Assembly: GCF_014279655.1 (NCBI RefSeq)
Contig: NZ_CP047946.1
Location: 2,170,001 to 2,234,000 of the forward strand
DNA from: Synechococcus sp. ROS8604
GTDB lineage: Bacteria; Cyanobacteriota; Cyanobacteriia; PCC-6307; Cyanobiaceae
DNA length: 64,000 nt
Reading direction: 5' to 3'
Shown here: positions 1 through 64,000 of the stretch, piece after piece
How the letters are laid out: the number at the start of each line of letters is the position of its first letter
Numbering within the stretch: the first letter of the stretch is position 1
Program-made: the position numbers and the translations under genes
The notes under the pieces: model-generated
Told to the model about the DNA's origin: nothing
Seen by the model: only the letters and a program-made list of their open reading frames with translations
Database searches by the model: none

Positions 1-761
1 GTATCTCCACGATCACGCAGCGACCTCACGCCTGTCGCCTGCTCGCGTTTTGACAGTTTTTGGCCGGACGGATCACAGAGCAACGGCACATGCCCGTAGC
101 GCGGGGAGGCCATTCCCAGGCTGGACATGACAGCGATCTGGGCGGCACAGACCGACACCAGATCTTGCCCTCGCACCACCTCACTGATGCCCATCGCCAA
201 CTCATCGATGCACGTAGCCATGTGATAAGCGATGACTCCATCGGCGCGACGAAGAACGACATCTCCTACCCGAGCGGAGAAGGGCTCAGCAACGCGCAAT
301 CTCCAGGCCGGTAATCGCGCATTCCTCAAGCCCCAGTCTTGTTGGAGCCGCCTGCACGTTCCTGGATAGATGCTTGCACCGTCAAGCTGACGGCGACTAC
401 AGCGACAGGGATAGAGATAACCCTGCTTCCGCAAGCTTGAAAGAAATGAGCCATAGAGGCCTCGGCGTCTGCTCTGGAGCACAAGGGGGCCATCCCAGTG
501 GAGGCCTAGCCAGCGGAGGTCCTGCAGCACCGACTCAATGGCGCCAGAACGAATCCTTGGCGTGTCGAGGTCATCGACCCGCAACAACCATTGCCCGTTG
601 TTGACTCGGGCATGCAGCCAGGACAGAAGAGCCGTCCTCACATTGCCGAGGTGAAGTGGACCGGATGGCGTGGGAGCAAAGCGCCCCCGGTAGCCGTGTT
701 GGCGCAGTCTCTGGCCGTTCTGCAGGACTCGACTCAGGTGATCGGGAAGCTCGATAGCCAT
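1..761 (-). CDS. gluQ: glutamyl-Q tRNA(Asp) synthetase, 3' end cut by window edge
   Basis: Short paralogue of glutamyl-tRNA synthetase that attaches glutamate to the queuosine base of tRNA-Asp. The minus frame opens at an ATG (MAIELPDHLS) and stays open to the window edge. The class I signature is PTPSGPLHLGN about 25-30 residues in (HLGN in place of HIGH). It is followed by the cysteine pair CRCSRRQ and a further cysteine near YPGTCR, which suit the zinc site of GluQ, and by the KLSKRE form of the KMSKS loop near the edge. A canonical GluRS would be much longer and carry an anticodon-binding domain; the missing C-terminus cannot be checked here, so GluQ rests on the overall motif pattern and the cysteines. 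Confidence 0.88.
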   Translation of the reverse strand, partial: MAIELPDHLSRVLQNGQRLRQHGYRGRFAPTPSGPLHLGNVRTALLSWLHARVNNGQWLLRVDDLDTPRIRSGAIESVLQDLRWLGLHWDGPLVLQSRRRGLYGSFLSSLRKQGYLYPCRCSRRQLDGASIYPGTCRRLQQDWGLRNARLPAWRLRVAEPFSARVGDVVLRRADGVIAYHMATCIDELAMGISEVVRGQDLVSVCAAQIAVMSSLGMASPRYGHVPLLCDPSGQKLSKREQATGVRSLRDRGD

Positions 762-787
762 CGATAGTGCTGATCGCTCATATCAAC

Positions 788-814
788 AAAAAAGGGTGGT
801 CAGAAGACCACCCC
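788..814 (-). terminator. Rho-independent terminator of the HU gene
   Basis: On the minus strand, just past the HU stop, GGGTGGTC and GACCACCC form a perfect 8-bp stem around a TTCT loop, followed at once by six T. This is a textbook intrinsic terminator separating the HU gene from gluQ. Confidence 0.9.
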
Positions 815-836
815 TGATCAGCAGAGAGTCTTTGAT

Positions 837-1112
837 CTAGCCCTGGACCCGGTCTTTGAACATTTTGCCAGCGGTAAAGGCGGGAACACGCTTGGCGGGA
901 ATTTTGATCTTTTCACCGGTTTTGGGGTTCAGGCCCTGACGAGCAGAACGCTCGCGTGGTTCAAACGAACCGAAACCAAGGATGGAAACTTTTTTCCCTT
1001 CGACGACGGAATCAATGATGGTGTCGATAGCGGCGTCCACAACGAGGGAGACGTCGGTTTTGGTGAGTTCGGTGCGAGCAGCAACGAGGTTGACGAGATC
1101 AGCTTTGTTCAT
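837..1112 (-). CDS. hup: HU-family nucleoid protein
   Basis: A 91-residue HU/IHF-family DNA-bending protein of the nucleoid. The start is the ATG of MNKADLVNLV: this gives the standard family length and N-terminus, and longer upstream starts add residues foreign to the family. Typical landmarks are the GFGSFEPRERSARQG beta-arm base, NPKTGEKIKIPAKRVPAF and the C-terminal GKMFKDRV. HU acts as a dimer inserting beta-arm prolines into the minor groove. The gene stands alone with its own intrinsic terminator; about 150 bp separate it from the next gene upstream and presumably hold its promoter, which I could not pin down. Confidence 0.96.
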   Translation of the reverse strand: MNKADLVNLVAARTELTKTDVSLVVDAAIDTIIDSVVEGKKVSILGFGSFEPRERSARQGLNPKTGEKIKIPAKRVPAFTAGKMFKDRVQG

Positions 1113-1260
1113 GGAAGGAGTGATATGGAGCGAGAGCGCGATGGTTGACGTTGCGGAGGTCAACATCCGCACGGCTTCCTTGAGCGTGCCAATCGTATGG
1201 AGGTCAGCGCCTTGAGGCAACCGAAAAAGCCTGTGCCGCAACGCATTCACCCAATCAGTG

Positions 1261-1926
1261 TTAAGAAAGCAGGTCTGATTGGGCGGGACTCCAACTGTCG
1301 AAAGGAGCCAACCTCCCACCTCGCAGCGCCCCAAGGCCTGCTCCAGAAGCCAATGCTGGACTTGATTCTGGAGGAATCCAATCGCGCAGACGCTGAAGGC
1401 TGAGCTGCTGCCTCGGCCAATGAAACGTGCGTCGATGACGAAGAGGAGCCATTTGACCTTCTTGAACTGGAATTAATAATCGTCCGCAAAAAAGCACATC
1501 CAGAGGGGCTGGAGCGTGCACAACGCAGCTTCCTGGCGTGGGTCCAGGCGTCCAAAGCAGCCTTAAACCGGAGGCTGTGATGTGGGAATCAACAAAAGTC
1601 TCAAGGGGTTGAACCCCTGGTAAGAGGTAAGCCTCTTGCTCTTGAACCAACACAGGCCATCCCAATCGTTCTTGCAAGCGACGAAGGCGTCCATGCCCCT
1701 CTCGACTCGTCAGCAGAATCCGAGCTGAACGATCAGATGCCAGGTCATGCAGGGCTTGAAGGCTGGCCTCGGTCAGCGGTGGGCAATCAATCAGGACGGG
1801 TTCTGGGTCCAAATCGAGCCACCAAGACGACCCACCACGACAATCTCGATTGGGTGGAAACAGCCAAAGGTTGTCCAAGATTTGCTGAGGTGGTCGGCCT
1901 GACTCCAAAGCCGAGGTCATCGTCAT
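1261..1926 (-). CDS. metallo-beta-lactamase-fold-like protein, degenerate metal site
   Basis: 221 residues. The layout follows MBL-fold hydrolases (a strand LIDCPPLTEASL where family members have a DxG-type turn, a helix, then LLTSREGHGRLRRLQERLGWPV), but the HxHxDH metal motif is reduced to GHGRLR. The later PGPTPGSCVVHAP segment matches the family's PGHTPGS strand with the histidine replaced. Conserved fold with lost metal ligands suggests a non-hydrolytic or altered function; homologues in picocyanobacteria are simply annotated MBL fold. It is divergent from glgX with 66 bp between them. The exact role is unknown. Confidence 0.6.
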   Translation of the reverse strand: MTMTSALESGRPPQQILDNLWLFPPNRDCRGGSSWWLDLDPEPVLIDCPPLTEASLQALHDLASDRSARILLTSREGHGRLRRLQERLGWPVLVQEQEAYLLPGVQPLETFVDSHITASGLRLLWTPGPTPGSCVVHAPAPLDVLFCGRLLIPVQEGQMAPLRHRRTFHWPRQQLSLQRLRDWIPPESSPALASGAGLGALRGGRLAPFDSWSPAQSDLLS

Positions 1927-1992
1927 TTAGGTGGAGTTCCATCACACCCTCTAGCTTGAGGGAAGTACGTCCTGCGATCTGCGGGCGGATCT

Positions 1993-4068
1993 TTGAACAC
2001 GATCCATCGCGGCAGTCCCTGGCCCCTAGGCAGCACGATCACACCCCGCGGTGTGAATTTTTCTGTTGCGGCGCCAGCGGCCAATCGGCTCGAATTGCTG
2101 ATTTTTTCCGATGCTGAGGCAAAGGCACCCGAACAGGTGATTGAGCTGTCGGAGCAGCATCGCTCCGCCAATTATTGGCATGCCGAGGTCGAAGGTCTTG
2201 GTGCTGGGTGTTGCTACTGCTATCGGGTGTTTGGCCCCATTGAGCCAGGTGGCCATGGATTTAGGCCCGCCAAGGTGCTTGTTGACCCCTGCGCCCGCGC
2301 CATTGATGGCTGGAATGTCTATCAGCGTGGAGCGGCGACCGGCGCATCACCCAACTCCGACAGGTGCTTGAAATCGGTGGTTTCCGAGCGAGATGCGTTC
2401 GATTTCCAAGCCCATCCCCGGCCTCGCCATAGCTGGCAAGACACCGTGATCTACGAGCTCCACATCGGAGGGTTCACCAAACGCCCCGCAAGCGGTATCA
2501 GCCCCGATCGACGCGGAACCTATTTAGGCGTGATCGACAAGATCCCCTACCTAAAGGAGATCGGAGTCACCACGATCGAACTGCTACCGATCCAAGCCTT
2601 CGATCCCAACGATGCCCCCGCGGGTCGTGACAATGTTTGGGGTTACAGCCCTCTGAGTTGGTTCGCACCACATCACGAATACGCGGTAGGCGCGGATCCC
2701 CACTCCGCTCGAGACCAGGTGCGTGAACTGGTGGCGGCCTGCCATGACGCAGGAATTGAGGTGCTTTTGGATGTGGTTTACAACCACACCACGGAGGGCA
2801 ACCGCAACGGACCCACCCTGAGCTGGAGGGGGTTTGCCGATCGCAACTACTACCACCAGAGCGATGCGGGTGATTACATGGATGTGAGCGGTTGTGGCAA
2901 CAGCATTGCTGCCAACGATCCACTCTCCAGACAACTCATCCTTGAATCACTGCGCTGCTGGGCCATTGAACTGGGCATTGACGGCTTCCGCTTCGACTTA
3001 GGGATTGCTCTCAGCCGCGGAGAGAAGCTGAAACCTCTGGAACATCCACCCCTGTTTGAAGCGATGGAGGCTGATCCGCAGCTGAGTGAACTCAAATTGG
3101 TGAGCGAACCCTGGGATTGTGGTGGGCTTTACCGGCTAAGTGATTTTCCGGCCAAAAGGATTGGCACCTGGAACGGACACTTCCGTGATGCTTTACGCAG
3201 TTTCTGGAAAGGAGATGAAGGGAGCACCTGGGCTCTCGGACAACGCTTTCGTGGCAGCCCCGATTTGTACAACGGGAAAGCAGCCAGTCTTGGCAGCTCA
3301 GTGAACCTGATTACGGCGCACGACGGCTTCAGCCTCTTGGACCTTGTGAGCTTCAACAACAAACACAATCTGGCCAATGGTGAAAACAACCGAGACGGTG
3401 AGAACCACAACAACAGCTGGAATCATGGCGTCGAAGGGCCGAGCAGCAATCGCGCCATCCAGGCACTACGTCAGCGCCAACAACGCAATCTGCTCAGCAC
3501 CTTGCTGCTGAGTCGTGGTGTCCCGATGCTGCTGATGGGCGATGAAGTCGGGCGCAGTCAGGGAGGAAATAACAACACGTGGTGCCAGGACAGCCCTCTC
3601 AGCTGGATGATCTGGGGAGAGGATCACTGCGATCATGAATTACAGACCTTCGTGCGGCGCCTACTCGATGTGCGCCAACAACTTGCGAGCTTGTTCAATC
3701 CGATCCAGCCTCACAACGAAAAGAAACCACTCCGATCAGGAGATTCAGACAAGTTGTGGCGCCAGTGGCACGGAGTAGAACTCAGCAAACCTGACTGGGC
3801 GAATTGGTCCCACTGCTTAGCGATGAGCTTGCAGCAAGGACATCAAGGTGCCGTGCTTTGGATGGGCTTCAACGCCTACTTCAAGTCCATGCACTTCGAC
3901 CTGCCGGAAGCGGCCTCGCCATGGTGTCGCTTGATCGACACAGCATTGCCTGCTGGAGAAGATCTACCAACGCAAATCGAACGGTGGACGCCCTCTGGGG
4001 TTCCATTGGAGGCGCGCAGCCTGGTGGTGATGGTGGCTCAGGAGTATGGAGACCGGCTGAGTCTTTGA
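1993..4068 (+). CDS. glgX: glycogen debranching enzyme (isoamylase type)
   Basis: 691-residue GH13 debranching enzyme that hydrolyses alpha-1,6 branches of glycogen or limit dextrins in the cytosol. An N-terminal CBM48-like beta domain (WPLGSTITPRGVNFSVAAP) precedes the TIM barrel. All four conserved regions are visible: DVVYNHT near residue 260, GFRFDLG near 330 (nucleophile Asp), SEPWDCGG near 370 (acid Glu) and TAHDGF near 440 (transition-state Asp). The first in-frame start giving the family N-terminus is TTG at 1993. The gene ends four bases before the tRNA-Gly-derived repeat, so the island was inserted directly after it. Confidence 0.95.
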   Translation: MNTIHRGSPWPLGSTITPRGVNFSVAAPAANRLELLIFSDAEAKAPEQVIELSEQHRSANYWHAEVEGLGAGCCYCYRVFGPIEPGGHGFRPAKVLVDPCARAIDGWNVYQRGAATGASPNSDRCLKSVVSERDAFDFQAHPRPRHSWQDTVIYELHIGGFTKRPASGISPDRRGTYLGVIDKIPYLKEIGVTTIELLPIQAFDPNDAPAGRDNVWGYSPLSWFAPHHEYAVGADPHSARDQVRELVAACHDAGIEVLLDVVYNHTTEGNRNGPTLSWRGFADRNYYHQSDAGDYMDVSGCGNSIAANDPLSRQLILESLRCWAIELGIDGFRFDLGIALSRGEKLKPLEHPPLFEAMEADPQLSELKLVSEPWDCGGLYRLSDFPAKRIGTWNGHFRDALRSFWKGDEGSTWALGQRFRGSPDLYNGKAASLGSSVNLITAHDGFSLLDLVSFNNKHNLANGENNRDGENHNNSWNHGVEGPSSNRAIQALRQRQQRNLLSTLLLSRGVPMLLMGDEVGRSQGGNNNTWCQDSPLSWMIWGEDHCDHELQTFVRRLLDVRQQLASLFNPIQPHNEKKPLRSGDSDKLWRQWHGVELSKPDWANWSHCLAMSLQQGHQGAVLWMGFNAYFKSMHFDLPEAASPWCRLIDTALPAGEDLPTQIERWTPSGVPLEARSLVVMVAQEYGDRLSL

Positions 4069-4071
4069 ATC

Positions 4072-4119
<48 letters not shown>

Positions 4120-4178
4120 CCATAAATCGCCCAATCTCATTGCCGCCACTGACTTCTCAACAAGGAAATAGCCGTATG

Positions 4179-4200
4179 TGAGATGTTTGGTGAGACGTTT
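4179..4200 (+). repeat. tandem decamer near left end, possible integrase arm site
   Basis: Two decamers, TGAGATGTTT and TGAGACGTTT, are separated by GG. A closely related pair (TGAGACGTTT GG TGAAATGTTG) lies at 53462-53483 in the same orientation, just upstream of the integrase start. Matching tandem repeats near both ends of an integrated element resemble arm-type recombinase or excisionase sites. The function is inferred from position and repetition only. Confidence 0.45.
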
Positions 4201-4399
4201 TCCCGTCTAATCCCTTATCAGCACTAGAAAGGGGCATCAGATGAGCGAACCAAAGGAAGACCGTGAGACAGCAGTTAGGACCAGCGAGACGGCCGCTTAT
4301 GTGCCCGCTAGGGCCAGCACTAGGCTGGCCTTATTCAAAGGAAAGCCCTTTCCCTTGAATTAGATCCAACGTTATTCAAGGTTCGCCCCAGGGGGCTCC

Positions 4400-4993
4400 A
4401 TGCGGCGCGACGCCACCGGGCGCTACGAGATCACCAGCACCGCCACTGCCGCCTGATCCTCCTCTGGAGCTGACGGGGCCGCTGCAGGCACTGCACGAGC
4501 GGGCGCTGCTGACCTGCGGACGGCTTGACGGGATCTCCTCCCTGCTCCCTGACCCCGAGCTGTTTCTCTACGCCTATGTGCGGCGCGAGGCCCTGCTCTC
4601 CTCCCAGATCGAAGGCACCCAGTCGTCCCTCTCCGATCTGCGGCTCTTTGAGCTGGAGGAGGCTCCCGGCGTTCCCCTTGATGACGTGGTGGAAGTCTCC
4701 AGCTACGTGGCTGAATTGGAGCACGGCCTGGCCCGGCTGCAGGAGGGCTTTCCGCTCTCCTCCCGCCTGCTGCGAGAAATCCACAGCTGGCTATTGGCCC
4801 GGGGACGTTGCGCTGATCGACTGCCGGGGGAGTTCCGGCGCAGTCAGAACTGGATCGGCGGCACCCGGCCGGGCAATGCGAGCTTTGTGCCCCCACCACC
4901 AGGGCTGGTGGACGAATGCATGGCCGCGCTGGAAACCTTCATTCACGGCGGACACGCGGGAGAGAACGCCTTGCCGGTGCTGGTGCGGGTCGG
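4400..4993 (+). pseudogene. Fic-family protein, N-terminal fragment
   Basis: N-terminal half of a Fic/DOC (AMP-transferase) family protein. The ATG at 4400 starts MRRDATGRYE, then a frameshift near 4450 moves coding to the frame with the family segment LLSSQIEGTQSSLSDL and the later GEFRRSQNWIGGTRPG and ASFVPPPP. Coding similarity stops just before the catalytic HPFxDGNGR motif would appear, where the sequence becomes IS21-like. The gene is thus both frameshifted and truncated by a mobile element and cannot encode an active Fic enzyme. The open frame running on to 5399 is an accident of the junction. Confidence 0.75.
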
Positions 4994-5036
4994 GCGACAA
5001 AAGGGTCAGACCCGTGCTGGTGGGGTCCCGGAATCA

Positions 5037-5290
5037 TCAATGGGCGACAAAGCTCTCACCGCAGTGGATCAGCTGGCCGTAGGACCAACCGCTCCAGGCC
5101 AGGCGGTAGTGGAACAGCAGGTGCGGGAACGGCTCTCCCCGCAAGGTGATGACGACACGCTTGACCTTGGTGAAGTCACAGAAGCCGATCTCTCCGGGCT
5201 GATACGCCAGAGGGAACATCACCTCCGGCGTCGGGCCATGCAGAGATTTCCAGTGCTGCACCCGTCGCTGCAGGGTGCGTTTCAGTCAAC
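5037..5290 (-). mobile_element. IS21-family transposase (IstA) fragment
   Basis: The minus strand encodes about 75 residues of IstA-type sequence (HWKSLHGPTPEVMFPLAYQ, QPGEIGFCDFTKVKRVVI, HYRLAWSGWSYGQLIHCG), spanning the start of the integrase-like catalytic domain (first Asp in FCDF). Both ends of the gene and the partner istB are missing. It sits where the Fic gene is interrupted. Confidence 0.75.
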
Positions 5291-5351
5291 TCCAGTCCTG
5301 ATCTGGCTTTTGCTCCTGCAGGTGCTCCAGCAAGGTGGTGGGTGTCAGGGC

Positions 5352-5475
5352 CGGATTTCAGAAGAACTGGGTATCCACGTGATTACCCTCTACAAATAGA
5401 GGAAGACTTGTCGGTTGCAGAGGGAGGCGGTGCACGCATCCGAGAAGGACATTGACGTCTGGAGTACTGACGACA
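5352..5475 (+). mobile_element. IS3-family OrfA remnant
   Basis: The sequence closely parallels 42308-42404, which encodes the OrfA helix-turn-helix (ISAELGIHVVTLYNWRKTWR). Here the match begins at ISEELGIHVITLYK, a stop codon interrupts it, and a decayed continuation (VWSTDDKFLVL) follows in another frame. This is a decayed second copy of the same IS. Confidence 0.6.
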
Positions 5476-5670
5476 AGTTCCTAGTGCTGTGCCCTCCCAG
5501 ATCGTCAGAAGTCGCTCTGCGGTAATGCAGGCTGACCCTGGTGCGTTCAATCGCAAGGGTGCGCTCTACTCACCCACAGCACCCAGCAGCTGAGACAGCA
5601 GCCTTCCGGTGGGAGTGGACGCAGGGCTGATTCAAAGTGTGTCACGGTTGCTCTGGCCTGAGCTGCCCGC

Positions 5671-6785
5671 ATGGGGTTTGCTCGGTGGTATCGCCTCCTC
5701 CTTGTGCCCGACACCGCCTCTGCAGCAACCGATCTCGATCTGATCAGCCACCTCAAGGCGACCCCGGATGCCCAGATGCGGCGGGGCGTTCGCACCCCGG
5801 CCTGGTACCTGTTGCTGGTGGCGGTGCTCGGGATCCTGAGCGGTTGCCAGAGCCTGCGGGATCTGGAGCGCTTTGCTCGCCGTCACCACGGCACGCTCAC
5901 CAAGGCGCTTGGCCTTGAACTGCGGCGGCCCCCATCGGATTCAGCGTTCCGCTACTTCTTCCTGCAGGTGGATGTGGCGGCCCTGTGCGCGGCCATCCGT
6001 GATTGGACGATCGCCCACATCCCTTATGGTGCATGGGATCTCGATCAGCTGGTGTGTGACGGCAAGACCCTGCGAGGCTCGATCGAGACCACACCCGGCG
6101 GTGGTTAGGCGTTCATTGCCCAGGTGACGCTGTACTCAGCTGCCTTGGGTGTGGCGATCTCGCAGGCCTGCTACGCCATTGGCGCGAACCACGAGCTGGC
6201 AGTGCTGAAACAGTTGCTGGGCGAGCTCGACCTGGAGGGGGTACTGATCCAGGCAGATGCGCTCCACACCCAGAAACCGTTTTTCAACAGCTCACCGAGC
6301 AGGGGGCCGACTTCCTCCTGACGGTGAAAGCCAAAAAGAAGACACTGCAACGCCAGATCCGATGCCAGTTTCAGGGGAAACGCCATATCCCTGTTCAGGC
6401 CTGTGTTTTCGAGGAGAGTCATGGTCGTGTCATCAACTGGATCGTGGAGGTGATCGCCGTCGGGACCCGCGACGGCAAGACCTTGCGGCAGACCCATTTC
6501 TTCCTCACCAGCTTGCGCACAACCCCAGAAGCCATGCTGCAACTGGTGCGCGACCGCTGGAGCATTGAGAGCTGGCACTGGATCCGTGACACCCAGCTCG
6601 ATGAGGACGCCCATCGCTACAGGAGCAATGGAGCTGGGGCGATGGCGACGCTGCGGACGGCAGCCCTCAACCTGCTGCGACTGGGCGGCTTTCAGTCCAT
6701 CCGAGCCGGCATGCAGGCCGTAACTCACGACATCGCGGCGCTACTGGCGATGGCGACGAGAAAGCCAGAACCAAGCCCTAGTTAA
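5671..6785 (+). pseudogene. ISAs1-family transposase, inactivated
   Basis: A nearly full-length ISAs1-type DDE transposase broken twice. Segment one (5671-6108) holds the N-terminal domain and VCDGKTLRGS with the first catalytic Asp; it ends at a TAG after TTPGGG. Segment two continues QVTLYSAALGVAISQ to the second Asp (IQADALHTQKPFF). A one-base loss in a T run near 6283 shifts the frame to segment three (6324-6785), with RDRWSIESWHWIRD carrying the last acidic residue and a HRYRSNGAGAMATLRTAAL tail. Reading through these lesions restores one protein, so inactivation looks recent. Confidence 0.85.
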
Positions 6786-6787
6786 GA

Positions 6788-7140
6788 CTTTGAATCAGCC
6801 ATGTCCAGCACTGCCACCACATCCTTGGCCTTGCAGCGGCTGCCCATCCGGATCGCCAGGCAGAGGCAGCAGTTGTCGTCGATCACATTCAGGACATTGA
6901 GTCTGCGGCCATCAGCAGTAACGTCGAACTGAAAGTCCATGGCCCAGATATGGTGGGGATGCTGGGCGCTGTGACGCCTGACTGAGCCGTCTGCGGGCCA
7001 TGCCCGCTTTCTATTCCTGGGGGTAGGTAGACCGCTGCTGACCTTCCCCTCGCCAGAGCCGTTGCATCCGCTTGTGGTTCACGGTCCAGCCCTCCAGCCA
7101 CAGCAAACGGTAGACCATGCGGGGGCCCCAACTGTGAGGC
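6788..7140 (-). mobile_element. IS3-family OrfB fragments (integrase core)
   Basis: Minus-strand pieces in two frames: RMVYRLLWLEGWTVNHKRM and RLWRGEGQQRSTYP from the region before the rve domain, then IWAMDFQFDVTADGR and NVLNVIDDNCCLCLAIRMG with the first catalytic Asp. The frame breaks between them and the gene stops after the early rve domain. It marks the left border of the AT-rich synthase locus. Confidence 0.7.
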
Positions 7141-7238
7141 CTTGGGGTGGACGTTGAAACCAGGACCCAGGAGAATTCACACCTATTCGTAGACTTAACA
7201 ACCTAGTAGGACAACAAAACGAGTCGCAAAAAGCACCA

Positions 7239-9674
7239 CTAATCAATCATACTTGCAGAATGAGTCATTTCCGAATGAGATATGCATAACAATGGAATGC
7301 CATCTTCAGAGGTAACAATACCTTCATAATAGGCTTTGCTTGTCAAGCTATTGACGTCAATTACGCGACCACTTGCTATGTACTTACGACCAGCGACAGG
7401 TGCTTCATAAATGTCGACAACAAGGCGATTAGGTAATGCACTTGTCTGGTACAGCTCTCTAAGGATAGCCAAGCCCATTTGAAGAAGACCATCCAAAAGT
7501 GAAGGGTCCAAAAAGCCTTCTACAGATTGAGAAATACCCAACAGCTTAGATGTGCCATGAGACACTAACGTAGATAACATAATATTTGAATCAGGCAAGA
7601 TTATGGACGGGCTATTAATGACTCTGAAGACGCCATCGTGGAATAAGTACTTGTCATAAATTTCAGCTTGATCAATAATAATAGAACCATCTTGATCGGA
7701 CAGGCCAGAGGAAAGGGCAGAAAGAAGACCATTGCTTAGTTCCGGCTTAGAAATTTCCTGCACCTGTGTTCGGTAGGAGAGTCGCTGAGAATTAATATGC
7801 TTAAGATTGCATTCTAGCGAACGATCGACTCCCCTTGCAACTTCAAAAAGAAGTTCACGTGGTTCAGAGTTATCAAACACGATGCCAGACAACACTTCAG
7901 TACTAACCCGGATTATAGAATCACTTAACTGAAGAGATTTCGAGTTATTGACTCTCTGATAGGCCTCAAGAGCGAAGACGCAGGAAGCCGCTGCAGGCAT
8001 CACTGGACGACCAAATTTACAATGGGATTTCAGGTAAGGAAGAGAATTAGGATCAAGCCAAAACTTATAAACTTGAGAATCGCAATCATCCTTACTGGTG
8101 GTTGAAAGGGATAAAGCATGATTGCCTAAAAAAGGATAATTTTTCGATATAGATTCGATATCATGGTCGGAGCGAGTAAATTTTGAAGAGTCATAAAGAC
8201 CTGTGGTCACCTCAAGGGGAAGAATGCAATCCGTAGTAAGCAATGAAGCAATGCATTCTGCACCAACATCAAGTGGAATTGGAATTATTCCCTTTGCAGC
8301 AAAAGCCTCATTGACCTCCTTGGTAGCCATACCAGCAGATGCCCATGGTCCCCAGTTCATAGAGTTGACTTTGAGTCCAGGGTAGGAACGTGCTGAAAGC
8401 CAACTGCCTGCATTGATTAGCTCATTAGCAGAAGCATAATCAGATTGGCCAAAGTTACCAGTTTTACCGGCAATTGAAGCAAAATTCAGAAGCCTGACAA
8501 CTGGATGAGATTCAATAAGCTGGAAGGTAAGCTTCAATGCGTTGAGTTTAACTAGCAATACACGTTCAAAACTTTCTCGATTCTTTTTTGCTACCAATGA
8601 ATCCTCTATAATACCGGCTACGTTTATAATTGCATCAACTTTTAAGTCGCTTGCGGACAAAGCCTCTAAGACTACTTGATGAGAATTCGAATCAAGGAAA
8701 TCAACTTGAATATACGTTACCGAAGAATAGAGCTTTGACAAACGTTCGATTGTTGCAATTGCCTCCAAAGAAGACAGTATCTTTCTCAACTCCCTTTCAA
8801 TGATAGCCGGAGTAAACTTTTCGTCCGAGTCTCGATGAAGTTGAATCAAATGGGATCTTAGCTGGGGTACCGTAAAAGAAGAGTCGTACCACTTAGGCAG
8901 AGAGAGATGTGATCGGCCGGCGATAACCAAGGAGGTCTGCTTGGAGCCAATCTTTTCTAAAGCTGAGACAGCGATACCACGGGCTCCGCCGAGCGCCAAT
9001 AAGCACTCTGGATACGTGCAATGATCTAAACTCAGTGAGAAGTCTGAAATCGACTGATGTGGGGTTATGGTATGAACATGCAAACCAGACTTGTTAATAG
9101 TATACTCATGCTCGGGATCCTCAAGGGAGCAAATAAAATCCAAAAATATTAACGCATCGTCAGACTCAAATACATCACGGTTAATATCAATAACAGTTGA
9201 ATGTATAGATTGATATTCTGATACAACTGACTTAAGCATGCCCGAAAGTGCTGATATATATGTCAAGCTAAGGCGTGAATCTTTAAAAGAATCATCAACA
9301 GTAGAGCGTCGACCGAAATCACCATGACCATTATGAATGACAATTAAACGAAAACTTCTAGAGTCATTTACCATTGCAAACAAAATGGTACGTATATTAT
9401 CAAATACTGTCCAAAGAGAAGAAGCAGCATCTTTTGGTTCAAAATGCGCTAGTGCATTAAGGTCCTGTCCAAAGTCGTCTAAATGAACTATATAAGTGAT
9501 GTCATTCTTACTGCCTACTATAGTTTGACCGGAAGGCTGAAGAGCGTGATTTGCTAGATCAGGAGGAAGTGAGAATGATGAAGAGGAGATGGAGGCTTGA
9601 AATATCAGAGCTTGGGTTACACCATTGAATAGTTTTGAGTAGTAGTCCTGCTTATTCTCGGGAGCAAGTATCAC
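7239..9674 (-). CDS. ketoreductase-dehydratase part of the large lipid/polyketide synthase (-1 frame)
   Basis: 811 residues from a GTG at 9674, but the frame is open without ATG, GTG or TTG for 39 further codons up to the slippery site at 9791-9797. I therefore take it as the C-terminal part of the upstream synthase, reached by -1 frameshifting. Domains: a linker/KR structural part (1-225); KR with GGARGI at 229-234 and Ser400, Tyr413, Asn417; a double hot-dog dehydratase (about 510-800) with HxxxGxxxxP at His551 and the DxxxQ pair Asp728/Gln732. Both enzymes therefore look active. They would reduce and dehydrate the beta-carbon of ACP-bound intermediates. Independent initiation at the GTG is the alternative. 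Confidence 0.85.
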   Translation of the reverse strand: MILAPENKQDYYSKLFNGVTQALIFQASISSSSFSLPPDLANHALQPSGQTIVGSKNDITYIVHLDDFGQDLNALAHFEPKDAASSLWTVFDNIRTILFAMVNDSRSFRLIVIHNGHGDFGRRSTVDDSFKDSRLSLTYISALSGMLKSVVSEYQSIHSTVIDINRDVFESDDALIFLDFICSLEDPEHEYTINKSGLHVHTITPHQSISDFSLSLDHCTYPECLLALGGARGIAVSALEKIGSKQTSLVIAGRSHLSLPKWYDSSFTVPQLRSHLIQLHRDSDEKFTPAIIERELRKILSSLEAIATIERLSKLYSSVTYIQVDFLDSNSHQVVLEALSASDLKVDAIINVAGIIEDSLVAKKNRESFERVLLVKLNALKLTFQLIESHPVVRLLNFASIAGKTGNFGQSDYASANELINAGSWLSARSYPGLKVNSMNWGPWASAGMATKEVNEAFAAKGIIPIPLDVGAECIASLLTTDCILPLEVTTGLYDSSKFTRSDHDIESISKNYPFLGNHALSLSTTSKDDCDSQVYKFWLDPNSLPYLKSHCKFGRPVMPAAASCVFALEAYQRVNNSKSLQLSDSIIRVSTEVLSGIVFDNSEPRELLFEVARGVDRSLECNLKHINSQRLSYRTQVQEISKPELSNGLLSALSSGLSDQDGSIIIDQAEIYDKYLFHDGVFRVINSPSIILPDSNIMLSTLVSHGTSKLLGISQSVEGFLDPSLLDGLLQMGLAILRELYQTSALPNRLVVDIYEAPVAGRKYIASGRVIDVNSLTSKAYYEGIVTSEDGIPLLCISHSEMTHSASMID

Positions 9675-9748
9675 ATAATGGTGCCTTTTACTGACTAGAC
9701 ATTTCCCAGATCTCGGGGTTGTCAGTGGATAAGAGACACTATCAAAGT

Positions 9749-9797
9749 GGGATAGATGATCATGCCTTAATTCATCTATCCCGCCAACTACTTTCCC
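9749..9797 (-). promoter_or_regulatory. candidate programmed -1 ribosomal frameshift signal
   Basis: On the coding (minus) strand the KS-AT-ACP frame ends CCG GGA AAG TAG. The heptamer G GGA AAG fits the canonical X XXY YYZ slippery rule in the correct phase. Eight bases later a perfect 11-bp stem begins: GGGATAGATGA pairs with TCATCTATCCC across a 12-base loop. An SD-like GAGG lies 10 bases upstream of the heptamer, as in dnaX-type signals. Slipping -1 leads through 39 open codons into the KR-DH frame. The hairpin has no T-run, so it is not an intrinsic terminator. Confidence 0.82.
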
Positions 9798-12700
9798 GGC
9801 TGAGAAACCTCTGCAGCAACTTCACGATCAGCAGATCCGTTGAGAATAGCTGCAATTTGCTCAGAAACATCCCTAAGGGTTCTTAGATCTCGAGTGCCGG
9901 TTTGAATGCTTTGAATGGCTTCAGGAGAAACATCTGACAGTGTAGACATTAAACCTCCCATGACTTCAATTCTCTTGATCGAGTCAATCCCAAGATCAGA
10001 CTCAAGATCTTGATCGGGATCAAGCAATTCAATTGGGTAACCACTCTTCTCAGACAAAAGAGAAGTGAGCTGGGATAAAATGCTACCTGAGTCAAGGTTA
10101 CGGATTTTCGTTGATTCTGCTGCTATTGAACCATTTCCATTGGTAGGCGAAGGGACTTGAACCTCTACTGGTTGGCTGTGTTGAGGACCTGGAACAGGAT
10201 TGGTTAGAGTTGGAGATGGAGTTTGATGATGGATGACTCCTCCGTTGCCATTCGACTGGGATGAAGATGCGGAGGATTGAACAGGCTGTTTCTGGTTGCT
10301 GGAAGGGGTTACCGGAGTGGTGAAATGAATTGCCTCAGGTGTGGAATATGAAATGGCATCCGAAGAAACAGTCGGGTCAGAAAATGGTTGTTGGGTATAA
10401 ATAAAGTCAGGATTATCAAGAGAGGCAGAATGCTGTGGCGAGCCACCTAAAAATGCTGAAAATACTTGTGTCTGTGAATTAATCATCATACGTAGCGTTT
10501 CGTGGTATGTGCGAAATGCTTCGAGCCGAAGGCTGCTGAGCTGGCTGGACTGTGTGGGCTGGATGGGTTGGTTCATTAGGGCGACTTGGTGGTTGGAAGA
10601 GTGCGATTGAACAGATGGCGACAGAAGTGTATCTGGAATATTTTGAGCGGGTATATGCTCAATAAATGGCCTTGCAATCTCCGACAAAGCATGGTGCACA
10701 TTATGCTGAGGACTACTCTCTAACTTATATCTAGATTTCCATGAATGGGCACCATTAACGTAGTATAAGTAGCCAGGCCTTTTAGAAACTGCATTGGAAA
10801 CTCCTACTGAAGAGTGGTTCAAGTATAGAGACTCAGCAGGCTGAAGCATTGTACTCAGCCTAGTCCAGTTCAAAGGAACTCCATGACTGGCAATCTGCAT
10901 GATAGATCTCAAGAAATCCTCTGTTCCTAGAGGACCGTCGAGAGAAACTACATTTGAATCAAGAGAATCAATAGAAGATCGAACCAATTTCGATAAGACT
11001 TTCTTTGGTCCTACTTCAATAAAGAAGGAGCAACCAAGGGCTTCAGCCTGTTTTGCAGACTCAATGAAGTCAACTCCCGAAGTCATATGTGATCTGATGA
11101 GGTCTCTAATGTTCTCCTTAGTAACAGGACCGGACCGAGGGGACGTGCTAAGAATTGACTGACGTGAATGTGGAAGGTCAGCCTTAAGCTCCAAGGCACC
11201 CAAACAATCCGAAAAGATAGCATTGCATTGCTGCATCAAAACAGAGTGGAATGGTTGGTTGGCTTGCATCCATTGGGTTGAAACACCACCCCTTAAACAA
11301 GTAGCCTCAATAATTTCAAGGTCAGAGCGCGGACCAGACAAGACGATTTGTGTTGGCGAATTGATATTGGCCAATGTAATTGAGTGTGACGCGACCGAAC
11401 TTAGTAATTCATTGCCTTGATCAGCCGAGCAGAACAGGACAAGCATGCCATAGCCGTCCTTTTTGAAATTGCTGATAGCTTGGCCACGAGAATGCAGTAA
11501 TTCGACTAGCTGTCTGTCTGACATCCATCCCGTCGCATGAAGGCTTACAAAATCGCCAAGACTATGACCAAGACCCAATGACCATGGGATTTCAAGATGA
11601 TTAAGAATTTCGAGGTATGCGACCTCAGTAATCGCTAGCAATGATTGTTTCAGTTCAGCAGCAGGAGCCTTGCCCTTCTCTTGTTTGCAAAAGAGATAAT
11701 GATCAAGGACGTCTGCGCGTGACAAGTAGTCCGGTATAAGTTGCATCAGCAGCTCATGGGAACGAAGTGGCATCGCTCCCATGCATGTTGTGCCCATTCC
11801 GGGATAATCAGAACCCTGGCCTGGAAACAAAAGAGCAATCTCGTCAGCATTCTTGGATTTAATCTGAAGTCCAGCCGATTCTGACTGACAAACGAGCCAC
11901 TGACGCATCATGTCAGAATAATCTTTCTTTCCTTGCAGAAGGTCGTGAACAATATCCAGCTTGTCAGCAATATCCGACTCACTGAGATCAACTAAAATGA
12001 TGGCATAGTCTTTGGCAACGCTACGAAGGTGAGTAGAGATATCTTGGCTCTGAATTGTGTCTGCAATAAGTTGATTCACAGATGTGGCATACCCATTCAG
12101 AGCGCACTCCTCCTCAATCTGACGGGAGTGGGTCAATGCTGAATGGATAGATTGAACAAGGCTGCCACCATCAGCTGTAAAATAAAGAAGCCTGCATCCA
12201 CAGGCAATCTTGGGCTGTTCGATTACTTCTTCAGCATCTACAACAGGTTCCGGTACATACTCCTGCAATACAACGTGAAAGTTGGTCCCCCCAAATCCGA
12301 AAGCGCTGACGCCAGCAGTCCTAAGTTTACATGACTCATTTTTGAGCCAAGGAAGATTTCCAGTCGGTAGATAAACAGCCTCAGAACTTACCACTTCGTC
12401 AATATGTTCTTCAACTCTGCTATGGATTGGTATTGACTTATTTTTCAAGGCTAGTGTGGCCTTCAGAAGACCCGCTAATCCAGCAGTACTTTTTGTATGA
12501 CCAATCAGAGTTTTCACTGAACCCACCGCACAGTGAGAACTCTGACTTCCCTTGGCTTCCAGGAATGTAGTCAACGCTCTGATCTCGGATCGATCGCCAA
12601 CAGGTGTACCTGTCCCATGAGCCTCGTAGTAACCAAGCATGGCTGGATTCACGCCAGCGTCCTCATAGGCTCGGGCGAAAGCCTGAACCTGTCCCTGATG

Positions 12701-15619
12701 GGACGGGGCAGTCATCGTCCTGCCACGACCATCGCTCGAGCTGCCAATGCCCTTGATCACGGCATGGATTGAATCTCCAGCAGCTTCTGCATCTTCGAGC
12801 CTCTTGAGTACCAGGATTCCAGCACCCTCACCAAGAACAATGCCATCAGCTTCATTGGTAAACGACTTGGCTTCACCAGTTGGGGAAAGGGCCTGAGTTT
12901 CCGAAAAACAGAAATAGGCAAAAGGAGACTGAAGCGTGTCAATTGCTCCGACAACAGCCATATTGACATCACCCTGTCTCAGCTTACTAACGGCGACGTC
13001 TAAAGCAGCCAGAGAGGATGCACATGCAGCATCAACAGTACAATTGGTGCCACCAAAATTAAATCTATTTGCAACTCTACCTGCCGAAACATTTGGAAGA
13101 ATACCCGCAAAACTATCACTAGTCCACTTTGGCAGCAACTGTTCAACTTGAGGATGGCTGTTCAAAAGAGGAGCCAGTTCCGCCTGCATTACATAGCCTT
13201 GACCCAATTCGCCAAGGCCACCGCTATAGCCAAGGATGACGCACGTAGATTCACGATCATATATACTATCTTCAAAATAGCCTGCGTTGTGAAGAGCGTC
13301 TTTCACACAAACAAGTGCTAATAGCTGGGCTGGATCAATCGAAGACAAGGATTGCGGAGGAATACCAAATTCAATTGGATCAAACTGAACAGCATCCAAG
13401 AAGCTGCCCCACCTAGAATGTATTTTATTTGGATCCTTGGTATCAGCTGAATAAAAGTCGCCAATGGACCAACGCTCTTCTGGAATCTCCTTGATCTGGC
13501 CTCGAGCACGAACGACCAAGTCCCAGAATTGTTCAGGGTTGTTAGCGCCAGGCAGCTTGCAAGACATTCCAATGATGGCGATATCCAGATTCCCTCTATA
13601 AATTTCATTAGCTTCACGAATAGAGGCCCGTTCAGTAATTTCGAATTCCGCCGCCTTGCTTGGTGTTTCCAAGCCTGCCTTAATGCTCTCATGCAATTGG
13701 TGAATGGTTGTCTGGTTATTAATCAGACAGACAGCTTCACCAAGCATGTACATTCCTAACTCAAGTTGATCCTCTTCTGTAACCTGAAGCAAACCATTCT
13801 CACCTCGCTGCAAACCCTTGGAAGCCAGTCTCAGGCGTCCTAAAATTAATCGATCCAACTGATTAGAAATCTCCCTGACAGGAACCTGAGATCTGACCAA
13901 CTCATCACGCTTGGCATTGAACTCTCGAGAAAATGCTGTATCGGCGCATCTGCTTTGATGCCCTGGAGATGTCTCTAAGAAGACAGTATTGGTACATTCG
14001 ATCGTAACCTCCTGATATGTTGGAGTTATCGCTTTATCTTGAACAATTTCACGAGTAGCAAGATAAGCAGAGCCAACAAGTAACCCACACGTTGCACCAA
14101 CCTTGGCTAGATCGTCTATCATATATGCAGCAAAAGATGCAGAAGTCTGATCATGAATCCCCCCGGCCAGCACCAAACAGACCTCTCGACCAACAGCAGG
14201 ACTTTGCTCAAGCACAACTTTGATAGATCGTTCCCAAAGATTCAGAGAACTCAAGGGACCTATATGTCCGCCGCATTCACGTCCTTCAAGGATAAAGTCT
14301 CTCCAGCCTTCTTTTATGAATAACTCGAGCAATTCAGGAGTGGGTGCATGAATAAACACACGTAAATTCTTAGATGCAATCTCCTTCGCTTGTGCTGGAG
14401 TCCCTCCGGCGAGGATGCAAAAACTTGCACTAGAATTCTTCAGAACGGAGATTTGAGATTGCAAATGTGTTGAATCAATAAATCCAAGTAGTCCAACTCC
14501 CCAAGGTAAATCTGGAACCAATTCAGCTGTCTTTACCAGAATTTTCTCAAGCGCTTCAGCCGATAGCATCGCGGCAGCGATGGTAGGCAGAGCACCACCT
14601 CGCGCTACGCTTGCTGTAAATTCCGCGTTATCACTAACGCGTGACATTGGGCCCTGAATTATTGGATATTTAACACCAAACTGGTCTGCAATTGTATTCG
14701 GTTGTCGTGTAGCCAAACCGCGAGATACCCGAATAGACCTATATGCAGAAATAACTCTGCCGAGAGTGCAATATTTTATACAGAATTCCTTGGCAAGATC
14801 AATACCCTCCCCAACAGGAAATATCCACTCAGACTTCCATCTTGCAATTTCGTTTAACTCAGAAGCATCAATACTAATTCCAAATAAATACCCTGGAGCA
14901 CCTTTTCCAGGCAACGAGACACATCTCACTTCTTCATTATTATCCAAGGCTGAGCGCAAAACAATGGACTGCCTTCCATTGACTCTATTCAGTAACTGCT
15001 TGGTCCTCAGTGGCAGATAGGAATCATGAAGTAGCAGTGTTTGCTCGTCAAGTAGAATGGAATGTATTCCTTGACTGTTAAGTGCCGAGAATGAGAGTAG
15101 CCCAATTGGCCCTGATACAATCATTCTACAATCATTAAGGCAACTCAAAGCCTTTTGGAAAAGAATATATTGAGAATCACGTCCGCAGAGTGCGCCCGAT
15201 TCGTAACCCTCGATGATCACACAAGGATCATTCTGTTGATCCCAGGGAGACTTGGCATACTGCTCTACATCCTGAATGGAGCCCAGCCTGGGAATTGGAT
15301 TCAATCCATTCAGTTCAACAATCTGTTCACGGCTGACTCGATGCCAAGGGATAATGACTCTCAATGATCTGGTTAACGCTGAGCCATTCAGTTCAGCGAT
15401 CGCCTGCAACGCCTTAGCTGTCTTGAAGTCTTTGCATGAGACAGCAAAGATGCCTGTTATGAATTTGGCCAGGCATTGATTCCAAAGCTCCTCAATATGA
15501 TCTTCAAAGCCAAAGGTCTGCAAACATACAGATGCTCCAGAAGCTACAGCCTTCTCTGTGGTCTTGATCCAGTCTCCAACGGGGCGAACCGTCACCAAAA
15601 CCTGATTGGTATTATTCAT
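9788..15619 (-). CDS. multidomain synthase, NMO-NMO-KS-AT-ACP part
   Basis: 1,943 residues from the ATG at 15619 (a TTG 42 bases upstream is also possible). Order: a degenerate nitronate-monooxygenase/PfaD-like barrel (about 1-310); a second such barrel with QGPMSRVSD, GRECGGHIGP and LAGGIHD (about 320-590), the expected enoyl reductase; KS with Cys866 (VDAACASS), His1001 (EAHGTG) and His1041; AT with GHSLGD Ser1353 and His1458; a Pro/Ser/Gln-rich linker (about 1590-1840); and ACP with DLGIDSIKR Ser1880. The layout is that of PUFA-synthase-like secondary lipid synthases, in which KR and DH follow the ACP. With the -1 shift it would give about 2,793 residues. Product unknown. Confidence 0.9.
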   Translation of the reverse strand: MNNTNQVLVTVRPVGDWIKTTEKAVASGASVCLQTFGFEDHIEELWNQCLAKFITGIFAVSCKDFKTAKALQAIAELNGSALTRSLRVIIPWHRVSREQIVELNGLNPIPRLGSIQDVEQYAKSPWDQQNDPCVIIEGYESGALCGRDSQYILFQKALSCLNDCRMIVSGPIGLLSFSALNSQGIHSILLDEQTLLLHDSYLPLRTKQLLNRVNGRQSIVLRSALDNNEEVRCVSLPGKGAPGYLFGISIDASELNEIARWKSEWIFPVGEGIDLAKEFCIKYCTLGRVISAYRSIRVSRGLATRQPNTIADQFGVKYPIIQGPMSRVSDNAEFTASVARGGALPTIAAAMLSAEALEKILVKTAELVPDLPWGVGLLGFIDSTHLQSQISVLKNSSASFCILAGGTPAQAKEIASKNLRVFIHAPTPELLELFIKEGWRDFILEGRECGGHIGPLSSLNLWERSIKVVLEQSPAVGREVCLVLAGGIHDQTSASFAAYMIDDLAKVGATCGLLVGSAYLATREIVQDKAITPTYQEVTIECTNTVFLETSPGHQSRCADTAFSREFNAKRDELVRSQVPVREISNQLDRLILGRLRLASKGLQRGENGLLQVTEEDQLELGMYMLGEAVCLINNQTTIHQLHESIKAGLETPSKAAEFEITERASIREANEIYRGNLDIAIIGMSCKLPGANNPEQFWDLVVRARGQIKEIPEERWSIGDFYSADTKDPNKIHSRWGSFLDAVQFDPIEFGIPPQSLSSIDPAQLLALVCVKDALHNAGYFEDSIYDRESTCVILGYSGGLGELGQGYVMQAELAPLLNSHPQVEQLLPKWTSDSFAGILPNVSAGRVANRFNFGGTNCTVDAACASSLAALDVAVSKLRQGDVNMAVVGAIDTLQSPFAYFCFSETQALSPTGEAKSFTNEADGIVLGEGAGILVLKRLEDAEAAGDSIHAVIKGIGSSSDGRGRTMTAPSHQGQVQAFARAYEDAGVNPAMLGYYEAHGTGTPVGDRSEIRALTTFLEAKGSQSSHCAVGSVKTLIGHTKSTAGLAGLLKATLALKNKSIPIHSRVEEHIDEVVSSEAVYLPTGNLPWLKNESCKLRTAGVSAFGFGGTNFHVVLQEYVPEPVVDAEEVIEQPKIACGCRLLYFTADGGSLVQSIHSALTHSRQIEEECALNGYATSVNQLIADTIQSQDISTHLRSVAKDYAIILVDLSESDIADKLDIVHDLLQGKKDYSDMMRQWLVCQSESAGLQIKSKNADEIALLFPGQGSDYPGMGTTCMGAMPLRSHELLMQLIPDYLSRADVLDHYLFCKQEKGKAPAAELKQSLLAITEVAYLEILNHLEIPWSLGLGHSLGDFVSLHATGWMSDRQLVELLHSRGQAISNFKKDGYGMLVLFCSADQGNELLSSVASHSITLANINSPTQIVLSGPRSDLEIIEATCLRGGVSTQWMQANQPFHSVLMQQCNAIFSDCLGALELKADLPHSRQSILSTSPRSGPVTKENIRDLIRSHMTSGVDFIESAKQAEALGCSFFIEVGPKKVLSKLVRSSIDSLDSNVVSLDGPLGTEDFLRSIMQIASHGVPLNWTRLSTMLQPAESLYLNHSSVGVSNAVSKRPGYLYYVNGAHSWKSRYKLESSPQHNVHHALSEIARPFIEHIPAQNIPDTLLSPSVQSHSSNHQVALMNQPIQPTQSSQLSSLRLEAFRTYHETLRMMINSQTQVFSAFLGGSPQHSASLDNPDFIYTQQPFSDPTVSSDAISYSTPEAIHFTTPVTPSSNQKQPVQSSASSSQSNGNGGVIHHQTPSPTLTNPVPGPQHSQPVEVQVPSPTNGNGSIAAESTKIRNLDSGSILSQLTSLLSEKSGYPIELLDPDQDLESDLGIDSIKRIEVMGGLMSTLSDVSPEAIQSIQTGTRDLRTLRDVSEQIAAILNGSADREVAAEVSQPGK

Positions 15620-15661
15620 TACCTTGTGCTCAATAGAGTTTATTTTAGCCCATCCAACCAA

Positions 15662-16888
15662 AAGTCAGACGAAGTTCCACTGATCCAGTGGCCAGATCAT
15701 ATATTGCACTCATTACCTTAAACTATCAAATTCTATCATACATAAACTACTATACATATCCTTGGAGTTCGAATTTCAAAGACTAAGGCGCCTTGTAAAG
15801 CTGATTACAGCCGACTCTCATCAGACTTCATTATAATTAACAGATTCCTGATCAATACAGAAAAAGATGCAGTTTCGCAAAAATGAAAGGTAGAGCTGGG
15901 GTTCCACAGATGTTATGGACAAGACAATTTCGGGAACATTATCACGACCGGACTGTCTATTCATGACAACCCCCCCAGCCTGTGAGCGTGCATGGCCCTT
16001 CCGACGGTCGAAAAGGGCGCAATGACGTCCCTGACGATGCAGTGGGGCAAGCAGCGCTGGTGCCGTAGAACCACAGCCTGCTACAGGTGCTGCGGATCGG
16101 GGGTCCGCCGCTGGCTGCGTTAAACACCCCGCTGATTCTCCAGAGCAGTTGCCCGGCAGAACGATTGGCGAAGCTTTCTACGATGTAGTGGATTGCCAAC
16201 CGCATGGGACAATGAGGTCAACAATTGTCTGATCATCAACCACTTGGGAGAGGCCCCTGAAGTCCTCCAAATTCTGGCTAATCAGGCCGTAGCGACAGAT
16301 CGGTGTCAGTCGAGCATGGGGGTGCAATTGCGTGCAGTGAGGGGTCAGGGGTATTTGGGCCGTACCACAACTCCGACGAACTCGTTCCTTCATTATCAGC
16401 TGGAATTACTTCATTAGACGAAATATTAACCGAATATTCGAAAGCTTCACTGCAAATATCCGACCACAAGTAAGGGCCTAAAAGCAATGTTAAGAGAATA
16501 AAAGGCGGCAAGCTCAAATATGACATTCCGTAGCATGGATGTGGCTGGAGTTAGCACCTATCTAACATGCCTCAAAGAACAGAAAAGAGCAGTCATTCAT
16601 AACCATTACGACAAAGTGACTGTGAGCTGAGTGCACCACCAAGAACTGAAACAAAATCGTGTCAAGCTTCAATTAAGATTAACATCTACATGAATATCAG
16701 TAAGGCAAGCCTGTCAATGGAGAAAAACCAGTTCTCAGGGCCCAGATGAGGCACTCTGGATCCTTAGGTGAATCCGCTTGGCTTGACTGGCATGATGCAT
16801 TCTCACCACGTGGAGCTATGCTCTTAAGGTCCAGTGATGGCAACTGCGTATCCCATGGCGCCCAAGAAAGACTTGGGCGAGCCACCAT
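15662..16888. other. 1.2-kb divergent intergenic region
   Basis: Lies between the divergent synthase and ACP-sulfotransferase genes, so promoters for both should be here; I could not fix them by eye. The part around 15960-16350 is visibly GC-richer than its surroundings and looks like decayed foreign DNA. A minus-strand frame at 16278-16526 starts with a hydrophobic stretch (MSYLSLPPFILLTLLLGP) that could be a signal peptide of an 82-residue protein, but I see no other support for it. Confidence 0.4.
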
Positions 16889-16939
16889 ATGCATGTCTCC
16901 TCTGAAATCGTGTTAACAGCAGGCAGCTCTTTTTTGACA

Positions 16940-18226
16940 ATGCTACAAGACATCTTAAAGATTATTGATGAGTACTGCGCAAATAATGACATCTTTTACG
17001 ACGAAACGCTTTCTGCAGGCACTCAACTCATTGCTGATCTTGGACTTACATCAGTTGATTTTGTTTCTATTTTCCAAAAGTGCCAAGCTCTCGGGAATGA
17101 ACGACTGTCCTTCATAGAACTAGTTATGCCTATAGAGGGTCAATATGTGTCTGATCTAAAGATAGGAGAGTTGAGCGATTATATCATTGAGCAGTCGGCA
17201 CTTCGTCCTCCAGCAAACGAGCAACGCGCAAGTGTTGACAATGGATATTCAGAGCAAACAGTGAACGACAGCAAATACAGACGCTCCCTTTTTGAGATAA
17301 AACAGTTTGACGAATTTAAATCACTAATTCAAAAGCCAACATTTTCGGACCAAGGTCCTGTCGCAACAGACTATCAACTCGTTTTTATCCTGTCCTCGCC
17401 CCGATCAGGATCAACCTTGCTACAAAGGATGCTTGATCAACATCCAGATATCGAGTCTCCTGAAGAGTTGCATCTTCTTCATTACGACACATACGCGCAG
17501 CGGCACGCAGCCTTGAGTCAAGCTGAAACTAGGCATCTGCTTGGTGGAACTGCTCGACTGCGCGCAAGAATCAATGGAATCAGCATGGATGATTCCAATC
17601 GTCTTGAATTGAAATTTATCGGTGCTGAAGAACCCGCTCTGAACTTCTTCACTGAAATCAACAAGAACTTCTCAAAACAATATCTTGTTGACAAGACTCC
17701 ATCTTACGCCTATAGCAGAGAAACACTTGAAAGAATTTCTACACAGTTTCCTCTCGCACGGTTCATTTATCTTACACGTCATCCGTCAGCGGTTATTAAA
17801 TCGTTGATTGATTCGCAGTTGCAGGAAATCATTCCATTTGCACGTCGCTATTCGGGCGATACATCCACGATTCCCGAGATGATCTGGGCATTGTGTCACG
17901 AAAATATTCAGTCCATTCTTCCCGGCATTAATCTCAATCGCCTGCATTATGTGAGCTACGAAGAGCTTGTCATGAATCCTGAACAAGCCATGACTTCAAT
18001 CCTAAATTTTCTACATCTACCTTTTTACCCCGATTGTGCTAATCCATATATCGAAGGTCAGAAACAGCAGATTGAAACTAATGAGTATGCTGGCGACTTG
18101 AAGTTCTTTCTTGAGAATAGGATCGTAAACGATCGTGCTGAGATATGGAAAGCCTTCCCTGCTCTTCATTCGCTATCAAACGTGAGCCAAGGACTGATGA
18201 GCGGCATTCCTGGATATGAGGGCTGA
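16940..18226 (+). CDS. acyl carrier protein - sulfotransferase fusion
   Basis: 428 residues from the ATG of MLQDILKIIDEY; an ATG at 16889 would add 17 residues. The first 75 residues are an acyl-carrier domain with phosphopantetheine Ser38 in DLGLTSVD. A linker leads to a PAPS-dependent sulfotransferase: 5'-phosphosulfate loop ILSSPRSGSTLLQ near 150 and 3'-phosphate motif YLTRHPSAVIKS near 280. Carrier-linked sulfotransferases are known from curacin (CurM) and cyanobacterial olefin synthases, where sulfation of a beta-hydroxyl precedes decarboxylative release. Here no thioesterase is fused, so sulfation of a carrier-bound chain is the inference. The next gene starts 4 bases after the stop. 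Confidence 0.85.
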   Translation: MLQDILKIIDEYCANNDIFYDETLSAGTQLIADLGLTSVDFVSIFQKCQALGNERLSFIELVMPIEGQYVSDLKIGELSDYIIEQSALRPPANEQRASVDNGYSEQTVNDSKYRRSLFEIKQFDEFKSLIQKPTFSDQGPVATDYQLVFILSSPRSGSTLLQRMLDQHPDIESPEELHLLHYDTYAQRHAALSQAETRHLLGGTARLRARINGISMDDSNRLELKFIGAEEPALNFFTEINKNFSKQYLVDKTPSYAYSRETLERISTQFPLARFIYLTRHPSAVIKSLIDSQLQEIIPFARRYSGDTSTIPEMIWALCHENIQSILPGINLNRLHYVSYEELVMNPEQAMTSILNFLHLPFYPDCANPYIEGQKQQIETNEYAGDLKFFLENRIVNDRAEIWKAFPALHSLSNVSQGLMSGIPGYEG

Positions 18227-18229
18227 ACG

Positions 18230-19687
18230 ATGACAATAGCCTTACATAAGCACGTCAATCCAGCTCCTGTATGTGCTTGCGGATTTGGAGACTCCTATAA
18301 CGCCTACGCCTACTCGGCAGCAGTCTTTAAAGGATCTATGTATATCGGTACAGGCCGCGCTAACCTTGTCTTTCTACGTTTTGGCATGCCCAATGTTCAC
18401 ATTGACATGTGGCCGGTGCCAATTGAATATAAGAATTACGAACAGGCCTTTGAAGAAAGAGTTTCCGCAGCAGAGATTTGGCGTTTTAGCCCGGAATCAT
18501 CTACGCCTAGGCGTGTCCATCAAGCAGATTGGTATCAACCAGAAACAGGGACGCCCTTCAGACGACATTACGGTTATAGGAGCATGTGCACATATAAGGA
18601 AAGATCATCAGATAAGGCTCTGTACGTCGCGTCTACGTCCCGCTCCAGAGGTGATGGCCCTGATCTGATGGTCAGCTATGACGGAGAAAGTTTTCAACGA
18701 CTCCCTAAACCAAGTATTGTCTCGGAGTTTTCATCCAATGAAGTTACACTTACTTCGATTCGTTCACTTCTTCAATATGACGAACTTTTAGTTACAACAA
18801 TTACAGGCGCATCAAATGGGAACGTTAACGGGGCCGGCATCACCACAATCTTTGCAACAGATGACCCTACAAGCGGTAAATGGTTTTCCATCAACGGGAA
18901 GGGGCTAGGGACTTTCCCTGAGGTTGTTGTTGTCTACGAACTCTGTATCCACCAAGGATTGCTTTATGCAGGGACTGGCGGAATTAATGGCTTTCAGCTA
19001 TGGAGAGGCCAGCGCATTAGCAAGTATGATTTTAAATGGGAATTGGTGGTTAAAGATGGGGGTGGTCGAGGAGCATTAAATCAGGGAATCATATCTTTAT
19101 GTAGTCACAGAGATTATCTTTATATCGGTACTGGCATCCAAAATGGTGGGCATGATCGAACCAACAATGTTGGGCCAGCAGCAGCAGAAGTTCTGCGACT
19201 GGCTCCCAACGACGAATTAGAACTGGTTTGCGCCAATCCACGTGATGGCTTGTTACCGCTAAGTGGGCGAGGTCCTGGCTTTGGTAATTATTTCAATGCC
19301 TATATTTGGAAGATTGTAAGTATTGACGGTAAACTGCTCCTAGGAACTATGGATTGGTCGATATTTGGTCTTTGGGCATTAAGGGATGAACGGAAAACCA
19401 GATTTGGCAGACTTCTTGATTGGGATACTATGCAAGTCTTTTTATCCTCTTATGGTGGTGCAGAGCTTTGGTGTTCGGAGGATGGAGTCGACTGGAACTG
19501 CATGACGCATAACGGCTTTAACAATATTTACAATTTCGGTATTAGAAACATCATCAAATGGAATAACCATACCTATGCCTGTACTGCAAATCCTTTTGGA
19601 CCTGAAGTCTTGACTAGAACATCAGACTTGGACCCCGGCGAATACAGATTAAATCCAAAGGGAGGGTGTCAAATCATATCTATCTAA
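18230..19687 (+). CDS. beta-propeller-like protein of unknown function
   Basis: 485 residues with recurring blades of the form LYxGTG...LWR: YIGTGRANLVFLRFG, LLYAGTGGINGFQLWRG, YLYIGTGIQNGGHD, LLLGTMDWSIFGLWAL, AELWCSEDGVDWNCM. This suggests a six- or seven-bladed propeller. There is no signal peptide or membrane segment. It starts three bases after the sulfotransferase stop, so the two are almost surely co-translated. A scaffold or a ligand-binding/lyase role on the sulfated product is possible, but no catalytic motif is recognised. Confidence 0.75.
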   Translation: MTIALHKHVNPAPVCACGFGDSYNAYAYSAAVFKGSMYIGTGRANLVFLRFGMPNVHIDMWPVPIEYKNYEQAFEERVSAAEIWRFSPESSTPRRVHQADWYQPETGTPFRRHYGYRSMCTYKERSSDKALYVASTSRSRGDGPDLMVSYDGESFQRLPKPSIVSEFSSNEVTLTSIRSLLQYDELLVTTITGASNGNVNGAGITTIFATDDPTSGKWFSINGKGLGTFPEVVVVYELCIHQGLLYAGTGGINGFQLWRGQRISKYDFKWELVVKDGGGRGALNQGIISLCSHRDYLYIGTGIQNGGHDRTNNVGPAAAEVLRLAPNDELELVCANPRDGLLPLSGRGPGFGNYFNAYIWKIVSIDGKLLLGTMDWSIFGLWALRDERKTRFGRLLDWDTMQVFLSSYGGAELWCSEDGVDWNCMTHNGFNNIYNFGIRNIIKWNNHTYACTANPFGPEVLTRTSDLDPGEYRLNPKGGCQIISI

Positions 19688-19814
19688 CATACCATTTGTT
19701 CGGAGTTGCCAAAGTAGCGATCGCGAAATATTGGCGATATTCAGCTCTATTCTATATAATATTAGCAAATATGAGTTGAGCGGTAACTGAACAGATCCTT
19801 CAAAGAAATATTTT

Positions 19815-20288
19815 TCAAGTCTTTGGTTGATTCTTGGATGTGATTGCAAAACCTCCCAGCTTTTTAGCGGCAATCGGTGCAATAGAAAGTAATTTTTCAA
19901 AATTCGAAAATAGTCTCATAGCAGCCGAGGTGAGAGATAATTGCCTCTCGGCCTCGTCAATAGAAATTTCGTTCAAGTGATCGAGATCTTCTGCAGATAT
20001 CTTATGAAACTTATTTGGCAACAAATTAAGCTGTCTGACCATCTCAACGTGGAAAGACTGATCGAGATCCGGCTTTTCGGTCTGCATGTTACTGATCCAG
20101 ATTCGCAAGACAATATTACTGCATGCTTCCAGATCAAATGGAACGTTCAATGCAGAGGCATCTGCTGATGGTCCTGAGGTAGAACCGCTCCACACTGTCG
20201 CCTTCAGGATGTTCTGGGGGACAATGATGGTTGGGACAGGTCCTTTGTTGGGCACATTACGGCTACATTCTGTGATGACCGCTTTCAA
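19815..20288 (-). CDS. hypothetical protein
   Basis: 157 codons convergent with the propeller gene. The C-terminal 90 residues (MQTEKPDLDQSFHVEM onward) are helix-rich with conserved-looking spacing (SAEDLDHLNEISIDEAERQLS). The N-terminal part lies in a GC-richer stretch and may not be coding, so the start is uncertain; the internal Met near 20087 is an alternative. No family recognised. Confidence 0.4.
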   Translation of the reverse strand: MKAVITECSRNVPNKGPVPTIIVPQNILKATVWSGSTSGPSADASALNVPFDLEACSNIVLRIWISNMQTEKPDLDQSFHVEMVRQLNLLPNKFHKISAEDLDHLNEISIDEAERQLSLTSAAMRLFSNFEKLLSIAPIAAKKLGGFAITSKNQPKT

Positions 20289-20712
20289 GCCGTTGCAAAG
20301 GGATCAAGTAGCCAGGGATCTTGGCCCTTGCATGGGAGATCTGTCATGTGCTTCAGTGTCGATACGATGTGGAGAAATGGAGCACCGCTGTACGGGCACG
20401 CTAGGTCTCCATAGCCAGCCACATTACGGCTATGAAGCGCTTACAGCCCCTCAGCGACGACAGCCTGGAAATGCCGGCTTCCTTACATCTTTGCTGGAGT
20501 TAGAAGTTGGGCCTTACTTATATGTGTAGAATTAAAACTACTCATGTTAGAATTCCTAGGTGATGACCAGATAATTACTTATGATAAGTTGATTCATTAC
20601 GATGAAAATAGTGGACATTACAACGCTGAGGCCTATTGCATAATTCCATCGGCGAGACAATGAATATCTCATGCGTCTAGCTGGATCCATTTCGCATTGA
20701 CATAGGTTTCTC
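20289..20712. other. intergenic region without recognisable gene
   Basis: 420 bp between a weak hypothetical gene and the alpha/beta hydrolase. The first 230 bp are GC-rich and contain short repeats of the type CACATTACGGCTA (20247 and 20422 regions); the rest is AT-rich and probably holds the hydrolase promoter. No gene or RNA is supported. Confidence 0.35.
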
Positions 20713-21624
20713 ATGACATTTAGCTTTTGGCAGTCTTTGAATCGCTGCAAAAATAACCTGCTGAAACCGTCGACGCGAAGATCATCAATACGCCTGCGTC
20801 CAAACATAGCAGTTCAATTTCATAGTGATGTATGCTATGGGCCTGCGCTCATTGCCGCGCATGGAAGCAAGGTCACCCTTGATGCCTATCAACTTTCCTC
20901 TATCTCGGCCAAAGGAACCGTTATCTTTCTGCATGGAGGAGGGCTGAGAAGAGGGTCAAAACGTCATATTCTAGGAAAAGACTTATATTTCAACCATCTA
21001 GGTTATAACTTTATCTCTTGCAACTACCCTCTTTCTGCCGAAGGCACTGGCTCTGTCATAGATGATCAGCTCTTGGCTTTAAGGTCACTTGACCAGTGGG
21101 TCAACTCTGATTTGCCAGTACTTTGTCCAGTTGACCCATCAGCACCAGTCATCTATCTTGGACATTCAGCTGGTTCCTATTTACTCGCATTGGGCCTTTC
21201 CAAGGGTCTATTCTCGAGACTTCACACATCATTTATATTTGTAGACTCTGCGGCCTATGACTTATCTAAGCGTTACCGTGCTGCACGCCAAAATGTAAGA
21301 CTTGAGATAGAACGTTTAGTTGGCCATGATGCCAACACTAACGCCAGCTTGAATGAACTGATAAGCAAATATTCTCCAGTAGAATGCTTATTGAATAGGA
21401 CTGCGCTCGCTCCTAGCGATGTCAAGGGCTGGGCCTACTTTGCAACAACGCAAAAGCGCTTTAGTCATGACAGCTCTTTGATCCTTGCCTCACTTCTAAA
21501 GACTAAGCTGAATATGCAGACAACGGTCAAAGCCTACCCGTTCAGCCATACGGATATATCACAAGAAATTTCCGAACCTAACAGTAAGATTGGTAGAGAT
21601 TTGGCCCAACTACTAAGCAACTAG
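20713..21624 (+). CDS. alpha/beta hydrolase, carboxylesterase-like
   Basis: 303 residues with the HSL/esterase landmarks: oxyanion motif HGGGLRRGSKR near 74, nucleophile elbow GHSAGSYL with Ser near 152, and a late His in PFSHTD near 277. A predicted soluble serine hydrolase. Shared features (HGGxLxRGxKR, GHSAGxYL, a DSxxY segment) make it a paralogue of the lipoprotein hydrolase at 26185-27246. In this locus it could release the acyl chain from a carrier or cleave an ester of the product; the substrate is unknown. Confidence 0.85.
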   Translation: MTFSFWQSLNRCKNNLLKPSTRRSSIRLRPNIAVQFHSDVCYGPALIAAHGSKVTLDAYQLSSISAKGTVIFLHGGGLRRGSKRHILGKDLYFNHLGYNFISCNYPLSAEGTGSVIDDQLLALRSLDQWVNSDLPVLCPVDPSAPVIYLGHSAGSYLLALGLSKGLFSRLHTSFIFVDSAAYDLSKRYRAARQNVRLEIERLVGHDANTNASLNELISKYSPVECLLNRTALAPSDVKGWAYFATTQKRFSHDSSLILASLLKTKLNMQTTVKAYPFSHTDISQEISEPNSKIGRDLAQLLSN

Positions 21625-21688
21625 CTGGAAACTGAATAAACACATAACATGGCCTAGGGCCGAAAGCACATACGACTGAAGGGGATAA

Positions 21689-22198
21689 CTAAGACAAAGG
21701 CTGCATTGCCACTGAAATAATCCACGCATCTTCTACAATACCCTCTCCAGCAAATCTCAGGTCTGCGAAGGCCCCTTTAAAAGAAAATATTCCTCGGTTC
21801 ATCAACGGCTGATCGGCAGGGAAGGTGATGGAAAGTAACCGAAAGTCAGACTGGGCAACAAGACCGCCAAAAAGCTTGAAGCCGGCTTCATAAATTGTCC
21901 AGACACAACAACACAAACCTTCGATGGATACTTGATGGATGGGTGTAGGCATAGGCCAGCGCATGTAAGCGAAAATCGCAGGCCAGTCATGACCTAAGAC
22001 ATGCTCTATATCAAGGCCGAATGCAGACTGTTCAGTAATGCCAACCAGCACAAGTCCTCGGGAATGGGAAACAGATACATTGAGATTACTGAGATCCCGC
22101 TTGCAGAGATAGAGCTTTGGGGGACAGGATGGCGGACCATAAAGTTCTAGGTCAGTTACAGCGATACAATCATGTTGAAGCCACTGAAACAATAACAA
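21689..22198 (-). CDS. 4'-phosphopantetheinyl transferase (Sfp/HetI-like)
   Basis: 169 residues. Motifs of the Sfp superfamily: NVSVSHSRGLVLVGI (CoA-binding), GLDIEHV with Mg-binding Asp63/Glu65, and WTIYEAGFKLFGG with Glu104 and Lys108. The usual WxxKEA has Tyr in place of the first Lys. It transfers phosphopantetheine from CoA to carrier-protein serines, here most likely the synthase ACP and the ACP-sulfotransferase. It is downstream of the KS-AT gene on the same strand and shorter than Sfp (about 220), lacking part of the N-terminal half-domain. Confidence 0.88.
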   Translation of the reverse strand: MLLFQWLQHDCIAVTDLELYGPPSCPPKLYLCKRDLSNLNVSVSHSRGLVLVGITEQSAFGLDIEHVLGHDWPAIFAYMRWPMPTPIHQVSIEGLCCCVWTIYEAGFKLFGGLVAQSDFRLLSITFPADQPLMNRGIFSFKGAFADLRFAGEGIVEDAWIISVAMQPLS

Positions 22199-22351
22199 CT
22201 TACTGGCTAGCCGACTGGTAACGTAATCTGATATTCGTGCAGAATGCCGAAATGTAGAAAGACATCTCTACTCTTGACCAGATAAATAGTGAGCTGAAAG
22301 TTGCTGGCACAGCCTTGTGTCAATTGCCTGTACCAGCAACAATGGCATCGA

Positions 22352-25300
22352 TCAGTCAACCTGATTGAAGATCTGCTTGGACGTGGAATCAGCGTTGGCC
22401 AGGATCGTGAGGATCGTTCGGCTGTGTTCGAGCAGAAGTTGATGTCCCAGCACAGGATCCTGCCGCACAACACCTGGGGCAGGTGACGCGGAGGTGCTGG
22501 GCATGGTCTGGTTGCCAGAGGATGTTAATTCCTCACTGACGGGAGTCGCAGAGTCAACTCCCTGGTCCAAGGTCTGGCCGGAGAACTCATGTCGGTTTCC
22601 GGCAGGTGGAGGCCCGGAGTCCGATGACACGGATGCCAGGAATTCCCGTAGCCCGACTGAGTTGTACTTTGGGATTTCAGAAAGAACGGGGACAGCCGCA
22701 GCAGGCCTAGTCACGGTGGCCAGGCCGGTCCTGTATCGTTCCACGAAGAGACCATCAAGTCCCACCAAATCAAGATCAAGACCAGAAGTCCAGAGAATCG
22801 CTACAGACTGGAGGAAGGCTGTCGTACTGTCTTTTCGCGAGGTGCCCAACGAAACTGCGACAATATCAGAATAGTCAGAAAGCGCTTCTTTAGTGTAGCT
22901 GGTTAGTGTAGTGTTTGGACCTAGTTCTACAAAATACCTTGCACCATCGTTATACATATTTCGAATGGTTTCCTCGTACCTGACAGGATTAAGCCACTGA
23001 TCAATGAAAATCTGAGTTCCTTGCTCATAGTCATTGGGGTAAGGCTGTGTAGTCAGGCAACTGTATATAGTTGCGTGATCTGGTTCGAACTGTATTGAGT
23101 GAGGAAACTCACTGTAGAGCTTGCGATGCGTTTCTGCTCCTTGCTTGAAATAGCGTGTGTGATAAGGACGTGTCAGTGGGGTTGGCAGCAAGGAGCCTCC
23201 AGCAGCAAGCACCTGCTCTTCCAGTTCCTTGCTAAATGCAGCCTCAGAAAAGACAATACGCTGCGAACGACAATTATCGGAAATTAAGGACCACTCAGGC
23301 CGACGTTTGAGGATCTCTTTGAGCTGAGTAGTATCAAGTCCAGAAATGGCAAATGTCGACCCCTTAGGAAATTCATCAATAGAATTCTCATTAGAAAAGA
23401 ATTCATGAATCTGCTTCACCCGAGTCTTTAAGTCGTCTTGATTTTTCATCGTGGCAAGACTTCCTGAAAGCATCACTGCATTTGATTCACCCTGACTATG
23501 CCCAACAACCTGATCTGGTCGCAAGCCTATCCGAGAAGCGATTTCATAGAAAGACATCAGGCAAGCGGCAATGATTTGCGTCGCCGAGTCCTGAGCGTAG
23601 AGGAGCTCCATTCGCTTAACATTGGCGGTTTGAGTACAGCTCAGATCAGCGTTCGGCATACAAGTAACCAAGCCGAGTGGTATGTCACGATCCAGCGCTT
23701 CATCCATAAAATTATACCAATAAGAAAAGAGATCAATATTATTTGTCAGATCACTGAGCATCTCAGGAGCTTGAACTCCTTCACCTGGAACCAGAAATGC
23801 AACTTTACCGCGTGATTTGACGCACTCAGAATAGATGAAATGGCGTCCACGATGACTGGATGTTGAAACATTCCCAGCTAACCAGGTCGAGGCATCCTGC
23901 AGACCTTCTCCGAGTTTCTTGAGAGAAGAAGCAAAAATAACTAGCCTGACCGATACCTCGGAGGACTGATCATGGCCATGAGGGGTGCTGAATAGGACCG
24001 CTTGGTGGATCGCCTCAACATCAATGCCAGCCATCAATTCCTGCAATTCTGAACGGGAGGTTGCCGCTAGAAAGATGGCCCGACCAGTAGTTGTATAGCC
24101 ATGGTGGCGATACTGGAGCATGCCACGGTAGGTTCTTCCAGATGAGTCGTTGTCGGAACTCAGGCCTGCATCATCAGAGGGCGCTTTTGATCCTGAGGCT
24201 GGATATGGGAAAAGGACGCTAGGTGCTGGATTTTCAAGGTTAGGAGCTATAAACTCCTGAAGTATCAAGTGACCATTAATGCCTCCAAAGCCAAACGAAT
24301 TTATGGCGGCAACACGCGGCTTTACTGGAGAATGGAACCAACGTCGAAGTGTGCGGTTGATATAAAAAGGTGTGGAGTGGTCAGCAACAGCCTCCAAGGG
24401 ATCCGGACAAATTGAAGGGGGAATCAATTTGTTCTGAAGTGCGAGTGAGATCTTGATCAGACTGGCCACTCCAGATGCAGGGATCGTATGGCCTATCAGT
24501 GATTTAATAGATCCAATAGCAATAGTGGAAAGACCACGGTGACAATCAGCAAACACTTCAAGCATCGATGAAAGCTCAGTGTTATCTCCATGAGGAATTC
24601 CCGTTGCATGAACTTCGACCAATGAAACATCTGAAGGTTTAATATCACATTTTTCGTACGCCCTCTTCATCGCCGCGACCTGCCCCTGTCGATTGGGGGC
24701 TAAAAGTCCCTCACCTTTTCCATCACTGGCCAAGGCAACCGAGCGAATTACAGAATAGATTGTATCGCCAGACTTTACGGCATCTGACAAGCGTTTCAAG
24801 GCAATAAAGCCTACTCCTTCAGAGAGAAGTGTCCCAGATGCGGACTTCGACATCGGGAATATTCCCTCCTCCGACAAAGCATTAATTGTGCAGAACAATT
24901 GATAAATAGGAAAGTTCATCGTAGCCTGCACACCACCTACCAGCATCAGATCGGCATCACCGGCATCCAGTTGCTTGATTGCATGATCCACAGCAATCAT
25001 GCCTGAAGTGCAGGCACCATCCACAAGATAGTTAGGGCCAAGCAGACCAAGCCTGTTTGCAATCGTTCCGGAGACTACATTGGATATAAGGTTTGGTGAA
25101 ATTGCTGGATCAGCAACCAACTCATAAGTTGAAGAAAGCAGAGAGCGGAGTTGCTTCCTCCGCTCCCCTTTCAAAACTCCACCTACTGAATCCGCAAGAA
25201 CGTCAATGAAATGCTCCATAATCATGCCGTTCATCAGCGCCCCGACGATCCCTCTGTGAGGGTGGTCACCCATGCCGACCACCACACCTGTCCGCTCATG

Positions 25301-25651
25301 GGGAATCCACTCTGGGGCCCGTCCGCGCAAAGCATCTGCCATGGCCTCGGCGGCCACCTGCAGGCAGAGGTACTGGGACGGATCTCCTTCAACGAGATTA
25401 GGAGGAAAAGCAAACCTTAAAGAATCTATCCAACTATCATCAGCTATAGATCCATACTTTTTAGTGTATATCGTGGAATATGATTCTCGTGGATTAGACC
25501 TGTCTTGGTCTTTATTGTAGTAAAATCTGGACCAAGAGTCAGTCATCTCCCTGAGGAGTGACTCTCCGTTAACAAGTGCCTGCCAATATGATGAGGTGTC
25601 CTTAATTCCCGGATATCTGCAAGCCATGCCTACAATTGCGTAGCCCTGCAT
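22352..25651 (-). CDS. ketosynthase-acyltransferase protein
   Basis: 1,099 residues. KS at 1-470 (YAIVGMACRYPG) with the full triad: Cys214 (VDGACTSG), His348 (EVHATG) and His388 (LIGHTIPASG). AT at about 610-930 with GHSQGES Ser719 and a late His in TRPYHTRYF; the first AT glycine motif is GEG rather than GQG. A Pro/Ser-rich tail of about 100 residues has no ACP, so it must act on carriers in trans, presumably the ACP of the large synthase. The arrangement recalls the second KS protein of PUFA and heterocyst-glycolipid synthases (HglC/PfaC-like), but without dehydratases. The ATG at 25651 is directly followed by the KS core. Confidence 0.9.
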   Translation of the reverse strand: MQGYAIVGMACRYPGIKDTSSYWQALVNGESLLREMTDSWSRFYYNKDQDRSNPRESYSTIYTKKYGSIADDSWIDSLRFAFPPNLVEGDPSQYLCLQVAAEAMADALRGRAPEWIPHERTGVVVGMGDHPHRGIVGALMNGMIMEHFIDVLADSVGGVLKGERRKQLRSLLSSTYELVADPAISPNLISNVVSGTIANRLGLLGPNYLVDGACTSGMIAVDHAIKQLDAGDADLMLVGGVQATMNFPIYQLFCTINALSEEGIFPMSKSASGTLLSEGVGFIALKRLSDAVKSGDTIYSVIRSVALASDGKGEGLLAPNRQGQVAAMKRAYEKCDIKPSDVSLVEVHATGIPHGDNTELSSMLEVFADCHRGLSTIAIGSIKSLIGHTIPASGVASLIKISLALQNKLIPPSICPDPLEAVADHSTPFYINRTLRRWFHSPVKPRVAAINSFGFGGINGHLILQEFIAPNLENPAPSVLFPYPASGSKAPSDDAGLSSDNDSSGRTYRGMLQYRHHGYTTTGRAIFLAATSRSELQELMAGIDVEAIHQAVLFSTPHGHDQSSEVSVRLVIFASSLKKLGEGLQDASTWLAGNVSTSSHRGRHFIYSECVKSRGKVAFLVPGEGVQAPEMLSDLTNNIDLFSYWYNFMDEALDRDIPLGLVTCMPNADLSCTQTANVKRMELLYAQDSATQIIAACLMSFYEIASRIGLRPDQVVGHSQGESNAVMLSGSLATMKNQDDLKTRVKQIHEFFSNENSIDEFPKGSTFAISGLDTTQLKEILKRRPEWSLISDNCRSQRIVFSEAAFSKELEEQVLAAGGSLLPTPLTRPYHTRYFKQGAETHRKLYSEFPHSIQFEPDHATIYSCLTTQPYPNDYEQGTQIFIDQWLNPVRYEETIRNMYNDGARYFVELGPNTTLTSYTKEALSDYSDIVAVSLGTSRKDSTTAFLQSVAILWTSGLDLDLVGLDGLFVERYRTGLATVTRPAAAVPVLSEIPKYNSVGLREFLASVSSDSGPPPAGNRHEFSGQTLDQGVDSATPVSEELTSSGNQTMPSTSASPAPGVVRQDPVLGHQLLLEHSRTILTILANADSTSKQIFNQVD

Positions 25652-26184
25652 ATAAGCCCTATCAATTAAACTAGTTTAGCATGAATAAGCGCAGGTGAAA
25701 CTGTGGATTAGATCGCCAACGGATGGAAGAAGCACCTGGCTGAGACGGGGAAAGTGATGCACTGTCAGCCTGGGAATGATCCGATCGAGCCTCACGTTCC
25801 CATCGCCACAGGCTGCGCTTCCATGTGTCGCATCACTGATCCAGCCAAAGTGATCCAGTACTGCCCAACCTGAGCTGATGTAAGACCAGTTGACAGCCAG
25901 GACCATGAATCCAACCTTGGCTCCTTGCTGGGGGCGCAGACCCTCATGCTAAGCGACATTACCCACGCCCACTCCGCACCGATCAGCCCGGGGATCGCCT
26001 GATGACTCAGTTCCCTGACAGGGTGTGCTTGGAGGATGGCCATTAAGCCCACCGGGGACCTTGCAACTGAGGGATTCAGTGATTCCTGCAGAATCAGCAG
26101 ATCTGTTGCGACAGGGTCAGGGATGAGCTGACAAGAGAAATCCACCAAGTGTTCGATCTCATTTGCAGAGACAAGGTATAGAGA
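25652..26184. other. intergenic region without recognisable gene
   Basis: 530 bp between two minus-strand genes. The middle (25790-26150) is GC-richer than the genes beside it; its open frames show no recognisable domain and probably represent decayed foreign sequence. The AT-rich 30 bp next to 25651 should hold the leader of the KS-AT gene. Confidence 0.35.
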
Positions 26185-27246
26185 TCAACGTTTCAGAGCA
26201 GCCAGAATGGCCGCCCCCGTGCTGCTTTCAGGCTCTCCGATACTCTTGTGCATACCTTTATGGTCATATGAATGAGCCGAAAGATAGGCGTTGAAAGCCC
26301 TGCAATCATTGAGTGCACTGGCGAACGACCTGATTTCAGCCTGCTGTTTTTCGGGCCGTTGGGTTGAATACATAATCATCACATCGGTTGGTGATGATTT
26401 CTTCGGGCATGATGTCCTGACAAGCTCAGCAGGGACCCATTCGGCAAGAAGGGAGTTTTTACCCGATCCGCTCATGGCGCTTTGTCCAAAAATAGTGGCC
26501 AGACTGTTTTTGTATCGTCGCACTTTGCCTGTATACCAGTTAGAATCATTTAGAATAAGCTTTTGGTAAGAATCAGCAGTCGCTCGATATCGCGGACTAG
26601 TGGCAGTCAGCGCTGCCAAATATGCTCCAGCTGAATGCCCGATCATGGCAGCACCCTTCATGGTGCATGAAGGTCTGATTTTACTGAGATTGGCTTCAAG
26701 CCATGCCGTGGCGGAAGAAAGCGCAGACATCTGCTGCTCGATCAATCCGTTGACAGGACGTCCATAGACTGGGTAGTTCAGGGAAACAAGACAGAAGCCA
26801 TTGCGATTCATAAGGTCTGGCATGGAACCGACACTTCTTTTATCGCCTCTCATCAGAGATCCTCCATGAACATAAACAAGAGTCGGGCATGGTGAGCCAG
26901 AAGACTGCTTACAGGGAAAAATATCGAGGGTATTACTGCCCGCAGGAGCACCAGGAATCAATGGCGAGTAAGCCGAACCAGTTGTAGACACATTGACTGA
27001 TTTAGACGCTGCAGATTGCCTATTTCCCTGAACGCGACGCTTGAACGACCTTGGCATCGCGCAACCTGCGAGCATGGCCTCCATCAGCAGAAACATGGCC
27101 AGCAGAATCATAGAAAACCTCCATCTGGCTCTGGGCCGGCGGCAACCATTCTCTGGTGACAGAACAGCAGGAATTGCGTCAAACAAAGCAACGGATTGCG
27201 ATTGTTTTCTTTGTTCCAGTTCAATACATGAACATTCGGATTTCAT
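26185..27246 (-). CDS. lipoprotein alpha/beta hydrolase
   Basis: 353 residues from the ATG at 27246; the start is uncertain. A basic stretch (RRPRARWR) precedes a hydrophobic core and the lipobox LAGC (Cys62), indicating a membrane-anchored lipoprotein. The hydrolase domain has HGGSLMRGDKR near 127, GHSAGAYL with Ser205 and a late His region SAHSYDHKG. It is a paralogue of the cytoplasmic hydrolase at 20713-21624. Localisation suggests it processes the lipid after export, or degrades an extracellular ester. The n-region is longer than usual, so a start nearer the lipobox (ATG at 27111) is possible. Confidence 0.75.
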   Translation of the reverse strand: MKSECSCIELEQRKQSQSVALFDAIPAVLSPENGCRRPRARWRFSMILLAMFLLMEAMLAGCAMPRSFKRRVQGNRQSAASKSVNVSTTGSAYSPLIPGAPAGSNTLDIFPCKQSSGSPCPTLVYVHGGSLMRGDKRSVGSMPDLMNRNGFCLVSLNYPVYGRPVNGLIEQQMSALSSATAWLEANLSKIRPSCTMKGAAMIGHSAGAYLAALTATSPRYRATADSYQKLILNDSNWYTGKVRRYKNSLATIFGQSAMSGSGKNSLLAEWVPAELVRTSCPKKSSPTDVMIMYSTQRPEKQQAEIRSFASALNDCRAFNAYLSAHSYDHKGMHKSIGEPESSTGAAILAALKR

Positions 27247-27575
27247 CGTGATTTGACCCGACATGTCGCCTCCATTGATTTCAGTTTTATGAGTACTCGG
27301 CTCAAATACCATCATGTACGAGTGCTTCACTAGGACATCGTACATGGCATGGTGAGAACTTGACAACATATGAGCGAAAGATATTTTCGCGCGAATGGCT
27401 CGGGTTTTCCAGAGTCTCCTTAGCATCGTAAAAACTAAAATCAGCCGCAAATCAATACATAACAGGGAGATGACAATAGACGTAGCGCAATCAACACGCA
27501 GCCGTGAACGTATCAAAATCTAAATTATATTATAAAAGATTTAGGAATGAAAAGGGTTTTCTCTTGGTACAAAGG

Positions 27576-28640
27576 TTATGAGATGCAAACATCATCAAAG
27601 AAATAAATATTTGAACGATCAATTCTAGACGAATAGAAAAGCGTTTGGGAGTAATCTAGATGATGCACAAGCATCGGCACAAGATCATGGTCACGATGCA
27701 CGACTTTGTCGATTGGTACAAATGTAGAACCAAAGTCAGATGAACAATAAATAGAAGTTGTTGTATAATCTAGAGTGAATACACAAAGCCTGTTAGGATG
27801 AGAAAGTTGAGTAGACAAGTCACAATGCTGTGAAGAAGCTAAGACCAAGCCTAATGATGGGTGGACTAAGGCTGACGCAGAAGGAGCAATCGATAATGAA
27901 TTATCAATGGAGAAGAGAGAACGTCCAAGAACAAGAGTAGGCTTAGCTGAGCCCTTACAGGCAAACAGTCTGGATTCAACCCCACAACTTAAAGTTCTGA
28001 TAGAAGAATCATTGGCAATAAGTGCAACGGTATGATCGCTGAGCTCAATAGCATCAACAGGCGACAGGTACGGATAGTGAGATTGAAAGACAGAGATAGC
28101 GTTAGCAATTTTCGAATTACAATTATAATAGGATGATATGAGAGATGCAGCAGTTCTTATAGATAATACATCTCGATAACTATGAAACGGGACACAAACT
28201 GAGGTCAAGGTAGTTTCGTAGAAGGCATTATCATTAAGCAAAGGAGAGCTATTTAAAGTAGACGCACCTGCCAAGTTATCACGAGGCTTGCAAAGTTTAA
28301 GTAATTGATTCCAATGACTAGAATTACAATTAATCTCAGCCTTAGCAACCTTGATGCCCAAAGAAGCGTCATAATGTAAAATATACAACAAAGACTGAAC
28401 ACCTTCAGGCTCGTCAGTTATAAAATAAAGTTGACCATTGAGCGAAGAACCAAGATAAACAAAATGGTAAGGAAGCACAAAGCGAGCATCAGAAAACGAT
28501 GATGTAGAATAGACAATAGTTCGAGATGAAGTCGTAGAAAGAAGAACCCATAGTCCGACTGAATTGATTGACTGATGGACAGCTAATATTTGCTGAGTCT
28601 CGCTGGTCCCTCCAGGGAGGGGAATAGAAAGCAAATTCAT
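27576..28640 (-). CDS. protein of unknown function in sulfotransferase operon
   Basis: 354 residues from the ATG at 28640, four bases after the sulfotransferase stop; an overlapping TTG at 28658 is less likely. Rich in Ser and Leu with repeated beta-strand patterns (GLWVLLSTTSSRTIVY, GQLYFITDEPEGVQSLLY, LCVFTLDYTTTSIYCSS). This would suit a beta-propeller or other all-beta fold, perhaps a diverged relative of the propeller at 18230. No signal peptide, no catalytic motif. It is the last gene of a tight three-gene run. Confidence 0.6.
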   Translation of the reverse strand: MNLLSIPLPGGTSETQQILAVHQSINSVGLWVLLSTTSSRTIVYSTSSFSDARFVLPYHFVYLGSSLNGQLYFITDEPEGVQSLLYILHYDASLGIKVAKAEINCNSSHWNQLLKLCKPRDNLAGASTLNSSPLLNDNAFYETTLTSVCVPFHSYRDVLSIRTAASLISSYYNCNSKIANAISVFQSHYPYLSPVDAIELSDHTVALIANDSSIRTLSCGVESRLFACKGSAKPTLVLGRSLFSIDNSLSIAPSASALVHPSLGLVLASSQHCDLSTQLSHPNRLCVFTLDYTTTSIYCSSDFGSTFVPIDKVVHRDHDLVPMLVHHLDYSQTLFYSSRIDRSNIYFFDDVCIS

Positions 28641-28644
28641 TCGT

Positions 28645-29628
28645 TCAGGCGTAGCCAAGTTGTGCTTCGATATCTAAGACTAATTCAAGGAGTGAGTGAT
28701 TCCAATCTTGTAAACGCGAAATAACTGCCTCGCTACTAGACCTCTCAATATAATAGCGAGTAAAGTTTGATCGATCATTTGAAGTTAGGTAGGTCCTGAC
28801 TTGTTCGAATGAATATTCCTTTCTGCGCATCGGCCTAAATTCAGGATTAGTAATAAATTTTGGATCATTGCCACATGGAGCCATACGAGGTCCAAAGAAG
28901 GCATATGGCGAATTCTCTGGATGGAGCATTTCGTCGATACTTCGTTCGTCAGTCGACACTCCTAACCACTCGCAGATTTGAGGAAGTACTGAATGTGGCT
29001 CAATCAGAATAGACTCACCCTTGACTGTAAGAAAATTGGACGGAGGTATAATGGAACGAAACTTTAATATACTCTTATGAGTAGCATACCACATTAAAGC
29101 ATAGTTATCTTTAACAAGTGGATGTCGGAGACTCTTGCGCTCACCTTGGTTTGAATCACGATGTTCAAAGAACTCCTTAAGTGACTTAGAAGAACCTACG
29201 ACACTCCGAGTAAGATGGATGAATTTGGCTTTGGGATAAAATTTGAAAAGTCTTATCATTCGATCAATGGACCGAGTATTTCCAGGCGATTTCTCAATGC
29301 ATAGCTTGGGATCATGCGCTACACACAAATAATCAAACAATTCCTTAGTAGATAGAGATCTATGATTGGCAAGCCACATCCAAGCACGGCTACAGGCTGC
29401 ACTATCTTGTTTGTTTTCGTGAACCTCTGCAATTGCTCGCAACAGTCCACTAGGAGCATAACGACATTGAGTAATATTAGATTTACTTGAAAGAACATGC
29501 TCAACATTATCGCGCCATAACAGATGTAACTCCGGAAAACAATAAAGCTGGGGATGTTGTCCAATTATAGACGATACAACGGAAGAAAAGGAACGAGGGG
29601 GACTTAACAGGAAGATAGGCTCACTCAT
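28645..29628 (-). CDS. sulfotransferase
   Basis: 327 residues. PAPS-binding P-loop-like motif FLLSPPRSFSSVVSS at residues 6-20, PELHLLWRD behind it, and 3'-phosphate motif FIHLTRSVVGSSKSL near 137. Predicted to transfer sulfate from PAPS to a hydroxyl of a small molecule or lipid. It lacks a carrier domain, unlike the fusion at 16940, so it may act on a free or different position of the product. The start overlaps the upstream stop in ATGAGTGA (8 bases), showing translational coupling. Confidence 0.85.
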   Translation of the reverse strand: MSEPIFLLSPPRSFSSVVSSIIGQHPQLYCFPELHLLWRDNVEHVLSSKSNITQCRYAPSGLLRAIAEVHENKQDSAACSRAWMWLANHRSLSTKELFDYLCVAHDPKLCIEKSPGNTRSIDRMIRLFKFYPKAKFIHLTRSVVGSSKSLKEFFEHRDSNQGERKSLRHPLVKDNYALMWYATHKSILKFRSIIPPSNFLTVKGESILIEPHSVLPQICEWLGVSTDERSIDEMLHPENSPYAFFGPRMAPCGNDPKFITNPEFRPMRRKEYSFEQVRTYLTSNDRSNFTRYYIERSSSEAVISRLQDWNHSLLELVLDIEAQLGYA

Positions 29629-30139
29629 GAGATTGATTATTAAAAAGGTTTCTCTTAAGAGCGTTGTAACGATGCTGTATTCGATCCTTCAGATTCTGAA
29701 GATCATTAATGAGTTCAGTGGAAAGAACCATATCAGGTGACTCGTCATTTAGAATAGGAGGATCAATTGGCTCAAATAAGAATTTAAATAACGCTGCATT
29801 TTCAGACTCCATCTCACTGAAGGGCTCCGTTACAAGCTCAGAACTTGATGGCTGAGGATCAAGCTGATGATCAGCATCTTCGTCATCCGAGACATGAATG
29901 TAAGACTGATCAGCATCTTTTCGGGATACTGAAACAATTTGCGTGAGTGTATTGTATTCTATACTATTTTTTCGACCAGCAACAGTACTGTCAAGATTAG
30001 CTCGCTCCATCAGGACTTCAAAGTAAGAGTCGAAGGTATTAGCGGTCTGGTGCTGCGAAGGTTCACTTTCATGAGCTTCATGAGATGAGTCGTCAACTCT
30101 TTTAGTGGTCATGAAATTAAAAAGCGAGGAATGCTTCAT
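29621..30139 (-). CDS. small acidic protein of unknown function
   Basis: 172 residues, rich in Asp, Glu, Ser and His (HVSDDEDADHQLDPQPSSSE) with a C-terminal helix (INDLQNLKDRIQHRYNALKR). Probably largely disordered with one helical end, which would suit an adaptor. No known domain. First gene of the run 30139-27576, coupled by 8-base overlap to the sulfotransferase. Confidence 0.55.
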   Translation of the reverse strand: MKHSSLFNFMTTKRVDDSSHEAHESEPSQHQTANTFDSYFEVLMERANLDSTVAGRKNSIEYNTLTQIVSVSRKDADQSYIHVSDDEDADHQLDPQPSSSELVTEPFSEMESENAALFKFLFEPIDPPILNDESPDMVLSTELINDLQNLKDRIQHRYNALKRNLFNNQSHE

Positions 30140-30180
30140 TGTTAATTCGAATTAATTTGACGAACTCAAGAGGGTGCTCG

Positions 30181-30921
30181 TTAGTAAGTCACTAGAAGTG
30201 ACTTGTGCGTGGCAATAACGGAAGATAAATACAGCTTATTAAAATCATCAAGCTTTTCTGAATCAAACGTCAAACAATCATGTGACTTTAGTGGGGGCAA
30301 GGGCCTTGTGTCAATGACAACTTGACTAGATATGACATCTTCTAACCTAGATGACTCCGTGAGAACACTAATATTGTTTAATCCAAGGAGTGTTGAATGG
30401 TATAGACACATTCTCGAATGTCGATCCTCAGCATGGATAAACATTCTAACATGTGTTCTGGAAGTTCTTGCCCTAATCCCAGTCCATGAAGAAGGAACAT
30501 GCAAGTATGAATCAGCTGGTCCTGAAATGAGCAGTACGCCGTTGAGAATGTGATCTATAGCCATAACTGCGGCGTGCCCTGCTCCTTGACTATGACCCAC
30601 GACAAGTGCGTGAGAAAGGATCTCATGATCAGAAATTGAATTACCATGACGTTTCTTAACTTGTTCTAGAAAAGATCCCATGACTGAGTCCTCATAGGCA
30701 ATCGAAAGTCTTGAATCCGATATTGATTGGCTACCATAAATTAACTCTCGACGGACCTGGAGCATACAATCTGAACTATAAATCTCAGAATTTAGCTTGG
30801 CGACAGTAGTAGAAACCGGATAATCAACAGTATAAAAGTCACTATTTTGAGCCAAACAATTACTCAACCAGACATAGTCGGAACTTCGGCGAAAACTGCC
30901 AGGCAGAAAAAGAGTAAACAT
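30181..30921 (-). CDS. alpha/beta hydrolase
   Basis: 246 residues. Starts FTLFLPGSFRRSSDYVWLS and has the nucleophile elbow VVGHSQGAGHAAVMA (Ser111), then LLISGPADSYL and an AEDRHS segment. The GHSQGAGHA pattern resembles the BPSS1187-type hydrolases. Predicted soluble serine hydrolase, third in the locus, 41 bp upstream of the acidic-protein gene and probably in the same transcript. A thioesterase-like role in chain release is a possibility only. Confidence 0.75.
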   Translation of the reverse strand: MFTLFLPGSFRRSSDYVWLSNCLAQNSDFYTVDYPVSTTVAKLNSEIYSSDCMLQVRRELIYGSQSISDSRLSIAYEDSVMGSFLEQVKKRHGNSISDHEILSHALVVGHSQGAGHAAVMAIDHILNGVLLISGPADSYLHVPSSWTGIRARTSRTHVRMFIHAEDRHSRMCLYHSTLLGLNNISVLTESSRLEDVISSQVVIDTRPLPPLKSHDCLTFDSEKLDDFNKLYLSSVIATHKSLLVTY

Positions 30922-31947
30922 GGAAACTGTTGTTCAGAGATTAAGAATAAACAAGGATTGGTGGGGGCTTACCTTACCAATGTGCTGGCAAACAAACAAG
31001 GGGAAGGGAGAGCTTCGCAAGACTTTTCAGAACGGGAATTGAGCAGTGAAAACGCCAAGGTGATGGCTGATACTCAGAGAGCATGGCATGGCTGTGTGTG
31101 CCTTAGGGCTGCATTGATCCACTTCGACGATGTACCGGGATGAGCACTCCAGGATCATCCAGTGATCAAGGCAGTGTCCAGCCAAATTGATCATCCTGAA
31201 TGACGCACCTCTTCGGGATGTTGAAAGTTGTTCAAATGAGGTATGACTTATCAAATTAGTGCGTATGCTATTTGAACTGATGCTGCACTCAGGCTCGACA
31301 AGATAGGGCATAGGCAATAATTGTTGCATCCTAATAGTTAGGGACAAATCACAATTGCGTTCAACTAAGCGGACTTGAAGGGCCTTACCTCAAACAGTTC
31401 ATCCGCCTTGACGTACTACTCTTTATATCCAAGTAATCTATGCATGTTCGACTGGACGGATCTAAACTTGTGTAACAAGTATGATCTTGATTCACAATGA
31501 CTAAGGTTCAAAATAATGATCACAGCAGCCTAGTAGTTTACGAGATAAGCAAGAGAGCCAAGGATTTACTCCAGCCAAACAAGCGAGAAATGCCAAAGTC
31601 AATGAATGGTGGTTTTCCAGCGGAAGTAGTTGTCTTTATTCTTTATTGTAGAATCATCCATTCGCTCAGTAAGACGAGTTCGTAAAAATTTGATAATACA
31701 ATGCAACAAAAACGATGATGAGACAGTCACGTTGAGTCGTTAAGGAATTAACTGTTGGAAAGAGGTTGGCTCAGAATGCACTGGAAAGGTAATCCATGCA
31801 AATGTGAACCAATTAAAAATTCCTAATGATACCTCTAAAAATCCATACTCTCCGGCGGCAATTATATTTTAAATTATCGCCAAGTATCCAGAGTTGACTA
31901 CCGCTGGTTTACGGTGCTAAGATTAACCAGTGTAGAGATGCTCAACA
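30922..31947. other. 1-kb divergent intergenic region
   Basis: Separates two divergent gene runs (hydrolase/sulfotransferase leftward, TPR/HlyD/sulfotransferase rightward), so it should hold both promoters. Strongly AT-rich from 31340 to 31900; a GC-richer patch near 31030-31200 has open frames on both strands without recognisable content. One good promoter candidate is listed separately. No gene is supported. Confidence 0.4.
31894..31923 (+). promoter_or_regulatory. sigma-70-type promoter of the TPR gene run
   Basis: TTGACT and TAAGAT are separated by 18 bp, and the predicted start site falls about 15-20 bp before the ATG at 31948. Good match to the consensus boxes; seen by eye only. Confidence 0.55.
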
Positions 31948-32982
31948 ATGGCCGTAGTGCTTCCAGGTCACCTAAAATCAACCTTCAAGGAGGTACGGTC
32001 TCTGATCGTCAAAGATAAAAATTTTCCTGAAGCAAGAAGGGTTCTAGCTGGAGTTCCTGATGGGGAACTCTACGCTCCATATCATGTAGCCATGGCTGCA
32101 ATTGCCCGATCAGAAAGTGATTCCGCAGTTGCAATGGCTCACCTTGAAAAAGCACTTTCCTTAACACCTGAAGACATCAGATTGCTTTCTCGTATTGGTA
32201 AGTTGAGGCTTCAAGAAGGCAATAAAATGTTAGCACAAGAGTGTGCAAACAGGGCTCTTCTACAGAAACCTAACAAGAAGTCGGATGTAACTGCACTAGC
32301 ATCATTTTTGCAACAGCTCGGAGATCCTGATAACTCAGCCAAAGTTTTACGAGAAGTAGTTCTTCAAAATCCTAACGACATAAAGCTACGCAGGATGCTT
32401 GCTATCTCTCAACTACAACTGGGACAGCTTGATGAATGCGAACGCAATCTTAACAATTGCTTGAGACTTGATCCGAAGAATCATTATTCACAAATCCTCC
32501 TTGGTGAAATTCTCATTGCACAGGGTAATAAAGTTCGTGGTTTGGCAATAATTCGTTCAGCAGACAATGATGAATGTCCTTCTAAACTCAAAGAGCGCTT
32601 GTCAATCGATGCTGCTGAATGCTACATAGATCTTGGTGAATACAATGCCGCCAAGGATGAACTTACCCGAGTGCAAAGTAGCAACAGTCCTCGCTTTAAT
32701 TTTTGTTGGGGTAAGATTCAATATCAAGACAAAGACTATGAATTTGCATTGACCAGTTTGATGGCTGCTTCAAAGTCCATTGGAACAGATGGGGACTCGA
32801 CAGACGCTTCAATTGTTGATCCCTCAAGCATTACAAAAGAGGATCAGCAGAGTCGCTGTGAGCAGCTGATTCACGATTTGGGAGGAAAATTGGAAAAGTT
32901 GAAAACAACTACTGGATATGGATCATCTCAAAGTGGAGTGGATCAAAGTACTATATTCAATGATAATGACGATGAATTCTAA
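31948..32982 (+). CDS. tetratricopeptide-repeat protein
   Basis: 344 residues, with TPR-type helical pairs through residues 15-265 (AVAMAHLEKALSLTPEDIRL, SAKVLREVVLQNPNDIKLRR, CERNLNNCLRLDPKNHYSQ, AAKDELTRVQSSN). The C-terminal 70 residues are polar and acidic. There is no signal peptide, so it is probably cytosolic. TPR proteins hold complexes together; here it opens the run containing the HlyD-type adaptor and a sulfotransferase, and it may organise export or enzyme assembly. Confidence 0.85.
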   Translation: MAVVLPGHLKSTFKEVRSLIVKDKNFPEARRVLAGVPDGELYAPYHVAMAAIARSESDSAVAMAHLEKALSLTPEDIRLLSRIGKLRLQEGNKMLAQECANRALLQKPNKKSDVTALASFLQQLGDPDNSAKVLREVVLQNPNDIKLRRMLAISQLQLGQLDECERNLNNCLRLDPKNHYSQILLGEILIAQGNKVRGLAIIRSADNDECPSKLKERLSIDAAECYIDLGEYNAAKDELTRVQSSNSPRFNFCWGKIQYQDKDYEFALTSLMAASKSIGTDGDSTDASIVDPSSITKEDQQSRCEQLIHDLGGKLEKLKTTTGYGSSQSGVDQSTIFNDNDDEF

Positions 32983-33017
32983 AGTCCTTTGTACTCCCTA
33001 ATCTTTCATTCATTATC

Positions 33018-33602
33018 ATGATAGTAGGTGATAGTTGTTTTTACTGTATCAATCCATCATTACGAACTTCTCCCCTGGTAGAAGGGCAATATCGTCTATA
33101 TTTTGGTGATCGAACTACTTCGTTTAAGCTGTCCGCGTCTGAATGGGATGCCATTCTCAATGTTGATTCAAGTGGTGGTTCGGTCGAGTTTCTTTTTTCT
33201 AATTGCAAGAACTTTTTTGATACATCTCGCTCTGAGATTAATCGAGATGAATACATTTCTTGGTTATGTGAAAAAGGAATATTGCTTCCAGTTGATCCTC
33301 ATCTCTATCCGACAAACTCCAAGACAGACTCATTGTCTTCGAATGGATCTACAAGTTCCTTATATCAAGCCAATGGCTCAAGAACGGATCACACTAAGGT
33401 AAAAACATCAAAGGAAGATCGTAAAATATTACTTTTCAGTTTTAATTGGATTACCTCCCGTGGACTGCTAAGACCTCCGAGAGCCTTAATCAGCCTGCAA
33501 GCCTGGCTTTTTCCCTCTGACAGTAATACTGTTTGTAGGTACTATTTACAGTTTTTACTTTGGGGTAAAGCCACTAGCCGTATTCTTGTCACAAAGGTCT
33601 GA
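33018..33602 (+). CDS. N-terminal part of membrane adaptor, frameshifted from the next gene
   Basis: 194 codons. The first 95 residues (NPSLRTSPLVEGQYRLYFGD to DEYISWLCEKGILLP) look like the PqqD/winged-helix unit that precedes HlyD in peptide-zinc-metalloprotease-like adaptors. The frame carries RALISLQAWLFP and then loses its pattern. The +1 frame takes over at CCC (33513-33515) with PLTVILFVGTIYSFYFG, a membrane helix. I therefore read 33018-35613 as one gene of about 864 residues with a +1 shift or one-base insertion in TTTTTCCC. Confidence 0.6.
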   Translation: MIVGDSCFYCINPSLRTSPLVEGQYRLYFGDRTTSFKLSASEWDAILNVDSSGGSVEFLFSNCKNFFDTSRSEINRDEYISWLCEKGILLPVDPHLYPTNSKTDSLSSNGSTSSLYQANGSRTDHTKVKTSKEDRKILLFSFNWITSRGLLRPPRALISLQAWLFPSDSNTVCRYYLQFLLWGKATSRILVTKV

Positions 33603-35613
33603 TCCACTGACAGGTTTGTCGCGCCTCTTGATCATGTTAATTGTGATTAACTTGATCAGTGTCATGACATCTATTCTTCTGTCATATTCCCTAAATATAG
33701 ATGATCAAAAGTTATATCTTAGACTAAAATGGGGTTTTTTGCCCAGATTAGCCAAAGAACAAAATAGCAAGGAAATCAAGCAACGAGCAACTAAGCTTGA
33801 AGAATTGATACTAGTCGCCCAACCACTGCTAGTACGCTTATATCTTGTTGTTTTTTCAATCCTTTGTTTATATATTTATACCCCAATCCCTGACTCCTCA
33901 CCTTATTCTCGCCTTAATATCCTAGTTGCAATCATACAAGGCGCATTGGCAAGTATGATTATTTTGTTGATACCAGTACGTAATACTCCAGGCAGAAGAC
34001 TACTTGAGTTCTTTGGGGTCATGCCTAAGAACTATCTCAAGATTTCAGTAAAGCGTGCTTCTACAACATTCTCTCATCTTTTCAAGGGTGAATTCAGTCA
34101 AATATCCTTGTCAAAGTCTGATATCAATAGCTTGCTTTTCCTAGTTGCTTTATTGATAGCATTTACTATCAAAATGCTTATACTTTACAATATTCTCATC
34201 CCAAACATATCCGCTGAGGTTCCACAGTTTGCCGGTCATTGGACTGCATTGATAGTCCGAATTGCACTAACCATCTTACTTATCCGCTTCTTGTACTTAA
34301 CTTTTTTCACAAAACTGATAGCAAGTCGCACTTCCAAAAAAACTGATGAGTTGCTTATACGTGCTACGCCAAAATCCTATACATTAGGTAGACCTGATGT
34401 ACCTTTGCCAAATCAATCCCTTGGTGTGGCAAACTCATTTCTACATTCTTTGCACTTCGGTATTACAAGTTTGTTTAGCAGCAAACTTTTCCTAGCCTTT
34501 ATCCTAATTATCATATTCTTGTTTCCATTCAGGGCATCCGTAACAGGTTCTGCAAATGTAACTGAAGGTGAATCTCTTGACATACGTTCTTCGGAAACAG
34601 CAGCTGTTAAACAAATCTTTCAAGATGGACCATCATCGGTTATCGTTAAAAAGGGAACAAATATACTTGAATTGTACTCACCAACATTAAGTTCTCAGCT
34701 TAGCCAGCAGGTGCAACTCATTTCAAAATTGGATTCAGATATTCGAACTCAAAGGACACTTATTCAATCTATACGAACTGGAAGCATTAAACTTGAAGGA
34801 GAGAACCGTGATGAAGAACTCCAAAGTGCATATGCAATGGTTCAGAAAGTAAAGTCAAAGATTACATCCCTACAAAATCAGATTAAGATTCAGAACGATC
34901 AAATAACCAAATTGAGACGTTTAACAAAATCTGGAGCAATCAGCGAATTTCAACTTCAAAACCTATTATCTTCTCAAGAAGCGCTTACAGGCGAATTAGA
35001 GGGTGCCAAAAGTGAGTTAACATCTGCTTTGGCAGATGTAGCAATCGCGCAGAGAAAACAGAAAATCGATCAAGATGTAAATTCAGAAGAGCAACTATCC
35101 AAAGCTCTAGATGAATTGAGTTCAGCCGAAAGTAGCTTGGAAGTTGGCAAAATTGCATTAGAAGCTTTAGAAGCTCGTATCAGTCATCTCATGCTTGTAA
35201 TGCCTTTTGACGGAGTTATCAGTTCAAATACTAGAACATTGTTGAACAGAACTGTAACACCAGGAGAGACAATATTAACCGTGAAAGCTCAGCCGCTTAC
35301 TCAGACAAATGCCTTGATTCCTGAATATGATCGGGCACGAGTTCGTACTAAGTTGCCTTGTGTCCTGAGACTGTATTCTATTTCGGATCAGGAATTTAAA
35401 GGTAGAGTTTCATCTATTAGTCCATCAACAGTTGAGCTTGATGGCCTACAATACGTTGAAGTTCAAATTCAATTAGATAATAGTCTACCTACAAATTTTA
35501 TTGGTTCAAAAGGTTATGCCAAAATTGACGTTGGCCATACCTGTATTCTTTTAAATCTCATATCCCCCATAACTAGGTTTATCAACGTGGATCTTTGGTC
35601 TCTCCTTCCCTAG
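33586..35613 (+). CDS. HlyD-family membrane fusion/adaptor protein
   Basis: 675 codons from the first start (TTG), though the true frame is open back to 33490. An N-terminal multi-helix membrane part (residues about 10-320, at least six hydrophobic segments) lacks the HExxH of M50 proteases. Then comes a typical adaptor: a half-lipoyl strand, a long coiled coil (about 370-530, LISKLDSDIRTQRTLIQSI...), a second lipoyl half (LVMPFDGVISSNT) and a beta-barrel domain. Such proteins bridge an inner-membrane transporter to the outer membrane. No ABC transporter is encoded nearby, so a partner elsewhere would be needed. Confidence 0.75.
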   Translation: MSQRSDPLTGLSRLLIMLIVINLISVMTSILLSYSLNIDDQKLYLRLKWGFLPRLAKEQNSKEIKQRATKLEELILVAQPLLVRLYLVVFSILCLYIYTPIPDSSPYSRLNILVAIIQGALASMIILLIPVRNTPGRRLLEFFGVMPKNYLKISVKRASTTFSHLFKGEFSQISLSKSDINSLLFLVALLIAFTIKMLILYNILIPNISAEVPQFAGHWTALIVRIALTILLIRFLYLTFFTKLIASRTSKKTDELLIRATPKSYTLGRPDVPLPNQSLGVANSFLHSLHFGITSLFSSKLFLAFILIIIFLFPFRASVTGSANVTEGESLDIRSSETAAVKQIFQDGPSSVIVKKGTNILELYSPTLSSQLSQQVQLISKLDSDIRTQRTLIQSIRTGSIKLEGENRDEELQSAYAMVQKVKSKITSLQNQIKIQNDQITKLRRLTKSGAISEFQLQNLLSSQEALTGELEGAKSELTSALADVAIAQRKQKIDQDVNSEEQLSKALDELSSAESSLEVGKIALEALEARISHLMLVMPFDGVISSNTRTLLNRTVTPGETILTVKAQPLTQTNALIPEYDRARVRTKLPCVLRLYSISDQEFKGRVSSISPSTVELDGLQYVEVQIQLDNSLPTNFIGSKGYAKIDVGHTCILLNLISPITRFINVDLWSLLP

Positions 35614-35620
35614 CCAAGTA

Positions 35621-36691
35621 ATGACTACCGTTCAACGTGCATTACCGCATGCAAGTACGTCGCCAAATCCCATCGACTTTTACCGATTAAACTTTGTTAT
35701 CAGTGCTCCTAGAGGTGGCGCAATATCATTCAGCAACAGAATGAGTCAGTTGGGCCAGATTGGTCTTCCGCATACTCACCTTCCTATAAGAAGCGATTCT
35801 AAGCACCTGAAACAAGTTAATTCTATGCTCGATCTTTACAGCATTGATGATGGCTTAATTCGTGCCTTGTCTGGAATTATCTATGGTGGCTTTGAAACCT
35901 ATCAGCTTGAAGCGGCACATCATGATCTCAACATGATGTATTCAAGAGATACTTTTGGCCAGACTTATGAAAGACTTTTGAGCAACAGCAACTGCAATCT
36001 ATATGATCCTTCGTTCAGCCTCGCATTATTTCCTGACCATGTTTCTCAACTAGAGTCTCAGTATCCAGGTGCTCGTTATATATATTTTTTCAGAGATCCC
36101 TTTTTCTATGCCTCATCTATACTGACCACAATTCACGGCTTAGACTCACTTCTGATTTGGTGGTCAATTGCAAAGCAACTGCAGCCGGACATTGCGCTTG
36201 ATCCACTAATAATGTGGTGTTCAATCAATGAATCACTGCTTGCATCTAAGGAAAAGCATCATACTGCTAGCTCTGTTCAAGTCATGCGCCATCCTGAAGC
36301 AGTTGGTCGATATTCATTTGAACGTATTAGTCAGCTCATTCGATCAGAATATGCGTGCTATTCGCCACCACTAAGCTATTCTAATTCTAGTAACTTTGTC
36401 AGCTCATCACTTAAGCGAAGGATGTCCATGAGCACACGACTAAGTAGACCGACTACTCCAAAGTCTGAGGCCATTGTCTCACTAATCAAAGACAGGACAT
36501 CGTGGTGGCTTGATATTACTTTAGGGGGTGATCCATCTGCAAGCTTGCCCCATCATTCAAATCCAGCCGAGATAGTACCTGACTATTGGAAACAGATAAT
36601 ACACAATTCTGAACTGGTTGAACGCTGTGATAATCTTTGCAGAATCTTAAGGTTCAAGCCTCTTTCTAAAAGGCTAATGAGGGATTCCTGA
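35621..36691 (+). CDS. sulfotransferase-like protein
   Basis: 356 residues. NFVISAPRGGAISFSNRM near residue 24 fits the PAPS 5'-loop, with Gly-Gly replacing the usual Ser-Gly-Ser/Thr; RYIYFFRDPFFYASSI near 150 fits the 3'-phosphate motif with Asp-Pro after Arg. The altered first loop makes activity less sure than for the other two sulfotransferases. It starts 7 bp after the HlyD stop, so same transcript. Substrate unknown. Confidence 0.7.
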   Translation: MTTVQRALPHASTSPNPIDFYRLNFVISAPRGGAISFSNRMSQLGQIGLPHTHLPIRSDSKHLKQVNSMLDLYSIDDGLIRALSGIIYGGFETYQLEAAHHDLNMMYSRDTFGQTYERLLSNSNCNLYDPSFSLALFPDHVSQLESQYPGARYIYFFRDPFFYASSILTTIHGLDSLLIWWSIAKQLQPDIALDPLIMWCSINESLLASKEKHHTASSVQVMRHPEAVGRYSFERISQLIRSEYACYSPPLSYSNSSNFVSSSLKRRMSMSTRLSRPTTPKSEAIVSLIKDRTSWWLDITLGGDPSASLPHHSNPAEIVPDYWKQIIHNSELVERCDNLCRILRFKPLSKRLMRDS

Positions 36692-37077
36692 AAAATCCAG
36701 ATCACCTGCAGTGCAACAGGTCTCAGTGATCAAGAGAGGAAGTCCTTAATGTTCCTCTTGAGCTTTCTGCTGAATATTAAAAGCTTTCTCAAACAATTAG
36801 AAACCTAAGAAGAGCCTTTGAACTTGGTCTCTTTCATGACTGATACTGAGGCGGGTGGTATGTGTTCGCGACCACGCACAACCTGCTCAAGCCTCTAGCA
36901 TATATGTAATCTCAACAACAGGCGCTGGTGGCGGCATCGGGATAAGGGGTATCGTCAGCTTTGGCCGATGTGGCCGGGGTTGACTGAAGTCCATTGATGG
37001 GCACGCACAGAGTAAGCGCACTGCCGACGCCGACGTCAGCGCAGCCAAAAATTTTACGATCGCTTCGCTGTTGCTAT
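36692..37077. other. intergenic region before the diiron oxygenase gene
   Basis: 385 bp. An imperfect inverted repeat (CAAGAGAGGAA ... TTCCTCTTG, about 36734-36763) could end the preceding transcript, though no T-run follows. From 36850 on the base composition rises, marking a switch to GC-richer DNA that continues through the oxygenase and ferredoxin. No gene seen. Confidence 0.35.
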
Positions 37078-38448
37078 ATGAACAACAAACCACTAGATTT
37101 CCCATTCTTACGATCGAAAGTTGTGACTACCGTTATTTCCGCAAAAACAAGCGTCGCCCTAGATAGCAAGTTGACAGCAATACAAAATCGACTGTTCGAA
37201 AGGGCTCACGTAGAACCGATGGAACTGAAGTTCCTTGGGATTGCACTTGGCAAACAGGGAATCGTTGGCGACGCTATCTACGCCAATCCCAGCATGATGC
37301 CTTTTCCAATCCAGCGATGCGAGTATCTCAAATCACTGAGCAATCGGCAGATCGCCATTCTGACGGCCTGCTTTTTCGCCAATTTCTACAAGACTGTGGC
37401 CAACAGTGAATCGCAGGCCCTAGTCTCCAATATGGCGGCTGCCGAAAAATCTTTTGAGCCTTACTCCGATGAATATATGATTCTCCATCAGGAAACAAGC
37501 GAGGAGATGGACCATATTTGGACCTTCCGCTCCGTATACAACATGGTCGCTAGGGAGACAAGGTCGGAGGAGCCATTTGAAGCCCCTGGCTTTTTCCTCG
37601 GCATGGTTGGCTCCATCCCACAAGATGATTACAATTCTGTTGACACTCAGTTCAGATTGAGTGAAGAATGCTCGCATATTCTAGAGTTGTTGCACAAACC
37701 TGAGGGCTTGCAAATACTTCTAGACGAAATGAAGAAGAAAGGCCGTGGGTTTCGTTACCGCACCCAGCATTTCCTGATTGGGGATGCCATGCGACTTCTC
37801 CCTGCCGAAGATGTCCAGAGCCTCGGTCTAGGAGGACTCTGGCTATTGACACGGTTCGCGGCCAACGTCGAGCTAAAGCAGGGAGAGTCTTACCTATTTG
37901 TAGATCCAGAAAAATTTAACTACGAGCCTTTGGCCTACAATATCAATCAGGGCCACCTCCATGATGAGGCCCGCCACTACACCACATCTTTCGATATCGG
38001 CCTTACGCTTTACCAGGCGGCACGTCCTGAAGCGCAAGCGTTCATACGTGAGCTAATGAGGATGACCATGGAGGACTACATTAAGGGCCAATTTCTCGTC
38101 TTTCCAGAAATGTTAGAGGCGTACAGCAAAGGATGTTTGACCATCCCCTTTTATTTTTGCAAGCAAACCCTAGAGATGGCAATGTCGCATCAAGAGTTTT
38201 CCGATAAGCTAAATAATATTGATGACCTATTTTCATCCTGGGCCCAGATGGAATGGCCCAAGAAGTTACCCCCTTTCGACGCCGGCCTGCTGACGCAGAA
38301 GCGCTGGCGCTACATTTCTCAGCAATACGAGCGCATTCGACAGGCGATCGGCATCGAGTATGACGTCGCTAGCCTCGGCAATCTGTTACATCGCTACAAG
38401 GATATCCTCAAGCAGGAAAACCTCACTGAGGCCTTTATCCTTGCTTGA
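37078..38448 (+). CDS. AurF-like diiron oxygenase
   Basis: 456 residues from ATG 37078; a longer upstream frame exists but adds low-complexity residues. Two ExxH motifs, Glu143-His146 (EEMDHIW) and Glu297-His300 (DEARHY), within a helix-rich protein fit a ferritin-like diiron oxygenase of the AurF (p-aminobenzoate N-oxygenase) family. Such enzymes oxidise amines or hydroxylate C-H bonds using O2 and two electrons. The ferredoxin gene 22 bp downstream is the obvious electron donor. A hydroxyl made here could be the target of a neighbouring sulfotransferase; this is inference. Its higher GC content suggests an origin separate from the synthase genes. Confidence 0.75.
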   Translation: MNNKPLDFPFLRSKVVTTVISAKTSVALDSKLTAIQNRLFERAHVEPMELKFLGIALGKQGIVGDAIYANPSMMPFPIQRCEYLKSLSNRQIAILTACFFANFYKTVANSESQALVSNMAAAEKSFEPYSDEYMILHQETSEEMDHIWTFRSVYNMVARETRSEEPFEAPGFFLGMVGSIPQDDYNSVDTQFRLSEECSHILELLHKPEGLQILLDEMKKKGRGFRYRTQHFLIGDAMRLLPAEDVQSLGLGGLWLLTRFAANVELKQGESYLFVDPEKFNYEPLAYNINQGHLHDEARHYTTSFDIGLTLYQAARPEAQAFIRELMRMTMEDYIKGQFLVFPEMLEAYSKGCLTIPFYFCKQTLEMAMSHQEFSDKLNNIDDLFSSWAQMEWPKKLPPFDAGLLTQKRWRYISQQYERIRQAIGIEYDVASLGNLLHRYKDILKQENLTEAFILA

Positions 38449-38470
38449 AGCCAAGGTTTAAACTACTTTT

Positions 38471-38767
38471 ATGGCCACCACGTCACCCATCACTATCACC
38501 TTCGAAGACACCGGCCTGGTGGTAACCACCAGTGTCGGCCGCACCTTCATGGAGATTTGCGATGAATTCAACACTCCCGTGCTGATGGGCTGCCGCTCGG
38601 CCTCCTGCGGCACCTGCCTGGTGCGGATCACCTCCGGCGGAGAAAAACTCTCACCCCCGACGGAAAGTGAAGCGATCATGCTTGATGTCCTGGCCGACGG
38701 CGATCTCCAGGCCCGTCTGGCTTGCCAGTGCAGCGTGTACGGATCTATCGTTGTTGGGAGCTTCTGA
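38471..38767 (+). CDS. 2Fe-2S ferredoxin
   Basis: 98-residue plant-type ferredoxin. Cluster ligands Cys41, Cys46, Cys49 (CRSASCGTC) and Cys85 (RLACQC) are in the C-x4-C-x2-C...C arrangement. Soluble one-electron carrier; gene position directly behind the diiron oxygenase points to a dedicated redox partner. Confidence 0.9.
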   Translation: MATTSPITITFEDTGLVVTTSVGRTFMEICDEFNTPVLMGCRSASCGTCLVRITSGGEKLSPPTESEAIMLDVLADGDLQARLACQCSVYGSIVVGSF

Positions 38768-39138
38768 TACAGTTAATAACTATTTTAAAGCAAAACGAGC
38801 CTGAACCGCCGTCAGGTTGGAGGAGCGTAGCGCACTCAGGGAAGATTTTTACTGCCGGCACATAGCCGGCGTCGACATCTGCAAGCTGATCTCCTTTCGA
38901 AAGAGGTGTATAAGCAACAGCCAAGCGATTCGGGAGAACGATGCGGCGCTGATCTAACCTTCGTGTGAGTGTTACGATTCCGTGGCTGTAAATGCAGCAT
39001 CGTATCCGGCGATCGCTGATCTTGGTGCTTCAAGAAACTGAGGCGCTCCACCTGCTTAAAGTTATGATGGTGGTCTCATCCCTGCTTCCACACCGCGACT
39101 ACTGCGGCGATCACTACCCTCACTGTGGTAGGTGACTT
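38768..39138. other. intergenic region between ferredoxin and IS3 remnant
   Basis: 370 bp. A small inverted repeat (CCTGA...TCAGG at about 38801-38817) follows the ferredoxin but has no T-run. The rest is mixed-composition sequence with no recognisable gene. Confidence 0.3.
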
Positions 39139-39892
39139 TTATTGGACAGTTCTGGTCCCTGACATCGTTAACTCTGGGCGGGAGAAACAGGGTTCGATTT
39201 CAATGTAGACCTCATGGGGAGTTCTGCCTCCCAGAGAGCTGTGTGACCTTACATGGCAGTACCTCCAGAGGAATCGGGCCAGGCTGATCTCAGCCTCCCA
39301 GACATCGCTGTGTGCATGCAGATACACCTCCTCGTACTTGACTATGCGCCAAAGCCGTTCCAACAGGATGTTGTAGTAGCAGCGATTCCTACCTGACCAG
39401 CTGATCTTGATGTTCTCTGCTTGCAGTCTCGCCACAAAGTCAGAAGAGGTGAATTGGCAGCCCTGATCGGAGTGGAAGATCTTTGGCTTGCGACCACCTG
39501 CCAATGCCATCTCCAGGGCATCGAAACAGAACTCCGTGTCAAGGCTGTTCGAGAGCTTCCAGCTGAGCACGTTTCTGGAGAACAGATCCACGATCGCCAC
39601 CAGGTAGAGGAATCCTTTCTGCAGCGGGATGTAGGTGATATCTGTCGCCCAGAACTGGTCCGCTGCACTGACCTGCTTGAGGTCCACCAGACAGGGAAAT
39701 CGCTCGGATGGTTCGCCTGGCACGGTGGTGCGGGGTTTTTGGTCAATCGCGCCTTAAACCTTGGGAGCGCATGAGGTTTCGCACCCGATCGCGGCTAATC
39801 GGGATGCCTTCCCTGGCCAGGTACTCGACCAGCCGGCGGCTACCGCTGCAGGGATCCTCCAGGTAGAGAGCATCGATCCTGGCCATGATGCG
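39139..39892 (-). pseudogene. IS3-family transposase OrfB, frameshifted
   Basis: C-terminal rve domain in one frame (39139-39723): ATDITYIPLQKGFLYLVAI (first Asp), FHSDQGCQFTSSDF (second Asp) and LLERLWRIVKYEEVYLH (Glu), so the DDE triad is present. The preceding HTH_21 part (ALYLEDPCSGSRRLVEYL) lies in a different frame up to about 39890, and a frameshift near 39755 separates them. OrfA is absent; the element ends abruptly inside a cysQ fragment. Confidence 0.85.
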
Positions 39893-40395
39893 CAACGTCG
39901 ATGCCGAGTGGCTCTGGATCCTTGATCCTCTTGATGGCACCATGGATTTCCTGCAGGGCACCGGCGAATACGCCGTTCACCTCGCCCTGATCCACCAGCA
40001 GCGCCCCGTCCTCGGGGTGGTTCTGCTTCCGTAGCTCGATCAGCTCTGGTTCGGGCTGGTCGCTGCCGAGCCTGGTGATTCCCAGGCCTGGTGCGAGTCG
40101 CCGACTGGGGAGCGTCAGCCGGTGCGTTTCAGCAGCAGGGCACGCTTGCCTGAGTTGATCCCGGTCATCAGCCGCAGCCACCGTGATGATCGCCAGGAGC
40201 CGCTGATGGGCTCACTTGGAGTGGCCCAGGGCCTCGCCCGCGGGAGCGTAGGCGGCAAGGTTGGCGCGATCCTGCGGGGCGAAACCGATTTGTATGTCTC
40301 CCTTTCGGGCCGCACCTCCCCCAAAGACTGGGACATTGCCGCGCCGGAAGCGGTGCTGCTGGCCGCTGGCGGAGCCTTCACCCAGGCCTTCTTCT
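39893..40395 (+). pseudogene. cysQ fragment (3'-phosphoadenosine 5'-phosphate phosphatase)
   Basis: Inositol-monophosphatase-family sequence: DAEWLWILDPLDGTMDF with the metal-binding DPLDGT motif, EYAVHLALIHQQRPVLGVV, then a TAG where CysQ homologues continue LWFG, and finally SPKDWDIAAPEAVLLAAGG. The 5' end is replaced by IS3 sequence. The 3' end runs into a sodium-symporter gene. CysQ removes PAP left by PAPS-dependent sulfotransferases, so its remains in an island with three sulfotransferases are suggestive, but this copy is dead. Confidence 0.8.
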
Positions 40396-41048
40396 CGATT
40401 GGCACGGGCATCGGCTGCATCCTGGCCTATTCGGCCTACCTGAGCCGGCGCGCCCACCTGCCCCGGGAAGCCGTGGAAGTGGTGGGGATGGACACCGCTG
40501 TGGGCTTGCTGGCCGGCATGGTCACCTTCCCCGTGGTGATGAGCTTTGGCCTCCAGGATGTGATCAGTGGCTCCACCCTGGGCACGATCTTCATCGCGCT
40601 GCCCACGGGCCTGGGCTCGCTGGGCGCCACAGGTCAGCTGGTGGCGGTGCTCTTTTTTGCTCTGGCCCTGATTGCAGCGATCACCTCAGCGGTGTCACTG
40701 TTGGAGGTGCCGGTGGCCTGTTTGATCGATCGCCTGGGGTGGAGCCGCTCCCGGGCCGTCTGGTTGTCCACTGCCTTGATCTTTGTGGCCGGTCTTCCAG
40801 CGTCCACCTCCATGGAGGTTCTCGGCTGGATGGACTCCGTGTTTGGGGGCCTGATGCTGATCCTGGGGGGCTTGCTCCTGGCCCTGTTGCTGGGTTGGGT
40901 GCTCCCCGCCCGTTTTCAGAAGGAGCTCAGTCATTCGGGGAGTCCGATCTGGCTGCAGCGCTTTCTGCTGGTGATGCTGCGCTGGATTTCACCGCCGGTG
41001 ATCACCGTTGGTCTGGTGATCAGCGTGATTGATTTGATCCACAGATGA
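40122..41048 (+). CDS. chimeric ORF: CysQ C-terminus joined to SNF-type sodium symporter C-terminus
   Basis: 308 codons open from a GTG. Residues 1-90 are CysQ-like (see cysQ fragment); residues from about 91 (FFSIGTGIGCILAYSAYLS) to the end match the C-terminal half of neurotransmitter:sodium symporter family proteins, with about six membrane helices and the VVGMDTAVGLLAGMVTFPVV segment. The join lies in GGAFTQAFF, where the two families could share short identity. Neither half is complete, so function is doubtful. Confidence 0.65.
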   Translation: MRFSSRARLPELIPVISRSHRDDRQEPLMGSLGVAQGLARGSVGGKVGAILRGETDLYVSLSGRTSPKDWDIAAPEAVLLAAGGAFTQAFFSIGTGIGCILAYSAYLSRRAHLPREAVEVVGMDTAVGLLAGMVTFPVVMSFGLQDVISGSTLGTIFIALPTGLGSLGATGQLVAVLFFALALIAAITSAVSLLEVPVACLIDRLGWSRSRAVWLSTALIFVAGLPASTSMEVLGWMDSVFGGLMLILGGLLLALLLGWVLPARFQKELSHSGSPIWLQRFLLVMLRWISPPVITVGLVISVIDLIHR

Positions 41049-41290
41049 GCAAACACTTGAGAGTGCGTTTGTGAAGTACTTAAAAACTAATTATTAAGCT
41101 GCTGTGCTGGCATGAAAGTAAGCAATATTAAGTAGCCACTGTTGTAGCTATATAAAATTATTAATTTTTGAAATTATTGATTGTATTAGTGATATTTTAC
41201 TTTAAAAATTGTGGATAGATATAAGCCTGATTAAAATAATATTAATTAGAGGTTCTTTTTAAATTAACCAAGTTTAGAGTGCAACATTTG

Positions 41291-42049
41291 TTATAATACA
41301 GTTTCAGCGCCCCAAATAACTTCAAGGGCATCGTAATCGTTTTCAGTAAACTCAGTTCCCCATTCGCCGCCAAGGCTGTTGTAAGACATAACAGTATCTT
41401 CTACGGTATTGTAATTAGGATTATTAGGATTTTCTCCTGGGTGAGAAAGGCCCAATGAATGACCAATTTCATGAGTGATTGTATTTTGATCGAAATCGTT
41501 TAACTCATCTGTTCCAGGTGACGTGTCTTTCCAGAGCACGAACCAACGATTTTCAGTTTCAACAACTTGGCCGACGACTCCAAGCCGTGGCGGACCCCAT
41601 GGAGAGTAGCGATCAACAGAAACAACTACAATTTCCGCATCTTTTACGTTATCTGTAGTTTCAAAATCAAGCTCAATTGCATCATCGACTTCATTAAAAG
41701 TATCGTTAATAAGTTGTTCCGCTTCATTGCTATGTTGGTTAGTTGTAACGCGTTTTGTATCTCTTTCTTTGTCCCATATTGTGTAAGTTAATGTATCATT
41801 GTTTGGCCAATCGATATAATCTTTTGTTATATCTCCAAAGGTTGAGCTGATTAAAATCTCGTCATTGAAGTCTGATCCGCTTTGCAGATTTGTGGCCCCG
41901 CTTTCAGCGCTATCTAGATTGGTCGGAGATTTGCATTCGCTACAGGCGCAGGTTTTTGTATGAAAGCTGTCAGAATTTAGTAATTGGCGCCGGGCTTTCC
42001 AGTAGGACTGCTCGACGAATTTGCGGCTGAAGAGTGCTGGGGAAGTCAT
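41291..42049 (-). CDS. metzincin zinc metalloprotease
   Basis: 252 residues. Zinc motif HEIGHSLGLSH (His193, Glu194, His197, His203) and Met-turn TVMSYNS (Met221) define a metzincin, closest in style to matrixin/serralysin catalytic domains. The N-terminal 75 residues carry a CACSECK cysteine motif but no signal peptide; no RTX repeats are present, so the secretion route is unclear. Very AT-rich compared with the genes around it, with 240 bp of AT-rich non-coding DNA at its 3' side: probably a separate import. Confidence 0.85.
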   Translation of the reverse strand: MTSPALFSRKFVEQSYWKARRQLLNSDSFHTKTCACSECKSPTNLDSAESGATNLQSGSDFNDEILISSTFGDITKDYIDWPNNDTLTYTIWDKERDTKRVTTNQHSNEAEQLINDTFNEVDDAIELDFETTDNVKDAEIVVVSVDRYSPWGPPRLGVVGQVVETENRWFVLWKDTSPGTDELNDFDQNTITHEIGHSLGLSHPGENPNNPNYNTVEDTVMSYNSLGGEWGTEFTENDYDALEVIWGAETVL

Positions 42050-42226
42050 TCCGACACTATCAGGGATCCCACGATTATGGCATTGACTGGCTTGGCGCGC
42101 ATCCTGTCCTTGGCTGGATTTCTGGGTGTGCTCTTGGGGTCAGTGTTTGTTGGCTTGGACCCCCTCTGCCAGGAAAGTTGACACCTCTCCATTTCGATCA
42201 CCAAGGGGGCTTGATGGAGCAGAGCT

Positions 42227-42457
42227 ATGCGTCGCTACAGCGAAGCCGTCAAAGCTGATGTGAGAAGGCGAATGAGTCCGCCACAGCGGCAGAGCGTGGC
42301 CCAGATTTCAGCAGAGCTGGGCATTCACGTGGTCACCCTCTACAACTGGAGGAAGACGTGGCGGTTGCAGGGAGAGGTGGTGCCGGCATCCGAGAGGGAT
42401 CCTGAGGGCTGGGGCGCCACTCCTGATCCGCGTCAGCCTGGCGGGCTGTCCAGGTGA
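42227..42457 (+). mobile_element. IS3-family OrfA, truncated
   Basis: MRRYSEAVKADVRRRMSP opens a typical OrfA with the helix-turn-helix ISAELGIHVVTLYNWRKTWR; the frame runs through PASERDPEGWGATP and then ends without OrfB. A decayed copy of the same gene lies at 5352-5475. Confidence 0.7.
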
Positions 42458-42713
42458 GGGCATCGCTGCTGGTCATAACCCGGTTGCCCGTGCCACTGCT
42501 GGCGACCGCCACCAACAGGCCAAGCTCTGGTGCCCAGCAGACCCAGGTCCAGTTGTTATTAGCTGGCGTCTGGCGCAGGCTCCAGCTGCGCCCATCCGCT
42601 GAGGTCATCACCCGATTCCCGATTCCGCTGTCGCTGACGGCAACAAACAGCCCCAGCTCCGGTGACCACAGGATCACATCGTAACCAGCACAAAGACCAC
42701 CCACCGAATGCAT
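42458..42713 (-). pseudogene. BNR/sialidase-like repeat fragment
   Basis: Two repeats of about 40 residues: ILWSPELGLFVAVSDSGIG...VMTSADGRSWSLR and VCWAPELGLLVAVASSGTG...VMTSSDALTWTAR. This is a piece of a repeat propeller protein of the kind found in phage tail or surface proteins. Both ends are missing. Confidence 0.55.
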
Positions 42714-42947
42714 CTAGCGATGCCGGTGGAGATCGCGGATCAGTTGACCGCGTTGGCGGCACATCACCGCCGCACCCTCACCGGCCAGATCATCTGGCTG
42801 ATTAAGCAGGCCCATCAAGAACTCAAGAAAGCCCAAGACGGTGAGTTCGAGATGTTCAAAAAGATGTCCCCCCAAGAGCGTGAAACGTTTTTCACCCGGG
42901 AGGGCCATGACCTGATGACCCTGCGCCTGCAGCAGGAGGGCGCATGA
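42708..42947 (+). CDS. ribbon-helix-helix protein
   Basis: 79 residues (67 from the inner ATG at 42720). MPVEIADQLTALAAHHRRTLTGQIIWLIKQAHQEL is an Arc/CopG-type ribbon-helix-helix; the C-terminus is charged. A small DNA-binding regulator opening a run of tiny genes joined by 4-base ATGA overlaps; likely regulates that run. Confidence 0.65.
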   Translation: MHLAMPVEIADQLTALAAHHRRTLTGQIIWLIKQAHQELKKAQDGEFEMFKKMSPQERETFFTREGHDLMTLRLQQEGA

Positions 42948-43108
42948 CTTGGCAGATGGCCACGCAGGCCCATCGCGATCGCATGAGCGAGGCCTGGAGC
43001 TTCATCAGTGACGAGCTCACCGAAATGCAGAAGGACCTGGGCTGCCCTGACCACTTCGTGGCGGAAATGCTCGACGCCATTCAGGCCAATTGGCAGGAGG
43101 CCGCATGA
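42944..43108 (+). CDS. 54-residue hypothetical protein
   Basis: Starts in the ATGA overlap with the ribbon-helix-helix gene and ends in ATGA with the next gene. Helical (SEAWSFISDELTEMQKDLG, DHFVAEMLDAIQANWQEA). No family recognised; supported by the perfect overlap spacing on both sides. Confidence 0.6.
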   Translation: MTWQMATQAHRDRMSEAWSFISDELTEMQKDLGCPDHFVAEMLDAIQANWQEAA

Positions 43109-43344
43109 ACCTCCCCCAGACCCTCGACGTCGGAGACGGGATTCAGATCCCCCTGCTCGACGCCCTGCAGGCCACCCGGCACGTCATCACCGCCACGTCC
43201 CTGATCCAGCAGGAGCCGCGCCTGTCAGCACTGGCCCTCGAGATCGCGCAGGACAACCTCACGCACTTTCTGGGCGGCCCCGATTGGGAAGAGACCGCAT
43301 TCCAGTTGATCGAACACATCACCACCACGGAGGCATCGAAATGA
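43105..43344 (+). CDS. 79-residue hypothetical protein
   Basis: ATG at 43105 overlaps the previous stop (ATGA); an earlier TTG is not needed. Sequence NLPQTLDVGDGIQIPLL followed by helices (ALQATRHVITATSLIQQ). No family recognised. Part of the same translationally coupled run. Confidence 0.55.
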   Translation: MNLPQTLDVGDGIQIPLLDALQATRHVITATSLIQQEPRLSALALEIAQDNLTHFLGGPDWEETAFQLIEHITTTEASK

Positions 43345-43718
43345 CCACTGCCGACTTCAAGCAACAGCTCGCCAATGGCGCTGAGCTGAATAGAGCGGTC
43401 ACCGCCGCACTGGATGACTTCCACAGCCTGGAAGAAATCGCAATCGTGCTGCGTTACCTGCAGCTCAGAGACAAGGTGCTGCACCCCCATGACTCCTGCG
43501 GCTGGGGGGCCGATGGGGCTGACCTGCACATGAAGCACCTGGCCGAGGTGCTCGATCGCCAGCACAAATACGAAATGGTCGAGATGGGGGCCCGGAAGCT
43601 CTTCGCTCAAGTCCACCTGGCCCGCACCACCATGCGGGAGATCAAAGACGCAACTTCCGACTGGGGCGGCGCTATCGCAACCCTGGACGACTGGTATCCC
43701 GCAGCGGGGGGCAAATGA
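43341..43718 (+). CDS. 125-residue hypothetical protein
   Basis: ATG overlaps the previous stop as ATGA. Helix-rich (DFKQQLANGAELNRAVTAAL) with a central Gly/His/Cys-containing loop (HPHDSCGWGADGADLH). No known domain. Belongs to the satellite-like small-gene run. Confidence 0.55.
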   Translation: MTTADFKQQLANGAELNRAVTAALDDFHSLEEIAIVLRYLQLRDKVLHPHDSCGWGADGADLHMKHLAEVLDRQHKYEMVEMGARKLFAQVHLARTTMREIKDATSDWGGAIATLDDWYPAAGGK

Positions 43719-44122
43719 CTGACCCTCGACTGAAGGTGATCGCATCCGCTGCGGCTGCCCGCGGCTGGTCTGCTGAATTCGTTGACACCCCCCATCGCAC
43801 TGAGCTTGTGGTGGTGCCCACCGTCTCCAACCCGGAGCAGCAGGGCTACATGGGCATGGGCTTTGGCATCACCCTTGGCGGCCAGTCGATCGCCATGTGG
43901 TGCTGGGAGTCATGGGCCGGCTCTTTGTTCGAGCCGGATCTGCAGAAACCTGTTGGCCTGGATTACGAGCTGGACCGCTTCCCCCGGGTCCGATCGCTCG
44001 AGGATGCACTGCTCATCTTCGACAACGCCAGCCGCCGGTATCTGGCCGAGATGCGGGGCCTGGATCCCGAAGAACCAAGCGCATGGTCTGACCTCGAGCC
44101 GCTGGCAGGAGGCGCGGCCTGA
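43715..44122 (+). CDS. 135-residue hypothetical protein
   Basis: Again starts in ATGA. Mixed alpha/beta with the pattern GYMGMGFGITLGGQSIAMW. No family recognised; possibly an anti-defence or DNA-metabolism protein by context, without direct evidence. Confidence 0.55.
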   Translation: MTDPRLKVIASAAAARGWSAEFVDTPHRTELVVVPTVSNPEQQGYMGMGFGITLGGQSIAMWCWESWAGSLFEPDLQKPVGLDYELDRFPRVRSLEDALLIFDNASRRYLAEMRGLDPEEPSAWSDLEPLAGGAA

Positions 44123-44289
44123 TGACTAGCCAACAACTCCGGCACCTCAAAGACGAGCTGCAGCAGATCGATGCACGGCTCGCCGGCTGCAGGGGGCCGG
44201 CATCACCAGAACAGATGCAACTGCTCCGGTTGCGGCGGGAATGCCTCGTCCGCATTCGGGATGCAGAACGCGCCAGCTGGGGCGATTAA
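44122..44289 (+). CDS. 55-residue hypothetical protein
   Basis: ATG shares its A with the TGA of the previous gene. One helix pair (QQLRHLKDELQQIDARLAG, EQMQLLRLRRECLVRIRDA), likely a short coiled coil. Last gene of the overlapping run. Confidence 0.5.
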   Translation: MTSQQLRHLKDELQQIDARLAGCRGPASPEQMQLLRLRRECLVRIRDAERASWGD

Positions 44290-44369
44290 CTCCGGGGCAT
44301 TCGGTCCGAGTCACCAGGGGCCAAAGGTTGCACTTCCGGATTCTGCTGAGGCCGATGTAAGGCCCCTCC

Positions 44370-44612
44370 ATGTCCACCTCTATTCACAACACCATGGCCA
44401 ATCAAGAACAGACCCCCAGGGTCAAGATCAGCAGCCTCTGGACAAACGAAACCAAGGACGGAAAGAAATACCTTTCCGGCGGTAACGGCTCCATCCGTTA
44501 CTCCATCTGGCCGAATGGTTTTAAAGAGAAAGACACTGATCCTGACTGGGTTCTTTATGTCGAACAGGCCAAGAAAAAGGAAGGCACTGATTCATCGGCC
44601 ACTCCTTTCTGA
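44370..44612 (+). CDS. 80-residue hypothetical protein
   Basis: Starts MSTSIHNT (or MANQEQTP at 44394). The core ISSLWTNETKDGKKYLSGG...IRYSIWPNGF has the look of a small all-beta single-stranded-DNA or phage-type protein, DUF736-like in size and pattern, but I cannot assign it. Followed by an intrinsic terminator. Confidence 0.6.
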   Translation: MSTSIHNTMANQEQTPRVKISSLWTNETKDGKKYLSGGNGSIRYSIWPNGFKEKDTDPDWVLYVEQAKKKEGTDSSATPF

Positions 44613-44618
44613 CCTACC

Positions 44619-44646
44619 GGCTCCTCACTCGAGGGGCCTTTTTTTT
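44619..44646 (+). terminator. Rho-independent terminator of the small-gene run
   Basis: GGCTCCTC and GAGGGGCC form an 8-bp stem (one T-G wobble) around ACTC, followed by eight T. It lies 6 bp after the 80-residue gene and likely ends the transcript that begins near 42700. Confidence 0.85.
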
Positions 44647-44690
44647 CGCAATAAGGCTGCTTGTTGAGAAAACCTCTCTAGTCTTTTCAC

Positions 44691-44900
44691 ATGACCAATC
44701 GCTACCACCGCAAGGTGACACGTCCCTCCGATTTCGAGCCCGCTGAAACCTTTCAGAAGCTCTCCGTCACCCTCCCCCCTTCCTGGATCCGGAACGTCAG
44801 AAAGCACGGCCATGGCACCACCGCCGGTGCGTCTGGAGTGATCCGTGAAGCACTGGCCCTCTGGGCCCTCGAGAACGACGTTGTGCTGTCCAGCAAGTAA
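44691..44900 (+). CDS. ribbon-helix-helix protein
   Basis: 69 residues. KLSVTLPPSWIRNVRKHG followed by ASGVIREALALWAL is a CopG/MetJ-type ribbon-helix-helix. Likely a transcription regulator of the element or an orphan antitoxin; no toxin gene follows. Confidence 0.65.
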   Translation: MTNRYHRKVTRPSDFEPAETFQKLSVTLPPSWIRNVRKHGHGTTAGASGVIREALALWALENDVVLSSK

Positions 44901-44968
44901 GCGCAGCGATCCAGCTCTCCCGGCGACCAACCACGGAGCTGAACCACCACCAGGACCCGTAAAGACCC

Positions 44969-45136
44969 TTGAGACACTCCAACAATAGCCAGAAATATCC
45001 ACCGAGGGCTCGCCACTGTCAGGCCGCGGCGATCGTTGATGAGTGGTATCCAGAGTTCAACAAGGCGGCCTCCCTTCGTGTTGATCACTTGCTTGTAGAT
45101 GACACGGCATCTACCCATGCACGGAGGTGGTCCTGA
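44969..45136 (+). CDS. possible small protein
   Basis: An open frame from TTG with credible coding pattern at its end (AAIVDEWYPEFNKAASLRVD), finishing 4 bases before the next gene. No ATG, no family. It may be the 3' remnant of a longer gene. Confidence 0.3.
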   Translation: MRHSNNSQKYPPRARHCQAAAIVDEWYPEFNKAASLRVDHLLVDDTASTHARRWS

Positions 45137-45139
45137 CCG

Positions 45140-45823
45140 GTGGTCTCCCCTCGCCTGCCCATTGACTTTGACCTGGAGGAGGAGCTGCTCCCCCGGCATC
45201 TCGAGGAGTGGACCCGCGGCAGTGGTGTGGCTGAGGCGATCGTCCGCGCCAACGTCCAGAGCTACGCCGGCGAATCAGTCCATGAGCTGCTGATTGGTGA
45301 TCGGCTCGAGCAGGCCGGTGCCCATGGCCAGCAGTACGCCACCCGCGCCGTCCGGGCACTGCTCAACAACCGCGACACCCTGGCCCTCGGCGGCTGGGCC
45401 TGCCATGGCGTTGACCTGCAGAACGGCTGCCATTCCGATACCGGCTTCGTCGTCTTCAAGCCGGATCACCCCCGGACGAAAAAGAACGGCCGCATCGCCA
45501 AGTACGAGCACCCCGCCGGGATCCCGGAGCGGATCGTGGCCCTCCGGATGCCCGGGGATGATGACTACTGGGCACGGATCAAAGCCAACCCCTCCATCGA
45601 CATCGTTCTGGATGAGTCAGGGGGAAAGAAGCTCGGCGCCTGGCTCACGGCCGGCATCCCCGCCCTCGGCGTTCCCGGCATCTGGGCTGGCACCCCGCCG
45701 CTGGATAGCGCCGACCCCGAGCCGACCACTGGCTTTGGCTACGGCGAGATGTTGAATCGCAACCAAGCCAAGAAGGAAAAAGATCGAGGAGGCCACTGGT
45801 CAACGCGACGTTGGCAGCAGTAA
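45140..45823 (+). CDS. DUF3854-type primase-like protein, truncated
   Basis: 227 residues from GTG. HPRTKKNGRIAKYEHPAGIPERI and the later IDIVLDESGGKKLGAWLTAGIPALGVPGI match the DUF3854 (toprim-like) domain of large plasmid/phage primase-helicases. In those the latter motif reads TEGAKKA; here it is DESGGKK, so the catalytic Glu may be displaced. Family members are several times longer; the helicase part is missing. Likely the remains of the element's replication gene. Confidence 0.6.
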   Translation: MVSPRLPIDFDLEEELLPRHLEEWTRGSGVAEAIVRANVQSYAGESVHELLIGDRLEQAGAHGQQYATRAVRALLNNRDTLALGGWACHGVDLQNGCHSDTGFVVFKPDHPRTKKNGRIAKYEHPAGIPERIVALRMPGDDDYWARIKANPSIDIVLDESGGKKLGAWLTAGIPALGVPGIWAGTPPLDSADPEPTTGFGYGEMLNRNQAKKEKDRGGHWSTRRWQQ

Positions 45824-46246
45824 GACCAGTTCTGTTCCAACTATTCCTCCAGCGTGGATAGTGAAGTTCTTGCCTGAGAAATTCAGTCGCCAACATAAGC
45901 CAATGATTTAACTGATGAGCTTTCAATCGTCATGATCGCCCTGCTCATCGGTGGTGAGGTTTTTTCTTTGCTTCCCGAACGCAATTTCATTCCTCCCATG
46001 CGCTGTAGCCCTATCTCGGATGCTTAATCCTTAGTGATTTGTACGAGTGTCAAATACACTTCAGTAAGACGCCTGGACGTGTAACTCCTGTCGAGGTTGC
46101 AGCCTTTTGGCTGACTCGCCTCATCTGCGTCGCGCTATTCGTAGAAGTCTTGCACTGATGTCGTGCTTCGTGTGCAGGTGATCTTGTGGGCGGATGCTGA
46201 GTGGGTGATTTGTGGGCCGCTGTAGCGATTGAAGAGGCCGTTCATA
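45824..46246. other. intergenic region without recognisable gene
   Basis: 420 bp between the truncated primase and the phosphorylase gene. Composition shifts here from GC-rich to AT-richer. No convincing frame, repeat or hairpin; it should contain the phosphorylase promoter. Confidence 0.3.
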
Positions 46247-47092
46247 ATGCTGGAAAACGCGTATCCACTCATGCCCTTTATCGAGACGAAGGTCGATCTT
46301 GTCGTGATCACTGCCCTTTCCGAAGAAAAGAAAGCACTTAAAGATTGTTTCGGAATAGACTTTGAGAGGGTGACCAGAGATGGTATTCATTACTATCTTG
46401 GATCCTTGAATTATGGCGATAGGCAAATAAACATAGCGGCTGTTCAGTCTGTTGACATGGGCCCAGTCTCGGCGGCTGTCATTGCTGCTCGATCAATCGT
46501 CGAATGGAATCCATCATTAATTGTCATGACTGGAATATGTGCTGGGGTGAAAGGATTAACCAGGCTAGGCGACCTGGTCGTCGCAAGTCAGGTTTTCGAT
46601 CATACGGCGGGAACGTATAGGGAAGGCTTGATCATTCCCTTTCAGCAATCAATTAGGCAAGAGCATTGGGTGCTTCAATTTGTTCAATCAGTACTCGAGG
46701 ATGAAGCTGTATTTGATGAAATTGCTGCGTGTTATCCGATGCCTGTAAAGACATCTGTGAAGCCAGATATTCATGTTGGCACAATGGCCGCTGGTAGTTT
46801 CGTGGTTAAGGATTCTGGTTATGTGAGTAATTTGCTGGAGAAGACTTCAAAGTTATACGGCATTGATATGGAGTCTTATGGTGTTGCATCAGCCGCCGAG
46901 ATATGTAGTTCTGCGCTTCGCAGAGTGACTTGGCTTGTGATTAAAGGAGTAGTGGATCATGCGGATATCAAGAAAACAGATAATTGGCATCCTTTCTGTG
47001 CCTTTGCAAGCGCAAAATTTTTACATACATTGATTTATCAGCTTTTGTCCAGGGATGCGTCGTATCAATGGTTGAAGCGTTCAAGAGAATAA
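46247..47092 (+). CDS. nucleoside phosphorylase superfamily protein
   Basis: 281 residues from ATG 46247; ATG 46271 is also possible. PNP/UDP-phosphorylase fold of the MTA/SAH-nucleosidase type: LVVITALSEEKKAL at the N-terminus, LIVMTGICAGVKGLTRLGD in the middle, then the nucleoside-binding GIDMESYGVASAA and KGVVDHADI near the C-terminus. Predicted to cleave the glycosidic bond of a nucleoside or nucleotide. Stand-alone, AT-richer than the neighbouring element genes. Similar domains serve as effectors in some defence systems, but no partner is encoded here. Confidence 0.8.
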   Translation: MLENAYPLMPFIETKVDLVVITALSEEKKALKDCFGIDFERVTRDGIHYYLGSLNYGDRQINIAAVQSVDMGPVSAAVIAARSIVEWNPSLIVMTGICAGVKGLTRLGDLVVASQVFDHTAGTYREGLIIPFQQSIRQEHWVLQFVQSVLEDEAVFDEIAACYPMPVKTSVKPDIHVGTMAAGSFVVKDSGYVSNLLEKTSKLYGIDMESYGVASAAEICSSALRRVTWLVIKGVVDHADIKKTDNWHPFCAFASAKFLHTLIYQLLSRDASYQWLKRSRE

Positions 47093-47526
47093 ATTAAGGG
47101 GATACATCCTTTTCGTGACATTGGCTTGAGGAAAGTGTGTAGGCCAAGCGGAACAAGCTAACTGGCCGAGTGTGCCATTCAGTTCTATCTAGAAGCCTAC
47201 GCTCAATCGAAGAACCTGTCATGAAGGCCTAAGAACTTCTTGGTCTGCCTGTATAGGCATGCGTGTTAACAGAAATTCAGGGAAAGGAGGCAGCCGTAGC
47301 CTCCAATCCGCTACGCCAGGAAAGGTCTATGGTGTAGCTCTCAATTCCAGGGTCTTAGCTCTTCTCGCCGGCCTTGCATTGATAAGATTGTGTGACCTTA
47401 TTGTGATCGGCACAGAAGGGGCTGGTGACCATCAGCCGATGGCATTGATACCCCAAAGCAATGGGGCACATGGCATAAAAAAGGCCGGTCACATGGACCA
47501 GCCCTTGAAGGGTTGGACGTTGGACG
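47093..47526. other. intergenic region, convergent ends
   Basis: 430 bp between converging genes. Holds the terminator of the secreted-protein gene (listed separately) near its right end. The rest has no recognisable gene. Confidence 0.35.
47477..47503 (-). terminator. Rho-independent terminator of the secreted-protein gene
   Basis: On the minus strand GGCTGGTC and GACCGGCC form an 8-bp stem (one T-G wobble) around CATGT, followed by six T, about 25 bp past the stop codon. Confidence 0.8.
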
Positions 47527-47877
47527 TCAGAACCCGCCGGGTTCGTTCGGCTTCTCGCCGCTTTGGAAAAGGGTCAGCGTGTATTGCCCTTCACGGGTCC
47601 AACGGATGAAGTCCTTGGTGTTTTGACGGTTGAAGGTCTTGTCCTGTTCGGAGTGGGGAAAGATGAACGCCCAGCGAGTGCTGTCGACATAAGCGCCGCC
47701 CATTGTCTGGGTGAAGTCACAGCGGAATTCCTCCCGTGGCATGGCGTCGTCATGCCTGGAAAGGACGCAAAGGCAGTCCTTCACGGTGTCGGCCATGGCC
47801 ACTGGTGGATCCATGGGCTCGCTGACGGCGAGGAGGGCAGCAGCGGAGGCGATGGCGGTGAGTGTGGTGCGGAGCAT
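47527..47877 (-). CDS. small secreted protein
   Basis: 116 residues. A Sec-type signal peptide (MLRTTLTAIASAAALLAV) ends near VAMA-DTVKD. The mature part has three cysteines (CLCVL, FRCDF) and a beta-rich C-terminus (RWAFIFPHS, QYTLTLFQSG). Looks like one of the small exported proteins common in picocyanobacteria; role unknown. Own terminator, so monocistronic. Confidence 0.7.
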   Translation of the reverse strand: MLRTTLTAIASAAALLAVSEPMDPPVAMADTVKDCLCVLSRHDDAMPREEFRCDFTQTMGGAYVDSTRWAFIFPHSEQDKTFNRQNTKDFIRWTREGQYTLTLFQSGEKPNEPGGF

Positions 47878-48016
47878 GGGGATGGGGCGTTGGTGGGCAG
47901 TGCGTCGCCTATCTGGTGGGTTTACTCCCAGTTAGCAATAGGGTCTGAGCCTCAGGACATACGCCTCGGTATCTCGGGGGTGCACAAGTGACGCTGGTGG
48001 ATCCCGCATTCAGACC

Positions 48017-48157
48017 ATGACCGACATCCAATCCCTCCAGCAATCGATCGCCGAGCTGGCCAACGACACCACTGATGAGACGTTGCTGGCTATGGCCTGC
48101 CAGGTGCTGCGGGGTGAAGCGGATCAGGTTGTCTGGCCTGACCAGACTGAGCGCTGA
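48017..48157 (+). CDS. 46-residue hypothetical protein
   Basis: MTDIQSLQQSIAELANDTT... forms two short helices. No family. Accepted because it has an ATG and coding-like composition; could be spurious. Confidence 0.35.
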   Translation: MTDIQSLQQSIAELANDTTDETLLAMACQVLRGEADQVVWPDQTER

Positions 48158-48292
48158 GAGTCACCGCTGCGGATGCTGCGATCCCTGGGGGAGCACCTGG
48201 ACATCGCCAGGGCGGTGCAACTGCTCGGCCAGTACGACCTCCCCGAAGGCATCAGCCACCTCGGTGGTGCGCTCCATCTGCTGCAGCGGGAT

Positions 48293-49717
48293 CTACAGAT
48301 TGAGCTCGATTCGGACGAGCCGTTTGTCTTCGACGACGGCCTCCCGCAGCAGGTCCCTGATCTCCTGCCAGATGCCCGGGCCGATGCCGGCCTCGCCATT
48401 GATCGCTGCTGATCGGGCATTCCGCTCCCATGACTGCCGCAGTGCAGTAGCCACCGCCTGCTCCTCACTGGTGACCTCCACTTCACTGGTAGGCACCATC
48501 TCTCCACCGCCTGGGGGGAACACCCCGATCACCCGCTGCCGGCGCAGTGCCCATGCCCGCAGCTCCAGCAGGTGGCCCCCTTCACTGGAGCCGGCCTCGA
48601 GCAGGGCTGCGATCTGTTGATCCAGGGTGTCGATCACGGTCTGCACTGGATCGCCGTTGGCCAGATACCCCAAGTACCGCTGCCGGTCGTCCTGGAGCTT
48701 CTGCACCTCCGGAGCACTGGCCACCGCCTCATCCCGGCGCCGGGCCTGCCGCTCCATTGCTGCAGCCACCACATCGGCCTGGCCCGCCATGGCCTCCAGC
48801 ACCGCTTCGAGCAGGGGGCGCTCCGGGATGGAGTTGCGCCGGCGTCGAGGGATCAGCCATTCGCACTCCTCATTGCGGCAGAAGTAGCGGCCATGGTCTG
48901 ACCGGGTAACGGTGCCGCGCCCCATCAACGTGCCGCAGTGGCCGCAGATCACCTTGCTGGCCAGGACGTGCTGCACCCGCTTGTCGGCCGTGTTCCGCCG
49001 CGCCATCGCCCCGCGGATCATTGCCTCGAATTTCTGGTGCTCCTCTGGAGCGATCAGGGGCTCGCCCCCGGCTCCCTCCACCACATCGGCCCAGGTGGCC
49101 GCCGTCTTATTCCGCTTGCCGACCCTGGCCCCCCGCAGCGCTGGATTCAGCAGCAGCCGCCTCATGCCGGCACGGTCCAACCAGACGCCGTAGGTGCTGC
49201 CTAGATGACGCCATGCCGAGTGCATTGATCCGGCGGCCGCGGCCTGGCTGAAGGCCTCCAGCAGCAGGTCAGCCCGGGTGAGCTCGGCCCTGCTTTCGAG
49301 GAGACATATGTAAGGACGCCGATCGGGTTGGAGCAGGCCGCCCACCACATGAGTGCCGAACGGGGCGACATCAATCAGCCCCTTGGCCTTCCGGTGTGCC
49401 TTCCCTGCAGCGGAGCGCTCCCGCAGCCGCTCCACCTCCCCCTGGGCGATCACCCCCAGCAGCCGCAGCTGCATCCGGCCGCCGATCGTGGTCAGGTCCA
49501 TCGGATCATCCAGCAGCACCAGCTCGGGCGCACCATCGGCTGCGAACACATCCACCAGGCGGCAGGTCTCTGATGCGGACCGGGAGAGCCGATCCCAGCG
49601 GGTGGCAATGACCTTGGAGACGGAGCGGCCATCCACCCGTTTCAGGAGCTCCCTGTATTTCGGGCGCGCCGTGGTGGTGCCACTGATACAGGGGAGGCTC
49701 CACCCGTCACACCACTT
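48293..49717 (-). pseudogene. large serine recombinase lacking its catalytic N-terminus
   Basis: The frame enters at ISGTTTARPKYRELLKRVDG and continues VIATRWDRLSRSASETCRL, the second half of the resolvase domain, then the recombinase domain (HLGSTYGVWLDRAGMRRLLLN), a zinc ribbon (CGHCGTL...CRNEEC) and a C-terminal coiled coil. A stop lies just upstream at 49718-49720, and the first 60 or so residues with the nucleophilic Ser and the YxRVS strand are absent. Translation from GTG 49636 would give a 447-residue DNA-binding but non-catalytic protein. Confidence 0.85.
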
Positions 49718-49779
49718 TCAGAGCGATGAACAGCAAAAACACGTCATCCCATGCAGCTGTACCTCTCGCCTCGGTGGAT

Positions 49780-50194
49780 CACCCCGCTCTGGTCTCCCGC
49801 AGCTGGAACGGCACGCCGATCTCTCGTCGCACAACCGACGGCTCGGTCTGTTTGAGCGGCTCAGCGGCCGGGATCAACGCGATCAGCTCCTGTTCAAGGA
49901 CATCGTGCGCAGCAACGTGCTGACCGCGAGCTCGGGATTGCTGCTCGGCGCCCCGACTGACGAGGAGCTCACCTTGGGGGATGCCTGGCTGGAGGTGTTC
50001 CAGCAAGCGCTGCCGCGAGCCAGTTTTGCGCAGCCGGCAAGCTCGTTGCCAGGGCTTACCGCGAGGAGTTCAAAGAAGAACCCCCTCGCCACCAACAGTT
50101 TGTTGACGGGGCCCCGCGCCAGGTCAAGAGCTATCGCCGCTCCTGGTTGATCGACACCCTCAAGCGCTGCCGTGCCCAGCTGGCAGGAAGCTGA
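49780..50194 (+). pseudogene. conserved-looking protein, frameshifted
   Basis: Coding pattern in one frame (LGLFERLSGRDQRDQLLFKD, APTDEELTLGDAWLEVF) continues in another (GKLVARAYREEFKEEPPRH, QFVDGAPRQVKSYRRSWL) after a frameshift near 50030. The second segment resembles phage/plasmid-borne proteins of cyanobacteria with a FVDG...V.SY pattern, which I cannot name. Ends TGA overlapping the next ATG (TGATG). Confidence 0.5.
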
Positions 50195-50376
50195 TGGAAA
50201 CCGCCACAACGCCAACCCGCCAGCGGGTCTGGGTCACGACGGCAGAAGCCTGCACTGCCCGGGGTGAGCACTACAGGCGTTGGGGCTGCACCCAGGGACG
50301 CGGTCCCCTGCAGGGGCACCTGGAGAATGTGGAGGCCACCATCACAGGGTGGAGCCGGCGGCATCTGCGCCTCTGA
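50194..50376 (+). CDS. 60-residue hypothetical protein
   Basis: Starts in a TGATG overlap with the preceding frameshifted gene. METATTPTRQRVWVTTAEAC looks like the beginning of a helix-turn-helix excisionase-like protein, but the rest does not continue the pattern. Its end overlaps the convergent acetyltransferase gene. Possibly a truncated gene. Confidence 0.35.
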   Translation: METATTPTRQRVWVTTAEACTARGEHYRRWGCTQGRGPLQGHLENVEATITGWSRRHLRL

Positions 50377-50926
50377 TGCCTAAACCGCCCGATTGCAGAG
50401 GTGGGAGGGAACTCAGAGAGAGGAATAACCGTTCCGGTCGGCCTGGCAAGGGCCGGAACCCCATCGACGTGTAGAAGCTGTGGAGGCGATCGCGTTCCGC
50501 TTCTCCAGCAGTGCCCGCCACATCGAGCAACATCAGCCGCACACCCAGGATCTGCCCAGCCCGTTGGCACTGCTGCATGGCATCCACCAGCAGGATGCGC
50601 CCCAGCCCCTTGCCCTGCTGTCTCCCATCGACAGCAAGGTGGCTGAGAAAAACGCCTGGGATCAGGTTCGAGCGCGGTGCCCGCGGGGCAGCAGCGGAAG
50701 GCACGTCGGCCACGCCAATGGCATGGGCATTGATGGCGTAGAAGCCCAGGCAGACCCGAGGTTTGCCTGCCTGGGCGGCGTCAGTGGCGACGTAGAGCCG
50801 GGTGTAGCCATCACGCTGCTGGCGCTTGGCGGTGCGGCGCAGAAAGTTGTCCTGGCTGTCGCTGCCGCAGCGGAAGTCCTTGGTGTCGTGCAAGCCATGG
50901 TCAAAGGCTTCGATCCAAAACAACAC
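50342..50926 (-). CDS. GNAT acetyltransferase toxin (TacT-like)
   Basis: 194 residues from GTG 50926, which overlaps the antitoxin stop region. GNAT fold: GSDSQDNFLRRTAKRQQRD near the N-terminus, FLSHLAVDGRQQGKGLGRIL with the acetyl-CoA P-loop (QGKGLG), and YTSMGFRPLPG near the C-terminus. TacT-type toxins acetylate aminoacyl-tRNA and stop translation. The tail after LFLSLSSLP is longer than usual and may be a shifted end. Confidence 0.85.
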   Translation of the reverse strand: MLFWIEAFDHGLHDTKDFRCGSDSQDNFLRRTAKRQQRDGYTRLYVATDAAQAGKPRVCLGFYAINAHAIGVADVPSAAAPRAPRSNLIPGVFLSHLAVDGRQQGKGLGRILLVDAMQQCQRAGQILGVRLMLLDVAGTAGEAERDRLHSFYTSMGFRPLPGRPERLFLSLSSLPPLQSGGLGIRGADAAGSTL

Positions 50927-50930
50927 CGGA

Positions 50931-51251
50931 TCAGGAGCGCACAACAAGGTCTTGGTGCAGCTGCCAAGCCTCCAGCAGGGCGGGGGTTGGTGTGGTCTCT
51001 TCGTCGAGGGCGGCGAGCAGGGCCTGGTGATCGCCCTGGCTGAGCAGGGTCTGCTGCCTCCCCCTGAGCATCTCCTGAGCTCGTGCATACGCCGACATCA
51101 CCACAAAGGCGGAGGCCTCGATGCCCATCAGGTCTGCTGCCGCCTCAATGCTGGCCTTCACCGAGGGCTTGGTGCGCTGATCCATCCGAGCCGAGCGGGG
51201 CTCATCGATCGCTTCGATCACCGCATGGAGCGTGGTCTCGACCGGCGACAT
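50931..51251 (-). CDS. DUF1778 antitoxin (TacA-like)
   Basis: 106 residues from ATG 51251. The core VKASIEAAADLMGIEASAFV is the ribbon-helix-helix of DUF1778 antitoxins, here slightly diverged, followed by a toxin-wrapping tail ending in LVVRS. Lies directly upstream of the GNAT toxin, the usual order. It should repress its own operon with the toxin. The acidic/Arg-rich N-terminal extension is unusual. Confidence 0.75.
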   Translation of the reverse strand: MSPVETTLHAVIEAIDEPRSARMDQRTKPSVKASIEAAADLMGIEASAFVVMSAYARAQEMLRGRQQTLLSQGDHQALLAALDEETTPTPALLEAWQLHQDLVVRS

Positions 51252-51493
51252 GGCACACAAGGAAGCAGTCTCATTATTGTACGGGGCATGGCCGTACATG
51301 GTCGCCACCCGATAGGGGCTGCTGAGCCAATGAAAGGCTGAGCAAGGCCATCGGCTCTGGACAGGGCCTCAGCAGGCACAGGACACGCGAACCTATCGCC
51401 CTTGCAGATGCTGCAAATATTGCGATTATTTCGATTACGGTTCACATGGCCTTTCCCTACTCCTGCCCATAGCTTTCGCTCTCCCCAGCTCCA

Positions 51494-51932
51494 TTGAGCC
51501 TGTGATCCCTACGGCTGAGGCCGCAAGGGCGAGCTTGCGCGATCTCGCCGGCTTCCGTGCCAGCCATGGCCTGCGTCAAGCCTGCCTCTCCCTAGACATG
51601 GAAGATGGCCAGCGCGCATCCGTCCCGATCCCGGCTGCGGTGCTGGAGTTGCTGCAGGGAATTCTGGTGCAGATGGCCTAGGGCAATGCCGTCACGCTGG
51701 TGTCGTACACGCCGAGCTGACCACCCATCAGGCCGCTGATCTGCTGAATGTGTCGCGGCCCTTTCTGGTCGAGCGGTTGGAGCAAGGGGAGATCTCCTTC
51801 CGTAAGGTCGGCACCCACCGGCGCATCCGCCTAGCCGACTTGATGGCCTACAAGCACGCCATCGATCAGCAGCGTGCCGCGGCCCTCGATGAGCTGGCTG
51901 CTCAGGCCCAGGAGTTGGGTGTGGGCTACTAA
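51494..51932 (+). pseudogene. helix-turn-helix antitoxin of a PIN-toxin pair, broken
   Basis: The N-terminal part ([21 protein letters not shown] to [10 protein letters not shown]) ends at a TAG, and a one-base change near 51708 moves the frame to [20 protein letters not shown], an excisionase-like HTH, then [19 protein letters not shown]. Reading through restores the layout of an HTH antitoxin paired with PIN toxins. The second half could still be made from GTG 51750. Confidence 0.65.
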
Positions 51933-51937
51933 GATTA

Positions 51938-52503
51938 GTTGCTTCACCGTCGTCTTCTACGCTTGTGTGCTCTATCCAGCGCCACTCCGCGATCTGCTGA
52001 TGCGCCTGGCGCTAACGGATCTCTACCGGGCCCGCTGGAGCAACCAGATTCACGACGAGTAGATCAACGCTGTGCTGCGGAACCGGTCTGATCACTCCAG
52101 AGCGCAGTAGGAGCGGACCCGCGCGCTGATGAATGCTCACGTGCGTGATGCGCTGGTGGATGGCTATCAGCCCCTGATTCCAGCTCTGGAGTTACCAGAT
52201 CCGGATGACCGCCATGTTTTGGCTGCCGCCATCCAGTGCGGTGCCGATCTGATCCTCACCTTCAACCCGGGCGATTTCCCGGATCACGCCCTAGCGAGTT
52301 ATGGCATTGGCACCTGCCATCCCGACCCATTTCTGCTGGATCAGTTGAACCTGGATACCGAACGGGTCGGCATGGCGATGCGGCAGCACCGAGCGAGCCT
52401 CAAGAACCCACCCAAAGCAGTCGAGGAGTACCTGGTAACCCTGGAGGAACAAGGGTTGATCGGGTTCTCTCAGGCCGTGCGACATTACGGCGCTGAGCTC
52501 TGA
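51938..52503 (+). pseudogene. PIN-domain toxin, inactivated
   Basis: Starts FTVVFYACVLYPAPLRDLLM, where PIN toxins have FxxxxDACVLYPA: the first catalytic Asp is Tyr here. Two in-frame TAG codons follow (after NQIHDE and about 18 codons later), and then the C-terminal half VRDALVDGYQPLIP...LPDPDDRHVLAAAI...ADLILTFNPGDF with the later acidic residues intact. No start codon remains. Dead toxin next to its decayed antitoxin. Confidence 0.75.
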
Positions 52504-53460
52504 GCACGTAAACCATGGGCCAGCAGCTGTAGGCCGCTAGATGGGTCTGCACGCTGTGGCCCATCGCCGCGGCCACCACCTTGGGCGGCAGGTTGCAGAT
52601 CACGTGGGCGCGGTGGGCGTAGCCGTGCCGGCAGGAGTAGGGCACGAGCTTCTCGCCCTTGGCCTCGTACTCACGCCGCAACTCCTTCCAAAGCGGTCGA
52701 TTCATCAGGTAATGGCCCACATAGCCACCGCCCAGACCAGGACCAGGCTGCATGGGCGGCAGCTCCTGGGTTGGGAAGCGTTCCTCCAGGCGCCAGCCGC
52801 CTGCCCAGTCGTCACAGGGCAGAGGCCTCAACACTCTGGGACGGGTCTTGCCGCGGGAGGCGAACTTCTCATACGTGCACCAAAGCCGGCCCTGGCGAAT
52901 CTGCAGATGCTGGAGCTCCTCTGGGCGCAGTCCATAGGTCGCCATCAGCTGAAAGGCAAAAAGGTGCTCAACCTCCAGGGGTGTCGTGATCGCCTTGGCG
53001 GCACGCGATCGCCCCACGAACACCGCCAAGTCCTGAGGCGGCTCCCAGTCCTCACCAAGCCGCCGCTCCGCCACAGCCCAACGCAGCAGGGCGGAGGTCG
53101 ACTGAATCTGGATCTGGCGGGTGCGCCCGCCCGGCTTGTCCGCCCAGATCCGAGCCAGGGTCTCCAGCAGCTGCTTGGCGTTCTGCGGCGGGACCGTCAC
53201 ATCCACGGCACCGAGCACGTGGTTCATGTGGTGCCGGCAGACCCGTCGTAGACCTACACCACGGCGTCGCGGATCTGATCGACCTGGTCGCACTCCAAGG
53301 GGATCGGCAGCAGCACCTGGCGGCGCTTGCCCCCATCAGCACTAGCAGCAATGCTCAGACGCGCATGACCACGGTGATTCAGCACCGTCCAGCCCCTTTG
53401 AGACAGCGCGTGAGACACGACGGCCCTGATCGTCACCTCCCAATCACGGGCCGCCGGCAT
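52400..53460 (-). pseudogene. tyrosine recombinase (island integrase), broken
   Basis: C-terminal catalytic domain in one frame: YGLRPEELQHLQI (first Arg), RGKTRPR (Lys), YSCRHGYAHRAH (His/Arg box) and MGHSVQTHLAAYS (His and likely Tyr). The N-terminus starts at ATG 53460 (MPAARDWEVTIRAVV) in another frame, ends at a TAG after RDAVV, and resumes after a frameshift at VCRHHMNHVLGAVD; a segment between them seems deleted. It lies between the intact tRNA-Gly and the element, as expected for the enzyme that inserted the island. The island is probably immobile now. Confidence 0.85.
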
Positions 53461-53461
53461 G

Positions 53462-53483
53462 TGAGACGTTTGGTGAAATGTTG
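53462..53483 (+). repeat. tandem decamer at right end, possible integrase arm site
   Basis: TGAGACGTTT GG TGAAATGTTG, matching the pair at 4179-4200 near the other end. It sits directly upstream of the integrase start codon (minus strand), a usual place for arm sites or for integrase autoregulation. Confidence 0.45.
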
Positions 53484-53593
53484 CGACTCATAGCCTGGCA
53501 CTGCCAAACAGGCGCCGGCAAAGGCTGCGAGCCCCAAAGCAAGTAACAAAAAAAAAGGGGGGGGGTGAGCTGAAAACCCTTACTGAGACAAGG

Positions 53594-53665
<72 letters not shown>

Positions 53666-53703
53666 ACTAGTACGTCAGAACTGCTTGCCAAAAATGGCAG
53701 CCG

Positions 53704-55113
53704 TTGAGTCGTGTGCCCAAGCATTATGACGGTCCGCGTGCCCCATGTTTCGGATTGACCTCTTCAACAGCTCGCCCCGAGGGCTCCCGTCGCCGTCTCA
53801 TGCTCGCCTATGGGCTCGGAGATGCAGGTACCGGACTAGCAGCCACGACGCTGGGGTTTTACCTGTTTCCCTTTTTCACTTCTGCAGCAGGGTTGCCAGC
53901 TTTCATTGCCGGCTCACTACTCACAGTGATCAAACTTTGGGATGCCATCAATGATCCCTTGATCGGCTGGATGAGCGATCACACCAGTAGTCGATGGGGC
54001 CCAAGGCTTCCCTGGATGTTTGCGGCAGCACTGCCCTTGGGTATCAGCCTGGCGGCGATTTGGTGGGTACCTGAGGGCAGCACATTGCAACGTACGGCGT
54101 ATTACGTGCTGATGGCGATCCTGCTGATGACGGCATACACAAGCGTGAATCTGCCCTATGCGGCGCTCTCCACCGAGCTCACACCGGATACGGCGATTCG
54201 CACGCGGCTGAATGCAGCTCGATTTACCGGATCCATTTTGGCGGGAACCATCGGGTTGCTCATCGCTGTTTTCGTCTTGAGAGAGGGAAGTGGGGGCTAC
54301 CTCCTGATGGGACAAATCTCAGGAACGATCGCAGCGCTCGCCACATTGCTTTGCTGCTGGGGTCTTGCTCCCTATGCCAAAAAAGCGCAACGCCCCAGTG
54401 GCAACAAAGAGCCCCTGCTGAAACAACTGCGGCGCATTCGCTCCAACTCAAGATTTCTGATGGTGCTAGGGCTCTATTTGCTGCTGTGGTTTGGCCTACA
54501 GCTGATGCAAGTGGTTGCCCTGATTTGGCTCGTCCAAGTCATCCACGTTCCAGCTGGAATTGCCACATTGCTCTTGCTTGCCTTCAATATCGCCGCCTTG
54601 GTGGGTCTCCAGGTTTGGAGTGTGCTGTCCAACCGGCATGGACGAATTAAGGCATTGGGCTGGGGATCGAGCATTTGGATTGCAGCCTGTCTCCTGTCCA
54701 TGACCCTTTCACCACTGCAGGAGAGCAGCGTGCTTTCCCTGATCCCCGTGATCGGCCTGATCATGCTGGTGGGATTGGGGGCCTCAACGGCCTATCTCAT
54801 CCCCTGGTCCCTGCTTCCTGATGCGATCGACTCGGACCCCACCCGCCCAGCGGGCCTCTACACCGCTTGGATGGTGTTTGGCCAAAAACTGATCATTGGC
54901 CTCAGCATGAGCGTGTTTGGAACCTTGCTCTCGCTCACCGGATACATCTCAACGAAGACAGCTGATGGCGCCTTGAGTTCTGTCCAACAGCCTGAAACAG
55001 CACTGATTGCTATTCGTCTTTGCATGGGCCTAATTCCAGCGGTGTTGGTGGTGCTCGGGCTTCTGTTGATGCGACGCTGGCCTGATCGCGGCGCTCATCT
55101 GCACAGCGCTTAA
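53704..55113 (+). CDS. GPH-family sugar:cation symporter (MelB-like)
   Basis: 469 residues (first start TTG; the conserved part begins MLAYGLGDAGTGLAATTLGF). Twelve membrane helices of the glycoside-pentoside-hexuronide family, with the cytoplasmic loop signature NDPLIGWMSDHTSSRWGPRLP near residue 85 and a second acidic helix pair. Predicted to move a sugar with Na+ or H+ across the inner membrane. It follows the tRNA and restarts the core genome interrupted at glgX; both have sugar-related roles, though co-function is not shown. Confidence 0.85.
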   Translation: MSRVPKHYDGPRAPCFGLTSSTARPEGSRRRLMLAYGLGDAGTGLAATTLGFYLFPFFTSAAGLPAFIAGSLLTVIKLWDAINDPLIGWMSDHTSSRWGPRLPWMFAAALPLGISLAAIWWVPEGSTLQRTAYYVLMAILLMTAYTSVNLPYAALSTELTPDTAIRTRLNAARFTGSILAGTIGLLIAVFVLREGSGGYLLMGQISGTIAALATLLCCWGLAPYAKKAQRPSGNKEPLLKQLRRIRSNSRFLMVLGLYLLLWFGLQLMQVVALIWLVQVIHVPAGIATLLLLAFNIAALVGLQVWSVLSNRHGRIKALGWGSSIWIAACLLSMTLSPLQESSVLSLIPVIGLIMLVGLGASTAYLIPWSLLPDAIDSDPTRPAGLYTAWMVFGQKLIIGLSMSVFGTLLSLTGYISTKTADGALSSVQQPETALIAIRLCMGLIPAVLVVLGLLLMRRWPDRGAHLHSA

Positions 55114-55136
55114 GCCTTTTCTCTGATCTCCACTTA

Positions 55137-55883
55137 ATGAAGTCCCCTCGCTGGCTGAACCGACTTGGCAGCAGCCTGCTGATCGGCGGACAAGCTGTCT
55201 CAGCTACGACCAAAGGCCGCATCAATACGATCGATCTGTTTGATCAGCTTCAGGAAGCAGGTCCTGGAAGCTTTTTGATCGTGATCATCACGGCCTTAGC
55301 GGCAGGCACCGTGTTCAACATTCAGATCACAGCGGAGCTCAACAGCATGGGCGCCGGATCCACCGTGGGGGGTGTTCTCGCCATTGGCCTAGCGAGGGAG
55401 ATAGCTCCACTGCTCACCGCGACGCTGCTCACGGGAAAGGTGGCCACTGCCTATGCCGCCCAATTGGGAACGATGAAGGTCACCGAGCAGATCGATGCGA
55501 TCACCATGCTGCGCACCGATCCCGTGGAGTACTTGGTGGTCCCGCGCCTCATCGCCATGGTGGTGATGGCACCGGTGCAATGCCTGTTGTTTTTTGGAGT
55601 TGCGATCTGGAGCGCCCAAATCAGCAGCACCAGCCTTTACAGCATTCCTCCAGCTGTGTTTTGGACAGCCGTGAGGACCTGGCTAGAACCTGATGACTTG
55701 CCCTTCATGTTGGTCAAAGCGTTGGTCTTTGGTCTTCAAATTGGTGTGATTGCCTGTGGATGGGGAATGACCACCAAAGGTGGTGCCAAAGAGGTTGGCA
55801 CCAGTACCACTGGAGCTGTGGTCATGATCCTTGTCACCGTGGCCCTGATGGATGTCCTACTCACCTCAATCTTATTCGGCTGA
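55137..55883 (+). CDS. MlaE-family ABC permease
   Basis: 248 residues. Signature of the MlaE/YrbE/TGD1 family: FNIQITAELNSMGAGSTVGG, LAREIAPLLTATLLTGKV (the EIAPLLT box), and EQIDAITMLRTDPVEYLVVPR. About five membrane helices. Inner-membrane part of an ABC lipid transporter that, with an MlaD/TGD2-like substrate-binding protein and an ATPase elsewhere, moves phospholipids or glycolipids between membranes. 24 bp after the symporter. Confidence 0.92.
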   Translation: MKSPRWLNRLGSSLLIGGQAVSATTKGRINTIDLFDQLQEAGPGSFLIVIITALAAGTVFNIQITAELNSMGAGSTVGGVLAIGLAREIAPLLTATLLTGKVATAYAAQLGTMKVTEQIDAITMLRTDPVEYLVVPRLIAMVVMAPVQCLLFFGVAIWSAQISSTSLYSIPPAVFWTAVRTWLEPDDLPFMLVKALVFGLQIGVIACGWGMTTKGGAKEVGTSTTGAVVMILVTVALMDVLLTSILFG

Positions 55884-55895
55884 TTACGCAACCCC

Positions 55896-56294
55896 ATGAC
55901 ACCCTCTCCAAAGACCAACAGCGTGATCATCAGCCCAAGCCCCAGGCTGGCATTGGTGATTCTTCTGCTGAGTGCAGCCCTTTGGCCCTTACCCCTCAGT
56001 CCCTGGCCGTCCCTTGTGGTGGGGTTGTTCGGTGTGTTTCTTCTGGTGCAGACCTACATCCTGAAACTTGAATTCAGCGAAGACGATCTGGTGGTGTGGC
56101 GCGGACAACAAGAGTTACGCCGTTTCCCTTTCAGTGAATGGATGGCTTGGCGTCTCTTCGCACCTTGGCTACCCGGACTGTTTTACTTCCGTGAAACTAA
56201 AAGCATTCATTTCCTTCCCATCCTGTTCAATCCAGTGGAACTTCAAGAGCAACTGGAACAGCGGGTGGGGCCCCTACAACAAGCCAAGCCCTGA
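55896..56294 (+). CDS. DUF3119 family membrane protein
   Basis: 132 residues with two hydrophobic segments at the N-terminus (LVILLLSAALWPLPL, LVVGLFGVFLLVQTYIL) followed by a PH-like small beta domain (LEFSEDDLVVWRGQQELRRF, FYFRETKSIHFLPIL). Matches the cyanobacterial/plastid DUF3119 group. Function unknown; gene order behind the permease, 12 bp apart, suggests a membrane-lipid link. Confidence 0.75.
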   Translation: MTPSPKTNSVIISPSPRLALVILLLSAALWPLPLSPWPSLVVGLFGVFLLVQTYILKLEFSEDDLVVWRGQQELRRFPFSEWMAWRLFAPWLPGLFYFRETKSIHFLPILFNPVELQEQLEQRVGPLQQAKP

Positions 56295-56426
56295 GCCAGA
56301 GTGAGTGAAAGTGAACTCTTTGTTCAGGCGCTGGCGTAACGAAAACGAAATGCTTTCCACACGTTTGGACAGAAGGTTCGACTTGCGTCGCGCGATCAGC
56401 TGAAATAGTTTAAGGACGAGCAGACC

Positions 56427-57446
56427 ATGCCTGACGACACCGATCTGACGACCCAGGAGCGTTCCGACGAGACAGCCGAAACATCGTCACCTGAACCAGA
56501 AGCACCGCAGAGCGACGACTCTGCTGAGGACACCTCTGCTGAGGGCACCTCTGCAGAAACGACTTCAGGCTCCGCTGGAGAAGCCTTGATCAGCCTCGCC
56601 CTGACCGAGCTACAGCAGCGCCGCGATGCCTTGCAACAAGACATCAACAGCCTCAACCAACGCAAGCTGCAGCTTGAGCAGGAGATTGCCGGAAGCTTCG
56701 TCGGTCAGTCCGATGCCATTGCGCGGCGCGTCAAGGGATTCCAGGAGTATCTGAGCGGCGCTCTTCAGGGCATGGCGCAGTCGGTTGAGCAGCTCGAGCT
56801 GGTGTCTCAGCCAGTGGTGGTGCAGCCTTCCCCTCTGGATCAACAGACGATTAGCACCCAGGAAGGGGCCCCCATTGCAGAGCTAACTCCAGCCGTCGCC
56901 GACACCTTCCGGCCCGATGAAGCCCTGATTCGCACCAACCTCGAGCGGTTTGCCGAGCAACCTGATTTTTATGCCGATCCTTGGAAGCTGCGCCGCAGTC
57001 TTGACCACAGCGATATCGCCCTTCTTGAGGACTGGTTCTTCAATCAGGGCGGACGGGGAGCCCAATCCAGTCGAGGGAATCGCCCGCGCAACGTTTTGGT
57101 AGGGAGTGCCCTGATCGCCATCCTTAGCGATCTTTATGGCGATCAATTCCAGACCCTTGTTTTGGCCGGGCAACCAGAGCGACTCGGCGAATGGCGGCGC
57201 GGATTACAAGATGCCCTTGGCCTAGGCCGGGAAGACTTTGGTCCAAACAGCGGCATCGTGCTGTTTGAACGGGGTGATGCCTTGGTGGAGCGCGCCGACC
57301 GCCTGGAAGAACGCGGTGAAGTTCCTTTGATTGTGATCGATGCCGCTGAGCGCGTCGTCGACATCCCCCTGCTTCAGTTTCCGCTGTGGATTGCCTTTGC
57401 GGCTGGCCCCGGTGAGATCTACGACGACGACGACGAGCTGCTCTGA
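56427..57446 (+). CDS. DUF3086 family protein
   Basis: 339 residues. An acidic Ser/Thr/Glu-rich N-terminus (1-50), a coiled coil (ALTELQQRRDALQQDINSLN), then the globular cyanobacterial DUF3086 domain (ALIRTNLERFAEQPDFYADP, LERGDALVERADRLEERGEV). Soluble. Function unknown. The last base of its stop overlaps the first base of plsY (TGATG), so the two are coupled. Confidence 0.8.
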   Translation: MPDDTDLTTQERSDETAETSSPEPEAPQSDDSAEDTSAEGTSAETTSGSAGEALISLALTELQQRRDALQQDINSLNQRKLQLEQEIAGSFVGQSDAIARRVKGFQEYLSGALQGMAQSVEQLELVSQPVVVQPSPLDQQTISTQEGAPIAELTPAVADTFRPDEALIRTNLERFAEQPDFYADPWKLRRSLDHSDIALLEDWFFNQGGRGAQSSRGNRPRNVLVGSALIAILSDLYGDQFQTLVLAGQPERLGEWRRGLQDALGLGREDFGPNSGIVLFERGDALVERADRLEERGEVPLIVIDAAERVVDIPLLQFPLWIAFAAGPGEIYDDDDELL

Positions 57447-58033
57447 TGGATTTCTTTTCTCTTCTTCTCGGCTACTTCCTCGGATCGATCCCCAGTGGCT
57501 GGCTTGCAGGTCGCTGGCTCAAAGGCATTGACCTGCGCGAACTCGGTTCGGGCTCCACGGGAGCCACCAATGTGCTCCGGCAAGTGGGCAAGGGTCCTGC
57601 GTTGGTCGTCTTTTTGATCGATGTTGGCAAGGGAGCCACCGCTGTCTTGATCGCCCGCGCTCTTGGCCTCGGCGATTGGATTCAGGTCTTAGCAGGTCTG
57701 ACCGCTCTGGCTGGTCATATTTGGCCTGTTTGGCTGGGCTTCAAGGGCGGCAAAGCCGTCGCGACCGGATTAGGGATGTTTCTCGGCTTGGCATGGCCGG
57801 TGGGGCTGGCCAGTTTTGGCGTGTTCATGGCGGTGTTCAGCCTGAGCAGGCTCGTGTCACTGGCGAGCGTGTTAGCGGCAATCAGCCTGCCGCTTCTGAT
57901 GGCAGCCGATTCTGGCAGCACGGCCAATCTGGTGGTAGCCCTGGTGGCGATGCTGCTGGTGCTCTGGCGACACCGCAGCAACATCCAGCGGCTGATCAAC
58001 GGCACCGAACCGAAGCTGGGCCAGAAGTCTTGA
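57446..58033 (+). CDS. plsY: glycerol-3-phosphate acyltransferase
   Basis: 195 residues with five membrane helices. PlsY motifs: GSIPSGWL near residue 13, DLRELGSGSTGATNVLRQVGKGPALV near 30 (catalytic Ser and Gly-rich phosphate loop), and GFKGGKAVATGLG near 100. It acylates the sn-1 position of glycerol-3-phosphate with acyl-phosphate, the first step of phospholipid synthesis in the inner membrane. Part of a core cluster with lipid-transport-like genes. Confidence 0.95.
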   Translation: MDFFSLLLGYFLGSIPSGWLAGRWLKGIDLRELGSGSTGATNVLRQVGKGPALVVFLIDVGKGATAVLIARALGLGDWIQVLAGLTALAGHIWPVWLGFKGGKAVATGLGMFLGLAWPVGLASFGVFMAVFSLSRLVSLASVLAAISLPLLMAADSGSTANLVVALVAMLLVLWRHRSNIQRLINGTEPKLGQKS

Positions 58034-58410
58034 GTGCAGCGGCCGGCCTGGGCCTCCTCACGCTGATCGCCCAGGTGAAGATCGCCGGCCAAACGCGGGT
58101 GCTGCTGCTGGATGACTGCCCTGCTGGCTTGGATGGGTTCTACGCCCCGGCGCACAACCGGATCGGCCTCTGCCGCAACAACCACAGCAGCGATGCTGCG
58201 CTCAAAAGCACGCTGCTGCATGAGGCGATGCACCGGCTGCAGCACTGCCGTCAGCCGGAGCTCGACGATCACCTCGACAACGCTCATCGCGTGGATGCCC
58301 TGGAGGAGGAAGCCAGAGACCTGCAGAACTGGTGCGACGAGAAGCCCGGCGCTGCCGCCGATTGGTTGCGGCGACAGCTGAAGGACCAGTGCAGCGATCA
58401 GCCGAACTGA
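58030..58410 (+). CDS. small putative zinc metallopeptidase (HEAMH)
   Basis: 126 residues from TTG 58030, overlapping the plsY stop (TTGA). LLLDDCPAGLDGFYAPAHNRIGL, then LKSTLLHEAMHRLQHC: HExxH zinc motif with His-Glu-x-x-His, and HRVDALEEEARDLQ as a possible third ligand. Small stand-alone gluzincin-like proteins of this type occur in picocyanobacteria. A degenerate partial copy lies at 59311-59600. No signal peptide seen. Confidence 0.65.
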   Translation: MSAAAGLGLLTLIAQVKIAGQTRVLLLDDCPAGLDGFYAPAHNRIGLCRNNHSSDAALKSTLLHEAMHRLQHCRQPELDDHLDNAHRVDALEEEARDLQNWCDEKPGAAADWLRRQLKDQCSDQPN

Positions 58411-58569
58411 GGGGTGAACTGTGCACACCATTGGATCAGAACAGCAAGCTGCCCCTCCCGCTGACGCATGGCTTGCCGCTCGGGCTTACACCCAATACCG
58501 TCGTATCTTTGGCAACGGGCGAGATGCGCTTCGCCTGAGCTCGCCGTGTCGACGATCTCCTGAAAGCGA

Positions 58570-58959
58570 TCAGTCCATCCGGCGCACGGGGCCGGGGTAT
58601 TGCGCAAGTTGCTGATCCGCTGTGATCAGCAATAGGCCATCGGCCTGCGCCTGGGCGAGCAACAAGCGATCGAAGGGATCACGATGCAGCGGCGGCAACT
58701 GCCCCACAGCCAAAACGTGGTGCGCCTCCACAGGCAACTCACGCCAGCCAGCCTCCGATAGAGCCTGGCGGAGCAAAGAGGGCTCCAGCTGAAAGTCGGG
58801 CCGATCCAGACCACGTTTAATCACCAGTTCCCAGAGGCTCACCACGCTGAACACCGGTGTGTTCATGGGGTCTTCCAGCAAGCGAACCAGCGCTGGATCC
58901 AGACGCTCGGGCTCCCCCATGGCCCAAACCAACAGGTGGGTATCCAACAACAACTGCAT
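58570..58959 (-). CDS. PIN-domain toxin (VapC-like)
   Basis: 129 residues. PIN RNase residues: LLLDTHLLVWAM (Asp6), SVVSLWELVIKR (Glu44), RDPFDRLLLAQAQ (Asp94, Asp97) and LLITADQQL (Asp114). Predicted to cleave RNA, as VapC toxins do. Starts with no gap after the antitoxin stop (TGAATG). Confidence 0.88.
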   Translation of the reverse strand: MQLLLDTHLLVWAMGEPERLDPALVRLLEDPMNTPVFSVVSLWELVIKRGLDRPDFQLEPSLLRQALSEAGWRELPVEAHHVLAVGQLPPLHRDPFDRLLLAQAQADGLLLITADQQLAQYPGPVRRMD

Positions 58960-59217
58960 TCAGCTCTCGGCAATCCCTTCAAACAAGTTGGCAATCGCCT
59001 CCTGGCCCATTTGATCAAAGTCGTTAGGGACCGAGCATGCGCCCCTCAGAAGACCAAGCCGCGAGGACACCGGGGCCAAATCTCCGGACTGGACCAGGGG
59101 CGTGACGCGCACCATCGGCTTACCCGCCTTGCAGATCACAAACGACTGACCGGCTGCCGCCTCATCCACCAAGCGCGATAAATGGGTTTTGGCCTCGTGC
59201 ATGTTGACCTGCTTCAC
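58960..59217 (-). CDS. Phd/YefM-type antitoxin
   Basis: 85 residues from GTG 59217, chosen because AGGAGG lies 6 nt upstream. MHEAKTHLSRLVDEAAAGQSFVI with KPMVRVTPL is the Phd/YefM DNA-binding fold; the remaining tail wraps the toxin. Should neutralise the PIN toxin encoded directly downstream and autoregulate the pair. Confidence 0.85.
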   Translation of the reverse strand: MKQVNMHEAKTHLSRLVDEAAAGQSFVICKAGKPMVRVTPLVQSGDLAPVSSRLGLLRGACSVPNDFDQMGQEAIANLFEGIAES

Positions 59218-59310
59218 CACGCCCCTCCTGATTTCAACCAACTTAGTCGACTAACTAAGCACAGGCTTAGTGCAAACCTCACCCCCCTGCTGCTCCTGGC
59301 CATCGGCTAC

Positions 59311-59600
59311 CTGCTGTTGGCGACACCGCAGCAACATCCAAAGAGTGATCAATGGCACCCAGCCGAAGCTGGGCCAGAAGTCTTGAGTGCAGCGGCCGGC
59401 ATCACCCTGATCACCCAGGTGGAAAGCGCCGGCCAGACGCACGTGCTGCTGCTGGACGACTGACTTCCCTGCAGGTCTGGAGGGGTTTTATGCCCCATCC
59501 CACAACCGCATCGGACTCTGCCGCAACAACCACAGCAGCGAGGCGGCGCTCACCAGCACGCTGCTGCATGCGGCGATGCACCGGCTGCAGCACTGGAACC
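59311..59600 (+). pseudogene. partial duplicate of plsY tail and HEAMH peptidase gene
   Basis: About 290 bp closely resembling 57963-58240: the end of plsY (GCGACACCGCAGCAACATCC...GGGCCAGAAGTCTTGAGTG, split by differences) and the beginning of the peptidase. The copy has an early stop after LLLDD and a frameshift, and the zinc motif reads HAAMH, so the catalytic Glu is lost. The VapBC-like pair lies between original and copy. Confidence 0.8.
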
Positions 59601-59611
59601 CAACGCAGCGA

Positions 59612-60700
59612 TCAGCCGATGAAGTCGGGCAAGGCGTAGCTGGTGGAGTAGTCGTAACTCCAACCACCACTGCTGTTGTTGAAGGTGCGAAGCCCAAAGA
59701 GGTCGCTGTAGATCGCTGGGAAATTGGCATCACTACCATCACCCATGCCCAGCACCGACACCTGCAAACGATTGGCCGGGTCGGCTTGCTGCGCCGCGAT
59801 GGCATCGAGGGTTGCATTCAGGCGGTTCTGCATCGCAGTCCACTGCTGCTCACCCGCGTTGTTGTTCAGGAAGGTGGCATCACCATCGATGTCGTAAAGC
59901 AGGCCGGAGCTGGTGATCGAATCGCCGCCCAAGCTGCCTGGAAGGGGCACCGACTGACCCGTAAGTGAATCGGAACCAGCGCCGGTGCGCGTGTCCCACC
60001 AGGCACGACGCTCAGGACGGCCATCCGTGGTCATGTTGATGTAAGTGGTGATGGGATCGGCATCGGAACGATTCAGCTTGGCCGCCAGCAAGTGCTCTAA
60101 TCCCTCCAGCGCACCAAGCATTTCTGTGCCTGAGTAGAGATTGGAAGCGGGGCGCGCCTCTCCCCAGAACGTGTCATTCGCGGTCACGGCGGGCAGCCCA
60201 CGCTCGGCCCACAACACGTTGCCGTCGATCGAATTGCCGTAGATCTGATCGGGAGTCTGCAAGCCGATAATTGCCTCGGCGGCTCGCTTGCCTGCACTGG
60301 GATCGTCTGCAGTGATCGTTGCGGAGCCGTAATCCACGGCATAGCCGTAGCTGATCCAATGCAGCTTGAGATCCTGCACATCTCCAGAGTGATTGGGATC
60401 AACGATCACCTCAAAGTCGTTGAGCACCTCGGCCAGATCAGCAGCAGAGTTCTTGATCACCGCGTCTTTGAACGCAGCCGTGGAGAGCACACCGCTTTCG
60501 CCCTTGCGGCTGAAGCCATAGCCCGCTTTCTCCAGGGCCTGTTGATAGGCATAGAGCGACACCCGATCCTGGCTTTCCAAATGATTGGCCTGTCCCGCCA
60601 GAGCCGTCGACGGATCGGATTGCAACATCGAGGTGGAGTTGTCCATCAGCAGGTACAACGCCACATCTGTTTTGCCGAGTTCATCAGGAGGAACAGGAGC
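59612..60700 (-). pseudogene. von Willebrand A domain fragment of a surface protein
   Basis: About 360 residues: VALYLLMDNSTSMLQSD carries the MIDAS DxSxS motif, and the domain continues through YINMTTDGRPERRAWWD (late DG of MIDAS) to VLGMGDGSDANFPAIY. Such domains occur in very large secreted RTX/cadherin-like proteins of marine cyanobacteria. The upstream part of the frame (MPLSWPQLAIQPKLDC) is antisense to a beta-barrel fragment, so the true N-terminus is missing; the rest of a large protein is also absent. Confidence 0.65.
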
Positions 60701-60965
60701 ACAGTCGAGCTTGGGCTGGATTGCCAACTGGGGCCAAGACAACGGCAACCAAACCGTGCGCTACATCGAAAGCGGCAACAGCTACTCCTATGGCATGAGC
60801 ACCGAGAACGCCAATGGCCTGCTGGTGGAAGCCGGCCTCGATTACACCACTTTCAATTTCAGCGACACCTCCGTTGGTGTGTTTGTGCGTGGGGGCCCGG
60901 TGTTCTGGGGTAGCGATCTCGGCACCAGCTGGCGAGCCTGGGGCGGTCTCAGCCTCACCTTTTAA
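60700..60965 (+). pseudogene. autotransporter-like beta-barrel C-terminal fragment
   Basis: LGWIANWGQDNGNQTVRYIE... to the end GLSLTF shows alternating strands and a terminal Phe, as in outer-membrane autotransporter barrels. Only the last four or five strands remain. It meets the von Willebrand A fragment head to head at about 60700, suggesting an inversion or deletion joined the remains of two surface-protein genes. Confidence 0.6.
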
Positions 60966-60973
60966 GACACGGA

Positions 60974-61729
60974 TCAGCCGCTAAACCCACTGAAGCAAGC
61001 GGCAAACGCAGCGCTGGGGTTTTCAGCCTTGGTGATCGGCCGGCCGATCACCAGCTGACTGGCACCGGCTGCAAGTGCTTCGGAAGGCCCCATCACCCGG
61101 GCCTGATCACCCACCGCCGCTCCCTTGGGGCGAATCCCCGGGGTGACAAGCGCAAACGGCTCGGGATGCTGCGCCCGTAACGCCGCGGCCTCCAAAGGCG
61201 AACACACACAACCACCGATACCTGCAGTTGCCGATAGCTGCGCTAACGCCGGCACCCGCTCGGCGATGCCTTGGCTGATGGCGAGTTCCCGTTGCAGCCG
61301 CTGCTGCTCCCAGCTGGTGAGCACCGTCACCGCCAAAAGAGTTGGCAACGGCTGCCCGCTGCTTTGCGCCCCCTCCACCGCCGCGGCTTGAGCCGCCTGC
61401 AGCGCTTCGCTGCCAGCGCAGGCATGGACGGTGATCAGCTCCGCTCCGAGTGCCGCCGCCCGCCGGCAAGCCCCTGCCATGGTCGCCGGAATGTCGTGAA
61501 ATTTGAGATCCAGAAACACCCGCAAACCCTTGTCCCGCAACTGAGCTACCACCTCCGGCCCCGCTTGCACGAACAGCTCCAGGCCCACCTTCACCCAGCG
61601 CAACCCTTCCACCGCGGCCGCAAACTCCAAGGCCTGCTCCGGCGCCATGCCATCGAGGGCCACGATGATCCGTTCCGCTGATTCAGGCGAGAAAGAGGAA
61701 GCCACGCAGCATCTCCGCACGACCCTCAT
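60974..61729 (-). CDS. pyrF: orotidine 5'-phosphate decarboxylase
   Basis: 251 residues from ATG 61729; GTG 61705 may be the real start because family similarity begins about there (ERIIVALDG). Catalytic motif [13 protein letters not shown] (Asp-x-Lys-x-x-Asp type: DLKFHDIP), LITVHACAG, and the phosphate-binding [10 protein letters not shown] and QLVIGRPIT. Converts OMP to UMP, last step of de novo pyrimidine synthesis, in the cytosol. Confidence 0.95.
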
Positions 61730-61757
61730 CGTGATGGGTCATGAGCACCCCCTCAGG

Positions 61758-62639
61758 TCAAGCCGCCACTTGAAAAGGATCGGCAGGCAAACCTTTCACA
61801 CCCACATCCGCCTGAAACAGGCCACCAGCCAAGGGCTCAGCCGCAATGGCAGCAGCATCCATCTCCCTTCTTGCGGTCGTAATAAACAACTGATCCAAGT
61901 GGGGACCGCCAAAACAACAGGAGGTGACCTGACGACAAGGCACCGCCAATCGGTCGAGCAATTGACCGCTGATGGGATCCCAGCGCGTGACCGCCCCACC
62001 ACCAAAGAGGGCAATCCAAAGCCTTCCCTCCGCATCGATGCACATGCCATCCGGAACGGCATCCCAATCCTCTGGAATCTGCACACAGATGCTGGGTTCT
62101 GCGGCGATCTCACCTGAGCTGGTGAGCGGGAAGGCCATCACCTTCAGCGTTGGCGAATCAATGAAATAGAGCGTCCCACGGTCTTGGCTCCAAGCCAATC
62201 CATTGGAAATGGTGAGCTGGCGGCGTTGGCGCGTGATCCTTCCATCACCATCCAGCCGCCATAGAGATCCAGCCAATGGCTCGAAGTCATAGGCCATCGT
62301 GCCGGCCCAAAAGCGGCCCCATGGATCACATTTCCCGTCGTTGAAGCGATTGCCAGGCCGGTCGACCTCTGGATCCAACAACAGGGTCACAACCCCGGTG
62401 CTCGGATCCATCCTCATCAACCCCGCCGCTGTTGCCAAGAGCAAATCGCCGACGGATGTGGGAACAACAGCACCCACGTGGGCAGGAAGATGAAAAAAAT
62501 CATTGTTGCCTGCTGCAGGATCAAACAGGCCAATTCTGGAAGCCTCAATATCCACCCAAAGAAGAATGTTCCGCTCAGACCACCAGCAGGGTCCTTCTGC
62601 CAACCCTGCGGCGATCGGCAACACACAACGACAGCTCAT
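61758..62639 (-). CDS. SMP-30/gluconolactonase family protein
   Basis: 294 residues. Six-bladed propeller of the SMP-30/LRE family: AEGPCWWSERNILLWVDI at the N-terminus (metal-binding Glu), GNRFNDGKCDPWGRFWAGTM in the middle (Asn, Asp ligands), NGLAWSQDRGTLYFID and PDGMCIDAEGRLWIALFGGG. Hydrolyses a sugar lactone or related ester; substrate unknown. ATG at 62639 shares bases with the preceding gene stop (TGATG). Confidence 0.9.
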   Translation of the reverse strand: MSCRCVLPIAAGLAEGPCWWSERNILLWVDIEASRIGLFDPAAGNNDFFHLPAHVGAVVPTSVGDLLLATAAGLMRMDPSTGVVTLLLDPEVDRPGNRFNDGKCDPWGRFWAGTMAYDFEPLAGSLWRLDGDGRITRQRRQLTISNGLAWSQDRGTLYFIDSPTLKVMAFPLTSSGEIAAEPSICVQIPEDWDAVPDGMCIDAEGRLWIALFGGGAVTRWDPISGQLLDRLAVPCRQVTSCCFGGPHLDQLFITTARREMDAAAIAAEPLAGGLFQADVGVKGLPADPFQVAA

Positions 62640-63034
62640 CAATACAAAACAGGCCTATCTACACGCTTCCTTCCCAGAATCACGCGCTTGACCACACCTT
62701 CTTTCTTGGTGTAGTTAACTAATTTATCGCCCTCAATGGTATTCAAACTCATCACTCCGGCCTGGCGATAGTCACGATCAAAGGGCAAGGTCCATGATTT
62801 ACCGCTGCGCATCACATACACAACAAATCGACGATCCTCACTGATACAAAACCGTACGCTTACCTCATCAAAGACACCAACATCGCTTCCATATTCAGCC
62901 TTGTTGTAGTCACACGCCTGAGCTCGCTCATATTCATCCTTAATCCCAGCATGGGCCGGTACTGTTATTCCCACACCCGCCAAACAGGCAAGGACCACTC
63001 CGAAGACAGAACGCGAAGAGTTCATATCAAGCAT
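62639..63034 (-). CDS. small exported protein of unknown function
   Basis: 131 residues (122 if started at the inner Met, MNSSRSVFG). Signal peptide (VFGVVLACLAGVGITVPAHA) with an AHA cleavage site, then a beta-rich domain with two cysteines (AQACDYNK, VRFCISEDRR). No family recognised. Coupled by TGATG overlap to the SMP-30 gene. Confidence 0.7.
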   Translation of the reverse strand: MLDMNSSRSVFGVVLACLAGVGITVPAHAGIKDEYERAQACDYNKAEYGSDVGVFDEVSVRFCISEDRRFVVYVMRSGKSWTLPFDRDYRQAGVMSLNTIEGDKLVNYTKKEGVVKRVILGRKRVDRPVLY

Positions 63035-63074
63035 GCTTCTCCTGGTTTTGAGCTGGAGCAGTCATAGCAGCACA

Positions 63075-64000
63075 TCAAGGAACCAATCGCCTAAATGTCT
63101 TTTTGCCTAGCTGAAGAACCTTCCCTTCCAATTCGAATCCTGAAGCAAATTCTTGATTGGGGTCGGTGATTTTCTCTCCCTCAAGGCGTGCGGCTCCCCC
63201 TTTGATTTGCCGGCGCGCCTCACTACTGCTGGCACAGATCCCTACCGCACTGAGCAGATAGAACGCCTTGGCAGGAAAGTTCACTGCAGAAAGTGATGCC
63301 TCTGGCACATCCGCCGCTAATGCACCCGATCCAGCCACCAACGTGGCAGCATCCGCCTGTGCTTTATGGGCCACCTCCATGCCATAGCGGCTTGCCGTCA
63401 CCGCCAAAGCCATGGCTTTTTGCTTTTCACGGGGATTCTCCGGCAATGCTTCATCGGCCAGATCGGTTAGCAACATCAGATAGTCGTGAATGGCCGCATC
63501 ACCAACTTTCTCGAGCTTGGAGTACATCGACAGCGGATCATCTTCCAAGCCCACCGTGTTACCAAGGCTCTTACTCATCTTCTGAACGCCATCAAGACCA
63601 ACAAGGATGGGTAAGAGCAAGCCGAACTGCGTTCGTTGGCCGAAGTGACGCTGCAAGTCACGCCCCATCGCCACATTAAATTTCTGATCCGTACCCCCCA
63701 GCTCCACATCAGCATCCACAGCCACAGAGTCATACCCCTGAAGCAAGGGATAGAGGAACTCATGCAGGGCGATTGGGGTACCGCTCCCATACCGCTTGGC
63801 AAAGTCATCCTTGGCCAACATTTGACCCACGGTGGCCGTTCCCAGCAAGCCAATCACCTGAGGCAAGTCCAGGCCCTCAAGCCATTCGCTGTTGCGTCGC
63901 ACCTCCAGGCGTCCAGGAGTTTCAAAATCAAGCAGGGCCCTTTCCTTGGGTTGTCCTTGCCCTAGCTGGCGCAGATAGGTCGTCGCATTGGCCTCAACCT
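63075..64000 (-). CDS. tyrS: tyrosyl-tRNA synthetase, 5' end beyond window
   Basis: C-terminal 308 or so residues of Tyr[19 protein letters not shown] (tyrosine/AMP pocket), [14 protein letters not shown] (KMSKS loop) and a C-terminal S4 RNA-binding domain ([20 protein letters not shown]). Charges tRNA-Tyr. The frame is open to the window edge; the HIGH motif and start lie outside. Confidence 0.95.

Follow-up and report, generated by a model that had tools for sequence, protein, structure and literature searches.

A candidate programmed −1 frameshift signal between the ACP and KR domains of a PfaA-like synthase from Synechococcus sp. ROS8604

Programmed frameshifting in bacteria is known mainly from dnaX, prfB, insertion sequences and phages, and the dnaX signal combines a slippery heptamer with an SD element and a stem. 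According to the pertinent passages of PMC4066793, the product of the dnaX shift is the short form in E. coli and many bacteria, but in others it is the long one; the signals of the IS911/IS3 group consist of an X XXY YYZ heptamer accompanied by an SD-like element or a downstream structure, the shift there giving the long product. The gene described here, found in a 64,000-nt stretch of Synechococcus sp. ROS8604 DNA (the window), resembles dnaX (tau/gamma) in that one gene is predicted from its sequence layout to give two products with a shared N-terminal part. It differs from dnaX in encoding a megasynthase, in the heptamers of the gene family (G GGA AAG, C CCA AAA, C CCT TTT) and in the occurrence of both topologies within Cyanobacteriia. 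Unlike IS911/IS3, it is no mobile element, and the parts to be joined are enzyme domains, not transposase parts.

As an enzyme, the window synthase shares the KS-AT-ACP-KR order of PfaA-type PUFA synthases (TIGR02813), from which it is set apart by an N-terminal NMO and a C-terminal DH. The TIGR02813 cut-off of 1010.1 bits is exceeded by two fused relatives, G042 (1237.1 bits) and L154 (1165.2 bits); the halves of the window gene, scored apart, fall below it (zero-frame ORF, 552.9; −1 ORF, 157.9), and we file the gene only as PfaA-like. Synthases in two parts have been described: in the Type D and Type H "split pfaA" clusters, parts of pfaA lie on two gene products, with the KR of Type D on the second (Shulse and Allen 2011; PMC3098273), just as the window synthase has its parts in two frames and its KR in the second. 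That article describes split genes, and the word "frameshift" is absent from its main text; the main text of PMC3711429 has "polyketide" once, for a polyketide cyclase. In the open PMC literature, judged mostly from search listings, we found no report of frameshifting in a polyketide, fatty-acid or PUFA synthase. For the conserved signal at 9749-9811 (minus strand) of the window, we regard programmed −1 frameshifting, with two enzymes predicted from one gene, as the best explanation, at a probability of roughly nine in ten.

Layout of the window gene and its putative signal

The zero-frame ORF (9791..15661, minus strand) encodes, by translation and Pfam, NMO - KS - AT - ACP and corresponds to the predicted short product, of 1957 aa from a TTG or 1943 aa from the ATG at MNNTNQ. 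Its Pfam matches are NMO, ketoacyl-synt N and C, Acyl_transf_1 and PP-binding, the N-terminal NMO domain being a PfaD-like enoyl reductase. The −1 frame (7239..9821, minus strand) has 860 open codons and stays open for 850 codons past the heptamer; both KR (residues 353-494) and DH lie in it, with Pfam matches to KR, adh_short and PKS_DH_N, and it aligns to positions 1858-2363 of the PfaA model. The initial annotation had described a KS-AT-ACP frame followed by a KR-DH frame; Pfam confirms these domains, while the N-terminal NMO had been overlooked. Each frame has recognisable catalytic motifs, DAACASS, GHSLGD and GIDSIK in the zero frame and YASANE in the −1 frame, which we take to be those of KS, AT, ACP and KR, respectively. 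A slip is predicted to join both ORFs into a long product of about 2793 aa with the junction peptide QPGKVVGG.

The zero frame closes with the codons CAG CCG GGA AAG TAG. The slippery heptamer G GGA AAG (9791..9797, minus strand) thus lies in phase, with the stop codon TAG (9788..9790, minus strand) directly behind it and an SD-like GAGG (9808..9811, minus strand) 10 nt upstream. After a spacer of 8 nt (9790-9783, minus strand) follows a perfect stem of 11 bp with a 12-nt loop (9749..9782, minus strand), whose arms are GGGATAGATGA (9782-9772) and TCATCTATCCC (9759-9749); in all these elements the letters agree with the initial annotation. Starting at the last base of the heptamer, a 52-nt piece has a folding energy of −18.2 kcal/mol (z −3.71; 1 of 200 shuffles equally good); for a 78-nt piece with the heptamer included, z is −2.07 (6 of 200 shuffles equally good). 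A strict pattern for the 16S 3′ end, with presumed last letters, had 0 matches in the organism's own genome. Measured against what characterises a bacterial −1 frameshift site, the locus has an X XXY YYZ heptamer in zero-frame phase, an SD-like element 6-17 nt upstream and a downstream structure, a −1 product that is encoded and conserved from the motif onward, and a motif conserved beyond its peptide by codon test and phase counts.

Elsewhere in the window, a second KS-AT protein (1099 aa; 22352-25651, minus strand) is encoded about 7 kb upstream on the same strand, and sulfotransferase-family ORFs lie at 16889-18226 and 28645-29628. Together with the synthase, these possibly form a lipid cluster.

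The joint among relatives

Relatives were found by searching whole genomes with the zero-frame ORF or its NMO portion and by NMO alignment in named genomes; a search for related loci with the window KR-DH protein as query gave no match, but alignment of the NMO domain succeeded. They span cyanobacteria, Proteobacteria, Actinobacteria, Planctomycetota and Acidobacteria. Few genomes carry the gene: it is present in 8 of 300 genomes in the window's family and in 10 of 217 in the family of G815; at class level 51 of 388 genomes match, mostly through KS only. Once 28 loci without a joint (presumably for contig ends, failure of the ACP pattern or no KR match behind) and 4 duplicates had been dropped, 91 loci were kept: 28 from Cyanobacteriia (window included), 51 others and 12 without NMO. 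One relative (G411) lies in several frames in its assembly, and another (G600) stands outside the main count, its joint having been read by hand and its A10 tract, which the string search missed, counted by eye. For the tree, 78 of 80 proteins passed the length filter (L130 is absent), and in the protein search the best 120 of 2,439 matches, ranked by similarity to the window, were examined.

In G030 and G049, the two relatives whose joints were read first and whose identity to the window is 45%, GGGAAAG is in phase and KR-DH lies in the −1 frame. Among all 28 Cyanobacteriia genes (window included), 24 carry an in-phase G GGA AAG in the linker between ACP and KR, and the remaining four an in-phase C CCA AAA AAA (CCCAAAAAAA). 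In-phase GGGAAAG occurs at 25 sites in 1,196 linker codons versus 1 in 61,052 other codons (Fisher p 2.5e-42, a value overstated because the genes are related), and out of phase at none in the linkers of the 28 genes. The initial annotation had proposed asking whether homologues have KR-DH fused or split and whether the heptamer is conserved. The same split and heptamer are indeed found in 18 relatives: in all 19 split genes, the window among them, GGGAAAG is in phase, KR-DH is in the −1 frame and the zero frame stops 0-12 codons past the heptamer. Nine further genes are fused, five with an in-phase GGGAAAG and four with CCCAAAAAAA, and in each of them the −1 frame closes 1-8 codons past the heptamer, so a slip would truncate the protein. 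Slippage would therefore produce the long form from split genes and the short form from fused genes, like dnaX, and the occurrence of both topologies argues, as in dnaX, for selection for two products. The conserved trait would then be the two-product output, not which frame encodes it. This conservation supports the programmed −1 frameshift interpretation first put forward for the window, and the accompanying idea of a short/long ratio gains support from the in-phase heptamer and early −1 stop that the fused relatives retain.

Two loci depart from the common pattern: a fused gene (L086, from G087) has two in-phase GGGAAAG heptamers eight codons apart in its linker, and the locus of G600 (L078) is split at an A10 tract in place of GGGAAAG (8593-8626), with KR-DH in the −1 frame, and groups with non-cyanobacterial sequences in the tree. 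The window clade (window, G436 and G426) shares the GGGAAAG heptamer, though a long branch (1.33) sets it well apart from the other cyanobacterial NMO-KS synthases; that branch weakens the case for a single origin of the window-clade heptamer.

Stimulators were compared across the 42 loci with a linker heptamer. The parts of PMC4066793 that treat these heptamers place G_GGA_AAG, when stimulators are present, in the top three for efficiency in E. coli and count C_CCU_UUU as a shift-prone motif. Scored by criteria taken from the same source, an SD-like motif stands at stimulatory distance in 35 of the 42 loci versus 7.1 expected from other positions in the same ORFs, a count reached by 0 of 200,000 simulations; it is present in 22 of 24 genes of the G GGA AAG group and in 8 of 11 of the C CCT TTT group. 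Its absence in G049 and G819 counts against the frameshift reading there. In downstream folding, 17 of the 42 loci, but only 6 of the 24 with G GGA AAG, reach the 5th percentile or lie below it, and G030 folds at 0.0; this weakness in the G GGA AAG group likewise counts against the frameshift reading. In the window clade, 32 of 33 cells of the stem are paired, two pairs having changed on both sides, versus 42-61% in slid controls; the covariation value, from three sequences only, is matched by 57 of 500 shuffles. Over the 40 codons from the heptamer, the −1 frame of window-clade pairs gives pN/pS of 0.57, 0.46 and 0.49 with a third-position excess; extended to 130 codons, the comparison gives 0.62 and 0.45. 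For three other pairs, compared over 25 codons, the values are 0.34, 0.39 and 0.62. Values near 0.5 suggest modest coding constraint in the −1 frame from the heptamer onward.

Outside Cyanobacteriia, 11 of 51 relatives carry C CCT TTT in phase at this linker, followed at once by a −1 stop: Bosea, Competibacteraceae, Rhodobacteraceae, two Micromonospora, Rubrivivax, Neptuniibacter, Pseudomonas, Frigidibacter, one Burkholderiales and one betaproteobacterial MAG. Elsewhere this heptamer is in phase 3 times in 134,654 other codons, and the codon test gives C|CCT|TTT a geometric mean chance of 0.003 per gene (11 genes). CCT accounts for no more than 11% of the Pro codons in 10 of the 11 genes, and TTT for no more than 11% of the Phe codons in 7; the Micromonospora keep CCT TTT where CCT is 1-4% and TTT 5-11% of their own amino acid's codons, and in L152 both codons are common. 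Each member has a stem of roughly 10-12 bp about 5-6 nt downstream, two with an internal mismatch. Aligned in the register of each sequence's own fold, ten pair positions are paired in 108 of 110 cells versus 35-57 after sliding; nine of these positions show exchanges on both sides, some of them from the two Micromonospora, whose stem differs throughout. On the tree, which holds 10 of the 11 carriers, C CCT TTT requires two changes. None of the scored heptamers was found in 37 of the 51, including two Obscuribacterales MAGs, and the device is therefore not universal; two of the 51 (L116 and L158) are split without a scored heptamer. CCCAAAG in L155 and GGGTTTA in L172 are outside the scored list, and for the in-phase A7-type heptamers of L133, L136 and L173, scattered on the tree and with an SD-like motif in one of three, we claim nothing.

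Competing explanations of the joint

Annotation pipelines call separate KR-DH proteins. Such a protein could come from an internal start used through reinitiation or translational coupling, the heptamer being incidental. The window offers sites for this. A GTG at 9672..9674 (minus strand), residue 50 of the open −1 frame, is its first candidate start and a rival initiation site, and the first ATG lies 414 nt past the stop, at about residue 150; since both GTG 9674 and the ATG are ahead of the Pfam KR match, the initial annotation was mistaken in stating that KR-DH is preceded by no start codon in the −1 frame. The annotated starts of two relatives fall on the GTG position. The zero frames of G395 and G248 close with TAATG at a conserved PRYxM, and reinitiation could therefore add to the KR-DH supply there. 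A normal, separate KR-DH start in homologues had been named as what would speak against frameshifting: no shared start emerges, the starts of the 14 annotated KR-DH relatives being scattered over implied residues 42-195, while in some relatives reinitiation is possible. The first candidate starts in the other two members of the window clade lie elsewhere past the stop (GTG at 270 nt in G436, TTG at 393 nt in G426), the coding pattern begins at the heptamer, and reinitiation leaves unexplained why fused relatives keep the heptamer in phase. We consider this explanation unlikely.

A domain-complete synthase that appears split may also be a broken gene, through a true frameshift mutation or an assembly error in the letters at issue, GGGAAAGTAG as assembled. 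The identical split and heptamer recur in independent genomes from several families, no stops interrupt 1957 and 860 codons, and pN/pS is below 1 in the −1 frame. The ending QPGK followed by a stop is shared by G436, G426 and, among the best 120 of 2,439 proteins, at least 10 protein clusters, one of them with 40 member sequences. Of the same 120, 44 have lengths of 1,800-2,140 aa; GK stands within the last 16 residues in 27 of the 44, the background along them being 0.033 per 16-residue stretch. Being ranked by similarity, they are no random sample. A broken gene is accordingly a very improbable reading.

Equally little weight falls to the view that the heptamer is a by-product of a conserved Leu/Pro-Gly-Lys (or Pro-Phe) linker peptide. 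LGK or PGK and PF do recur as peptides at the site, but the codon choice is fixed: GGA AAG is used in 24 of 24 genes, GGA making up only 10-45% of Gly codons, and given the amino acids, own-gene usage puts the geometric mean chance of G|GGA|AAG at 0.029, about 3% per gene. Nor would a peptide, which in split genes would be a C-terminal tail, explain an SD-like element and a stem. Slippage of RNA polymerase instead of the ribosome, suggested by the A10 tract at the G600 split and by A9-10 tracts in the same linker of NMO-less PfaA-like synthases (long A tracts are slippage-prone, as in Thermus dnaX), is most improbable for the window: GGGAAAG and CCCTTTT have no long homopolymer, keep one phase in the linker and come with ribosome-type stimulators; it may well apply to the A-tract members.

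Under programmed −1 frameshifting, ribosomes would arrive at G GGA AAG and be held there by the SD-like contact and the stem, while the P- and A-site tRNAs re-pair on GGG AAA. The shifted share would read through VVGG into KR-DH and the remainder would end at TAG, so that the window gene would supply a short NMO-KS-AT-ACP enzyme beside a long one extended by KR-DH. We infer that slippage takes place in vivo and that both forms are used in one assembly. The short/long ratio would then set the KR/DH dose per KS-AT-ACP assembly and, with it, the extent of reduction per extension round.

A-tract loci and the wider synthase family

Loci without NMO were chosen to serve as negative controls at the linker, a use that was dropped, as their linkers carry A-tracts. 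We presume these loci to be HglE-type; three that were checked (L216, L197 and L225) exceed the PfaA cut-off with 1776.7, 1655.5 and 1361.4 bits, and no HglE model is among the matches listed for them. They share the PfaA-like KS-AT-ACP with the window synthase, and differ in having no N-terminal NMO and a homopolymer instead of a heptamer. In 32 such PfaA-like loci (L192-L202, L206-L225 and L040), the linker after the ACP has an A10 tract in 22 and an A9 tract in one; 14 of these 23 tracts sit directly behind GGAGGTG, and the longest run elsewhere in the same ORFs is mostly 6-7. The frame mostly stays open through the tract, and slipped frames stop early. In L197 (G163) and L201 (G148), the zero frame ends 15-16 codons past the tract; the +1 frame has 271 and 242 open codons, respectively, and the +1 piece of G163 aligns to PfaA positions 1757-1978, ahead of KR. 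L225 (G048), a split synthase of the PfaA subfamily without NMO (5401-9348 and 2906-5629, minus strand), has an A8 tract with a zero-frame stop behind it; its KR and DH lie in the −1 frame, which is the window layout. Within one genus, L210 (G142) has A9 in frame and L197 (G163) A10 out of frame, and tract length may therefore flip the topology. These loci point to recoding at the same joint in the wider synthase family, polymerase slippage or tract instability being the alternatives for them.

Taken over the family, we think it moderately likely, from the sequences compared, that the joint after the ACPs of PfaA/Hgl-type lipid synthases, heterocyst glycolipid synthases included, is a recurrent recoding switch. 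It would have at least four sequence solutions (G GGA AAG, C CCA AAA AAA, C CCU UUU with a stem, and an A10 tract) in cyanobacteria, Proteobacteria and Actinobacteria and in either topology, would provide a fixed dose of ACP-terminated beside full-length synthase, and would thereby help to programme the reduction of each chain-extension round. If this is true, the enzyme encoded by lipid synthase genes whose annotation now stops after the ACP is longer than annotated, and heterologous expression from single constructs has missed the natural mixture of short and long forms. The ratio of KR-bearing to KR-less chains would then offer a testable handle on which rounds iterative synthases reduce.
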